Positions 1-41,428 of a DNA stretch of 41,428 nt are shown here, one piece after another. Every line of letters begins with the position of its first letter. Position 1 is the stretch's first letter. Source of the DNA: an uncultured Pseudomonadota bacterium (GTDB lineage Bacteria; Pseudomonadota; Gammaproteobacteria; Steroidobacterales; Steroidobacteraceae); the NCBI GenBank assembly GCA_903929455.1, contig CAIYVA010000029.1, positions 1 through 41,428 on the forward strand, given 5' to 3'. The notes below the pieces were generated by a model. It was not told where the DNA came from. It was given only the letters and a program-made list of their open reading frames with translations, and did not search any database. A program made the position numbers and the translations under genes.

Positions 1-67
1 AGTGCAGCACCGACTGCATACCGTAGTGAGGCTGATTGAAGGATGAGGCGTATTTTGCGGGTGTCAT
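1..67 (-). CDS. 5' fragment of an unidentified gene cut by the contig start
   Basis: An open frame starts with ATG at 67-65 on the minus strand and runs off the left edge. Its 22 visible codons begin MTPAKYASSFNQPHYG. It has no stop and lies divergent from the PAP2 gene, with a 217-bp gap (68-284) that would hold both promoters. No convincing Shine-Dalgarno sequence precedes the ATG. I do not recognise the family from so few residues. The call rests only on the open frame and the divergent position. Confidence 0.3.
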   Translation of the reverse strand, partial: MTPAKYASSFNQPHYGMQSVLH

Positions 68-284
68 AGATGCGTGTCTCTGGAAAGCCAAGGAGGTCGC
101 GAAAACAACTACATTTTAGCATAGGCCAGTGGGGATTCTGCGGGTTCGCCCGCGCGGCAAAGCGTCGCTTGGAGCGCGCTAAGGGCTTGATAGTCAATAA
201 ATTGTCATGCTTTGTTCACGGGGGTGTCTTACGGCGCGGCTAGTCTGCTGGCATCTAGGGCATCGTGCCCGGTGGGGTAGGCTC

Positions 285-824
285 ATGTCGGTTAGTCGCG
301 CCGAGCAGATTTTTGGACGGGTCGACCTCTTTGAGCAAGGGGTGTGCGAGCGGCTCAATCGTAGCTGTCAGCGATCCTGGGTTCGATCACTCTTTCGGGT
401 GGTGAGTCGCTTAGGCGATGGTGTGTTTTGGTATGCGCTCATGTTGTCATTGCCCTGTTTTTGGGGTGAGCCAGGCCTTAAGGCCGCTCTGGTCATGGCC
501 GTGACGGGTGCGACGGGGTTGGTGCTTTACAAAAGCCTCAAGCATCGTCTGGTGCGTGAGCGGCCCTATATTCGCTTTGTCGGTATTGAGGCTGCGATGG
601 CGCCTTTAGACCGCTACAGTTTTCCCTCAGGTCACACGCTGCATGCCGTGGCATTCACGGTTGTGGCGACTTACTATTTTCCGATACTCGCTTGGCTTTT
701 AGTGCCGATGGCTGCCTTAGTGGCGACCTCGCGCGTGGTGCTCGGCTTGCATTACCCCAGTGACGTGTTGGCCGGTGCGTTGTTAGGTGCAGCGTTAGCG
801 GTCAGTGCAATCTATCTGTTCTGA
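285..824 (+). CDS. PAP2-family membrane phosphatase
   Basis: A 179-residue membrane phosphatase of the PAP2 (type 2 phosphatidic acid phosphatase) superfamily, which dephosphorylates lipid phosphates such as undecaprenyl pyrophosphate or phosphatidate at the inner membrane. All three signature motifs are present: K87 to R93-P94, PSGH at 114-117, and SR at 149-150 followed by H156 and D160. Hydrophobic segments lie around 46-60, 67-83, 120-140 and 161-178. I chose the ATG at 285 over an upstream in-frame start at 207 because a GGGGTAGG-type ribosome site precedes it and the family motifs begin soon after. The gene stands alone, so the substrate cannot be deduced. Confidence 0.85.
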   Translation: MSVSRAEQIFGRVDLFEQGVCERLNRSCQRSWVRSLFRVVSRLGDGVFWYALMLSLPCFWGEPGLKAALVMAVTGATGLVLYKSLKHRLVRERPYIRFVGIEAAMAPLDRYSFPSGHTLHAVAFTVVATYYFPILAWLLVPMAALVATSRVVLGLHYPSDVLAGALLGAALAVSAIYLF

Positions 825-917
825 TCTCGCTGGGTAAATCGTCTGGGTCTGCCATTGCGCGCTCATGGCGCAGGCTTCATGCGGAGGGTGCTACCCAGTG
901 CACCCGCATGAAAACCA

Positions 918-942
918 TAAATTATTGATTGATAATAATTTA
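918..942. terminator. AT-rich inverted repeat between convergent genes
   Basis: TAAATTATT (918-926) and AATAATTTA (934-942) are perfect inverted arms around a 7-base loop. They lie between the PAP2 stop (824) and the stop of the minus-strand small gene (952). A GC-richer imperfect hairpin (about 878-910, GGGTGC paired with GCACCC) precedes it. Position between two convergent stops suggests a bidirectional terminator, but the stem is weak and lacks a clear U-tract. Confidence 0.35.
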
Positions 943-951
943 TTCGGAACG

Positions 952-1200
952 TTAAGGCGCTTGTATTGCTTCTAACACGGGGGTTGGTCGATCACCCGCA
1001 CGTGAGTACTCGTGCTCTCTCGCCATATCGGCTAAGGCGCGGTCGCGCTCCACTGCTGACTCAAACCAATGGACGGTCTGCCAATCACTGCCTACCAGTA
1101 GGGTGAAGGTGTCTGCGCGCGGCAAGCTCACCCGTATGCCGTAGGGCCGAAGCGCTGAGGAGGTAGGGTGATGCAGATTTTGCGGGTTAGCGATGAGCAT
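952..1200 (-). CDS. small conserved-looking protein of unknown function
   Basis: An 82-residue protein on the minus strand. I chose the ATG at 1200 because AGGA lies 8 bases upstream; the open frame extends to a GTG at 1344, but that would crowd the msrA ribosome site. The sequence is soluble and charged. It has a central aromatic stretch (DWQTVHWFES) and a helical, charged C-terminal part (ERDRALADMAREHEYSR followed by GDRPTPVLEAI) with the look of a real globular protein. I recall similar small proteins in related bacteria but no function. It is divergent from msrA (159-bp gap). Confidence 0.5.
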   Translation of the reverse strand: MLIANPQNLHHPTSSALRPYGIRVSLPRADTFTLLVGSDWQTVHWFESAVERDRALADMAREHEYSRAGDRPTPVLEAIQAP

Positions 1201-1359
1201 GGCGGCATCCTGAGGCGAAGCGTAGAGCACCCAATATAGCGCATAAAGCACAAAGCCATTGGTCGTCTCTCTGCGTTTGGATGATGCCCGTAGTGGCGGC
1301 CGCGTTGCTTGCGCCACGGGCGTATCCACATACAATGGTCTCACTTGAGGAGACTCCCG

Positions 1360-2022
1360 ATGTCGTTACTGTCTAAGAAGGTTGTATTGCCCAATGCTGC
1401 TCAGGCCTTAGCCGGTCGGGCGGAGCGCGAGTGGGTAGCTGAGAAGCACTTTGTAAACGGCCATGCGATGGTGGCGCCGTTCCCTGCAGGCCATCAGTTG
1501 GTGGTATTCGGAATGGGCTGTTATTGGGGCGCTGAGCGCTTGTTTTGGCAGACACCCGGTGTGTATTCAACCGCTGTCGGTTACGCGGGTGGTCACACCC
1601 TTAATCCCACCTACCAAGAGGCCTGCACGGGCATGACTGGTCACGCCGAGGTGGTACAGGTGGTGTTTGATCCCAGCGCAGTGTCCTTTGAGCAGCTGTT
1701 AAAGGTGTTTTGGGAGTCGCACGATCCTACGCAAGGCATGCGTCAAGGCAATGATGTCGGCACACAGTATCGATCCGTGATCTATGTGCAGTCGGAGGAG
1801 CAAGAGATCTTGGCCAAGCGTTCGCTGGCGACCTATCAAGCTAGTCTCTTGGCGGTGGGTCGTGGCACGATCACGACGGACATTGGTCGCGGTGTGGTTT
1901 TTTACTATGCAGACGATTATCACCAGCAGTACCTCGCGAAGAATCCGAACGGGTACTGCGGGATTGGAGGGTGCGGAGTTCCCTTCAAACTCGCGGAGTT
2001 ACAAGTGGGGGAGAAGGCGTGA
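1360..2022 (+). CDS. msrA: peptide-methionine (S)-S-oxide reductase MsrA
   Basis: Reduces the S-epimer of methionine sulfoxide in proteins and as free amino acid, using thioredoxin. The 220 residues include the catalytic GCYWG motif (53-57, nucleophile Cys54) and two recycling cysteines in the C-terminal [10 protein letters not shown] (Cys200, Cys205). The start at 1360 follows a GGAGA-type ribosome site and gives the usual N-terminal extension of long MsrA proteins. The last 108 bases (1915-2022) are repeated at 4621-4728, so the 3' end is one arm of a direct repeat bounding an island. The gene itself is intact. Confidence 0.95.
1915..2022 (+). repeat. left copy of msrA 3'-end direct repeat
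   Basis: The last 36 codons of msrA including TGA. It aligns without gaps to 4621-4728 at 97 of 108 positions, with identical runs of about 30 bases. Most differences are synonymous, and the stops differ (TGA here, TAG in the other copy). Homology ends at the stop codon, with no similarity downstream of it. Confidence 0.9.
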
Positions 2023-2125
2023 TCTTCGCTACGCCCCTGGTTCCAACAGGAAGTCGCCTGGTTAGCGTCGGTCCGCCCGAAACTTGCACGTGCTTCTGCG
2101 AAAAGGCGGGCTGGTTTCGACGCCG

Positions 2126-2148
2126 ACGTCTACCGGAAGTCTACCGGT
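2126..2148 (+). repeat. GTCTACC-type repeat near the island's left end
   Basis: A 23-base sequence containing two GTCTACC units 11 bases apart. It matches 4541-4563 at 21 of 23 positions in the same orientation; a further single unit lies at 4518-4530. The copies sit about 100 bp inside the left msrA arm and about 60 bp inside the right one, so they mark both ends of the 2.6-kb island. Their role is unknown; recombinase or regulator binding sites are possible. Confidence 0.6.
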
Positions 2149-2241
2149 GGTCCAGCTCCAGGAAAGTCCTCGGGCAAGGAATCGCGCTCCATCGCCATCG
2201 CGACGCTTACCTTGACGAATCCACCGGGCCATCCCGCATAC

Positions 2242-2270
2242 TTGCGGTAGCTACGTTGTGTAGATACAAT
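2242..2270 (+). promoter_or_regulatory. sigma70-type promoter of brnTA
   Basis: TTGCGG (2242-2247), a 17-base spacer and TACAAT (2265-2270). The brnT ATG starts at 2276, only 6 bases after the -10 box, which predicts a leaderless transcript. The -10 lies in a partial dyad (TTGTGTAGATACAA), a plausible operator for autoregulation by the BrnA antitoxin, as is known for this family. Confidence 0.6.
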
Positions 2271-2275
2271 GCGCC

Positions 2276-2548
2276 ATGTTCACATGGGATGAGGCCAAGC
2301 GACGGGCAAATCTCCGCAAGCACGGCATCGATTTCGTGGACGCGCCAAAGATATTTCAGGGGCTTACGTTCACGGCTGAGGACGATCGCGAGGCCTACGG
2401 TGAACGCCGCTTCCTGACACTGGGGCTGCTGGAAGACCAGGTCGTGTCGGTAGCGCATACCGAGCGCCGTGACGGAATCCGGATCATTTCAATACGCAAG
2501 GCTACGAAATATGAAGCGCGCTTCTACTTCTCGCAAATCGCGAACTGA
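2276..2548 (+). CDS. brnT: BrnT-family ribonuclease toxin
   Basis: A 90-residue toxin of the BrnT family (RelE-like fold). In characterised systems BrnT cleaves RNA and is neutralised by BrnA. The family's hallmarks are visible: N-terminal FTWDEAKRRANLRKHGIDF, the central YGERRFLTLGLL strand, and the C-terminal RIISIRKATKYEARFY. The length is normal and the frame intact. It overlaps brnA by 38 bp, the usual arrangement. No Shine-Dalgarno lies upstream, consistent with the leaderless promoter geometry. Confidence 0.88.
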   Translation: MFTWDEAKRRANLRKHGIDFVDAPKIFQGLTFTAEDDREAYGERRFLTLGLLEDQVVSVAHTERRDGIRIISIRKATKYEARFYFSQIAN

Positions 2549-2789
2549 CTTGAGACGCGTGCGCCAGCTGACTGACGCCAATATGGTGAAGGACGGCGAC
2601 GCACCCGAATGGACACCCGCAATGTTTGCGCGTGCGGTGGCGCGAAAAGGGCTGAAGCCAGTCCCGAAGAAGGCGCTCCTCTCGCTTCGCATTGATGCCG
2701 ACGTGATTGATTGGTTCAGGGCCCAGGGCGCCGGATATCAGTCACGAATGAATGCTTTGCTGCGGGCCTTTATGGAAGCACACAAGTGA
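2511..2789 (+). CDS. brnA: BrnA-family antitoxin
   Basis: A 92-residue antitoxin partner of BrnT, expected to bind the toxin through its N-terminal part and DNA through a C-terminal ribbon-helix-helix-like domain. The C-terminal half (KKALLSLRIDADVIDWFRAQ, then GAGYQSRMNALLRAFMEAHK) is the typical BrnA motif. The ATG at 2511 lies inside the brnT 3' end; a longer in-frame start at 2469 is less likely because it would extend the overlap. It is co-transcribed with brnT. Confidence 0.85.
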   Translation: MKRASTSRKSRTDLRRVRQLTDANMVKDGDAPEWTPAMFARAVARKGLKPVPKKALLSLRIDADVIDWFRAQGAGYQSRMNALLRAFMEAHK

Positions 2790-3218
2790 AGTGACTGCGC
2801 GGTCCCGGGCCAATGACTCACGATCACTGCACGTCGTGGCCGGTTGGTTGAGCGCTGTGTACTCAGTTGCGTTGTAGAACGCCGTAGTCCTTCGTAGTCC
2901 AGGCGATCACATCGACGTCCGCTGACTCGCCGTCTCGATCGGTCGGTCCGGGTGATGGAGGGGAGAGAGGGGAGTTCAGGTACCGGGCGCTATCAGTATC
3001 AAATCAATCCGCGGAGTTTTGCATTGAAACCCTACGGGGTGCGAACTCCCCTGACTCCCCTCTGGTGACGGGCTGCCGCACTAACGATGGGTTCAAGCGC
3101 CCGACTGTTGTACCCTTTTGCGCAGTTACCAATTGAACGGCTGAGTGCGGTACCAGCGCAGACCAGGGCGGTGGCGTCCTGACCTCCAACGGACCACGCT
3201 AATCGGGAGCCAGTAATC
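2790..3218. other. 429-bp non-coding stretch with two long inverted repeats
   Basis: No credible gene on either strand. It holds a large inverted repeat: 2958-2977 against 3043-3062, 20-base arms with 18 matches and a 65-base loop. A second, bipartite one follows: CCGCACT 3076-3082 with AGTGCGG 3144-3150, and GTTCAA 3091-3096 with TTGAAC 3133-3138. The nested-box layout recalls integron attC sites, but the boxes do not fit the attC consensus. A structured RNA, a terminator pair or recombination sites are all possible. Confidence 0.55.
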
Positions 3219-4448
3219 ATGGAGCGCCGAGAAGTCACGAAATTGTTACTGGCCTCCACGATCGCAGGTCAGAGTACGCTCCTTGGTAGCGCTCCGGCAA
3301 TCGACAGGAAGCTGCCGGACGTGGTGGTCGTCGGGTCCGGCGCGTTTGGTGCATGGACCGCGTACGCGCTGCGGCACCAAGGTCATCGCGTGACTCTGGT
3401 GGACGCCTACGGGCCGGCAAACAGCCGTTCGAGTTCGGGCGGTGAATCGCGAATAACGCGGTGTTCTTATGGCAATCAAGATTTCTACACGCGATGGGCG
3501 GTCGAATCACTGGTCGCCTGGAAACAGTTGCAGCAACGCAGTGCAACTAAAGTCTTCGAAAACACGGGGGTCCTTGCGATTGCCCCGGCAGGCGATCCGT
3601 ACCTTGATCAGTCGGCGATGGTCATGCAGCGACTTGGAATTCGACACGAGCGTATGAATGCCGACGAGACGATGCGCCGCTTCCCTGTGTTTCACCTGGA
3701 TTCAACAGAGTCCGCGCTGTTCGAGCCGGACAGCGGCGCGTTGATGGCCAGGAATTCCATCCAGGTTCTGGTTAACGAACTCGTCGCCCAGGGTGTGACC
3801 TATAAGACCGCGGCCGTCCGAGCGCCACGGGGTGCTGGAACTCTGCCGAAGATCACCACGTCATCTGGCGAGAGTATTGCGGCGGGTCACTATATTTTCG
3901 CGTGCGGCCCGTGGCTGCCAAAAGCATTCCCGGATCTTCTTGGGGATAGGATCCGTTCCGATCGAGCTGAGGTGTTCTTCCTCGGCACCCCTGCCGGGGA
4001 TCAGGCCTACGAGCCCCCCGCGATGCCGACCTGGATGGATGACTATGGGGTCGGCGGAGCGTACGGTTTTCCGAGTCTGGACGGGCGCGGCTGCAAGGTC
4101 GCTGTCGATTCGATCGTCGGGCCGATGGATCCGGATGCGGGAAATCGGACGGTCACGGCTCCGTATATTGCCGCCATGCGTGAGTTTGTGCGCCACCGGT
4201 TCCCGGCGCTCGCCGAGGCACCTATCGTTGAAAGCCGAGTATGCCAGTACGAAATGACTGCGGATGAGAACTATATTTTGGACCGCCATCCGGACTTCAA
4301 TAATGTGTGGATCGCGGGTGGCGGTTCGGGTCACGGCTTCAAGACCGCGCCAAGCGTCGGTCGTTACATGGTGCAACTGGTCATTGAGCAAGGTCCGGCG
4401 AACACCATGTTTTCGATTACACGGCCGAAAGCGAGTGGTCAGACGTAG
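3219..4448 (+). CDS. FAD-dependent amine oxidase (sarcosine oxidase / N-methyltryptophan oxidase-like) with a Tat-like signal
   Basis: A 409-residue DAO-family flavoprotein. The dinucleotide-binding motif VVVGSGAFGAWTA lies at 36-48. SSSGGESRITRCSYG and VCQYEMTADENYILD are characteristic of monomeric sarcosine oxidase and N-methyltryptophan oxidase; Cys342 sits where those enzymes attach FAD covalently. The C-terminal GGGSGHGFKTAPSVG closes the FAD site. Unlike the cytosolic relatives, the N-terminus (RREVTK, then a hydrophobic stretch to about residue 27) looks like a twin-arginine export signal, implying a periplasmic enzyme exported folded with its flavin. The substrate is probably a secondary amine or N-methyl amino acid, not determined. 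It is cargo of the msrA-flanked island. Confidence 0.8.
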   Translation: MERREVTKLLLASTIAGQSTLLGSAPAIDRKLPDVVVVGSGAFGAWTAYALRHQGHRVTLVDAYGPANSRSSSGGESRITRCSYGNQDFYTRWAVESLVAWKQLQQRSATKVFENTGVLAIAPAGDPYLDQSAMVMQRLGIRHERMNADETMRRFPVFHLDSTESALFEPDSGALMARNSIQVLVNELVAQGVTYKTAAVRAPRGAGTLPKITTSSGESIAAGHYIFACGPWLPKAFPDLLGDRIRSDRAEVFFLGTPAGDQAYEPPAMPTWMDDYGVGGAYGFPSLDGRGCKVAVDSIVGPMDPDAGNRTVTAPYIAAMREFVRHRFPALAEAPIVESRVCQYEMTADENYILDRHPDFNNVWIAGGGSGHGFKTAPSVGRYMVQLVIEQGPANTMFSITRPKASGQT

Positions 4449-4540
4449 CGCGCTTTAAATTCGGCTTCTTGTGCGTAGATTCGCCGCCGGTAAGCAGCCT
4501 CGATTGGACTGAGGTTTGGTCTACCGGTGGATCGGCGTCA

Positions 4541-4563
4541 ACGTCTACCAAAAGTCTACCGGT
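4541..4563 (+). repeat. GTCTACC-type repeat near the island's right end
   Basis: Direct repeat of 2126-2148 (21 of 23 bases). A related single unit, GGTCTACCGGTGG, lies just upstream at 4518-4530. The 4449-4620 stretch between the amine oxidase and the msrA fragment shows no gene. Confidence 0.6.
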
Positions 4564-4620
4564 CGACTGCCCGCGCCGAGGTAACTCGGTGATTTCCGTG
4601 CAGGAAAACACCTCAGCGCC

Positions 4621-4728
4621 AACTATCACCAGCAGTATCTGGCGAAGAATCCGAACGGGTACTGCGGGATCGGGGGCTGCGGAGTTCCCTTCAAACTCGC
4701 GGAGTTACCAGTGGGGCAGAAGGCGTAG
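4621..4728 (+). pseudogene. msrA: orphan 3' end of msrA (right copy of the direct repeat)
   Basis: An in-frame piece encoding the last 35 residues of MsrA (starting [15 protein letters not shown] and keeping both recycling cysteines) followed by TAG. It lacks everything upstream, including the catalytic Cys, so it cannot be functional. It matches 1915-2022 at 97 of 108 bases with mainly silent changes. The reading frame is undamaged, so it is young or was recently a real gene end. The simplest reading is that incoming DNA bearing its own msrA 3' end replaced the resident one and left it here. Confidence 0.9.
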
Positions 4729-4792
4729 AGGCTGGGTTGAACCTGTTTCCTTTGGGAAGCCAGTGGGTTACGGAAGCGCTCCGCAATTGTAT

Positions 4793-4809
4793 GGTTTTAA
4801 CGTAAAACC
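4793..4809. repeat. short perfect hairpin GGTTTTA / TAAAACC
   Basis: Seven-base perfect arms with a 3-base loop, 65 bp beyond the msrA fragment and 100 bp before the ATPase start. It could be a weak terminator or an operator; there is no U-tract. A second small dyad (CCGAGC / GCTCGG) follows at about 4845-4860. Confidence 0.3.
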
Positions 4810-4911
4810 CGTATAGCGATCGTGGGCTCGCAAACATACGCTAGCCGAGCAGTGGCTCGGTCGGTGACCGCGGTCCTTTTGGCTGCATCCTGCCCTCTAG
4901 GAATTAAACGC

Positions 4912-5652
4912 ATGAGCTCCCAAGAGTCACTTGATGGACTGAGTCAAGGAGCGGCCGCAGAGCGCCTGGCATCGGCCGGCTACAACGAATTGCCATCCCC
5001 TCAAAGACGCAGTCCTCTTCGTATATTTCTGGAGGTGCTGAAGGAGCCGATGTTTGCGCTTTTGATCGCAGGTGGTGTGGTCTATCTCCTGTTGGGTGAT
5101 CGCCTAGAGGCTGTCCTTTTGCTGGTGTTCGCGTCCTTGTCCGTGGTCATCACTTTAGTGCAGGAATGGCGCAGTGAGAATGTCCTCGATGCGCTTCGTT
5201 AGCTCGCCAGTCCACGGGCGCTGGTGATCCGCGACGGGCATCGAATGCAAATTCCCGGACGCGAGGTAGTGCCCGGTGATTTGTTGGTGCTGTCGGAGGG
5301 CGATCGGGTGCCAGCCGATGCAGCGCTCTTAACTGCGGATGATTTGATGGTGGATGAATCGTTGCTCACTAGCGAGTCTCTGCCTGTTGCGAAAGTCACC
5401 GAGTCCGCAGGCTACCTGGTGCCGGGTCCTGAGGCAGATGCCAGTGCGGTTGCTCACAGCAGCGTCTTTTCCGGTTCGGACATCTGCACTGGAATGATGT
5501 CGCTGCGTGTGTGGTGGTTGGCTGCCTCAGTCTGTTTGGTCTCGTATACCAAAGAGGCGTTAGCCGGACGTGGCGCGGTCTGCCCTGTGTGTCGCGGCGA
5601 ACTGATTTTAACGTGTGGGATAGGCGTTTCGGTAGGCGGCTGTGGCGACTAA
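4912..5652 (+). pseudogene. truncated, nonsense-mutated cation-transporting P-type ATPase
   Basis: The ATG at 4912 (AGGA about 10 bases upstream) opens a P-type ATPase N-terminus: GLSQGAAAERLASAGYNELP, then the first membrane hairpin EPMFALLIAGGVVYLLLGD and the linker. Codon TAG at 5200-5202 interrupts it after VLDALR. The same frame then continues with the actuator domain (IPGREVVPGDLLVLSEGDRV, and VDESLLTSESLPV with the family's TSES in place of TGES), so this is a nonsense mutation without a frameshift. Homology stops near 5480 (SSVFSG), and the remaining codons to 5652 look unrelated or are a badly joined remnant. The phosphorylation DKTGT motif and nucleotide domain are missing, so it is not functional. 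Confidence 0.85.
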
Positions 5653-6756
5653 CAGGCTAAGTGCGCAACTGGCGATCATTCCATGAACGCCAACGGCCTG
5701 ATACACGTGCCCCGCCATGGCGGGTCCTACAATAGAGCCGATTCCCAATGCGGCGGCTGGCAAGGCGGCTGCTTTGCCTGTCACATCGAGTCGTGCGACG
5801 AGGCTCAGCGTAAACGTCATCACGCAAGTAGCCAGTCCTAAAAACAAGAGGCTGCCCGCTGCGAATCCAACGCGCGTAGGCCAATAACTTAAAAAAAACA
5901 GGCCGGTCATCATGGTTAGGAAAGCGCCTGTCATCGGCGCGCGCCTGGCACCAATGTGGCCCCACTGACCCGCCGTGAGTGCAAGCAGGCTGCTCAGGGC
6001 GACGGTGATCGCCAGTACGGCGCCTGAATACTGTGACGTTAACCCGGCTTCGGTGGCCACGCGGTCCAAGAAAGACCAAGCACCCGTGATGCCAAGGTAG
6101 GTAGTTGCCACGGCGCACAGGGCCAGACGGATGGGTATCGCGTCATGGCGGGGTGTGTCGCTCGCCTGCGTTTTTGGCGCTGACCCAACTAGACGGATGC
6201 CCTTGGGTAGCCAGGCAACGGATAGGGCGGTGACTGTATTGAGTCCCAAGAGGAGCAGGAGTGGCCGTGTCATGTCCCCATGGGAACTCACCAGCGGCAG
6301 GGCATACAGCAGGAGTACGCCCGGAATGCTGCCCAAGCCCCATTGCCATCCAAAGGCGCGGTCAGGGTTAGCACTGCGGGTAATCATAGCGATCATCAGT
6401 GAGTAGACGCCGCCAAAGCCAATACCTGCGAGTGCGAAGGCGGCCATCAACGAGGCGACCGAGTGAAGGGCAATCGCCGTAGCCAAGGACGCCACACCTA
6501 ACGCTGCGAACGCGGCTGTCGCTGATCGAAGGCGGACCCAGCGTAGCCATAGCGGCGCACTGAGTGCAATCACCGTAGCACCTGCGCTGTAAGCGGCGCC
6601 AATATCGCCCAATTGACTGTTCGAGAAGCCGTACGCGCCTGCTAACCCGCTCAGTAATAACGGCATGGCCGTGCGCACCGTGAAATGCGTGCTGGTGAGT
6701 GTCGCTGCGCACAGCGCGATGTTGCGTTCTACCGATCTGCCTGTGGTTGCGCTCAT
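5608..6756 (-). CDS. major facilitator superfamily transporter
   Basis: A roughly 382-residue, 12-helix secondary transporter from the ATG at 6756; a longer in-frame start at 6828 would add a polar tail. It shows the MFS pattern of two six-helix halves, with a polar loop around ASDTPRHDAIPIR, and a GIGFGGVYSLMIAMITR stretch typical of helices 4-5. The substrate is unknown. It lies 90 bp downstream of the APC permease on the same strand, so the two may form an operon. Its 3' end overlaps the tail of the ATPase pseudogene on the opposite strand. Confidence 0.8.
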   Translation of the reverse strand: MSATTGRSVERNIALCAATLTSTHFTVRTAMPLLLSGLAGAYGFSNSQLGDIGAAYSAGATVIALSAPLWLRWVRLRSATAAFAALGVASLATAIALHSVASLMAAFALAGIGFGGVYSLMIAMITRSANPDRAFGWQWGLGSIPGVLLLYALPLVSSHGDMTRPLLLLLGLNTVTALSVAWLPKGIRLVGSAPKTQASDTPRHDAIPIRLALCAVATTYLGITGAWSFLDRVATEAGLTSQYSGAVLAITVALSSLLALTAGQWGHIGARRAPMTGAFLTMMTGLFFLSYWPTRVGFAAGSLLFLGLATCVMTFTLSLVARLDVTGKAAALPAAALGIGSIVGPAMAGHVYQAVGVHGMIASCALSLLVATAAYRNAYPTR

Positions 6757-6846
6757 GGGTGAGCGCGCCGACGGCTGTTCATGTCGATTGCCCTGCGTTG
6801 ACGCAACGCCGGCCTGCCGGCTGCGCACGCGCGTGTGCCTGGCAGG

Positions 6847-8262
6847 TCAGTGGCGTTCAGATCGATAGTCAATGGATTGATCGCGCGCCACACCGGCGAC
6901 GACCGTGCTTTCGGTCCGTAGGCGAACCCACGTATACCAGCCGACACCGATGATGAGATAAGCGGCAAAGTACAAAGGAAACCGATCCAGTGGCGCTGCA
7001 GGACGCGGCCACACCGTTGATATCATTGGCGGAATCATGCACGCAATCGCTAGTATGGAAGCGCACAGGCTTGAGAAGGTCAGTTTTCCAATGCGCTTTA
7101 GGTAGGTGGGTGCTGCGACAGAGACTGCGACGTAGACCACCAAAAATCCATAGGTCGCTATCGTACTTAAGTTATTGAACACATCGAGCACAGTAGCGCC
7201 TTGCTGTAGTAGCGCGGCGGGTACCAAAAACACAATGAGTGAAGCTGCCGTCACCGCATGGTGCGGTGTGTCATTGGTGAGGTGGGCTTTGGCTAAGTGC
7301 GAATGAAAGATGCCATGCCGGCCCATGGTAAAAATAATACGTGCGCCCGCGCTGATACTGGCCAAAGTGCAGGCGAATAGACTGATGACAGCGCCCACCG
7401 AAATCAGCACGCCAAAGATGGGTTGGCCGATGCTGACCGACAGATCATTGAAGGGTGCTGTGCTCGCACTGAGCGAGGTGGGGAGGGCTTTGAAGCCGAG
7501 TACCGCGATGTAGGCTGTGACCATGAAAAAGAGCCCACTGATGATGGCCGATAAAATGACTGAGCGCGGGATGGTGCGCAGTGGATTACGCGCTTCTTCG
7601 CCCAACGTGGTCGCGCTCTCAAAGCCGACGTAACTGAAGAAAGCCAAAATCAGCCCGGCTTTAAGACCACTGAGATCGAGGTGTGTCAGGTTAAGTTGGG
7701 TGGTATCAAAGGCCGTGCCGCGTGCCTGTACGACGAGTGCGCCGAGTGCCAAGATCAGCGCCATCGAGGCCACTTCGAGTATCAGCATAACGCGTGTAGA
7801 TAAATTGACGTCCCGGTAGGCTGTCCACCAAGCAAGGCCAGAGCCTATGGCAAACAGGACTAAGGGTGGGGTATGCCAATGAAGGGCATCGAGCAGTAAG
7901 CCTGCGTAATTCACCGATCCTGCGAGCACTGCGGATGCAGTGAGCAGATAAGCCAAAATCAGGCACCAACCTGTGATGAAGCCGGCGTTCATGCCAAGAC
8001 CGCGGGTGACGTAAGAATAGAGAGAGCCGGGCGTCGCGGAGCGCTTGGCGAACTGATTGATGTTGGTGCCGACCAGAACCAGTCCGATGGTGGCGAATAA
8101 GTACGCGAGCCAAGTGGCGGGTCCAGCTGAGGCGAATACCAAGGGCACGATGACCGCTGGCGTCAGCGTCGGTGAGATATTGGCAACCGACTGTGACAAG
8201 GTCTCTGGGAAACTCAGGCAGGTGGCTCGTAGCCCGTAGTGACCTTTGCTGTCGATGCTCAT
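6847..8262 (-). CDS. APC-family amino acid permease
   Basis: A 471-residue amino acid / polyamine / organocation transporter with about 12 hydrophobic helices. Family signatures include the N-terminal SQSVANISPTLTPAVIVPLV, GSLYSYVTRGLG, the SYVGFESATTLGEEARNPLR stretch of helix 6, and IPRSVILSAIISGLFF. It probably imports an amino acid or amine by proton symport. The ATG at 8262 has AGAGGG five bases upstream; a TTG at 8265 is the only longer option. It sits between a cupin gene upstream (88-bp gap) and an MFS gene downstream, all on the minus strand. Confidence 0.85.
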   Translation of the reverse strand: MSIDSKGHYGLRATCLSFPETLSQSVANISPTLTPAVIVPLVFASAGPATWLAYLFATIGLVLVGTNINQFAKRSATPGSLYSYVTRGLGMNAGFITGWCLILAYLLTASAVLAGSVNYAGLLLDALHWHTPPLVLFAIGSGLAWWTAYRDVNLSTRVMLILEVASMALILALGALVVQARGTAFDTTQLNLTHLDLSGLKAGLILAFFSYVGFESATTLGEEARNPLRTIPRSVILSAIISGLFFMVTAYIAVLGFKALPTSLSASTAPFNDLSVSIGQPIFGVLISVGAVISLFACTLASISAGARIIFTMGRHGIFHSHLAKAHLTNDTPHHAVTAASLIVFLVPAALLQQGATVLDVFNNLSTIATYGFLVVYVAVSVAAPTYLKRIGKLTFSSLCASILAIACMIPPMISTVWPRPAAPLDRFPLYFAAYLIIGVGWYTWVRLRTESTVVAGVARDQSIDYRSERH

Positions 8263-8353
8263 CAATGCCCTCTGTGCTGTTTAGTGATGCGATAAACGGT
8301 GATGCTAGATGGGTAGAGCGACTGGCGAAGCGATCTGCGTCAGTCGCTGATCA

Positions 8354-8710
8354 TCAGTGCCCTAGACCAAACACATAATACTTTCGGATCGTTTCATGCA
8401 CCGTCCAAATACCCTCGGCGCCTGCTTCGACCACGAACACGTCGCCTGCTTTAAGCTCGACGGGAGCTTGTCCCTTGACGGCAATGGTGCAGCGTCCGGC
8501 CAGCAGATGGCAGTATTCCCATGCATCGTATTTGATGGACCATACGCCCGGGCTCGATTCCCAGATACCGGCGAGCAGCTGTCCATCGTCTGAGGTATGA
8601 AGATTCCATGTTTTGGTATGGGGGTCACCGCTGACCGCGGTACCCGGCCAAGGCGCATCGGTCTCTAAAGGTGCAGATAAGGTTTTGAAGTCGAGCACTC
8701 GATTGGCCAT
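8354..8710 (-). CDS. single-domain cupin protein (DUF861-like)
   Basis: A 118-residue beta-barrel cupin. The core EYCHLLAGRCTIAVKG, the turn LKAGDVFVVEAG and the aromatic tail WTVHETIRKYYVFGLGH are like the DUF861/Cupin_3 group (ureidoglycine aminohydrolase-like and EutQ-like proteins). The ATG at 8710 has AAGAG upstream. The frame remains open upstream to 9037, but that part is basic, low-complexity and without family similarity, so I exclude it. Its position before the APC permease suggests a role in metabolism of the imported amine or amino acid. Confidence 0.75.
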   Translation of the reverse strand: MANRVLDFKTLSAPLETDAPWPGTAVSGDPHTKTWNLHTSDDGQLLAGIWESSPGVWSIKYDAWEYCHLLAGRCTIAVKGQAPVELKAGDVFVVEAGAEGIWTVHETIRKYYVFGLGH

Positions 8711-9128
8711 GGATTTCTCTTGGGTTGTTTGGTCTTTAAAAAAAATAAAAATGTGATGTGTTTGCACCGCATTAACGTCGTTGACGGTATCGCGTCGGGG
8801 ACCAGAGATCAACCGCGCTTGCTCGTTTATAAGACGAGTGCGCGCAGTGAGTCGCAGGCTTGCTGAGCGCTTGATGGAAGGCGCCGGCGCTGAGTCCCTA
8901 CGCGGTGCGTTCATCGGCTGATGGGGTGTGTGATCCGACTGTGCGCGGGGGCGCTTTTTGGGTGGGCGAGGTGATCGGCATCGAATCGGACGTCGCTTGC
9001 TCACGGGTTTGTAACCAAGGAGGCATGTCATCGGCACACAATAAAGTCTTAAACTATTGATTTATATGAAAATCTGAGTTACCGATAACGCCATTGCCGC
9101 GCCATCACGCCTTTTCGAGCATCCGCCG
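8711..9128. other. non-coding upstream region of the cupin and pstS genes
   Basis: A divergent intergenic region. The minus-strand frame continuing upstream of the cupin has an implausible Pro/Arg/Ser-rich composition. An A/T-rich run at about 8735-8760 may be part of the cupin promoter. I see no RNA gene or repeat. Confidence 0.5.
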
Positions 9129-9162
9129 CTGTTATCTGTCCGTCACAGTGCGTGCATAAAAT
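9129..9162 (+). promoter_or_regulatory. Pho box and -10 element for pstS
   Basis: CTGTTATCTGTCCGTCAC (9129-9146) matches 13 of 18 positions of the PhoB-box consensus (two CTGTCA-type half sites at 11-bp spacing). TAAAAT (9157-9162) follows at the distance expected when PhoB replaces the -35 contact. It lies about 90 bp before the pstS ATG, predicting induction by phosphate starvation. Confidence 0.65.
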
Positions 9163-9251
9163 AACGGTTCGACACGGGGATTTCTCGGCTCCGTTGGTGG
9201 TTGGGTCTGGTTCCCTTTCCTTTTAAATAATCAACTCAGAGGCAAAAGTTT

Positions 9252-10268
9252 ATGCGTACCTCTTTTGGGCGGATCGTGATCATGATGGCGATGGGCACAC
9301 TGGCCTCATCTAGCGTGTTGGCTGAAGGTCGGGATGTGATCAAGGTCGTCGGATCGTCGACGGTTTACCCATTCTCGAGCGTCGTAGCCGAGCACTTTGG
9401 TAAGGGTGGGAAGTACAAGACACCCGTGGTTGAATCAAACGGAACCGGCGGTGGTTTTAAGTTATTTTGCGCCGGCGTTGGCATCGACACGCCGGACATT
9501 AATGATGCCTCGAGACCCATCACAGATTCTGAGAAGAAGACCTGTGAGGCCAATGGGGTCGGGCGTGTGGATGAGCTCACCATTGGTTTCGACGGTATTG
9601 TATTGGCGCAAGCCAAAGGTGGTAAGGCATTCGATGTGACCTTAGAGCAGCTCTACAGAGCCGTGGCTAAGACGGTAACAGTAGACGGCAAACTCGTTCC
9701 AAATCCTTATAAGAGTTGGAGTGACATTGATGCTGCCCTACCAAAACGCCCGATTTCTGTATTAGGACCAGCCACCAACCACGGTACACGGGACGCGTTC
9801 GTAGAATTGGTTATGAATGTCGGATGCGATTATTCCGCTGTTATTAAAGCCCTGCCTGCTGATGAAAAGAAGAAAACCTGTGGCACGATGCGTGAGGACG
9901 GTGCGTGGACCGACGTATCGGAAGATTACGCGCTGATCATGGGAAAAATTAAGAACGACAAAACGGCTGTCGCTGCATTCACATTTTCCTATCTCGACCA
10001 AAACCGTGAAAAAATTCAGGCTGCCAAGATTAACGGTGTGGCGCCTTCGGTCGAGACGATTGCATCTGGTCAGTATCCGATCTCGAGGCCTTTATTTATC
10101 TATGTAAAGCATGCGCACATCGCATCGGTGCCTGGCATGGCAGATTTCGTACGGGAGTACGTCAGCGAAAAAGCGGCGGGTAAAGATGGCTATTTGGAAG
10201 AAAAAGGATTGATTGCATCACCGACTAAGCTGCTAAAAGCGCAGCAGGCGATTGCTAAGACCCTGTAA
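9252..10268 (+). CDS. pstS: phosphate-binding periplasmic protein, PstS-like
   Basis: A 338-residue substrate-binding protein of a phosphate ABC importer. A Sec signal ends near residue 24 (SSSVLA|E). The phosphate-loop motif IKVVGSSTVYPFSSVVAEHF and the later SNGTGGGFKLF, DINDASRPI and NHGTRDAFVELV segments are those of PstS-type proteins; four Cys could form disulfides. The start has GAGGCAAAAG upstream. No pstC, pstA or pstB follows: the gene is monocistronic and ends at a strong terminator, so the permease genes must be elsewhere. The upstream Pho box supports the assignment. Confidence 0.88.
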   Translation: MRTSFGRIVIMMAMGTLASSSVLAEGRDVIKVVGSSTVYPFSSVVAEHFGKGGKYKTPVVESNGTGGGFKLFCAGVGIDTPDINDASRPITDSEKKTCEANGVGRVDELTIGFDGIVLAQAKGGKAFDVTLEQLYRAVAKTVTVDGKLVPNPYKSWSDIDAALPKRPISVLGPATNHGTRDAFVELVMNVGCDYSAVIKALPADEKKKTCGTMREDGAWTDVSEDYALIMGKIKNDKTAVAAFTFSYLDQNREKIQAAKINGVAPSVETIASGQYPISRPLFIYVKHAHIASVPGMADFVREYVSEKAAGKDGYLEEKGLIASPTKLLKAQQAIAKTL

Positions 10269-10286
10269 GGGTGACGTGATGATTTG

Positions 10287-10316
10287 AAGGATGCGTGCAC
10301 GTTGGCACGCATCCTT
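10287..10316 (+). terminator. rho-independent terminator of pstS
   Basis: A perfect 12-bp stem, AAGGATGCGTGC (10287-10298) with GCACGCATCCTT (10305-10316), with a 6-base loop and a T-rich tail (TTCTGTTT), 18 bp after the pstS stop. Confidence 0.85.
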
Positions 10317-10357
10317 CTGTTTGGCGACGCTCCACTAAACTAACGCGGCCCCGTTCT

Positions 10358-11176
10358 TTAGTGCGCCGCCTTGTCCTCTAGCGGGAAGGTCGCGGCACCA
10401 CCTGACTCCAAGGCGCGTCCATCCGATGGTGCGGCCGCGGCTGCTGGTGTGGGCTGTGGCGTGTCGCGTGTCGGTGAGGCGCTCTTCGTGTTCGTTGTTG
10501 CCACCGTTACACGATCCAGTTTCTGTAAGAGTGCGCGTGCGGCGGCAGGCGTGCTAGGGCCGTTTGGCGCCATAATCTCAGAACCTAAGATACCGGGATG
10601 CTGGTAAAAGCTTGCATTGGCGGATCCGTCGATGGTGATGATGCTGCCATCAATGGATACACCGGCGAACAGTCCTTTAGACCGCGAGTAGCAGTAGACC
10701 TCTGATAGTCCGATGTCGGTTGCTGCAGAGGCTTGGCGGCCGACGGGGCCGGTCGCCACCGACGCATCTACGCCTAAGGTGAGTTTGCCGCCAGTAATGC
10801 CTTCTAGGCTTCTACGGGTGGTGAAAATCAGGATGATATCGCTGGTCTGGATGCCTGCCTGCCAGCCGATGCTGCCGCCAGCCATGTTAATGAAAACGGG
10901 GTTGCCCCAGTGTCCATTGGGATTCCGTGCTGAGAGGACGCCTTTGCCGCCCCGGCCGCCAAATACCAGTCCGACCTTAACGACCGTAGGCAATATGGCA
11001 ATGCCTTCTGCGCGCTGCAGTAGCCAGTTAGGAACAGACAGGTCTGGCATCGATTGGGTCTCGCCCAATACGCCGGTGGCGTCCGCCAGTCTGGCGTCTT
11101 CACGAGGACCTGCAAAGGCGCTGGCGGAGAGGGTGAGGCACAAAGCGGCAGTGATGAGGCGACGATGAATCAACAT
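10358..11176 (-). CDS. secreted SYLF-domain (lipid-binding) protein
   Basis: A 272-residue protein with a Sec signal (1-22, ending AFA) followed by a SYLF/Ysc84-type domain: AEGIAILPTVVKVGLVFGGRGGKGVL, GSIGWQAGIQTSDIILIF, then the SEVYCYSRSKGLFAGVSIDG segment. SYLF domains bind membranes or phosphoinositides in eukaryotes; the bacterial role is unclear. A low-complexity Pro/Ala/Thr tail occupies about 220-272. The ATG at 11176 has AGGGAG upstream; earlier in-frame starts lack one. Confidence 0.85.
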   Translation of the reverse strand: MLIHRRLITAALCLTLSASAFAGPREDARLADATGVLGETQSMPDLSVPNWLLQRAEGIAILPTVVKVGLVFGGRGGKGVLSARNPNGHWGNPVFINMAGGSIGWQAGIQTSDIILIFTTRRSLEGITGGKLTLGVDASVATGPVGRQASAATDIGLSEVYCYSRSKGLFAGVSIDGSIITIDGSANASFYQHPGILGSEIMAPNGPSTPAAARALLQKLDRVTVATTNTKSASPTRDTPQPTPAAAAAPSDGRALESGGAATFPLEDKAAH

Positions 11177-11312
11177 GCGTAACTCCCTGGGGGTGGTCTG
11201 GGGCGTGATCTTGCTGAGTAAAGACTCGAAGTGCCCTGGATGGTTCCCTATCATAACAGTCCGAGGGTCATTTTCCTGCTGGGCTACGTCGGTCAGCATT
11301 CGTCTTGACGCG

Positions 11313-12242
11313 TTAAGCGGACGCCGCCGGGAGTCTCTTTTGACCCATCTCTAGATTTAAGATGCCGGCAACGATTAGCGCCATGCCTAGCCATTGGGGT
11401 GTGGTGAGGTGCTCATCGAGTAGCCAGGTGCCCAGGAACACGGTGACGGGTGGTCCGATCGTGCTCATGATGGAGGCGCGCGGCGCGCCTAATCGGCGTA
11501 CCCCTTCCGCCATGGCGAGCATCGGTACGACGGTACTAAACACCACCAGACAGGCCATCAGCACGCTACCCCGTGTATTCCACACCTGTACGGTCGCATC
11601 GGTGACCATAAAAAAGTGACCGACTAGGCAGCCTGTGGATGCCAATAGCGCAACAAATGTGAAGGCAATACTGCCGATGCGTGGTGTGTAGCGGGCACTC
11701 ACCAGATAATAGGTTGCCGAGGTAAGTGCGGTGGCAAGGACAAGCCCCGCGCCAGCGAGGTTTCCCTTAAGAACAGTCATGTCTAAGCCCGTCACCACCA
11801 TTAAAATGCCGGCATACGTTAGGAGCAAAGCGATCAGTACATGCGGTGCAGGTCGCTCACGGTAGATCAACGAATGCAGAATAACGATCATGGATGGATA
11901 GGAGAACAGCAGAACGCGCTCAACACTGGCGTGTATCAGTAGTAGCGCCTTGAAATCCATCACTGCGCCGATGTAATAGCAGAATATTCCTGCGAGGGCT
12001 GCTGCCAAGACAGCTTGGCTGCTGAGTGACTTCAGCGTCTTCCAGCCAATGGCATGGATTGCCCAGAGGGCCACAATCGGCAGCGCAAAGAAGGTGCGTG
12101 TCGTCAACACCGCATTCACGCTCCACCCATCCGCATACAGCAGCTTGGCGAACACGCCTTTTGCAGCGAAGCCTGCGGCGCCTATCATCGTAAAAAAAAT
12201 ACCGAGCACTACGTCGCTGCGGGCTCCCGCTAGGCGTTTCAT
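11313..12242 (-). CDS. EamA/DMT-family transporter
   Basis: A 309-residue member of the drug/metabolite transporter superfamily with ten hydrophobic helices in two EamA repeats. The first includes FSYPSMIVILHSLIYRERP; the second ends LGMALIVAGILNLEMGQ. The substrate is unknown (exporters of amino acids or metabolites are common). The ATG at 12242 overlaps the TGA of the upstream nitroreductase (ATGA), implying translational coupling. Confidence 0.85.
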   Translation of the reverse strand: MKRLAGARSDVVLGIFFTMIGAAGFAAKGVFAKLLYADGWSVNAVLTTRTFFALPIVALWAIHAIGWKTLKSLSSQAVLAAALAGIFCYYIGAVMDFKALLLIHASVERVLLFSYPSMIVILHSLIYRERPAPHVLIALLLTYAGILMVVTGLDMTVLKGNLAGAGLVLATALTSATYYLVSARYTPRIGSIAFTFVALLASTGCLVGHFFMVTDATVQVWNTRGSVLMACLVVFSTVVPMLAMAEGVRRLGAPRASIMSTIGPPVTVFLGTWLLDEHLTTPQWLGMALIVAGILNLEMGQKRLPAASA

Positions 12243-12922
12243 GGTTGAGGTTTGTCCACATGCCATGTGGTGAATGTGTCTGTATCGATGCGCTCAGGGC
12301 GATATTGATTAACAATCGCATTGCGATCCGCATAGCCGAGTGACATGCCGCACACCAAGGTGAGTTCGAGTGGTATCTGTAGATGCGCTTTGATGATCCG
12401 GTGGAACGGTAGCCAAGCGGCTTGGGGGCAGGTTGCGAGACCATGTCCTTGCGCAGCGAGCATCACCGACTGAATGAACATGCCGGTGTCGAGCCAACTG
12501 CCGACACTGAGTTTGGGGTCAAGGAAAAAAAATAGGCCCACTGGCGCGTCGAAGAAGCAGAAGTTACGAAGCTCCTGAGCCTGCGAGCGGATGTGATCGC
12601 CTTTGACGATTCCGAGCGTACCGTACAGACCCCAACCGCAGGCGCGGCGGCGGCCGATATAAGGCTCATACCATGTCGATGGATAGTAGGTGTACTCGGG
12701 GTGGTGCTCGGCGGAGGGCTGTGTCGCTGCTAGGGTGACGGCATCGGCAATGGTATTTCGCGCAGTGCCTTGAGTGACGTGTACTTGCCACGGCTGAATG
12801 TTGCTCCCGCTCGGTGCAAAGCGGGCGGCATCCAAAATAGCGGCCACCGTAGCCTTAGGCACTGCGTCAGGCAAAAATGCGCGCGTCGAGCCGCGACTGG
12901 TCAGGGCCTTGATGACATCCAT
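12239..12922 (-). CDS. nitroreductase-family flavoprotein
   Basis: A 227-residue FMN-dependent NAD(P)H oxidoreductase. The N-terminal SRGSTRAFLPDAVPK and AARFAPSGSNIQPWQVHV are the FMN-binding signatures; the C-terminal QSVMLAAQGHGLATCPQA and LVCGMSLGYAD complete the fold. Family members reduce nitroaromatics, quinones or enoyl groups; the physiological substrate is not apparent. It is the first gene of a two-gene operon with the downstream EamA exporter, which could remove its product. It is divergent from ppc (179-bp gap). Confidence 0.9.
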   Translation of the reverse strand: MDVIKALTSRGSTRAFLPDAVPKATVAAILDAARFAPSGSNIQPWQVHVTQGTARNTIADAVTLAATQPSAEHHPEYTYYPSTWYEPYIGRRRACGWGLYGTLGIVKGDHIRSQAQELRNFCFFDAPVGLFFFLDPKLSVGSWLDTGMFIQSVMLAAQGHGLATCPQAAWLPFHRIIKAHLQIPLELTLVCGMSLGYADRNAIVNQYRPERIDTDTFTTWHVDKPQP

Positions 12923-13101
12923 GGAAATCGTTCCTGTCGCTCAGAGCGCTCAAAAATCCGTGATAACGCAGCCGACACATGGCGGTTACGGCTGTTATTT
13001 TCGCACAAAATGCAGGCGCAGACGCGCCTATGCGACAGGCTGATGAGCCTTTGCCTGATATGATGTGCCATCGCTTTGCAGCCTGTTGGATCCGCTGACC
13101 C

Positions 13102-15819
13102 ATGTATCGTCACAACATCAAGTTTCCGGTCAAAGATGAGCCCTTACGAGACGATGTGCACGCCTTAGGCGCGCTGGTCGGGGAAATTTTACTGGAGCAA
13201 TGTGGCACGGAGTGTTTTGAGCGCGTAGAGGGTGATCGCGTTGCTGCCATTCGTCGTCGGGACGGGGAGCCGGGTGGTGAAGCCGAGTTATTAGCCCGAA
13301 CCGTGGGTCGCGAGCCTGGTCAGGCGCGCGACTTGGTGAGAGCGTTCTCCACTTGGTTTCAGGTCGTGAATCTAGCGGAGAAAGTGCACCGCATCCGGCG
13401 TCGACGTGAGTACCTCAATCAATCTAATCAGCCACAGCCCGGTGGCTTAGAGGAGGCGCTGGCGTTGATGGCAGCGGATGGGGTGTCGCGGGCCGATCTC
13501 GACCACATGTTGGCATCATTGATGATCTATCCGGTGTTTACCGCGCATCCGACTGAATCGACGCGCCGCACCATTCTACGTAAGCAGCAGCGAGTGACGG
13601 ATCTGTTGTTGGATCGGTTAGATCCTTCGATGACGCCGATGGAGCGTCGCGCGACGTGGGAGCAGATTCGTACAGAGATCACCTCAGGTTGGCAAACCGA
13701 GGAGCATCCGCGCAATCGTTTGACGGTTGACGATGAGCGTGAGCACGTGTTGTTTTTCTTAGCTGAGATTTTGTATCGCTTGGTGCCTGGCTTTTATGAA
13801 AACCTAGCGTCCGCCATTGAGAGTCACTTTAAAATGCCGGTCGTGGTGAGTGAACTACCAAAGATCCTGCGTTTTGGTTCATGGGTCGGTGGCGATATGG
13901 ATGGATCACCCGACGTACATGCGAAGGTGATTCGTGAGACCTTGCAACGCCAACATGTGGTGATTCTAAAAAACTACGTCGCAGAGATCGAGCGGCTCGG
14001 CGAGCGGTTATCGCAAAGCGCGAGTCGGGCCGGGGTGTCTCGTGCCTTGCAGGCGCGCATCAATCAGTATGTTGCCGCGCTACCAGAAGCGCGTGAAAGC
14101 GCGCCAGCACGCCATGACTCCATGCCCTATCGACAGTTTTGTGCACAAATTGTAGTGATGCTGCGAAACACCCATGAAGGGCTTCCGCACCGTTATGAGT
14201 CGGCAGCGCAGCTGGCGGCTGATCTGAAGTTAATGGCAGACAGTTTGGCTGCGCATCGTGGTGATCACGCCGGCTTATTTTATGTTCATCGTTTGTTGCG
14301 TCGTCTGGATACCTTTCAGTTTTATCTAGCGACGCTGGATGTTCGTCAGCATGCAGACGTACATCGATCTGTGGTTGGGCAAGGTCTTGGTGATCCGTTG
14401 TTTGCAACGCGCACATCTGCAGAGCGGCTAGAGCGACTGCGTGTGGCGCTCGAGAAAGATGAACCGCCCAGCGAAACGTTGGACGCTGCGGGGCGACGCT
14501 GCTTGGCGGTTTTCGAGCAGATGATGCAGTGTTGTCATCGTTATGGCAGGGAAGCCATCGGTGATTATGTGATCAGTGGCGCTGAAGCGGCCGATGACGT
14601 GTTGGCTGTCCTGTTGTTGGCGCGTTGGGCCGATATTATCGATAAAAGCACCGGTCAGGTGCCGATAGACATCACGCCTTTGATTGACTCCATGAGTGCG
14701 TTGGCTGATAGCGCTGTGACCATGCAGTCGTTGTTTGCAGAGCCGTGTTATCAGCGTCACTTGCAGGCGCGTGATCGTAAGCAGCGCGTGATGGTTGGCT
14801 ATGGCACCAGCAAAGAGGGCGGATTAATGGCCTCGCGCTGGGCTTTGTATCAAGCGCAGGAACAAATGTCTGCAGTCGCCACTGCAGAATCGGTCGCGCT
14901 TACCATTGCGCATGGCCGCGTGAGTGCGACCAGTCGTGGTACCAGTCGAGTGGCGACGCTGTTTAAATCCTCACCGCCCGGTAGTTTTTCGGGTGTGTTG
15001 CGCGCCACTGAACAGGGCGATGTGATTCACCAGCATTACGTATTACGACCGATCGCCATGCGTAGCTTAGAGCAAGCCTTTGGGGCAGCGAGTCAGGCGC
15101 TCGTGAGTCGTGCCCCGCGAGCGGTGCGAGCGCCGGCGTGGGTTGAGGCATTCACGGTCTTGAGTCGGGTAAGCGCACAGGCCTATCGAAGCCGAGTGCA
15201 CGAGGCGCCAGGATTTTTTGAGTATTTTCGCGCGGCAACTCCGATTGATGTGATTGAGCGCATGCAGATCGGTTCGCGTCCCACGGCCCGTTCCGGCCGT
15301 CTGGGTATGGATGCGTTGAGGGCGGTGCCCTTTGGTTTTGCGTGGAGCCAGAGTCGGCATTTCCTGTCGGGGTGGTTTGGGGTGGGTACTGGGTTGGATG
15401 CGGTGGCGTCCGGCGTAGGCGTTACTGTTTTACAGGCCATGATGATCGAGGTCCCTCTGTTCGTTACCTTGTTCGACGAGGTGGAATACAGCTTGGCAGT
15501 CGCTGATATGCCGATTGCTGCTTGGTATGCGCAATTAGCGCCACCTGAGCAGCAGCATCATTTCGCGGCGATCTTGGGCGAATATCAGCGCACTCGAGAC
15601 TGGGTGCTTAGGCTTCGTGGTGAGCGCGCGCTATTGGATGTGGATACGGGTATTCAGCGCGCCATGAAGCTTCGAAATCCGTATATCGATCCAATGCATC
15701 TCATGCAAATCGATTTATTGCGTCGCTGGCGCGCGGTCGACTGTCCGGTAGGCGATATGCAAGAGGCATTAATTGCCAGTGTCGGCGGGATCTCGCAGGG
15801 TTTACAAGCGACCGGTTGA
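13102..15819 (+). CDS. ppc: phosphoenolpyruvate carboxylase
   Basis: Carboxylates PEP with bicarbonate to oxaloacetate, replenishing the TCA cycle. The 905 residues are of normal length. Catalytic His149 lies in VFTAHPTES, the GYGTSKEGG stretch lies near 570, and the C-terminus ends in the conserved -TG. It stops only 5 bases before the convergent sdaA stop (15825), leaving no room for separate terminators, so the transcripts must overlap. Confidence 0.96.
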   Translation: MYRHNIKFPVKDEPLRDDVHALGALVGEILLEQCGTECFERVEGDRVAAIRRRDGEPGGEAELLARTVGREPGQARDLVRAFSTWFQVVNLAEKVHRIRRRREYLNQSNQPQPGGLEEALALMAADGVSRADLDHMLASLMIYPVFTAHPTESTRRTILRKQQRVTDLLLDRLDPSMTPMERRATWEQIRTEITSGWQTEEHPRNRLTVDDEREHVLFFLAEILYRLVPGFYENLASAIESHFKMPVVVSELPKILRFGSWVGGDMDGSPDVHAKVIRETLQRQHVVILKNYVAEIERLGERLSQSASRAGVSRALQARINQYVAALPEARESAPARHDSMPYRQFCAQIVVMLRNTHEGLPHRYESAAQLAADLKLMADSLAAHRGDHAGLFYVHRLLRRLDTFQFYLATLDVRQHADVHRSVVGQGLGDPLFATRTSAERLERLRVALEKDEPPSETLDAAGRRCLAVFEQMMQCCHRYGREAIGDYVISGAEAADDVLAVLLLARWADIIDKSTGQVPIDITPLIDSMSALADSAVTMQSLFAEPCYQRHLQARDRKQRVMVGYGTSKEGGLMASRWALYQAQEQMSAVATAESVALTIAHGRVSATSRGTSRVATLFKSSPPGSFSGVLRATEQGDVIHQHYVLRPIAMRSLEQAFGAASQALVSRAPRAVRAPAWVEAFTVLSRVSAQAYRSRVHEAPGFFEYFRAATPIDVIERMQIGSRPTARSGRLGMDALRAVPFGFAWSQSRHFLSGWFGVGTGLDAVASGVGVTVLQAMMIEVPLFVTLFDEVEYSLAVADMPIAAWYAQLAPPEQQHHFAAILGEYQRTRDWVLRLRGERALLDVDTGIQRAMKLRNPYIDPMHLMQIDLLRRWRAVDCPVGDMQEALIASVGGISQGLQATG

Positions 15820-15824
15820 GACGA

Positions 15825-17195
15825 TCAGCATTCCGGGACATTGACCGCGAGACCACCCTGCGAGGTCTCTTTGTAAATAGAGGACATGTCCTCGCCCGTT
15901 TGTCGCATGGTGGCAATGACTTGATCTAGGGATACTTTGTGCGTGCCGTCGCCATGCATCGCGAGGCGAGCGGCATTGATGGCTTTGACAGAGCCCATCG
16001 CATTGCGTTCGATGCAGGGGATCTGTACTAGACCTGCGATGGGATCGCAGGTCAGGCCGAGATTGTGTTCCATGCCAATCTCAGCGGCATTCTCAATGTG
16101 CTCATTGCTGCCATTCAGTGCAGCCACTAGCCCCGCAGCAGCCATAGAGCAGGCAACGCCCACCTCACCTTGGCAGCCCATTTCCGCACCTGAGATCGAT
16201 GCGTTTTTCTTATACAACATGCCGATGGCCGCACTGACCAGCAGGAAGCGAATCATGCCCTCATCCGAGGCGCTAGGCTCGAAACGCCGGTAGTAGGCCA
16301 GTACCGCTGGAATGATGCCCGCTGCGCCGTTGGTAGGAGCCGTGACCACTCGCCCCCCTGCGGCATTTTCCTCGTTTACCGCGAGGGCGTAGGCGTTGAC
16401 CCAGTCCATCGCGTACATCGGCGAGCCCGGATTAGCTTCCATCAGTAGTTTACTTAGCTTCGGTGCGCGACGACGGACTTTGAGTACGCCTGGGAGAATG
16501 CCTTCCGCTGCGAAACCGCGTTCCATGCACGATTGCATGACGTGCCAGAGCTTCATTAGATGCGCGATCGTTTGTTCTTTCGGTCTAAACGCGTTTTCGT
16601 TGGCCATGACTAGCTCATGCAGTGCCAAGCCATGGGCATTGGCAATACTCAGTAGCTCGGTGCCAGAGTTAAAGTCATAAGGGATCGTTACTTTTGCGCC
16701 AACCGCTGAGGGCGCGTTGATTTCATCTGCGCGCGCGATAAATCCGCCCCCAAGGGAGTAATACTCTTCGCGTAGTAAAACGTGATTGTTGGCATCCAAC
16801 GCGGTAAAGCGCATACCGTTAGAGTGGTGCGGTAAGGTTTGATCGCGATGCCAAAGCACATCCATCGGCTCATCAAACGGTATGAGCTTTTCGCCGGCTA
16901 GCAGCAGTTGTCTCACGTGCCGAATGCGCTGTAGCGTCGGTTCGACCAAGGTGGGATCTAACTCGTCCGGCGCATGGCCCTCAAGGCCGAGTAAAATAGC
17001 CAAATCGGTGCAATGTCCGCGGCCCGTGAGGGCTAGCGAGCCGTACAGTTGAGCGCCCACCTTGGCCGTGCGCTCGAGTAATCCTTGCTCGCGCAGTGTG
17101 TGCGCAAAACGCCGAGCCGCATTCATTGGGCCCATGGTATGCGAGCTGGAGGGGCCGATGCCGATTTTGAAAATATCGAGAACGCTGAGTGTCAT
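15825..17195 (-). CDS. sdaA: L-serine ammonia-lyase, single-chain, iron-sulfur type
   Basis: Deaminates L-serine to pyruvate and ammonia with a [4Fe-4S] cluster. The 456 residues contain the N-terminal [16 protein letters not shown] motif of the beta domain and the alpha-domain [20 protein letters not shown]. Cluster cysteines are visible in [13 protein letters not shown] and IPCIERN. The length is that of the fused single-chain form. The start codon is 22 bp from a perfect 12-bp palindrome (17217-17228). Confidence 0.95.
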
Positions 17196-17489
17196 AGGCG
17201 CAGTTTGACTGGGTTAGCGGTATACCGCAATTCCCATCGGCGCTGATTGGGTAGACAATTGACCCGTCCGTCACCGTTGGCAGGCTGGGGCGCCTCAGTG
17301 GGCTGCATTTTGTTCGTGCAATGACCCGCAGTCCATACCCTGTGGCGGTGTGCTTTGTGCGTGTCGTGCGTATCCAGAGTGCGTCGTGAAACAGCGTTAT
17401 GAGGCCGCTGGCCTGCTCGTTCAGTTGCCGACGACGTCGGTCACTGCATGGCGTATTTTTAACAGCGGTCACACCGCTTTGGGGGCGAT
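17196..17489. promoter_or_regulatory. divergent promoter region sdaA / DUF4404 with a 12-bp palindrome
   Basis: A 294-bp gap without a credible gene. GCGGTATACCGC at 17217-17228 is a perfect palindrome next to the sdaA start and could be an operator. No clear consensus promoter boxes could be assigned by eye. Confidence 0.4.
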
Positions 17490-17735
17490 ATGTCTGAACA
17501 GTCACTGTCCGTTTTGTTGACCAAATTACATGCGGCACTGGCCGACAGGCCAACGATGAGTTCGGATGAGCGGCGATTAATTGATGTGGTGATCGCCGAT
17601 CTCCAGAAAGTAGATCGTGCCGTTGATACGCGACAGGGTCTGAGTGAGCTGGTCGTCCACTTTGGCGTGAATCATCCCACCGTGGCCGGTGTGCTGCGCG
17701 AAGTGATGTCTTTGCTTTCGCACGCGGGTGTCTGA
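17490..17735 (+). CDS. DUF4404-family small protein
   Basis: An 81-residue, mostly helical soluble protein resembling the DUF4404 family: an N-terminal SEQSLSVLLTKLHAAL helix, an acidic middle with DERRLIDVVIADL, and a C-terminal FGVNHPTVAGVLREVMSLLS motif. The function is unknown. The GTG of the next gene follows two bases after its stop, so it heads a three-gene operon with an acetyltransferase and a deacetylase. Confidence 0.75.
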   Translation: MSEQSLSVLLTKLHAALADRPTMSSDERRLIDVVIADLQKVDRAVDTRQGLSELVVHFGVNHPTVAGVLREVMSLLSHAGV

Positions 17736-17737
17736 GC

Positions 17738-18229
17738 GTGCCCGAGGCTTTGTCTTTAAGGCTCGCTACATCGGCTGACTTGCCCTTTGTGATGGCGACC
17801 GAGCGTTTGCCTGGCTATGAACATTTGACGGCGCAATGGTCCTTAGAGGAGCACCAGTGGGCACTGGCGCAAGCGCACACCCGTTATTTGCTTGCGCTCA
17901 GTCCCTCACGGGGTGAGGTCGGATTCGTGATTTTGCAGCCCGTGGCGGATCAGCATGAGGGTACTAAGCTTAAGCGAATGTGTGTCAGTACCCCTGGGCA
18001 GGGCGTAGGGGGTCAGTTTTTGAGTGCAGTGATTCACTGGGTATTTGATCGCTTGCCAACCGACCGGCTATGGCTAGATGTATTTAGTCACAATGAACGT
18101 GCGCGACGTGCCTATCGCCGCGCGGGTTTTTCTGAAGATGGGACATTGCGAGCGGCTTATCGGTGCTCGGACGGATCCATAGCGGATCGCATACTCATGT
18201 CCGTACTGCGTTCCGAGAGGTGCGTATGA
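17738..18229 (+). CDS. GNAT-family N-acetyltransferase
   Basis: A 163-residue acetyl-CoA-dependent acetyltransferase starting at GTG 17738, two bases after the DUF4404 stop. The GNAT fold is visible: LKRMCVSTPGQGVGGQFL is motif A (acetyl-CoA pyrophosphate loop) and WLDVFSHNERARRAYRRAGF is motif B. The acceptor is unknown. Its stop overlaps the start of the deacetylase gene (ATGA). Confidence 0.85.
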   Translation: MPEALSLRLATSADLPFVMATERLPGYEHLTAQWSLEEHQWALAQAHTRYLLALSPSRGEVGFVILQPVADQHEGTKLKRMCVSTPGQGVGGQFLSAVIHWVFDRLPTDRLWLDVFSHNERARRAYRRAGFSEDGTLRAAYRCSDGSIADRILMSVLRSERCV

Positions 18230-18933
18230 AATGGGTCATGGCCGTGTGCTTACTCAGTATGACTTATTTAGGTGGGCGTACGCTTGCCGCATCGCGTCTT
18301 GCGCCGGATGAATGGCCATCCACCGTTGTCACTCAGGTAGCCAGTTCGCACAAAGTGGTTGCTCTCACCTTTGATGCGTGTGAAGCCGGTACACGCATGC
18401 CCTTAGATCAGTCGATCATCGATGTTTTACTGGCGCGGCGCATCCCATTTACCGTATTTATGGGCGGACGATTTGCGCGTGATAACAGTGCAGAAGTACG
18501 CGCACTGGCCGCGTTACCCTTTGTCTCTATTCAAAATCACAGCTGGAGTCATCCGAAGGATATGCGCGCCCTCACTGATGAGCAGGTGCGCGTAGAGGTC
18601 ACTCGGGCTCAGCAGATGTTGACGCAAGTCACGGGGTACACACCTACTTTGTTTCGATTTCCCGGCGGCCACGCAGATCAACGAACGGTTGATCTGGTGC
18701 GAGACATGGGTCTGCAGGTGGTGCACTGGCGTTGGCCTGAGGGTGATCCGGATCCTCGCATGGATGCCGATGCGATGGTGGCACGAACGCTTGGGCGGAC
18801 GCGATCGGGCGATATTTTGGTATTTCACATCAACAGTCGCGGTTGGCACACCGCAGAGGCGCTGCCCCAGATTATTGATGGCCTCAGTGCGCGTGGGTTT
18901 CAGTGGGTGTTGTTGGATCAAGCGTTGCGATAG
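18226..18933 (+). CDS. exported polysaccharide deacetylase (NodB-like)
   Basis: A 235-residue carbohydrate esterase family 4-type enzyme with a Sec signal (1-22). Motif 1 is TFDACE (48-53, a known variant of TFDDG), motif 2 is NHSWSHP with His105 and His109 for metal binding, and motif 3 is RFPGGH. Such enzymes remove acetyl groups from cell-envelope polysaccharides or peptidoglycan. I start at the ATG overlapping the GNAT stop rather than at 18163, because only the shorter form begins with the signal peptide. Confidence 0.85.
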   Translation: MKWVMAVCLLSMTYLGGRTLAASRLAPDEWPSTVVTQVASSHKVVALTFDACEAGTRMPLDQSIIDVLLARRIPFTVFMGGRFARDNSAEVRALAALPFVSIQNHSWSHPKDMRALTDEQVRVEVTRAQQMLTQVTGYTPTLFRFPGGHADQRTVDLVRDMGLQVVHWRWPEGDPDPRMDADAMVARTLGRTRSGDILVFHINSRGWHTAEALPQIIDGLSARGFQWVLLDQALR

Positions 18934-18972
18934 CCAAGATGCGCATACGAAAGCCCGATGAGGGGAGGATGC

Positions 18973-21048
18973 CTACGGCGCATCGTGCCCCGCCAACGGG
19001 CGACCCGTGGCGGTCGCGCGTACGATCGCTTCGGCTAGATAGTCAGGTGCCGCGGCCGTTTGGGCGCGACGCTCCGATTGTGACAGGGTGACATGAGGAT
19101 CGCTGGCGCCTGCGCGTAACGCGGCATCGAGGGCTAAGGCATGCGCAATGTCGCGTGCGTATGCGATGGCCTGATCAGCGTCATTGAAATCTCGACTGCC
19201 TTTGGGGTCATGTACCCGAAAAAGTTTAAAAGTCGGTTGATTAATGACGATATCGACGTTTTGTGAGACCACGCCTGCGACGGCGCCGACGGCGTTACAG
19301 ACGGCGGCATGTTCAGGGATGGACAGTGGGGTCGCGAGCCGTTTGGCTACGAGATCGTAGTAAGCGCCCACCGGTGCGCCGATGGCCACCAAGGGACAGG
19401 CCAGTTCAATGCGCGCATTCAATAAAGACGAAAACGGCTTACCGGCAACGACATCGTGCATCAGTTGATCGCCTAGCGTCCCGAAGCGACCATTCTTGGC
19501 CTCAATCGCGGGGTCCTGTGCGAGTGCGGTGTCGAGAATAATGCGTCCAGAGGCTTGTACGACATGCTCATAGACGCGCTCGCACAGCGCCTCTACCGTG
19601 ACCGCCGTACGCGCGGCGCGCGTATTGCGTTCTTCAACGGTGAGAATCTGCGCGCCGAGGCGAGCCGCTTCCGCATCCCATCCAGACTGACGACCTAAGA
19701 TGTGCATCGCGTCACTCGGTGTAAATGCGGCGATCGTGGCAAGGCCCGCGTCCGCTAAGCGCTGCAGGGCATGCAACCCGGCAACGCTGTTGACGAGCGT
19801 CGAGGCTTTTACGGGGTGCGTCTTAAGTGCATCCCAAACGCGACGATCTAGCCCTTCGATGTGGGTGGGTGCTTCTCGGCCTGGATTTCTGAAAGCGAAG
19901 TGCGCGGGGAAATCAGGCAGAGTCTCTTGCTGCGCGAGTAATCGCAGTTCTGCCAAAACCGTCGGTACTTGGTGGGCAAGTAAGCTGAGTGGCATGGCTT
20001 TGCGTGGCCCCACCAGTAAGCGGCTGTCACGCGAGAAGCTGACTTCGCTGTCGCCTCCTAGGCCAGTCGTTCGTACATCGACCGCCTCTACCATGGTGCG
20101 CCATCCGCCAATCAATGCGCCATCCGGACTGATCACCGGTCGGCCGCCACGGACCACGGCCACATCGGTGGTGGTGCCGCCCATATCCGACACCACAAAA
20201 TCTTTAAGGCCGGTCAAAAACCCGGCGCCGACCACGCTGGCGGCAGGGCCTGACAGAACCGTTTCGACTGGGTATTCAAGGGCTAGGCTCGCTTTCATCA
20301 GAGAGCCATCTCCCTTGACGATCATCAGGGGTGCGGCGACGGCTTCGGCCGCTAAGACCTCTGTGAGGGCCTCTACTAAGTGGCGGATTTGTGGTGTGAG
20401 ACGTGCATTCAGTGCAGCGGTCAGTGCGCGTCGTGGCGCGTCGAGCTTGGAGCTCAGTTCATGGGCGCAGGTCACTGATTTATTGCACAGGGTACGCACA
20501 CGTTCACGCGCCCGTAACTCGTGACTGGGGTTGCGTACCGAGAAGTGACTGGCGATGGCAAAGGCTTCTACTTTGGCACCATATTGTCTAACCGCTTCAT
20601 CAATGGCCGCCTCATCCAGTGGATGAGATTGATCGCCGGTGGCGTCATGGCCGCCGGTGATTCGAACGATCATGCCACCCCGTTCCTTGGCAAGCCCTGA
20701 ACGCTCAACCATGGCGTCATCAAATCCGATCAGCAGGGTGCAGATGGGACTAAAACGATTTTCAACGACGGCATTCGTGGCGAGTGTCGTCGATACGGAG
20801 ACCAGACTGACGTCTTCGCGTTTGGCGCCCTGCGGCAATGCGGCCAACACATTACGGATGGCGCCACCGATACCGATGGCGAGATTCCAGTGGGTCGTTA
20901 ATGCTTTGGCAGTAGCGACGACTTGTTGCTTGGCATCCAACAAGACTGCGTCTGTAAACGTACCGCCGGTGTCTAGGCCAAGCCACAAGTCATGTGATGT
21001 TGGGCTGTGTGACGAGGGCGTTTTGGGCGTCACAGGGTCATGCGTCAT
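18973..21048 (-). CDS. hydantoinase/oxoprolinase family protein (HyuA-like)
   Basis: A 691-residue ATP-dependent amidohydrolase-family protein. The N-terminal phosphate-binding LGLDTGGTFTDAVL, SVSTTLATNAVVE, SGPAASVVGAG and VVSDMGGTTTDVAVV segments are typical of the HyuA / 5-oxoprolinase A half (actin-like ATPase fold). No HyuB-type gene lies next to it, so the partner is missing locally and the substrate is uncertain. The ATG at 21048 precedes a polar 20-residue lead; the frame extends to 21159, but that part looks non-coding. Confidence 0.85.
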   Translation of the reverse strand: MTHDPVTPKTPSSHSPTSHDLWLGLDTGGTFTDAVLLDAKQQVVATAKALTTHWNLAIGIGGAIRNVLAALPQGAKREDVSLVSVSTTLATNAVVENRFSPICTLLIGFDDAMVERSGLAKERGGMIVRITGGHDATGDQSHPLDEAAIDEAVRQYGAKVEAFAIASHFSVRNPSHELRARERVRTLCNKSVTCAHELSSKLDAPRRALTAALNARLTPQIRHLVEALTEVLAAEAVAAPLMIVKGDGSLMKASLALEYPVETVLSGPAASVVGAGFLTGLKDFVVSDMGGTTTDVAVVRGGRPVISPDGALIGGWRTMVEAVDVRTTGLGGDSEVSFSRDSRLLVGPRKAMPLSLLAHQVPTVLAELRLLAQQETLPDFPAHFAFRNPGREAPTHIEGLDRRVWDALKTHPVKASTLVNSVAGLHALQRLADAGLATIAAFTPSDAMHILGRQSGWDAEAARLGAQILTVEERNTRAARTAVTVEALCERVYEHVVQASGRIILDTALAQDPAIEAKNGRFGTLGDQLMHDVVAGKPFSSLLNARIELACPLVAIGAPVGAYYDLVAKRLATPLSIPEHAAVCNAVGAVAGVVSQNVDIVINQPTFKLFRVHDPKGSRDFNDADQAIAYARDIAHALALDAALRAGASDPHVTLSQSERRAQTAAAPDYLAEAIVRATATGRPLAGHDAP

Positions 21049-21301
21049 GAGAAGGTCCAAACGGTCGGCAGTAGGGTAGAGAGACGTGCGAACAACTGAC
21101 TCAAGCTGCGTCTCTGCAGGCAGTTGAAGCCGCGGTGAGCACGGTCGAGATGCTAGCACGCACGTGGCAAAGGGGCTGAGTAAATTATTTGAATCAATAG
21201 GTTAGAGTAAATAACCGCACTGGATTGGCAGGTGCGCCAGCGGTCAATAGTCGAGCACCGAGGTGTGTTGCCCTAGACAGACCGGCTTAGGCGCCCGACG
21301 T

Positions 21302-22240
21302 TTATGGCCCTCTTTGGAATAGCAGGCGGCCATTGACGATGAGGATGCCGATCAGCACGAGGATAGCGCCCGTACCGAAGCGCGACTCTATGGTGTCGCC
21401 TAGCAGTGCATGGCCAAACATCACGCCGAACAATGGAGTCAGCAGTGACAGCAGCATCAGGCGCGAGGTCAGATAGTGGCGTAGCAGACGAAACCAAACG
21501 AGATAGCTAATGATTGATATCACCACCGTTTGAAACAACACGGCGGTGATGGCCATGGTCGACCAAGTGACGTGCACCTGATCAGTGGCATAGGCAAAGC
21601 AACCGAGTGTTACGGCGGCAATTAATACTTGATAGAGCACCACCTTGGCAGTGGATGCGTGGCTAATGCGACCGCGGCGTAATACAACATTGCTGGCGCC
21701 CCAGGCTGCGCCACCGAGCAGTGCGAACAGATCGCCCGTTAACACGTCGATGACTGGTCGGCTGCTGTATGACATGAAGGCGACCGCAATGCCTAGAAAA
21801 GCGAGGACTACGCCACACCACTGTGCGCGACTGAGACGCTCTTCCGGTAAAAACTGCATGCCCAGCGCCGTGAAGATCGGTGCTGAATACAGAAAGACCA
21901 CCGTATGGGCGGCTGTGGTGAGGGTGAGGGCCTGACCAACCAGAATGAATTCGCATGAGAATAGCAGCCCGAGTAGGGCGCCGCTTCTCAATGCCCCATC
22001 GTCGAACAGCGTGGCGCCTTCTTGTCGCAAGACCACCAGCGCAAAAAAGACCGATGCCCCCGCAAAGCGGATGGCGAGTTGCAAGGTGGGAGCGATGTCG
22101 GAGGACACCGATTTCATGGCGACTTGTTGGAAGCCCCACACGATGCACAGTCCAAGCACCAAACAGGTGGCCGCCAGATCTAGGGGGCGGCGCGTGAGTG
22201 GCGCATTGATGGGTTTAGGTGTGGGTGGATTCTCTGCCAT
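21302..22240 (-). CDS. EamA/DMT-family transporter
   Basis: A 312-residue ten-helix transporter of the drug/metabolite superfamily: LGLCIVWGFQQVAMKSV in helix 1, HTVVFLYSAPIFTALG in the first repeat and LLSLLTPLFGVMFGHALLGD in the second. It is probably an exporter of a small metabolite. It is distinct from the other EamA gene at 11313. A 184-bp gap without a gene separates its start from the RiPP operon end. Confidence 0.88.
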   Translation of the reverse strand: MAENPPTPKPINAPLTRRPLDLAATCLVLGLCIVWGFQQVAMKSVSSDIAPTLQLAIRFAGASVFFALVVLRQEGATLFDDGALRSGALLGLLFSCEFILVGQALTLTTAAHTVVFLYSAPIFTALGMQFLPEERLSRAQWCGVVLAFLGIAVAFMSYSSRPVIDVLTGDLFALLGGAAWGASNVVLRRGRISHASTAKVVLYQVLIAAVTLGCFAYATDQVHVTWSTMAITAVLFQTVVISIISYLVWFRLLRHYLTSRLMLLSLLTPLFGVMFGHALLGDTIESRFGTGAILVLIGILIVNGRLLFQRGP

Positions 22241-22424
22241 GGGTATCTTCGGCGTGTGTGGCCGTGATTATGGCCCACTGGCCACCGGCACGCCATCCTG
22301 GCGTAGATGATCGACAGGTCTGCCTAATCAAGGGCTGGCCCGTCGCTCGGGAGGCGATCTTGGGTGCGTGCGTGCTCATGATGCAACGCGCTATACCGTC
22401 ACTCACGCACCCGTCATCAGGCGC

Positions 22425-23699
22425 TTAGTGGTGATGGTGATGCGGTTTGTGATTGCCGTGAATCCAGTGCTGTACTTGCGAGAGTCGCGTGGTCTCGGCT
22501 TGGGAGTCGGGGCTGCTTTGCACGTTCAGCATATTCGGTAGGCGGCTGGAGAGCAGTGACCACCACTTGCGTGGATAGTCGAGGTAAATAAACGGCGAGT
22601 CTGCTTTCTTGCCATAAAGAGCAGAAATCGACACGCGGCTCGGGAATATTTTTTGCGCGATAAAGCGCAGGCGTTCGCTTAGTGAGGCTTTGTCTGTCAG
22701 CATCTGCGTGAGTCGTGTGTCTCCTCGGGATTCATAGTCTCGAAGCATCAGTAGTGATGCAGCCTCGACAATGGCCGGTAGTGACGGGTCGTTAAGAGGT
22801 GCTACCTCATGCCACTGAATGGGTTGGGGTCCCCAATAGCGTTCGGTCATCTTGAAAGCGAGCACGCAGCTTTTGAGCCAGTCACCTGCGGCCGCACTTT
22901 TCCAAAACCCGGGCCAATCAATGGGTTCGCTCTGCAGTAGCCAGGCAATGTCACTTAAGATCAATGGCCCGTTGTCAAATTGGTGATGATCAACCGCGTG
23001 CACAATTAAGTGTAAAAGTAAGTCCGTGGGTGACAGAAATCGCAGCGTCTCCGTACCCATGGTTCTCGTAATGCTGCGCTCCCATAGGAGTGTTTCTTCT
23101 AATGCATCGGGTTGGTCAAGCACGATCATATTCGGATTTAGCAGCTGTGCATGAATTTCCACGTTGGCGCGCTCTGAGGCGGAACGTAGCGGAGGTAGGT
23201 GCTGCGACAGTTTCATAAAAGACAGCGGGTCACCCGGATATTCCGCTACCCGTTTTAAGCCGCCATCGAGGGCGGCCTGATAAGCGTCTAACACCCGACT
23301 TTTATGAATGAGGAGATCGAGATCTCTTAGGGGTCTCAAGGCGGCCTTGGGGTAGCTGTGATACGCCAAAAAGGATCCCTTGAGTGCCAGGTAAGGAATG
23401 CCCGCCTGTTCTAGAATCCGATGCACTAAGGTGAGTTCACGTTGTAATTCTAAGGCGCGCAGGGTCGATTGTTTATAGCTGGCTTCAAGATAAGCTTTGA
23501 AATCAGGGGGGATGGCGAGATCTGCGTGGTGGTGCTGCAGTTGCCAATGCAGCAGTGGTGCAAGGCGATGCGATTTAACGGTGGCTTTGATGGCCACCCA
23601 GTCGCTCGCATCCAATTCGGCGACGGCTGCTGTGTCGACTACTCGAATCGATGAGAGCATGTCGAGTAGTAGGGTGTGGCGAAGCGCAGCTGATCTCAT
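22425..23699 (-). CDS. nucleotidyltransferase-fold protein of a RiPP locus
   Basis: A 424-residue member of the large nucleotidyltransferase family found beside lasso peptide genes. The signature LALKGSFLAYHSYP lies at 104-117, followed by RPLRDLDLLI with the metal-binding DxD at 126-128. In the pseudomycoidin system a related protein is linked to sugar addition on a phosphorylated lasso peptide; a similar tailoring role is inferred here. The start overlaps the ABC gene stop (ATGA). The C-terminus carries five consecutive histidines (NHKPHHHHH), a natural metal-binding-looking tail. It is the last gene of the four-gene operon. Confidence 0.8.
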   Translation of the reverse strand: MRSAALRHTLLLDMLSSIRVVDTAAVAELDASDWVAIKATVKSHRLAPLLHWQLQHHHADLAIPPDFKAYLEASYKQSTLRALELQRELTLVHRILEQAGIPYLALKGSFLAYHSYPKAALRPLRDLDLLIHKSRVLDAYQAALDGGLKRVAEYPGDPLSFMKLSQHLPPLRSASERANVEIHAQLLNPNMIVLDQPDALEETLLWERSITRTMGTETLRFLSPTDLLLHLIVHAVDHHQFDNGPLILSDIAWLLQSEPIDWPGFWKSAAAGDWLKSCVLAFKMTERYWGPQPIQWHEVAPLNDPSLPAIVEAASLLMLRDYESRGDTRLTQMLTDKASLSERLRFIAQKIFPSRVSISALYGKKADSPFIYLDYPRKWWSLLSSRLPNMLNVQSSPDSQAETTRLSQVQHWIHGNHKPHHHHH

Positions 23700-25441
23700 G
23701 GGATGCGACCTTGCTGTGCCTTAACGTCATCCCAGCTGCCTTGGGCGATGATGCGACCGCCATCTAATATAACGACCTGGTCCGCATGCTCTAAGGTAGG
23801 GAGTCGATGGCCAATGATGACCACCGTTAAATCGCCGTGTAGATGCTCGATGGCCTCACGAATCCTAGCCTCGTTATCTACATCGAGTGCGCTGGTCGCC
23901 TCATCCAAGATGAGTAGCGCTGGTTTTTTGAGCAGTGCACGAGCTAAGGCCAGGCGCTGCCGTTCGCCGCCCGATAAGAGCACGCCCGCATCACCCACCA
24001 CCGTATCTAGGCCAAGTGGCATTTTAAATACAAACGTAGCGGCCGCGCGGGTAAGAACGGCATTGAGCGCTTCATCGCTCGCATCCGGTTGGCCCCAGAG
24101 TAAGTTATTACGGATAGTGTCGTTAAACAGGAACACCTCTTGCGGTACGTAGGCGACCGAGTGACGCCAGCGTTGACGTAAGGCGCCGACCAAAATATCA
24201 CCATCGATTAGCACATGACCGCTGTCGGGCGTGATCAGGCCCATCAACAGATCTGCCAAGGTGCTCTTGCCGGCACCTGAGGCGCCCATGATGGCGGTCG
24301 TGGTGTGCACTGGAAAGGTGAGTGAGATATCCCCAAGCGCAGGCAGGCCGCGTTCTGGATAACGGACGGCGACGTGTGCTAGGCGAATGTCTGTTTGGAT
24401 GGTCAGTGGCGCAGTCGCTGCTGGCATGCTCGGTTCTGCATTCTGGGTAGCTTCGTCTAGTAAACGATAGGTATCCCACGCAGCCGGCAGCGCTTGCAGC
24501 CACTGTTGATAGAGTTGCTGCAGTTCCGTAAATAAGGGAATCAGACGACTGAAAACAAACACCAGCGTCAGCAGAGTCGGCGTTGCGAGATGCCACAGCG
24601 TGAGCCCAAGAAATAAGTAGACGGCAAGAAGGGCTGTGCCACCGACTTGCAGAAAGCCACGCGCGGCACTCGCACTTCGGCTGAATTCGGTTTGTTGTTT
24701 TTGTAGCGTATAGACCGTTCGTGAGAAGTCACTCACCAAACGGTTTTCCGCACCCAGTATTTTTGCTAACTTCGCACCTGCAAGGCTTTCATGCGTCTTG
24801 GCGTGTAACTCTCGGCTTGCTTTGCTAAGACTTTCGCCTAAGCCAAATGACTTATGCCGTTGCTTTGCGACCAAGACTAGGCCTGCAGCACCGCTTGCGA
24901 GCGCTAGGCTCGTCATATAAAAAGACAGTGAAAATGCAACCAACAGATACGCGACGATCGTGGCGAGCTTGCTGATAAAAGAAACGCCCAAACTGAGACC
25001 ATTGCCAACACGAGTGACGTTAGTCAAAATTAGATTGGAGTGATCCGATTGACGTCGTGCAGAAAGCCACCGCCATTCAGAGAACATGAGTGCCGTAAAG
25101 CATCGAGTGCGTAGTCGATCGATCAGTGCAAGCTGCGTGTTGGTCGCAGCTTTGTCACGTATGAACACCAAGATGCTGCGTAAGCCGATGATCACTACGA
25201 ATAAGCTGAGTAGGCTGCCGGTGGCAATCGGGATGTGTAGATAGCCGAGCGTTTCCCTGATCAGGTGCAAGGTGTCTCCGTTTGACTGACCGGCGCCTTG
25301 CAGCAGACTTAATAATGGCACGAGAAGCAGTATGCTGATGCCATCAGACAGGCCAGATGAGATCATGAGCACAAGCAGGCCTGCGATCTTTATAGGCGGC
25401 ACGTCGACCAGCAAGCGACGGATGGCAGACAGTGAGTTCAA
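23696..25441 (-). CDS. ABC exporter with fused membrane and ATPase domains (RiPP export)
   Basis: A 581-residue type I half-transporter that should work as a homodimer to export the mature peptide. About six membrane helices lie in 15-310. The ATPase domain has Walker A GASGAGKST (386-394), a YVPQEVFLFNDT Q-loop, signature LSGGERQ (489-495), Walker B LLILDEATSALD (509-520) and a GHRL switch histidine. There is no C39 peptidase domain, fitting leader removal by the separate B2 protein. It overlaps its neighbours on both sides by 4 bases (ATGA), so the operon is translationally coupled. Confidence 0.9.
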   Translation of the reverse strand: MNSLSAIRRLLVDVPPIKIAGLLVLMISSGLSDGISILLLVPLLSLLQGAGQSNGDTLHLIRETLGYLHIPIATGSLLSLFVVIIGLRSILVFIRDKAATNTQLALIDRLRTRCFTALMFSEWRWLSARRQSDHSNLILTNVTRVGNGLSLGVSFISKLATIVAYLLVAFSLSFYMTSLALASGAAGLVLVAKQRHKSFGLGESLSKASRELHAKTHESLAGAKLAKILGAENRLVSDFSRTVYTLQKQQTEFSRSASAARGFLQVGGTALLAVYLFLGLTLWHLATPTLLTLVFVFSRLIPLFTELQQLYQQWLQALPAAWDTYRLLDEATQNAEPSMPAATAPLTIQTDIRLAHVAVRYPERGLPALGDISLTFPVHTTTAIMGASGAGKSTLADLLMGLITPDSGHVLIDGDILVGALRQRWRHSVAYVPQEVFLFNDTIRNNLLWGQPDASDEALNAVLTRAAATFVFKMPLGLDTVVGDAGVLLSGGERQRLALARALLKKPALLILDEATSALDVDNEARIREAIEHLHGDLTVVIIGHRLPTLEHADQVVILDGGRIIAQGSWDDVKAQQGRIP

Positions 25442-25971
25442 GTGGTTTCAGCCTTTTCAGTATTAGGCCCGGAAAAGCAACCGACGACTGTGAACTGCTC
25501 AAAGCCATCGCCGCCCGTGACACGAATGCGTCCAGAGGCAACCCATGCGTGTGCTTGCATGTGCGGTGAGGTGGCGTCTCTCATCAGTCCAAAGTAGATG
25601 GCATAGGGGATTGAGTAGACGCCCAATAGGAGTCGCGCAGTGATTGCTTGCGGAAAGCAGTTGGAATTCCACGGTGTGTAGCGTGCGATGGTCTTGACCG
25701 TTCTGCCAATGAGTTTGGCGCGATCCTCTTGAGCGGGGGTAAGTACAGGGACCCAAGGCGTGGCCCCTGCCCAGGTGCCTAGATGGGCTGCTAGGCGACG
25801 AAACGAAAAGGTAAATATCAAGGCTTTACTGATGCCGAGTAAAAACCATGCTGGTACAAACCACAGCTTGGTGAATAAGGGCTGCTGCCAGAAAGTCAGC
25901 GCCTTGCGTCGAAACGTGGATGCCAGTGAAGCGGGAGGTGCCAACGGGTACCCCTCGATATCCTTAACCAA
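25438..25971 (-). CDS. lasso-type B2 leader peptidase (transglutaminase-like)
   Basis: A 177-residue protease of the lasso peptide B2 family, which cuts the leader from the precursor. The conserved catalytic pieces are present: Cys105 in WNSNCFPQAITA, then LLLGVYSIPYAIYFGL and His141 in MQAHAWVASG. It carries an N-terminal hydrophobic part (38-56) and a Trp/Pro-rich stretch before the catalytic domain. It overlaps the PqqD-like gene upstream by 8 bases, as is common for split B1/B2. In lasso loci B2 is followed or preceded by the cyclase C; here the next gene is the exporter and no cyclase is present. Confidence 0.88.
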   Translation of the reverse strand: MVKDIEGYPLAPPASLASTFRRKALTFWQQPLFTKLWFVPAWFLLGISKALIFTFSFRRLAAHLGTWAGATPWVPVLTPAQEDRAKLIGRTVKTIARYTPWNSNCFPQAITARLLLGVYSIPYAIYFGLMRDATSPHMQAHAWVASGRIRVTGGDGFEQFTVVGCFSGPNTEKAETT

Positions 25972-26260
25972 CCACCAGTAAGCCGTTTTTTAGCATGACG
26001 TGCAGAAAGCCCATCACGTCTTGCTCACATTGCTCTTGCGTCACCGCGTATTCTTTTCGGATCTCAGCACACATCGTCTGGGCAGTCGTGACTGTCGCCA
26101 ATAACTCCCACACGCGCGGGCCAATGCCGCTGATGCCGTAATAAGATCCCTTTTCGATACTCATCATGACCAGTTCGCCATCCATCTCTGTACCAATCAG
26201 ATCTGGGTTGCGAGTCAAGCGAGTGGTCAGAGTGAGGTCAGTCGGTGGGTTAATGTTCAT
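25964..26260 (-). CDS. PqqD-like RiPP recognition element (B1)
   Basis: A 98-residue PqqD-family protein that should bind the precursor leader and deliver it to B2. Family features are LTRNPDLIGTEMDGELVMMSIEKGSYYGISGIGPRVWELL, here read in two halves (strands, then helix), and a C-terminal helical pair ending HVMLKNGLLVV. I chose ATG 26260; a TTG at 26287 would add nine residues. It is the first gene of the operon B1-B2-exporter-nucleotidyltransferase and is divergent from the kinase, with a dyad between them. Confidence 0.88.
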   Translation of the reverse strand: MNINPPTDLTLTTRLTRNPDLIGTEMDGELVMMSIEKGSYYGISGIGPRVWELLATVTTAQTMCAEIRKEYAVTQEQCEQDVMGFLHVMLKNGLLVVG

Positions 26261-26298
26261 AGTGTGAAACGGTGCGGCTTGGGCCAAGGGTGATTCTG

Positions 26299-26314
26299 CT
26301 TTAATTCATTAAAG
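26299..26314. promoter_or_regulatory. dyad CTTTAAT-TC-ATTAAAG between the divergent RiPP genes
   Basis: Seven-base perfect inverted arms with a 2-base spacer, in the 118-bp gap between the B1 ATG (26260) and the kinase ATG (26379). Position suggests an operator controlling both directions. The regulator is unknown, as no transcription factor gene is in the window. Confidence 0.4.
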
Positions 26315-26378
26315 ACTTATCTCAAGATTGTGCCCGAGGATCGGGTTGCATCGAATTTTAAAACTGCTGGATGTGACC

Positions 26379-27311
26379 ATGTTCACGAAAAATACCGCTG
26401 CCAGACGATACGGCGCCTACGACTTAGTCGTGCAAAGTGAACTGGAATTACCGGAGTTGCCTGAGTTGCCGATGGGGCCCGGCGATGTCGCTCCAAGTGA
26501 TGTGCAGATTACGTTTGGATCTCTTTCAAGAGAGCAGTTGCTGGGCGGTGAGTTTGTCTCGCGTTCCTTATGGATATCACCACACAGTCTGTGGCTGCGC
26601 ATACCTGAGGTTGGTCAGTTTTTGGTCTCTCATGGACGCGAGATATGTATTGATCCGGTGCCAGGTGTAGACGAAGACAGCATTCGGTTGTTTCTACTCG
26701 GCTCTGCATTCGGCGCTGTATTGTTTCAGCGCGGCTTACTGGTGATGCATGGCAATGCCATTCAGATTGGTGAGCAGTGCATGATTTGTGTTGGGCCATC
26801 CGGTGCGGGTAAGTCCACGACGGCGGCGGGCTTTATGCAGCGTGGCTATTCGGTGCTGGCCGATGACGTGGTACCGATTGATGCAGACTGCCGTGCTTTA
26901 CCGGGCTTCCCTCGTATTAAGCTTTGGCAGGATGCCGCTCAACAGTTGGCGGTCGGAACCGATGATCTGCGCCGGATCCGTCCAAATTTCGATAAATACA
27001 ATCTGCCGCTGGAGCGTGCTTTTTCGCTGTATAAATTGCCGGTTCGATGGATTTATATTTTAGATCCAAGGGAGGAGGCGACGACAGTGACGGTGACCCC
27101 CATTCATGGCATGAATCGATTCCTGCCGCTCCAAGAGAACACCTATCGGTTGGAGTATCTGCAGGGGATGGCCTTAGAGGCCGAGCATTTGAAGTTGTGC
27201 GGCGTTTTGGCCGGGCGGATTCATCTGGCGCGTATTACGCGACCTAAGACTGGGTTTCAGCTCGATGCCCTGATGGATGCCATGTTGCAGGATATGCAGC
27301 AGAACCCCTGA
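26379..27311 (+). CDS. HPr kinase-like RiPP peptide kinase
   Basis: A 310-residue P-loop kinase of the HPr kinase-like group found in lasso loci. The Walker A GPSGAGKSTTA (139-149) is clear, followed by the acidic pair in VLADDVVPID (159-168). The family's N-terminal half is poorly conserved, as here. In paeninodin the equivalent kinase phosphorylates the C-terminal Ser of the precursor; the precursor encoded next to this gene also ends in Ser, making the same role likely. The ATG at 26379 is preferred over TTG 26328. It is divergent from the B1 operon and convergent with the precursor gene. Confidence 0.85.
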   Translation: MFTKNTAARRYGAYDLVVQSELELPELPELPMGPGDVAPSDVQITFGSLSREQLLGGEFVSRSLWISPHSLWLRIPEVGQFLVSHGREICIDPVPGVDEDSIRLFLLGSAFGAVLFQRGLLVMHGNAIQIGEQCMICVGPSGAGKSTTAAGFMQRGYSVLADDVVPIDADCRALPGFPRIKLWQDAAQQLAVGTDDLRRIRPNFDKYNLPLERAFSLYKLPVRWIYILDPREEATTVTVTPIHGMNRFLPLQENTYRLEYLQGMALEAEHLKLCGVLAGRIHLARITRPKTGFQLDALMDAMLQDMQQNP

Positions 27312-27416
27312 GGGGGATCAGGCGATGAGAGGGTTACAGGCTGGCCTAAGCCAGTCTGGCTAGTCAGTTACGATGGCTACCTGTGACGAGCTGTCTATCG
27401 CCAAAAAAAGAGCAAA

Positions 27417-27442
27417 AAAAACCACCCGAGCGGGTGGTTTTT
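27417..27442. terminator. bidirectional terminator between kinase and precursor genes
   Basis: ACCACCCG (27421-27428) pairs with CGGGTGGT (27431-27438), flanked by A-runs on the left and T-runs on the right, so both strands end in a U-tract. It sits 106 bp after the kinase stop and 29 bp from the precursor stop. Confidence 0.85.
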
Positions 27443-27470
27443 CACGTCAGTCAGACTGAACGTTTCGGTC

Positions 27471-27602
27471 TTAGCTGCAGAGAAGATCGTCTGCACCGTC
27501 GTGGTCGCCATCGCACTGGTCCTTAGGCGGCTTCTGGGTCTCGCGCACGGCCAGCTCGATCAGCTGAGGAGCAGCGTAGGTCTTGAGGTTTTCGGTGTTC
27601 AT
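27471..27602 (-). CDS. RiPP precursor peptide, paeninodin-like leader with atypical core
   Basis: A 43-residue peptide. An AAGGGA ribosome site lies 8 bases before ATG 27602, and the bidirectional terminator follows the stop. The leader has the lasso recognition pattern Y9-x-x-P12-x-L14, then LAVRET with Thr22 where lasso leaders have the conserved -2 Thr. The predicted core after Gln23 is KPPKDQCDGDHDGADDLLCS. It starts with Lys rather than Gly/Ala, has Asp at core positions 5 and 8, two Cys (core 7 and 19), six Asp in all and a terminal Ser suited to the neighbouring kinase. The leader match and context make it the substrate of this locus; the final structure is unknown. Confidence 0.8.
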   Translation of the reverse strand: MNTENLKTYAAPQLIELAVRETQKPPKDQCDGDHDGADDLLCS

Positions 27603-28049
27603 GTGTCGTTTCCCTTTCACTTAAGTAAATCTAGATTCGAATCGAAAAAAAGTTGCTCGGCCGTCCGGGCGCCTTGGCTCTGCAGCCTTGTCAGGAGGTC
27701 AGAGGGACCGTTAGGGGGTCTGTCCGTACCGTCGATGAGTCAGCTGATGGGCGAATAGTGCGGGGATTGGGCTTTTGCCCCCACCCCCGTATGGGGGCGA
27801 GTTCAGTAAAAAGCCGTTTCAGTCACGTTTTGCGCCCAGACGCGGGTGCGCGCGCGCTGATTTTTAATGGCGAGGACTCTTAAAAAATGTATTAAATACA
27901 TAAGGTTACGTATTATTTGCGTCGCGTTGGGTGAGTGATGGCTCACGCCCGCTGGCGCCACCTTTTTCAGGGGGGGCGGTGATTTGGTGGTGATTCGGGG
28001 GTCTAGGCCTCAGAAAATCCTGATCTGCGCGCCGTTTGCGCTTGGCCAC
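27603..28049. promoter_or_regulatory. 447-bp non-coding region upstream of the precursor gene
   Basis: No second precursor or other gene is visible. It should hold the precursor promoter (minus strand), but no consensus boxes are certain. A hairpin CCCCC-GTAT-GGGGG lies at 27784-27797. A perfect 15-bp palindrome, ATGTATTAAATACAT, lies at 27887-27901, about 285 bp upstream of the precursor ATG in an A/T-rich patch, and may be an operator. Confidence 0.45.
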
Positions 28050-29585
28050 CTACCAGGGCGTGGGCTTGTAGTCTTTTAAAAACTGTCCCCAGGTGTGTTT
28101 CCCAGTGATGTGCCCTGCGAAAATGGGATCGACGATGCGTGCGGCGCCATCGATGATATCTAAAGGTGGAGCGAAGCCGTCAGCAGCCTTGCGTGCGGCG
28201 TGTACAACCGGATCTTCGTCCGTCACCCAACCAGTATCCACAGCATTCATATGGATTCCATCTTGAATGAAATCCGCTGCACTGGTGCGCGTCATCATGT
28301 TCAGTGCCGCTTTGGCCATGTTGGTGTGTGGGTGTTTATCAGTCTTGGTGGTGCGATAAAATTGACCCTCGACGGCGCTCACGTTAACCACATGTTTGTG
28401 TGCGCCCGGTGTTTTAACCATCAATGGTTTTAGTCGCGCATTGAGTATGTAGGGAGCGATCGCATTGATTAGTTGCACCTCAAGCAGTTCAGGGGTCTCC
28501 ACCTCATGCAAGCGTAGACGCCAGCTATTGGTGCGACGTAGATCCACTTGCTGACGATCCTCGTCGAACGTTCCTATTGGGAAGAGGGTCTCGCTATTGC
28601 GGTAGTCGTCATCGAGATAGCGGCGCTGTGAGAGGGAGGCGCTATGCAGTAGGCCTTCGCCTTGTGCGCCCATCGTTAAGCCGATGAGTGCACCTGTGTT
28701 TTCTGAGGGCTGATTTAGCAAAGTCGCTTGTAGCCTATGGTGATGCGTTAGCGGTCCTAGAAGAGCGTGATTGAGCGTGTGCGGTGTGGCTTTTTCTTTG
28801 TCCAATAAATGCTGAAAAAACCCAGCTGGCCGACGCACCGTCTGACAGGCATTGTTCACGATGTAATCCAGACGCGGCAGCCGTTCCAAGAGAAAACGGG
28901 TGAATAACTCGACGCTTGGTGTATGCCGGAGGTCGAGGCCGTGGATTTGCAGGCGATCGTAGAAGATCGCAAAGTCAGGTTCTGCGGCATAGCGTTCTGC
29001 GGCATCGATGGGGAAGCGTGTAGTGACTACCACATAAGCACCCGCTCTCAGCAGTTTTAAGGACGCCATGAATCCGATCTTGACGCGCGCACCGGTAACC
29101 AGTGCGTAGTGTCCAGTGAGATCTGCTGTTTGCGATCGCTTGGCGTAGTTAAAATCACCGCAAGGTCCACAGAGAGAATCGTAGTAGCGGTGTACCGAGC
29201 TAAAAGGCGTCTTGCAGATGTAGCAAGTGAGTCCTTGTTTGAGGGTGGGTGGCTCCTCGGTCTGCGCGTTCGGTTCTTCTAGCCACAGCGGTTCATAGGT
29301 GGTTTTTCGACGTTGTACGCGAAGACCCGTCTGCTCGATTACGTGTCGATCATGGGCTTGGGCCGCGTGCCGTTCGGCGCGCCTGAAGGCTTTGGCCATC
29401 TTCACTAAGCTTGCTTTCTCTGGCTTTGAGACAAGACCTGCCAGAGTGAGTAATTCGCGCCGTTGCGCTTGCGTTAAGTGCGTGAGACAAGCTCGATCCG
29501 CATCGATGTGGCGTAGCACCCGTAAGCACGCCTCAAGATCGGCATCCGTCAAGTCAGTGGTGTCATCGTGATTGCTTGCGCTCAT
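28050..29585 (-). CDS. long SDR-family protein with internal Cys4 zinc-ribbon and no canonical Tyr
   Basis: A 511-residue protein, twice the usual SDR length. The first 115 residues are charged helices. A four-Cys element follows (CYICKTPF ... LCGPCGDF), then a Rossmann domain with TGARVKIG, VNNACQTVRRP and a catalytic-position Ser in VVNVSAVEGQFY. The canonical YxxxK is TNMAK (HPHTNMAKAALNMMTR), so Tyr is replaced by Thr. This HPHTNMAK pattern appears characteristic of the subfamily as I recall it. Activity as a normal dehydrogenase is doubtful; the function is unknown. It stands alone between the RiPP locus and a small membrane protein. Confidence 0.75.
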   Translation of the reverse strand: MSASNHDDTTDLTDADLEACLRVLRHIDADRACLTHLTQAQRRELLTLAGLVSKPEKASLVKMAKAFRRAERHAAQAHDRHVIEQTGLRVQRRKTTYEPLWLEEPNAQTEEPPTLKQGLTCYICKTPFSSVHRYYDSLCGPCGDFNYAKRSQTADLTGHYALVTGARVKIGFMASLKLLRAGAYVVVTTRFPIDAAERYAAEPDFAIFYDRLQIHGLDLRHTPSVELFTRFLLERLPRLDYIVNNACQTVRRPAGFFQHLLDKEKATPHTLNHALLGPLTHHHRLQATLLNQPSENTGALIGLTMGAQGEGLLHSASLSQRRYLDDDYRNSETLFPIGTFDEDRQQVDLRRTNSWRLRLHEVETPELLEVQLINAIAPYILNARLKPLMVKTPGAHKHVVNVSAVEGQFYRTTKTDKHPHTNMAKAALNMMTRTSAADFIQDGIHMNAVDTGWVTDEDPVVHAARKAADGFAPPLDIIDGAARIVDPIFAGHITGKHTWGQFLKDYKPTPW

Positions 29586-29673
29586 GGCGCGTTATTGTAG
29601 GACTTTGTTGGCGCGCTGTGCCGGCCATGCCGTCTCTCATTGAGGCGCGCAAGCCTAGGTCGCGTCAGGATCA

Positions 29674-30018
29674 TCACTCGTCATCGGATAGGTGAAATTG
29701 ATGCAGTAAGCGATGGAGTACGGGGGCTGCGAGAATTCCGGTGACCACCAACAACACCAGCCCGCAATACAGGGCATAGCAGCCTGCGAATAGCTTAGCG
29801 GCGTCCGAGTGCATGGTATCCACAGGGCCCATGCCGCCCATCAGCATGGCCGCATTCACGAAAGCATCAACATACGAGAGGCCTTCGAGCCAGTGATAGC
29901 CCAGTATTCCAACTAGTAAGGATCCGATCATGAGTAAGGAGGCCAGTGCCCCATGCCGCACGATACGCGCTAAAAAATGCTCTTGGGGTGCGAGAGGATG
30001 ATGTCTTCTTTCGTACAT
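29674..30018 (-). CDS. small membrane protein resembling a two-helix pore domain
   Basis: A 114-residue protein with an N-terminal polar segment, a helix at about 24-42, a re-entrant-looking stretch (YVDAFVNAAMLMGGMGPVDTMH) and a second long helix (AAKLFAGCYALYCGLVLLVVTGILAAPVLH). The helix-loop-helix layout recalls the pore module of two-helix potassium channels, but the TVGYG filter is replaced by GGMGPV, so conduction is not implied. Found as a stand-alone gene here. Confidence 0.6.
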   Translation of the reverse strand: MYERRHHPLAPQEHFLARIVRHGALASLLMIGSLLVGILGYHWLEGLSYVDAFVNAAMLMGGMGPVDTMHSDAAKLFAGCYALYCGLVLLVVTGILAAPVLHRLLHQFHLSDDE

Positions 30019-30043
30019 GGTGCTTGCTCGCTTGGTCGGTTTC

Positions 30044-30076
30044 AGTGGTCGGAGTGACAGAATCTAAACCTACGGC
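30044..30076 (-). repeat. decayed copy of the tRNA-Pro 3' end
   Basis: 33 bases matching 30503-30535 at 27 positions, including the CCA-encoding end and the T-arm. Nearly all differences are transitions. Together with the intact tRNA it brackets 430 bp holding a broken HepT-like gene, as old attL/attR sites would. Confidence 0.65.
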
Positions 30077-30135
30077 GTGTGTGTTGACCGCACAGGCAGT
30101 CAAGTCATGCGCGCCAATGAATTCGCACCTGGTTG

Positions 30136-30385
30136 CTAGGTTGCCGGTAAGAGTACCTCAAGTCGCTTCACCAGGCTTGGTATACCCTTTGTTGCCGTTT
30201 TATACAGTAGCTCATGATCGATCTGCCTATATTCGTGAGTAAGCATATTCCGTTGACCAATGACGTCGGACCAATGGATTTCTGGATGCGCTTACTTGGT
30301 CTGTGGTGAGACGCGTCTAGTTGCTTCATCGATTAATGGGCCGTTCGTTAGCTCGCATGATGATAAGTTCATTCTTAAACTGCGT
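30136..30385 (-). pseudogene. broken HepT-like (DUF86) toxin gene
   Basis: On the minus strand the last 51 codons read AHPEIHWSDVIGQRNMLTHE, then YRQIDHELLYKTATKGIPSL to a TAG at 30136. That is the C-terminal domain of HepT/DUF86 toxins of MNT-HepT modules, with their RxxxxH-type active site as RNMLTH. A TAA at 30292-30294 interrupts the frame just upstream; the same frame resumes as LIDEATRRVSPQTK. A frameshift then separates a further piece (ELIIMRANERP). No MNT partner survives. It lies between the tRNA-Pro 3' end and its decayed copy. Confidence 0.7.
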
Positions 30386-30504
30386 GAGCGATAGTTCGCT
30401 CGGCACAGTAGTTGCCTCTTAGGCAGCAGGCAGTATGTCTCACAGATACGCTGCATCTCGCGACTCAGGGTGATTGTAATTTATTGAATTAAAATGAATT
30501 TTAG

Positions 30505-30581
<77 letters not shown>

Positions 30582-30604
30582 TAAAACGTCATCGATGCGG
30601 CATC

Positions 30605-31145
30605 AATAAGATCGGCTGATCGAAAATTCCGCGAGCTGTTGAAGCGCTGTCGTATGGATCGATTCGGGTATCGATTTGAGCGCTTGAATAGCCTAGTCGG
30701 CCTCGCTTTTGGCGACAATTACAGTGTACTCAAGGCTCCCGCATGATTCAATCTCGGAAATGACCGCCAGCAAATCCCTTAATCCGCTCGCCTCAATCGC
30801 TGAGGTAAGCAACGCTTTTTGAGTCGTCGTTCTGGCCTTTGGCGTCTGGATGAGCGGCAGGGTTAGTGCTCATCATTTTCGCTGTTTTTGCCGCGCTCAG
30901 CCGGGCTGGTGCGGTCATTCAGCAAATCATTAACCAGTTGCACGGCATTCACCCAATGATGGCCATGAAGTAGCAAGCGCTGTTTGGTTGGGCAAATTAG
31001 TGACGGCCAGTAAGGCCGCTCTGCGCGCCAGAATCAAATAATCGGGTGCTTTCGCGGTAACTTACCTAAAGAGAGTGCTATTCGCTGGTGCCGGTGTAGA
31101 TAGGCCGAATCAGTTAACTAATCCCATGCATTTGTAATCCACAGG
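30605..31145 (-). pseudogene. ispB: decayed second copy of the ispB 3' half
   Basis: About 540 bp matching ispB from roughly residue 156 to the C-terminus. Recognisable pieces are SYRESTRLFDSGAQ (ispB: IYRKTARLFESGAQ), QLVNDLLNDRTSPAERGKN (QLVDDSLDYRSSPAERGKN) and the end SISRSY. Several frameshifts and stops (for example TAG within AKSEAD*AIQAL) disable it. The block 30605-30752 is about 95 percent identical to ispB, with the first 84 bases exact. Beyond a sharp boundary near 30752 similarity falls to roughly 60 percent. It ends TAT TGA where ispB ends TAT TAA. Confidence 0.85.
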
Positions 31146-31166
31146 AGCTGCGGCGAAGCAAAGTGC

Positions 31167-31343
31167 TCAAGCGAGATTGTTTTGCGTGAGCCATTCTTTC
31201 AGTGCTAAATCAATTCGGGTTTGCCAGCCGTTACCTGATGCCCTAAACGCTTTAATGACATCAGGTGATAGACGGATCGTGGTCGATACCTTCGTGGCTT
31301 CTAGTGTTGGGCGTCCAACGGGGCGCTTATTTTCTTCTTTCAT
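31167..31343 (-). CDS. BrnA-like antitoxin / ribbon-helix-helix protein
   Basis: A 58-residue protein resembling the BrnA antitoxin C-terminal domain: GRPTLEATKVSTTIRLSPDV, then a helix with FRASGNGWQTRIDLALKEWL. I use ATG 31343; an ATG at 31355 overlaps the upstream DUF2283 gene by 11 bases. No BrnT accompanies it. It is the third gene of an operon headed by a DUF4258 protein, so it probably acts as the DNA-binding antitoxin or repressor of that module. Confidence 0.75.
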   Translation of the reverse strand: MKEENKRPVGRPTLEATKVSTTIRLSPDVIKAFRASGNGWQTRIDLALKEWLTQNNLA

Positions 31344-31344
31344 T

Positions 31345-31536
31345 TTAGGCAGCATGGATCATTGCAGCCGGCAGCATGCCATGCGCCTTAGCCTCTAGGA
31401 TCACCACCTCGACAGTGGTGCCGTCCGCGGCATAGCTGAAATGTGTATTCCAATCTTGGGACACTTCTTTCGTAATTGGTTTGTCCGATAGTCGGATCAC
31501 GAGCGTGTCGTCTTTCTCAAAGTATGTGGTTTTCAT
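31345..31536 (-). CDS. DUF2283-family protein of a toxin-antitoxin-like module
   Basis: 63 residues with the DUF2283 pattern: YFEKDDTLVIRLSDKPITKE, then a SYAADGTTVEVVILEAKA strand pair. DUF2283 and DUF4258 genes commonly occur side by side and are thought to form a toxin-antitoxin-like pair. Here it starts 4 bp after the DUF4258 stop and nearly touches the BrnA-like gene. The biochemical role is unproven. Confidence 0.75.
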   Translation of the reverse strand: MKTTYFEKDDTLVIRLSDKPITKEVSQDWNTHFSYAADGTTVEVVILEAKAHGMLPAAMIHAA

Positions 31537-31540
31537 TTCT

Positions 31541-31795
31541 TCACTCCGTAACCATAAAGTGATGCATCACTGTTTTAATGACGACTGAATGCTCGAGTAC
31601 AAGTACTGCACAAATTAGGTTGTCCGATCTATTCGGATAATGTTTATAGACCCAAAGATGAGTCTCATCGCTATATTTGGTCGTGCCTGTATCAATGGTG
31701 TCTAGCAACATAATGTGCGAGATCGTGCGCTCAGTCATGCGCAGTTCCGCATGTTCAGTGATCACAATAGGGCGATTAAAGCGCTTGCTAAACAT
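31541..31795 (-). CDS. DUF4258-family putative toxin
   Basis: 84 residues with the DUF4258 signature: VITEHAELRMTERTISHIML, a central TKYSDETHLWVYKHYPN, and a C-terminal VVIKTVMHHFM strand. This RelE/BrnT-like small fold is a probable RNase toxin. It heads the three-gene operon and has a near-consensus promoter 6 bp before the ATG, implying leaderless translation. A frameshifted partial copy lies at 31999-32090. Confidence 0.75.
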   Translation of the reverse strand: MFSKRFNRPIVITEHAELRMTERTISHIMLLDTIDTGTTKYSDETHLWVYKHYPNRSDNLICAVLVLEHSVVIKTVMHHFMVTE

Positions 31796-31801
31796 GTAAT
31801 T

Positions 31802-31829
31802 AGTGTAACAACAATAATTATGCTGTCAA
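31802..31829 (-). promoter_or_regulatory. sigma70 promoter of the DUF4258 operon
   Basis: On the minus strand TTGACA (31829-31824), a 16-base spacer and TACACT (31807-31802). The ATG (31795) begins 6 bases after the -10 box, as at brnT (2276), predicting a leaderless mRNA. Confidence 0.65.
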
Positions 31830-31922
31830 TTTAAGGCCGCGCTGGTGTTGGAGGAAGCATCGTTTGTCTGGGTTTGTCGCGTGTGATCTGTGCGGTGTAA
31901 TGAAGGCACCAGGAGGTCCCCG

Positions 31923-32051
31923 ATGAAGCGGACGGTATGGCTACAGCAGTCGATAAGCATGCAACTTATTGAGGTTTTTAACGGGGGGGCAGGGCGAATG
32001 GGCCAGATTGTCGGGTCTATTCGAATAATGCTTACAGACCAAAAAATATAA
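31923..32051 (+). pseudogene. 5' remnant of an insertion-sequence transposase gene
   Basis: Starting at ATG 31923 (AGGAGG 8 bases upstream) the frame reads MKRTVWLQQSISMQLIEVFN before running into unrelated sequence. It resembles the N-terminus of ISNCY-type transposases (WLQ...RMxxFEEVYxGW...). Only this end remains, with no inverted repeat partner and no catalytic domain. It lies within the partial DUF4258 copy, so an insertion followed by deletion is likely. The family call is from memory of the N-terminal pattern. Confidence 0.4.
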
Positions 32052-32090
32052 GCCTTATCGCTATATTTGGTCGTGCCTGCATCGGTTTTC
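31999..32090 (-). pseudogene. partial frameshifted duplicate of the DUF4258 gene
   Basis: Minus-strand sequence similar to 31610-31700: TDAGTTKYSD in one frame, then KHYSNRPDNL in another, against DTGTTKYSD and KHYPNRSDNL in the intact gene. It is fused upstream to another coding-looking remnant (VDVKAAEALTDHSGKMHRIL, about 32095-32195) of unknown origin that abuts the ispB stop. Confidence 0.7.
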
Positions 32091-32195
32091 TTGCGAGCGG
32101 CTGTGCCGCGATATCCGTCCGCTTTGCTGAGGATTCGGTGCATCTTGCCTGAGTGATCCGTGAGTGCTTCGGCGGCTTTAACGTCAACTTTAACG

Positions 32196-33197
32196 TTAAT
32201 AAGATCGGCTGATCGAAAATTCCGCGAGCTGTTGAAGCGCTGTCGTATGGATCGATTCGGGTATCGATTTGAGCGCTTGAAGAGCCTGGTCGGCTTCGCT
32301 TTTGGCGAGCATCGCAGTGTACTCAAGGCTCCCGCATGATTCAATTGCAGCGATGACAGCGGGTAAGTCTTCAAGGCCGCCACTTTCAATGGCGCGTGTC
32401 AGTAGCGCCTGTTGCGTCGCTGAGCCGGTGCGTAGGGCATGGATAATCGGCAGGGTAGGTTTGCCCTCAGCCAGATCATCACCGATGTTTTTACCACGCT
32501 CTGCGGGACTACTCCGATAATCCAATGAGTCATCTACGAGTTGGAACGCGTTGCCTAAGTGTTTGGCGTAGGTAGCCAGTGCCGTTTGGGTCTTTGCATC
32601 CGCGCCGGCTAATAACGCGCCCACCTGTGCGCCGGACTCAAATAAGCGCGCTGTCTTTCGGTAAATCACATCCAAATAGTGCTGCTCACTGGTAGCCGGA
32701 TTGCGCGTGTGCATGATTTGCAACACTTCGCCTTCAGCGATCACGTTGGTGGCATCCGCCATCACGCCCATCACGGGCAGGCTGTTTAAGCTCACCATTA
32801 ATTGAAAAGCGCGTGAATAGAGGAAATCACCCACCAACACGCTGGTGGCATTGCCCCATACTTCATTGGCGGTATGTCGCCCACGGCGTTGACTTGATCC
32901 ATCGACGACATCGTCATGCAGTAAGGTTGCTGTGTGAATGAACTCGATGATGACCGCGCCTGCGATCTGCGGGCCTAATGCTGCGGCACCGGCCGCGCGA
33001 GCGGCTAATAAGACCAGTAAAGGACGTAAACGCTTGCCGCCGGCGCCTATGATGTAGCCTGACACTTGGTTTACGAGGGCGACATCGCTGGTTAATTCCC
33101 GGCGAATCATGGCATCCACTGCGTCAAGATCGGCCAGCACGCTGTGGCGGATCTGCTCGAGGGGGCTTAGGGCGTGAGACGGCATAGAGGCGGGCAT
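32196..33197 (-). CDS. ispB: polyprenyl (octaprenyl) diphosphate synthase
   Basis: Elongates farnesyl diphosphate to the ubiquinone side chain. 333 residues with the first Asp-rich motif DDVVD (95-99), the second DDSLD (222-226), GGKRLRP at 53-59 and the GKPTLP region. Two possible starts, ATG 33197 and ATG 33185, lack a clear ribosome site. The last 148 bp are nearly identical to a downstream pseudogene copy, so this 3' end is the intact arm of a duplication. It is divergent from rplU. Confidence 0.93.
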   Translation of the reverse strand: MPASMPSHALSPLEQIRHSVLADLDAVDAMIRRELTSDVALVNQVSGYIIGAGGKRLRPLLVLLAARAAGAAALGPQIAGAVIIEFIHTATLLHDDVVDGSSQRRGRHTANEVWGNATSVLVGDFLYSRAFQLMVSLNSLPVMGVMADATNVIAEGEVLQIMHTRNPATSEQHYLDVIYRKTARLFESGAQVGALLAGADAKTQTALATYAKHLGNAFQLVDDSLDYRSSPAERGKNIGDDLAEGKPTLPIIHALRTGSATQQALLTRAIESGGLEDLPAVIAAIESCGSLEYTAMLAKSEADQALQALKSIPESIHTTALQQLAEFSISRSY

Positions 33198-33333
33198 CGT
33201 ACCGGCAAACCGCCCGTGCCGAAACCCGGCCTACCGTCTGCGTGAGCTCCTCGAAACGAATGAGAAACCCTATAAACCCTAAAGAAACCTAAAATCAGCG
33301 ACAAAACCCCAGAAACGGGGGTTCACATCGGGT

Positions 33334-33362
33334 TTGACGCAAGTCGCTGTTCACATTAAGAT
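33334..33362 (+). promoter_or_regulatory. promoter of rplU-rpmA
   Basis: TTGACG (33334-33339), a 17-base spacer and TAAGAT (33357-33362), about 75 bp upstream of rplU. The leader contains a GC-rich imperfect hairpin (around 33385-33416). Confidence 0.75.
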
Positions 33363-33436
33363 TAGCGGCTCGGTCAACCCGGTAACGGGCAGGCCTCCTC
33401 GGGACCCGTCGGGTTCCTATTTCAGGTGGTGCGAAC

Positions 33437-33748
33437 ATGTTTGCGGTTATTCAAACGGGCGGAAAACAATACCGCGTTAGCGAAGGCACCGTCCTCCGCG
33501 TCGAGAAGTTGCTGGCAGACGCTGGTGCCACCGTCGAATTCGGCGAGATCCTCATGGTGGGTGAGGGCGCGAGCGTCAAGCTTGGTAAGCCTTTTTTGAG
33601 CGGCGCTAAGGTGACCGCCACCGTTCAGGCCCATGGGCGTTCAGCGAAGGTGCGGATCGTTAAGTTCCGTCGCCGCAAGCATTATCTGCGTCAGGGCACG
33701 CATCGTCAGTCCTATACCGAAATCAAAGTCACCGGCATCACGGGCTAA
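33437..33748 (+). CDS. rplU: 50S ribosomal protein L21
   Basis: 103-residue large-subunit protein that binds 23S rRNA and contacts L20. [17 protein letters not shown] at the N-terminus and [16 protein letters not shown] at the C-terminus are diagnostic. AGGTGGTG precedes the ATG. First gene of rplU-rpmA. Confidence 0.98.
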
Positions 33749-33776
33749 GCCCTGACCGGATCCAGAGAGAACACTC

Positions 33777-34034
33777 ATGGCACATAAAAAAGCAGGCGGC
33801 AGTACTAAGAACGGTCGCGATTCCCATTCCAAGCGCTTGGGCGTCAAGCGCTTTGGCGGCGAAGCCGTCTTGGCAGGCAACATCCTCGTTAGGCAGCGTG
33901 GCACCTTGTACAAGGCTGGCCATAACGTCGGCGTGGGTACGGATCACACCTTATTTGCAACGGCCACCGGTAAAGTGGCGTTTGCGAAGAAAGGACCTGA
34001 GCAGCGCACCTATGTGAGTGTGGTCACCGAATAA
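33777..34034 (+). CDS. rpmA: 50S ribosomal protein L27
   Basis: 85 residues starting [16 protein letters not shown], the N-terminal extension that reaches the peptidyl transferase centre; the C-terminal [16 protein letters not shown] is also typical. AGAGAG lies before the ATG. It follows rplU by 28 bp and ends at a strong terminator. Confidence 0.98.
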
Positions 34035-34058
34035 GCTCGGTGAGTTGGCGGGTTCGTG

Positions 34059-34090
34059 AAAACCCCGGCCTTTGTGCCGGGGTTTTTCGT
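34059..34090 (+). terminator. rho-independent terminator of rplU-rpmA
   Basis: AAAACCCCGGC (34059-34069) pairs with GCCGGGGTTTT (34076-34086), 6-base loop, followed by a T-rich stretch. It separates rpmA from obgE. Confidence 0.88.
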
Positions 34091-34129
34091 TTTGACGGCA
34101 AACAGCCCGTCGCACGGTAGACTGTCCCT

Positions 34130-35185
34130 ATGAAATTCGTCGACGAAGCACTGGTAAAAGTTCAGGCCGGCCATGGTGGCCGTGGCGCGGTCAGTTTCCG
34201 TCGGGAGAAGTTCATTCCCTTTGGCGGCCCGGATGGTGGCGATGGTGGTATCGGCGGCAGTGTCTATCTGCGCGCGGCCGGCGGCATCAATACGCTCGCT
34301 GACTTTCGATATCAGCGCACCTTTAAGGCACCTACTGGCACTGCCGGCAGCGGTAATGATTGCACCGGCGCTGGTGGTGATGATCTGTATGTGACGGTGC
34401 CGGTCGGTACAACGGTGCTCGATGATGAGACGCAAGAGCAGTTGGGCGATTTATTAACTGCCGGTGACACTGTGTTGGTGGCGCGCGGTGGTAAAGGCGG
34501 CTGGGGTAATACGCGTTTTAAGACCAGCACCAATCGCGCTCCACGCAAGGCCATGCCAGGCCTTCCCGGTGAGAAGCGCCAGTTGCGCCTTGAGATGCGT
34601 GTGATTGCCGATGTGGGTTTGTTGGGTCTGCCTAATGCTGGCAAGTCCACGTTGATCCGGGCCGTATCAGCAGCCCGACCTAAAGTCGCCGGCTACCCAT
34701 TTACCACTTTGCATCCCAATTTGGGTGTGGTGTCCGTGGGTCTCAATCGAAGCTTTGTGATGGCGGATATTCCCGGCTTGATTGAAGGGGCGGCGGAAGG
34801 GGTGGGCTTGGGTATTCGCTTTTTAAAGCACTTGCAGCGCACGCGCGTGCTGTTGCATCTGGTTGATGTCTTGCCACCCGATCCAGATGCCGATCCTGTG
34901 AAGGATGCGCGCGCCATTGTCGCAGAGCTTAAGAAATTCAGCCCGGAGCTTGGTAAACGTGAGCGCTGGCTGGTGCTCAATAAAATGGATTTGATGTTGC
35001 CTGAGGATGCCGACGTGCGCTGCAAAGACATTGTGCGACGCTTGCGCTTTAAGGGTCCGGTGTTTCAGATTTCAGGCGTCACAGGTGCGGGTACGCAGAG
35101 GCTCTGTGAAGCTTTGATGACGCGCTTGGAAGAGCGGGACGCTCAGCTGCGTCACGATGCGCTTGAGGCTGAGGGGATGTCCTAA
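34130..35185 (+). CDS. obgE: GTPase ObgE/CgtA
   Basis: 351-residue essential GTPase acting in 50S assembly and stress response. The glycine-rich Obg domain occupies 1-158 ([17 protein letters not shown]). The G domain has GLPNAGKST (G1), DIPGLIEGA (G3) and NKMDL (G4). The C-terminal tail is short. No Shine-Dalgarno precedes the ATG; a TAGACT box lies 6 bp upstream, but no matching -35 is convincing. A GC-rich hairpin follows the stop. Confidence 0.96.
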
Positions 35186-35204
35186 CCGCGCCTGACGGCG
35201 CGGT
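35185..35204. terminator. GC hairpin after obgE
   Basis: ACCGCGCC / GGCGCGGT with a TGAC loop, starting at the last base of the obgE stop and followed by GGGTATTTAT. The T-tract is weak. It lies between the convergent obgE and rpsT. Confidence 0.5.
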
Positions 35205-35251
35205 GGGTATTTATCTTGGACCACCCAAACGGTAGCCCAGATCAATCGGCC

Positions 35252-35527
35252 TTAGGCTTTCTTGGCCTGCAAGGCTTTCAGCAAAGCCGACAAGCGACTC
35301 TTGTGACGAGCGGCGGTGCTGCGATGAACGATGCCTTTGTTGACCATCGAATCAATGACCGGCACAGCGGCTCGGACCGCGCCTTGAGCGCTCGCATACT
35401 CACCCTCTTCAAGGGCGCCACGCGCCTTCTTGATGGCGGTGCGCATCTTAGAGCGCAGCGTCATGTTATGGGCGCGACGCTCGACGGCCTGACGGGCGCG
35501 CTTTTCTGCAGACTTGATATTGGCCAA
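35252..35527 (-). CDS. rpsT: 30S ribosomal protein S20
   Basis: 91-residue small-subunit protein. The family N-terminus (M)ANIKSAEKRARQ begins at a TTG codon (35527-35525) with GGGGA about 8 bases upstream; the longer open frame also starts with TTG and adds five unlikely residues. A UUG start is known for E. coli rpsT, where it takes part in autoregulation, and seems kept here. It is divergent from murJ. Confidence 0.93.
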   Translation of the reverse strand: MANIKSAEKRARQAVERRAHNMTLRSKMRTAIKKARGALEEGEYASAQGAVRAAVPVIDSMVNKGIVHRSTAARHKSRLSALLKALQAKKA

Positions 35528-35676
35528 GGAAAGAATCCCCAAAGAAGGTCGAATGAGCCGTGCATTTTGCTGAATTACATAAATTCTGTCAATTTTGTCT
35601 TTGCGGTGATGACGGGGGCCTGGTGGCTGTTCGGTGTTTTAGGTGGTTTTACGGCTCGTTTTGACGGTCTTTGTCT

Positions 35677-37233
35677 ATGAAAAGTGGATTTTTGCGCAAT
35701 ACCTCGATTGTCGGCGGCATGACCTTGCTGTCCCGTATCACGGGCCTTTTGCGCGATATGGTGTACGCGCGCCTGTTTGGGGCAGGGCCTTTGATGGACG
35801 CTTTTCTGGTGGCCTTCAAGATCCCCAACTTTTTGCGCCGTTTGACCGGTGAGGGGGCGTTCTCTCAGGCTTTCGTGCCGGTCGTGTCGGAATATCGCTT
35901 AAAAAACACCCACGCTGAGGTGGATGAGCTGGTCTCAGGCGTGATGGGTACCCTCGGTTGGGGTCTTTTTCTATTGACGGCCTTTGGTGTGCTGTTTGCG
36001 CCGTTGATGGTGTGGTTGTTTGCACCGGGCTTTGAAGTAGAGGGTGGGCGCCACGATTTGGCCGTGCAGATGCTGCGCTTTACCTTTCCGTACATCTTCT
36101 TTATTTCGTTGACTGCCCTCGGTTCCGGCGTCTTAAACAGCTACGGTAAGTTTGGGGTGGCGGCCTTTAATCCGATCATCCTAAATGTGGTGATGATTGC
36201 CTTTGCGGCAGGTGTTGCGCCTCACACCGCGCATCCTGGGCTTGCCTTGGCGGTGGGCGTGTTGGTGGCGGGAATCTTACAATTGATCGCGCAGTTTCGC
36301 GGTTTAAAGCGTCTAGGCTTACTCAGTTGGCCTAGGCTTCGATGGCACCATGAAGGCGTTAAGCGTGTGGGGCGTCTCATGCTGCCGGGTATCTTTGGTT
36401 CCTCGGTTGGGCAGATCGCGCAGTTATTAGATACCTGGATCGCCTCGTTTCTGATCACCGGCAGCATCACCTGGATGTACTACGCGGTGCGCTTGGCGGA
36501 GTTCCCCATGGGCGTTTTCTCGATCGCCTTGGGTACGGTGATTCTGCCGGGACTGACGGCGCATCATGCGGAGGACGCGCCGCAGCGCTTCAATGCGACG
36601 CTCGATTGGGCTTTGCGACTCACTTGCGTGGTGTCTTTACCGGCATCGATCGGTCTGTTGATGCTGGCTGGGCCTTTGATCGCCACGATCAACGGCTATG
36701 GGCAGTTCAATGCGCATGATGTCGAGATGACCAGTTACGCGCTGATTGCCAATGCCTTGGGGCTTATGGGGATGAGTTTGGTGAAAGTTTTAGCGCCTGG
36801 CTTTTTCGCCCGACAAGACACGCGATTGCCGGTGCGTATTGGCATCATTGCGCTCAGTACCGCCATGGGCTTTAACGTGCTCGTGGTGATTCCGGCAAGC
36901 CTGGTTGGCTTTCCGCTGCCGCACGCGCTTTTGGCCTTGGCATCCGGGATTGGTGCTTATGTGAATGCATGGATGCTGTATCGCGCTTTACGCCGTAGCG
37001 GGGTGTATCAGCCCTCACCGGAATGGCGCCGATTGGGTTGGCAGCTGTTGGCAGCCAATGCGCTGTTGCTCGTGTTCCTGTGGTGGGCCACGGGGGCGTG
37101 GTCGCAGTGGATGCACTGGCGTGCGATAGAGCGGGTGTGGCATCTCGCGGCCTGTGTGGTGGGGGGCGGCTTGGTCTATGCGCTCTGTTTATGGCTACTC
37201 GGTGTCCGTTACCGCCAGCTGCGCGCCGTATAA
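35677..37233 (+). CDS. murJ: lipid II flippase MurJ
   Basis: A 518-residue inner-membrane flippase moving lipid II to the periplasmic face for peptidoglycan synthesis. N-terminal SIVGGMTLLSRITGLLRDMV and FLRRLTGEGAFSQAFVPV are MurJ/MviN hallmarks; about 14 helices follow. ATG 35677 gives the usual MKSGFLRN start; a TTG two codons upstream is possible. ribF follows by 35 bp. Confidence 0.96.
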   Translation: MKSGFLRNTSIVGGMTLLSRITGLLRDMVYARLFGAGPLMDAFLVAFKIPNFLRRLTGEGAFSQAFVPVVSEYRLKNTHAEVDELVSGVMGTLGWGLFLLTAFGVLFAPLMVWLFAPGFEVEGGRHDLAVQMLRFTFPYIFFISLTALGSGVLNSYGKFGVAAFNPIILNVVMIAFAAGVAPHTAHPGLALAVGVLVAGILQLIAQFRGLKRLGLLSWPRLRWHHEGVKRVGRLMLPGIFGSSVGQIAQLLDTWIASFLITGSITWMYYAVRLAEFPMGVFSIALGTVILPGLTAHHAEDAPQRFNATLDWALRLTCVVSLPASIGLLMLAGPLIATINGYGQFNAHDVEMTSYALIANALGLMGMSLVKVLAPGFFARQDTRLPVRIGIIALSTAMGFNVLVVIPASLVGFPLPHALLALASGIGAYVNAWMLYRALRRSGVYQPSPEWRRLGWQLLAANALLLVFLWWATGAWSQWMHWRAIERVWHLAACVVGGGLVYALCLWLLGVRYRQLRAV

Positions 37234-37268
37234 TCCATGCCTATGCTGAGCTTAAGGTGCCACCTCCC

Positions 37269-38210
37269 ATGTTGCTGATTCGCGGACTTGCCGCCTGCCC
37301 ATCCGATGATCGCCCCAGTGCGGTGGTCATTGGGAATGTGGATGGCGTTCATGTGGGTCACCAAGCCCTGATCGAGCGTGCCGCCGTGTGTGCACGCCAA
37401 TCCGACGCGCGTCTCACGGTGCTGACCTTTGAGCCTTACCCGCGTGAGTTTTTGGTGCCCACCCAAGCGCCCGCCCGTTTAATGCGTCTGCGCGAGAAAT
37501 ACGAAGCCATCAAGGCTTTAGGCGTCGATTGTCTTTTGGTAGCGCGCTTTGATCGTGCCTTGCAGGCCTTGTCACCGCAGGCCTTTGTCGATGAGGTGCT
37601 GGTGCGCCGACTGAAGGCCCGTGCGGTGGTCATTGGTGAGGGCTTTCGATTTGGTGCGAAGCAGTCGGGGCACGTTGAGCATTTGGCCTTGGCGGGTCAA
37701 GCGTCTGGATTTGAGGTGCATGTGATGCCGAGCGTGCTGCTGGGTGGTGAGCGGGTGTCGAGCACGCGCATTCGGGCAGCGTTGGCCGCGGGGGATTTTG
37801 CGTTGACCACCCGCTTACTGGGTCGACCCTTCGCGCTGTCAGGTCGGGTGATCGGCGGTGAGCGTTTGGGGCGCACCTTGGGGTATCCGACCGCCAATAT
37901 GCGTCTGTATCGCCAGAAACTGCCCTTGGGCGGTATTTTTGCGGTTCGTGTGCAAGGTGTGGCGGGGCGCCCGAATGCCCCTGGGGTGGCCTCCTTAGGC
38001 ACCAGGCCCACCGTAGGGGGTGATCTGGAGCCTTTGCTCGAAGTGCATTTATTTGATTATTCGGGAGACCTGTACGGTCAGCGTCTTCATGTGGAGTTCG
38101 TGGCTAAGTTGCGAGAGGAGGCTAAGTTTCCTTCGCTTGATGCCATGATAGAGCAGATGCATGTGGACGCCGCCCGTGCACGTGAACTTCTTAACCTGGC
38201 GGCTGCCTGA
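37269..38210 (+). CDS. ribF: bifunctional riboflavin kinase / FAD synthetase
   Basis: A 313-residue enzyme making FMN and FAD. The N-terminal adenylyltransferase domain has AVVIGNVDGVHVGHQALI (the family's GNFDGVHxGH) and a later SSTRIRAAL motif. The C-terminal kinase domain has GRTLGYPTANM and GVASLGTRPTVGG. I start at ATG 37269; the open frame extends back into murJ but without RibF similarity. Second gene of the murJ-ribF-ileS-lspA run. Confidence 0.96.
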   Translation: MLLIRGLAACPSDDRPSAVVIGNVDGVHVGHQALIERAAVCARQSDARLTVLTFEPYPREFLVPTQAPARLMRLREKYEAIKALGVDCLLVARFDRALQALSPQAFVDEVLVRRLKARAVVIGEGFRFGAKQSGHVEHLALAGQASGFEVHVMPSVLLGGERVSSTRIRAALAAGDFALTTRLLGRPFALSGRVIGGERLGRTLGYPTANMRLYRQKLPLGGIFAVRVQGVAGRPNAPGVASLGTRPTVGGDLEPLLEVHLFDYSGDLYGQRLHVEFVAKLREEAKFPSLDAMIEQMHVDAARARELLNLAAA

Positions 38211-38221
38211 CGAGAGACCGA

Positions 38222-41029
38222 GTGGACTACAAGAATACGATTAATTTGCCGCACACCGACTTTCCGATGAAAGCGGATCTCGCCAACCGTGAGCCCAAGT
38301 GGCTCGAGTTTTGGAAACGCGAAGATATTTACGGCCAACTGCGTAGCCAAGCGCGCGGCCGCCCCACTTTTATTTTGGCGGATGGCCCGCCCTATGCGAA
38401 CGGCTCTATCCACATCGGTCATGCGGTCAACAAGGTCCTAAAAGACATCGTCATTAAATCGCGCACACTCGATGGTTTTGATGCGCCGTATGTACCGGGA
38501 TGGGACTGTCACGGGCTTCCCATTGAGCATCAGATCGAAAAAACGCACGGTCGGGTGGGTGGCAAGCTCGATGCCAAGGCATTCCGAGCGGCGTGTCGTG
38601 AGTATGCTGGCAAACAAGTCGCTGGTCAGCGGGCTGATTTTGAGCGCTTAGGCGTGATGGGTGATTGGGATCATCCGTACCTCACCATGTTGCCAGGTTA
38701 TGAGGCGGCGCAGCTGCGGGCCTTTGCGCAGATCTATGCGCGTGGTCATGTTTACAAGGGCTATAAGCCGGTGCATTGGTGTTTGGATTGTCGCTCGTCA
38801 CTCGCAGAAGCGGAGGTGGAGTACGAAGAGCGTACCAGTCCCAGTGTCGATGTGCGTTATGCGGTGAGTGATGTGGCTGATCTGGCCAAACGACTGGGTG
38901 TGAGTGCCGATCAGTTGCTGTCACCGCAAGTCGTGATTTGGACCACCACACCGTGGACATTGCCTGCCAGTCAGGGTGTAACGGTGCACCCGGAGTTGGA
39001 GTACGCAGCCTACGCCATGGGCGATGAAACGCTGCTGGTGGCTGCTGAATTGGCAGCCTCGGTGTTTGCGCGGGCAGGCGTGACGTCTGTGCGTGAGGTG
39101 GCGCGAGTCAAGGGCGCTGCCTTGGAGGGGCTTGGCTTGGCGCATCCGTTTTATGAGCGTGGCTTGCCGGTGATTCTCGGTGAGCATGTCACCTTAGAGG
39201 CGGGTACGGGTTGTGTACATACCGCACCAGGTCATGGGTTGGACGATTACATCGTAGGCCAGCGTTACGGCTTGCCGGTTGATAACCCAGTCGGTGCCGA
39301 CGGGCGCTTCTTGCCTAACACCGCACTGTTTGCTGGCCTTCAGGTGTTTGCTGCCAATGATTCGGTGGTGGAGGTGTTACGAACGCACGGGCGGCTGCTA
39401 GCGCTCGTGAGTTATCAGCACAGTTACCCTCATTGCTGGCGGCATAAGACGCCACTGATTTTTAGAGCCACCCCACAGTGGTTTATCAGCATGGAGCAGC
39501 AGGGGCTACGCGCGCACGCGCTTGCTGAGATCGGACGAGTGAAATGGACCCCGGGCTGGGGTGAGCAGCGCATCTTTAGCATGATTGAGAAGCGCCCCGA
39601 TTGGTGTGTCTCACGACAGCGTACCTGGGGTGTGCCGATCCCGTTCTTCTTGCATCGTGAGACCGGTGAATTGCACCCGAATACCGAGGCCTTGATAGAG
39701 GCGGTGGCAGCGCGCGTCGCCGTCAACGGTATTGATGCGTGGTTTGACTTAGAGGCGGCTGAGCTTTTAGGTGAGGACGCCGCGCAGTATGAAAAGTCTA
39801 AGGATGTCATGGATGTCTGGGTGGACTCCGGCATGATGCATTGGTGCGTATCGCACCTGTTTCCTGAGATCACGGCCCCTGCGGATTTGTATTTAGAAGG
39901 CTCTGATCAGCATCGGGGCTGGTTTCATTCATCGCTTCTGACCTCGGTCGCCATGCATGAGAAAGCGCCCTATCGTGGCGTGCTCACCCACGGCTTTGTG
40001 GTGGATGACAAGGGCCGCAAGATGTCGAAGTCTTTAGGCAATGTGATCGTGCCGCAGAAGGTGATCTCCTCATTAGGCGCCGATGTGCTTCGCCTGTGGG
40101 TCGCGGCCACTGACTATGCGAATGAGATTTCTGTCTCCGATGAAATCTTAAAGCGCACCGCGGACTCCTATCGTCGCATGCGCAATACCGTGCGCTATCT
40201 GCTCGGTAACTTGGCTGGTTTTGACCCGCTGACTATGGCGGTGCCTGACGCTGAGTTGCTGGCGCTTGATCGCTGGGCCATTGAGCAAACGCGTGTCTTG
40301 CAAGCAGAGATTATTGCGGCCTATCGCCAGTATGAGTTTCATCAGATCTATCAGAAGATCCATAACTTCTGTGTGGTGGAGATGGGCTCCTTTTATCTCG
40401 ATATTTTGAAAGACCGCCTGTACACCACACCAACAGCCGGGATTGCACGCCGCTCCGCACAGACCGCGTTGTGGCACATCGCTGAAGCGATGGTGCGTTG
40501 GTTGGCGCCGATTCTGAGCATGACCTCTGAAGAGATTTGGGCGTCATTGCCTGCGCTGGCTGATCGTCCGCAGTCTGTGTTCTTGTCGGCTTGGCATCCC
40601 TTACCTGAGGTGGCGCCGAGCGCTCACATTGACTGGTCAGCGGTGATTGCGCTCAAAACCGAGGTCAGTGGCGTGCTGGAATCGCTACGTGCTACTGGGC
40701 AGATCGGTGGCCCGCTCGATGCGAGTATCGAGATCTGGGCCATGCCTCAGCAATATGCGCGTCTGTCGGTGTTGGGGGATGAGTTGCGATTTGCCTTATT
40801 GACCTCGGAGGCTACTTTGCATCAAATCACGGAGGCACCTGCCGGTGCCGTGCCTGCGCCCTTGGTGGGTGAGGGCGTGTTCTTGAGTGCGCATCGCGCC
40901 ACCGGTACTAAGTGCGTGCGCTGCTGGCATTTAACTGCCACGGTGGGCTCTGATCCTCGTCACCCAGAGGCCTGTGCGCGTTGCGCCTCGAATGTGGGGG
41001 GCGTGGGCGAAGTGAGGCGCTTCGTATGA
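38222..41029 (+). CDS. ileS: isoleucyl-tRNA synthetase
   Basis: A 935-residue class I synthetase charging tRNA-Ile. It has the HIGH motif at 64-67, a CP1 editing domain in the first half, KMSKS near residue 600, and a C-terminal zinc site with Cys898, Cys901, Cys918 and Cys921. It starts with GTG, 11 bp after ribF. Its TGA overlaps the lspA ATG (ATGA). Confidence 0.97.
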   Translation: MDYKNTINLPHTDFPMKADLANREPKWLEFWKREDIYGQLRSQARGRPTFILADGPPYANGSIHIGHAVNKVLKDIVIKSRTLDGFDAPYVPGWDCHGLPIEHQIEKTHGRVGGKLDAKAFRAACREYAGKQVAGQRADFERLGVMGDWDHPYLTMLPGYEAAQLRAFAQIYARGHVYKGYKPVHWCLDCRSSLAEAEVEYEERTSPSVDVRYAVSDVADLAKRLGVSADQLLSPQVVIWTTTPWTLPASQGVTVHPELEYAAYAMGDETLLVAAELAASVFARAGVTSVREVARVKGAALEGLGLAHPFYERGLPVILGEHVTLEAGTGCVHTAPGHGLDDYIVGQRYGLPVDNPVGADGRFLPNTALFAGLQVFAANDSVVEVLRTHGRLLALVSYQHSYPHCWRHKTPLIFRATPQWFISMEQQGLRAHALAEIGRVKWTPGWGEQRIFSMIEKRPDWCVSRQRTWGVPIPFFLHRETGELHPNTEALIEAVAARVAVNGIDAWFDLEAAELLGEDAAQYEKSKDVMDVWVDSGMMHWCVSHLFPEITAPADLYLEGSDQHRGWFHSSLLTSVAMHEKAPYRGVLTHGFVVDDKGRKMSKSLGNVIVPQKVISSLGADVLRLWVAATDYANEISVSDEILKRTADSYRRMRNTVRYLLGNLAGFDPLTMAVPDAELLALDRWAIEQTRVLQAEIIAAYRQYEFHQIYQKIHNFCVVEMGSFYLDILKDRLYTTPTAGIARRSAQTALWHIAEAMVRWLAPILSMTSEEIWASLPALADRPQSVFLSAWHPLPEVAPSAHIDWSAVIALKTEVSGVLESLRATGQIGGPLDASIEIWAMPQQYARLSVLGDELRFALLTSEATLHQITEAPAGAVPAPLVGEGVFLSAHRATGTKCVRCWHLTATVGSDPRHPEACARCASNVGGVGEVRRFV

Positions 41030-41358
41030 GTAGGGCTACCTTCACTCGATTCGGCGCGCTTCGCTGGGTGTGCATCAGTGCGTTGGTGTTGGCGCTTGAT
41101 CAGTGGAGTAAGGCGTGGATTGTTGCGCATTTTGAGCTATTTGAGCGTCGCGCGTGCTGGCCGATGCTTGACATCACTCGGCTCCACAACCGCGGCGCTG
41201 CCTTTAGTTTTTTAGGTGATGCCAGTGGCTGGCAGTTCTACTTGTTTGTGGGTCTCGCTGTGCTGGTGAGTGCGGGTATTCTCGTTTGGTTGTATCGCCA
41301 ACCCAGTAGCAGGCTCAGTTGGTTGACGGCAGGCCTCGTGCTTATTGCGGGCGGTGCG
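41026..41358 (+). CDS. lspA: signal peptidase II, 3'-truncated by the contig end
   Basis: The first 111 codons of the prolipoprotein signal peptidase. Present are the first helix with LALDQWSKAWIV, the conserved RLHNRGAAFSFL (catalytic-site region) and further helices up to LVLIAGGA. The second catalytic Asp motif (GNLIDR type) would follow but is replaced by adapter sequence at 41359. The frame continues without a stop into the adapter, so translations of this contig will carry a false tail beginning RSEEHTSELQ. Confidence 0.93.
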
Positions 41359-41428
41359 AGATCGGAAGAGCACACGTCTGAACTCCAGTCACATCACGTT
41401 ATCTCGTATGCCGTCTTCTGCTTGAAAA
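41359..41428 (+). other. Illumina TruSeq adapter contamination
   Basis: From AGATCGGAAGAGC onward the sequence is the TruSeq indexed adapter: the stem through CTGAACTCCAGTCAC, an 8-base index ATCACGTT, then ATCTCGTATGCC and the P7 end followed by AAAA. It is not genomic. Confidence 0.99.

Follow-up and report, generated by a model that had tools for sequence, protein, structure and literature searches.

What does a locus make that carries the leader-recognition, cleavage, kinase and export genes of a lasso-peptide pathway without the asparagine-synthetase-like cyclase (C), and did a cyclase ever stand beside it? The question is raised by the window analysed here, one whole contig of 41,428 bp, for which an initial annotation had described such a gene set and had proposed that either a cyclase acts in trans or the product is not a lasso. 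This alternative still stands, as the said genes are present and C is absent.

Gene content of the locus

All the genes named at the outset, namely B1, B2, the exporter, the nucleotidyltransferase, the divergent HprK-like kinase and the precursor, were recovered at the same positions by family matches and by homology to a sister locus (CAIOZU010000001.1, uncultured proteobacterium Umea_bin-02876; here G130), and the coordinates give the reported overlaps of 8, 4 and 4 bp between neighbouring genes of the operon (Table 1).

Table 1. Features of the locus in the window and their counterparts in G130
Feature	Position	Strand	Evidence and comparison
Nucleotidyltransferase, PF14907 (NTP_transf_5)	22425..23699	-	Pfam E 1.5e-45; 72% identity to G130 copy
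MsbA-like ABC exporter	23696..25441	-	Family matches; 62% identity to G130 copy
B2 leader peptidase	25438..25971	-	NF033537 lasso B2, 81.5 bits (cut-off 33); PF13471; 68% identity to G130 copy
B1/RRE (PqqD-like), leader-binding protein	25964..26287	-	NF033536 lasso PqqD, 80.8 bits (cut-off 80); PF05402; 60% identity to G130 copy
HprK-like peptide kinase, start GTG 26373 or ATG 26379	26373..27311	+	Weak HprK-family matches and alignment; 71% identity to G130 copy
Intrinsic-terminator hairpin, 3' of precursor gene	27416..27443	-	Fold z -4.6
Precursor, 43 aa	27471..27602	-	No family match; homologous leader in G130
Precursor-SDR interval, 447 bp	27603..28049	.	G130 counterpart 2248 bp, including 1695-bp cyclase gene
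Conserved element CCCCCATNCGGGGGTGGGG	27779..27797	-	176 bp upstream of precursor ATG

Lasso pathways require a B1 (RRE) and a B2 (transglutaminase-like protease), and both are recognized in the window by family profiles and alignment, with Cys105 and His141 of B2 invariant across five aligned sequences. The kinase, identified from weak matches and alignment (its Hpr_kinase_C score of 30.4 bits lies below the Pfam cut-off of 33.3), has an intact Walker A motif, GPSGAGKST, and is accompanied by a precursor with a C-terminal Ser, as in paeninodin-like phosphorylated lasso peptides. By its role the nucleotidyltransferase is PsmN/LppN-like. All remaining biosynthetic genes are open, with lengths near those of their G130 counterparts. 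A Pfam scan of B1, the precursor and every window ORF of 170 aa or longer (30 in all) recovered no type I signal peptidase (SpI-type, LppS-like), B2 being found instead; the sole signal peptidase among the scanned ORFs is of type II (LspA-type), and its gene runs off the contig end.

The precursor combines a leader motif of the [YW]xxPx form (YAAPQL), typical of lasso precursors, with a T at position -2 of the probable cleavage site, after ETQ. The predicted core, KPPKDQCDGDHDGADDLLCS, contains D8, two Cys and the terminal Ser; Asp or Glu occupies position 7-9 in 25 of 33 comparison cores, but Asp accounts for 6 of the 20 residues of the window core. The latter begins with Lys, whereas neither Lys nor Arg occurs at position 1 in any of the 33, and it looks as if freed from a constraint of cyclisation. 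These 33 cores were drawn from 24 stretches, with identical cores shown once and several close relatives retained (e.g. L214, L216 and L217); the window and rows without a C-terminal Ser were left out, among the latter two L233 cores that begin with S or A and have D8. G130 has a terminator hairpin at the same place after its precursor (fold z -3.0). The conserved element has one match in the window's genome and one in G130, each upstream of the respective precursor, and has been retained although the flanking bases scarcely align between the two. A search of 26200-28100 gave no sigma-70-like promoter.

The cyclase gene of the sister locus

The window is collinear with G130 from 16849 to 30018 (about 13 kb), the biosynthetic proteins showing 60-72% identity, with one large break. 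At this break, between the precursor and the SDR gene and outside the overlapping operon, G130 encodes a lasso-type cyclase of 564 aa, which has an SGGIDS loop and whose best NCBIfam match, though below the curated cut-off, is the lasso cyclase NF033535 (E 3.5e-56). The claim that the tight overlaps leave no place from which C was recently lost therefore fails, and so does the idea that C was never beside the operon, as the sister carries it there. The initial observation that the 41 kb hold no C gene was upheld: tblastn with the two G130 cyclases as queries gave nothing at E<=1 in the window, and in the kinase-to-SDR stretch no more than fragments expected by chance (best E 0.45). We also considered and rejected a remnant of the cyclase in this gap, since the blastn matches comprise the upstream element (E 0.002), a piece of the precursor (0.015) and others at E of at least 0.77. 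The locus thus lacks an asparagine-synthetase-like cyclase for its precursor, most likely by deletion of C, which we infer to be the direction of change between the window and G130.

In the retained genes dN is well below dS between the window and G130, with dS saturated or nearly so. Dating the loss through dN/dS was dropped, dS being infinite for three of eight genes and 1.5-2.5 for the others; purifying selection across the whole divergence gives no date for the loss of C. Apart from its cyclase, G130 differs from the window in an S1/E9 core and in a second cyclase and kinase with further candidate precursors nearby, such that it holds 4 candidate precursors and 2 cyclases with 1 over-cut-off B2. 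Another genome of the genus (G297, 85% complete) has nucleotidyltransferase, B2 and ABC genes at a contig end, arranged differently.

A second lasso locus in the same genome

The genome search for a lasso cyclase that had been suggested gave one further lasso-type cyclase, on contig C101, of which the C-terminal 351 aa are present before the contig breaks off. A precursor, a B1, a B2 and a kinase of its own lie beside it, and hence a cyclase dedicated to the window precursor was not found. In the cyclase tree it belongs to a 20-tip clade (support 0.99) containing neither G130 cyclase, and its neighbouring precursor, which is outside the 33-core set, has no T at -2 and no Asp/Glu at 7-9 at the same spacing. 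A GATase_7 search of the assembly did not find the N-terminal half, so its cyclase activity is only putative. The GATase_7 matches in G000 (frames of 614, 301 and 269 aa) were read from their lengths and matching sister hits as, in turn, a GlmS-like protein, an amidotransferase of 301 aa and a PurF-like protein from a cut gene, and the three remaining PF00733 matches in the assembly are QueC, a GuaA-type protein and a tRNA thiouridylase (MnmA-type).

The tetranucleotide profile of C101 scores 0.904 against the window, where pieces of the window itself give 0.87-0.92 and loci from three other genomes 0.71-0.73; since the G130 loci score 0.94, C101 could come from a close relative. Its last 1.1 kb has 40% GC. 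With a completeness of 95.6% in 244 contigs, an additional C could be missing from the assembly. The last 70 bases of the window contig are what we take to be Illumina sequencing adapter, which points to incomplete cleaning of the assembly.

Cyclases and gene histories across related loci

The proposed scoring of cyclase-less loci yielded C in 35 of the 37 stretches holding kinase and B2, with gene profiles that had been refined iteratively on the very sequences being scored and after dropping L146 and L204 (contigs identical to those of L041 and L154) from counts and trees. The two exceptions are the window and G377, whose cyclases sit on another contig in two isolated precursor-cyclase pairs, distant from a B1-B2-nucleotidyltransferase-kinase hub in which the kinase match is interrupted by one stop. 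As the arrangements in G377 and G130 suggest, such hub genes and precursor-cyclase modules can separate, and annotation of a single locus can therefore mislabel it as incomplete.

The window and G130 pair as sisters in the kinase (support 1.0), B1 (0.99) and B2 (1.0) trees. L158 carries the sister of the G130 cyclase (0.87) and also the next-nearest B2, and the order and strands of its B2, B1, kinase and C genes match those of G130. The trees do not follow one history: the next-nearest kinase is from L147, the next-nearest B1s are from L208 and L153, and L151 shares the full gene order, yet its cyclase lies in a different clade from that of G130. An order-wide B2 survey (matches in 59 of 296 genomes, 49 stretches fetched), kept out of the above counts, returned mostly lasso clusters without a window-type kinase.

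Product of the locus and alternative explanations

The explanation that we favour, at about an even chance, is that a kinase-type (paeninodin/pseudomycoidin-like) lasso locus lost C by deletion after divergence from the sister species and that its product is a linear phosphorylated peptide. With C absent here and present at the same place in the sister, an unknotted peptide may now be made. B1 would bind the YxxP leader and present the precursor to B2, which would cut after ETQ; the kinase would phosphorylate the linear precursor at its C-terminal Ser, the nucleotidyltransferase may decorate the phosphate and the exporter would secrete the peptide, perhaps with a disulfide joining Cys7 to Cys19. 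A lasso pathway would in this manner have become an LPP-like linear one, with B2 kept as its leader peptidase. Counting for deletion and a linear product is the sequence evidence of collinearity, the C of the sister, the pairing of window and G130 in the kinase, B1 and B2 trees, the frequency of C among the 37 stretches, the open genes with their low dN, the kept terminator and upstream element and the unusual Lys1, together with the published action of a paeninodin-type kinase on a linear substrate and the example of the LPPs (below). The retained D8 weighs weakly against it, and further points against are the truncated C101 cyclase, the G377 hub layout, the incomplete assembly, the discordant trees and the failure to find a sigma-70-like promoter.

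Cyclisation of the precursor in trans, by the C101-locus cyclase or an unassembled one, would instead yield a phosphorylated lasso peptide. We regard this as rather unlikely, although part of a lasso-type cyclase is present on C101 with a tetranucleotide profile that fits the window, precursor-cyclase pairs stand apart from the hub in G377 (with its stop-containing kinase match), one over-cut-off B2 accompanies several precursors and cyclases in G130, and the window precursor retains D8 and T(-2). The C101 cyclase adjoins a precursor, B1, B2 and kinase of its own, groups with neither G130 cyclase and is putative in its activity, its N-terminal half not having been found; Lys1 is also without precedent among the 33 cores. 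It is improbable that the locus is recently dead, with C lost, the other genes not yet decayed and no mature product: the other genes are open at close to G130 lengths, and the upstream element, amid scarcely aligning bases, and the terminator hairpin have been kept, even if an essential gene is gone, the core N-terminus is unusual and the search for a nearby sigma-70-like promoter was negative. Least probable, and by our estimate very unlikely, is an artefact in which the contig skipped a cyclase that the organism has. The assembly is fragmented, with adapter bases left at a contig end, and the evidence comes from one contig of one assembly, but on either side of the gap this contig runs collinear with G130, the precursor's element and the SDR gene both being where they should be, and C101 aside a search of the assembly turned up no loose cyclase piece.

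The favoured deletion offers a natural cyclase-deletion comparison, in which two congeneric species share a collinear locus that differs chiefly by C. Here phosphorylation, decoration, B2 cleavage and export without the knot, as well as the origin of linear phosphopeptides from lasso pathways via loss of C, can be tested.

Relationship to known systems

The paeninodin/pseudomycoidin type (PadeK/ThcoK, PsmK/PsmN) shares with the window separate B1 and B2 proteins, an HprK-like kinase, an exporter, an aromatic-xxP leader motif and a C-terminal Ser, and pseudomycoidin also a nucleotidyltransferase. The window differs in the absence of C, in Lys at core position 1 and in its origin from an uncultured proteobacterium rather than Bacillota; its leader motif is YxxP, against the WxxP given for paeninodins in PMC13381572. 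For a paeninodin-type kinase, activity on the linear precursor is described in PMC9266682. Popov et al. (2026, PMC13381572) describe LPPs, phosphorylated linear peptides arising from RRE, kinase, nucleotidyltransferase and exporter genes without C. The window has this entire set without a macrolactam cyclase, including the HprK-like form of the kinase, the MsbA-like exporter and the YxxP leader. Among the literature matches listed (titles and abstract openings), no cyclase-less B2-kinase locus appears besides the LPP paper.

That cyclase loss alone, with B2 kept, turned a phosphorylated lasso pathway into one for linear phosphopeptides, seen across a pair of congeneric species, as a second route to LPP-like peptides outside Bacillota, is a tentative proposal that we place somewhat short of even. 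PMC13381572 describes the LPP RREs as a separate clade, in Bacillota, whereas in the window C seems to have been lost from a lasso locus. Further, by that text the LPPs use an SpI-type peptidase (LppS) in contrast to the lasso-type B2 of the window, and have long cores phosphorylated at Ser3, whereas the window core is short and ends in Ser.

Cyclase gap and direction of change

ORF calling and profile matches bore out the gene layout of the initial annotation, namely B1, B2, ABC exporter, nucleotidyltransferase (NTase), HprK-like kinase and precursor. Window 16849-30018 is collinear with contig CAIOZU010000001.1 (40,870 bp) of the uncultured proteobacterium Umea_bin-02876 (G130), a member of the same genus. 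The clear difference between them is the precursor-SDR interval, which spans 447 bp in the window versus 2248 bp in G130, where it holds a 1695-bp gene. Its 564-aa product finds the lasso cyclase NF033535 as its best NCBIfam match (E 3.5e-56; 191 bits, below the curated cut-off of 525) and contains the SGGIDS loop, while sequence comparison with G130 detected no cyclase remnant in the window. The argument that the overlapping operon leaves no site of recent cyclase loss fails, because the sister's cyclase gene (C) sits outside that operon.

Coordinates and window-G130 identities of the features discussed
Feature	Location	Identity	Remark
Oxoprolinase-like		85% (protein)
EamA		74% (protein)
NTase		72% (protein)
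ABC		62% (protein)
B2		68% (protein)
B1		60% (protein)
Kinase		71% (protein)
SDR		78% (protein)
Precursor		51%	37 aligned residues
Palindrome-like element CCCCCATNCGGGGGTGGGG	window 27779-27797; L041 (G130), minus strand, core 11898-11912		one match per genome, precursor-upstream
Pair 1, L160 (G377:C18:36501-56500)	precursor 5538-5714; cyclase 5725-7254
Pair 2, L160	cyclase 17443-19347; precursor 19390-19560
Further G130 candidate precursors, second cyclase and kinase (C1)	L041 15631-17103; L096 1721-4849		two of the precursors near-identical
tRNA-Pro	window 30505-30581
259-bp copies	window 30605-30863; 32198-32456	79% (to each other)
LspA-type gene, cut	window, at 40981
Adapter-like end	window 41359-41428		last 70 bases

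The window and G130 are sisters in the kinase, B1 and B2 trees (support 1.0, 0.99 and 1.0, respectively). Next closest in the B2 tree is Azospirillum sp. SYSU D00513 (L158), whose cyclase is the sister of the G130 cyclase (support 0.87) and whose B2, B1, kinase and C genes have the same order and strands as in G130. A Minwuia MAG (L151) displays the complete order NTase-ABC-B2-B1, kinase, C, with a cyclase of a different clade from that of G130; neither the next-nearest kinase (L147) nor the next-nearest B1s (L208, L153) match L158. This differing clade and the gene-specific nearest neighbors show that such loci have at times exchanged genes. Since C occurs in nearly all such loci, the sequences of two species and outgroups are explained most simply by its loss on the lineage leading to the window.

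Census of kinase loci

Kinase loci were gathered by class, phylum and named-genome searches and from earlier fetched stretches (up to about 20 kb; the window and C101, a contig of the same genome with a second lasso locus, counted in), and scored with iterated profiles. C is present in 35 of the 37 stretches with kinase and B2, and in 25/27 of those that also have B1 and NTase. In this count, of a sort that the initial annotation had proposed, the only kinase and B2 stretch without C besides the window is L139, a B1-B2-NTase-kinase hub on contig C37 of genome G377 with one stop inside its kinase match. Contig C18 of this genome carries two solitary precursor-cyclase pairs among other genes.

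Among 24 stretches with kinase and no B2, 16 have C and eight do not (L140, L144, L152, L159, L209, L223, L225, L228). L152 is a contig of 5.7 kb, and in L228 the kinase, NTase and ABC genes lie close to a contig end. L209, L223, L225, L144 and L228 are possibly further cyclase-less systems or unrelated kinases. L159 (Delftia sp. PS-11), with a broken kinase gene split over two frames, is apparently a decayed kinase-type locus; PF00733 matched its whole genome twice, both times weakly (E 5.5e-4 and 9.6e-4). In the YcaO/TfuA-type cluster L140 (G586:C73:1-19700), a sulfotransferase and an HprK-like kinase of the lasso type accompany two YcaO genes and TfuA-like, ThiF-like, peptidase-ABC and nitroreductase-like ones (apart from kinase, B1, YcaO and ABC, all assigned by eye); PF00733 matches in its genome are two short ones only. 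Kinases of this type may serve other RiPP classes.

Predicted product and rival readings

According to the reviews PMC9266682 and PMC8498205, the paeninodin-type kinase acts on the linear precursor, at its C-terminal Ser, rather than on the threaded peptide, and PsmN has been associated with the presence of a hexose on that phosphate, a host enzyme being another possibility. The linear polyphosphorylated peptide (LPP) systems of Bacillota, as described in PMC13381572, comprise RRE, kinase, NTase, exporter and SpI peptidase with no cyclase; in B. subtilis their genes yielded phosphorylated, leader-cleaved linear peptides, and deletion of the NTase gene caused no detectable change. The window's gene set is thus what a linear phosphopeptide needs. 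We favor, at roughly even confidence, a locus that would make a linear phosphopeptide with B2 serving as its leader peptidase. The locus differs from lasso loci in lacking C, and from LPP systems in having B2 where these use an SpI-type peptidase; because it departs from each class in a defining feature that was tested, it is classed as neither. It is a variation on a known theme, a lasso-type gene set that lacks C and has B2 in place of the LPP peptidase.

The window precursor is MNTENLKTYAAPQLIELAVRETQ|KPPKDQCDGDHDGADDLLCS, with the cut site inferred from T at -2. Kinase-type stretches (24) supplied 33 comparable cores, whose first residue is T, S, A, G, N, F, I, V or Q; Lys/Arg at this position (0/33; 95% upper bound 8.7% assuming independence, which holds only in part) and Pro at position 2 (0/33) do not occur, and 25 have Asp/Glu at position 7-9. 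In the window, the core begins K1-P2-P3 and carries D8, which is consistent with a core freed from the constraint of a cyclase, though a single sequence is thin evidence.

Cyclisation in trans, which the initial annotation had also proposed, is possible but rather doubtful. In the window's genome, B2 and B1 each give two matches, every one above cut-off, and the kinase gives two as well; the C101 cyclase could act on the window precursor. However, this cyclase, the only one found elsewhere in the genome, is not dedicated to that precursor: its set includes, besides the second B1 and B2, its own precursor ending in Ser, a kinase and GT9-like and pyruvyltransferase-like genes. The contig start truncates this cyclase, and a search of the assembly did not recover its N-terminal half. 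It falls in a 20-tip clade (support 0.99) holding neither G130 cyclase, and the composition of C101 gives no hint of mis-binning by a method that cannot separate close relatives. As for decay of the window locus, element CCCCATNCGGGGGTGGGG has one match each in the window's genome (G000) and G130 (1 mismatch allowed), precursor-upstream in both, and its backwards control none in either; as it is kept amid DNA that hardly aligns between the two, control of the precursor seems retained, and we regard decay as improbable. The window is a complete contig (C29, 41,428 bp) of a 2.44-Mb genome (244 contigs, 95.6% complete). That C is missing through an assembly artefact is very unlikely.

Other features

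The CCCCCATNCGGGGGTGGGG element is a candidate operator of a putative regulator. A terminator hairpin lies 3' of the window precursor; a pattern scan of 26200-28100 gave 3 terminator-like sites versus 2.0 expected and no sigma-70-like promoter. G130 encodes two further candidate precursors (SKIQSVLEFFTTDGRA[L/A]GVTS), a fourth candidate and a second cyclase and kinase; a single B2 in its genome exceeds the cut-off. The window's last 70 bases, which continue from the cut signal-peptidase-II gene, look like Illumina adapter, which we take them to be; the first 13 bases of the adapter are present a single time in the window, against 0.05 expected, and are absent from 239 comparison loci. One of the 259-bp copies is the end of a polyprenyl synthetase gene, and its copy adjoining tRNA-Pro suggests a past duplication or integration.
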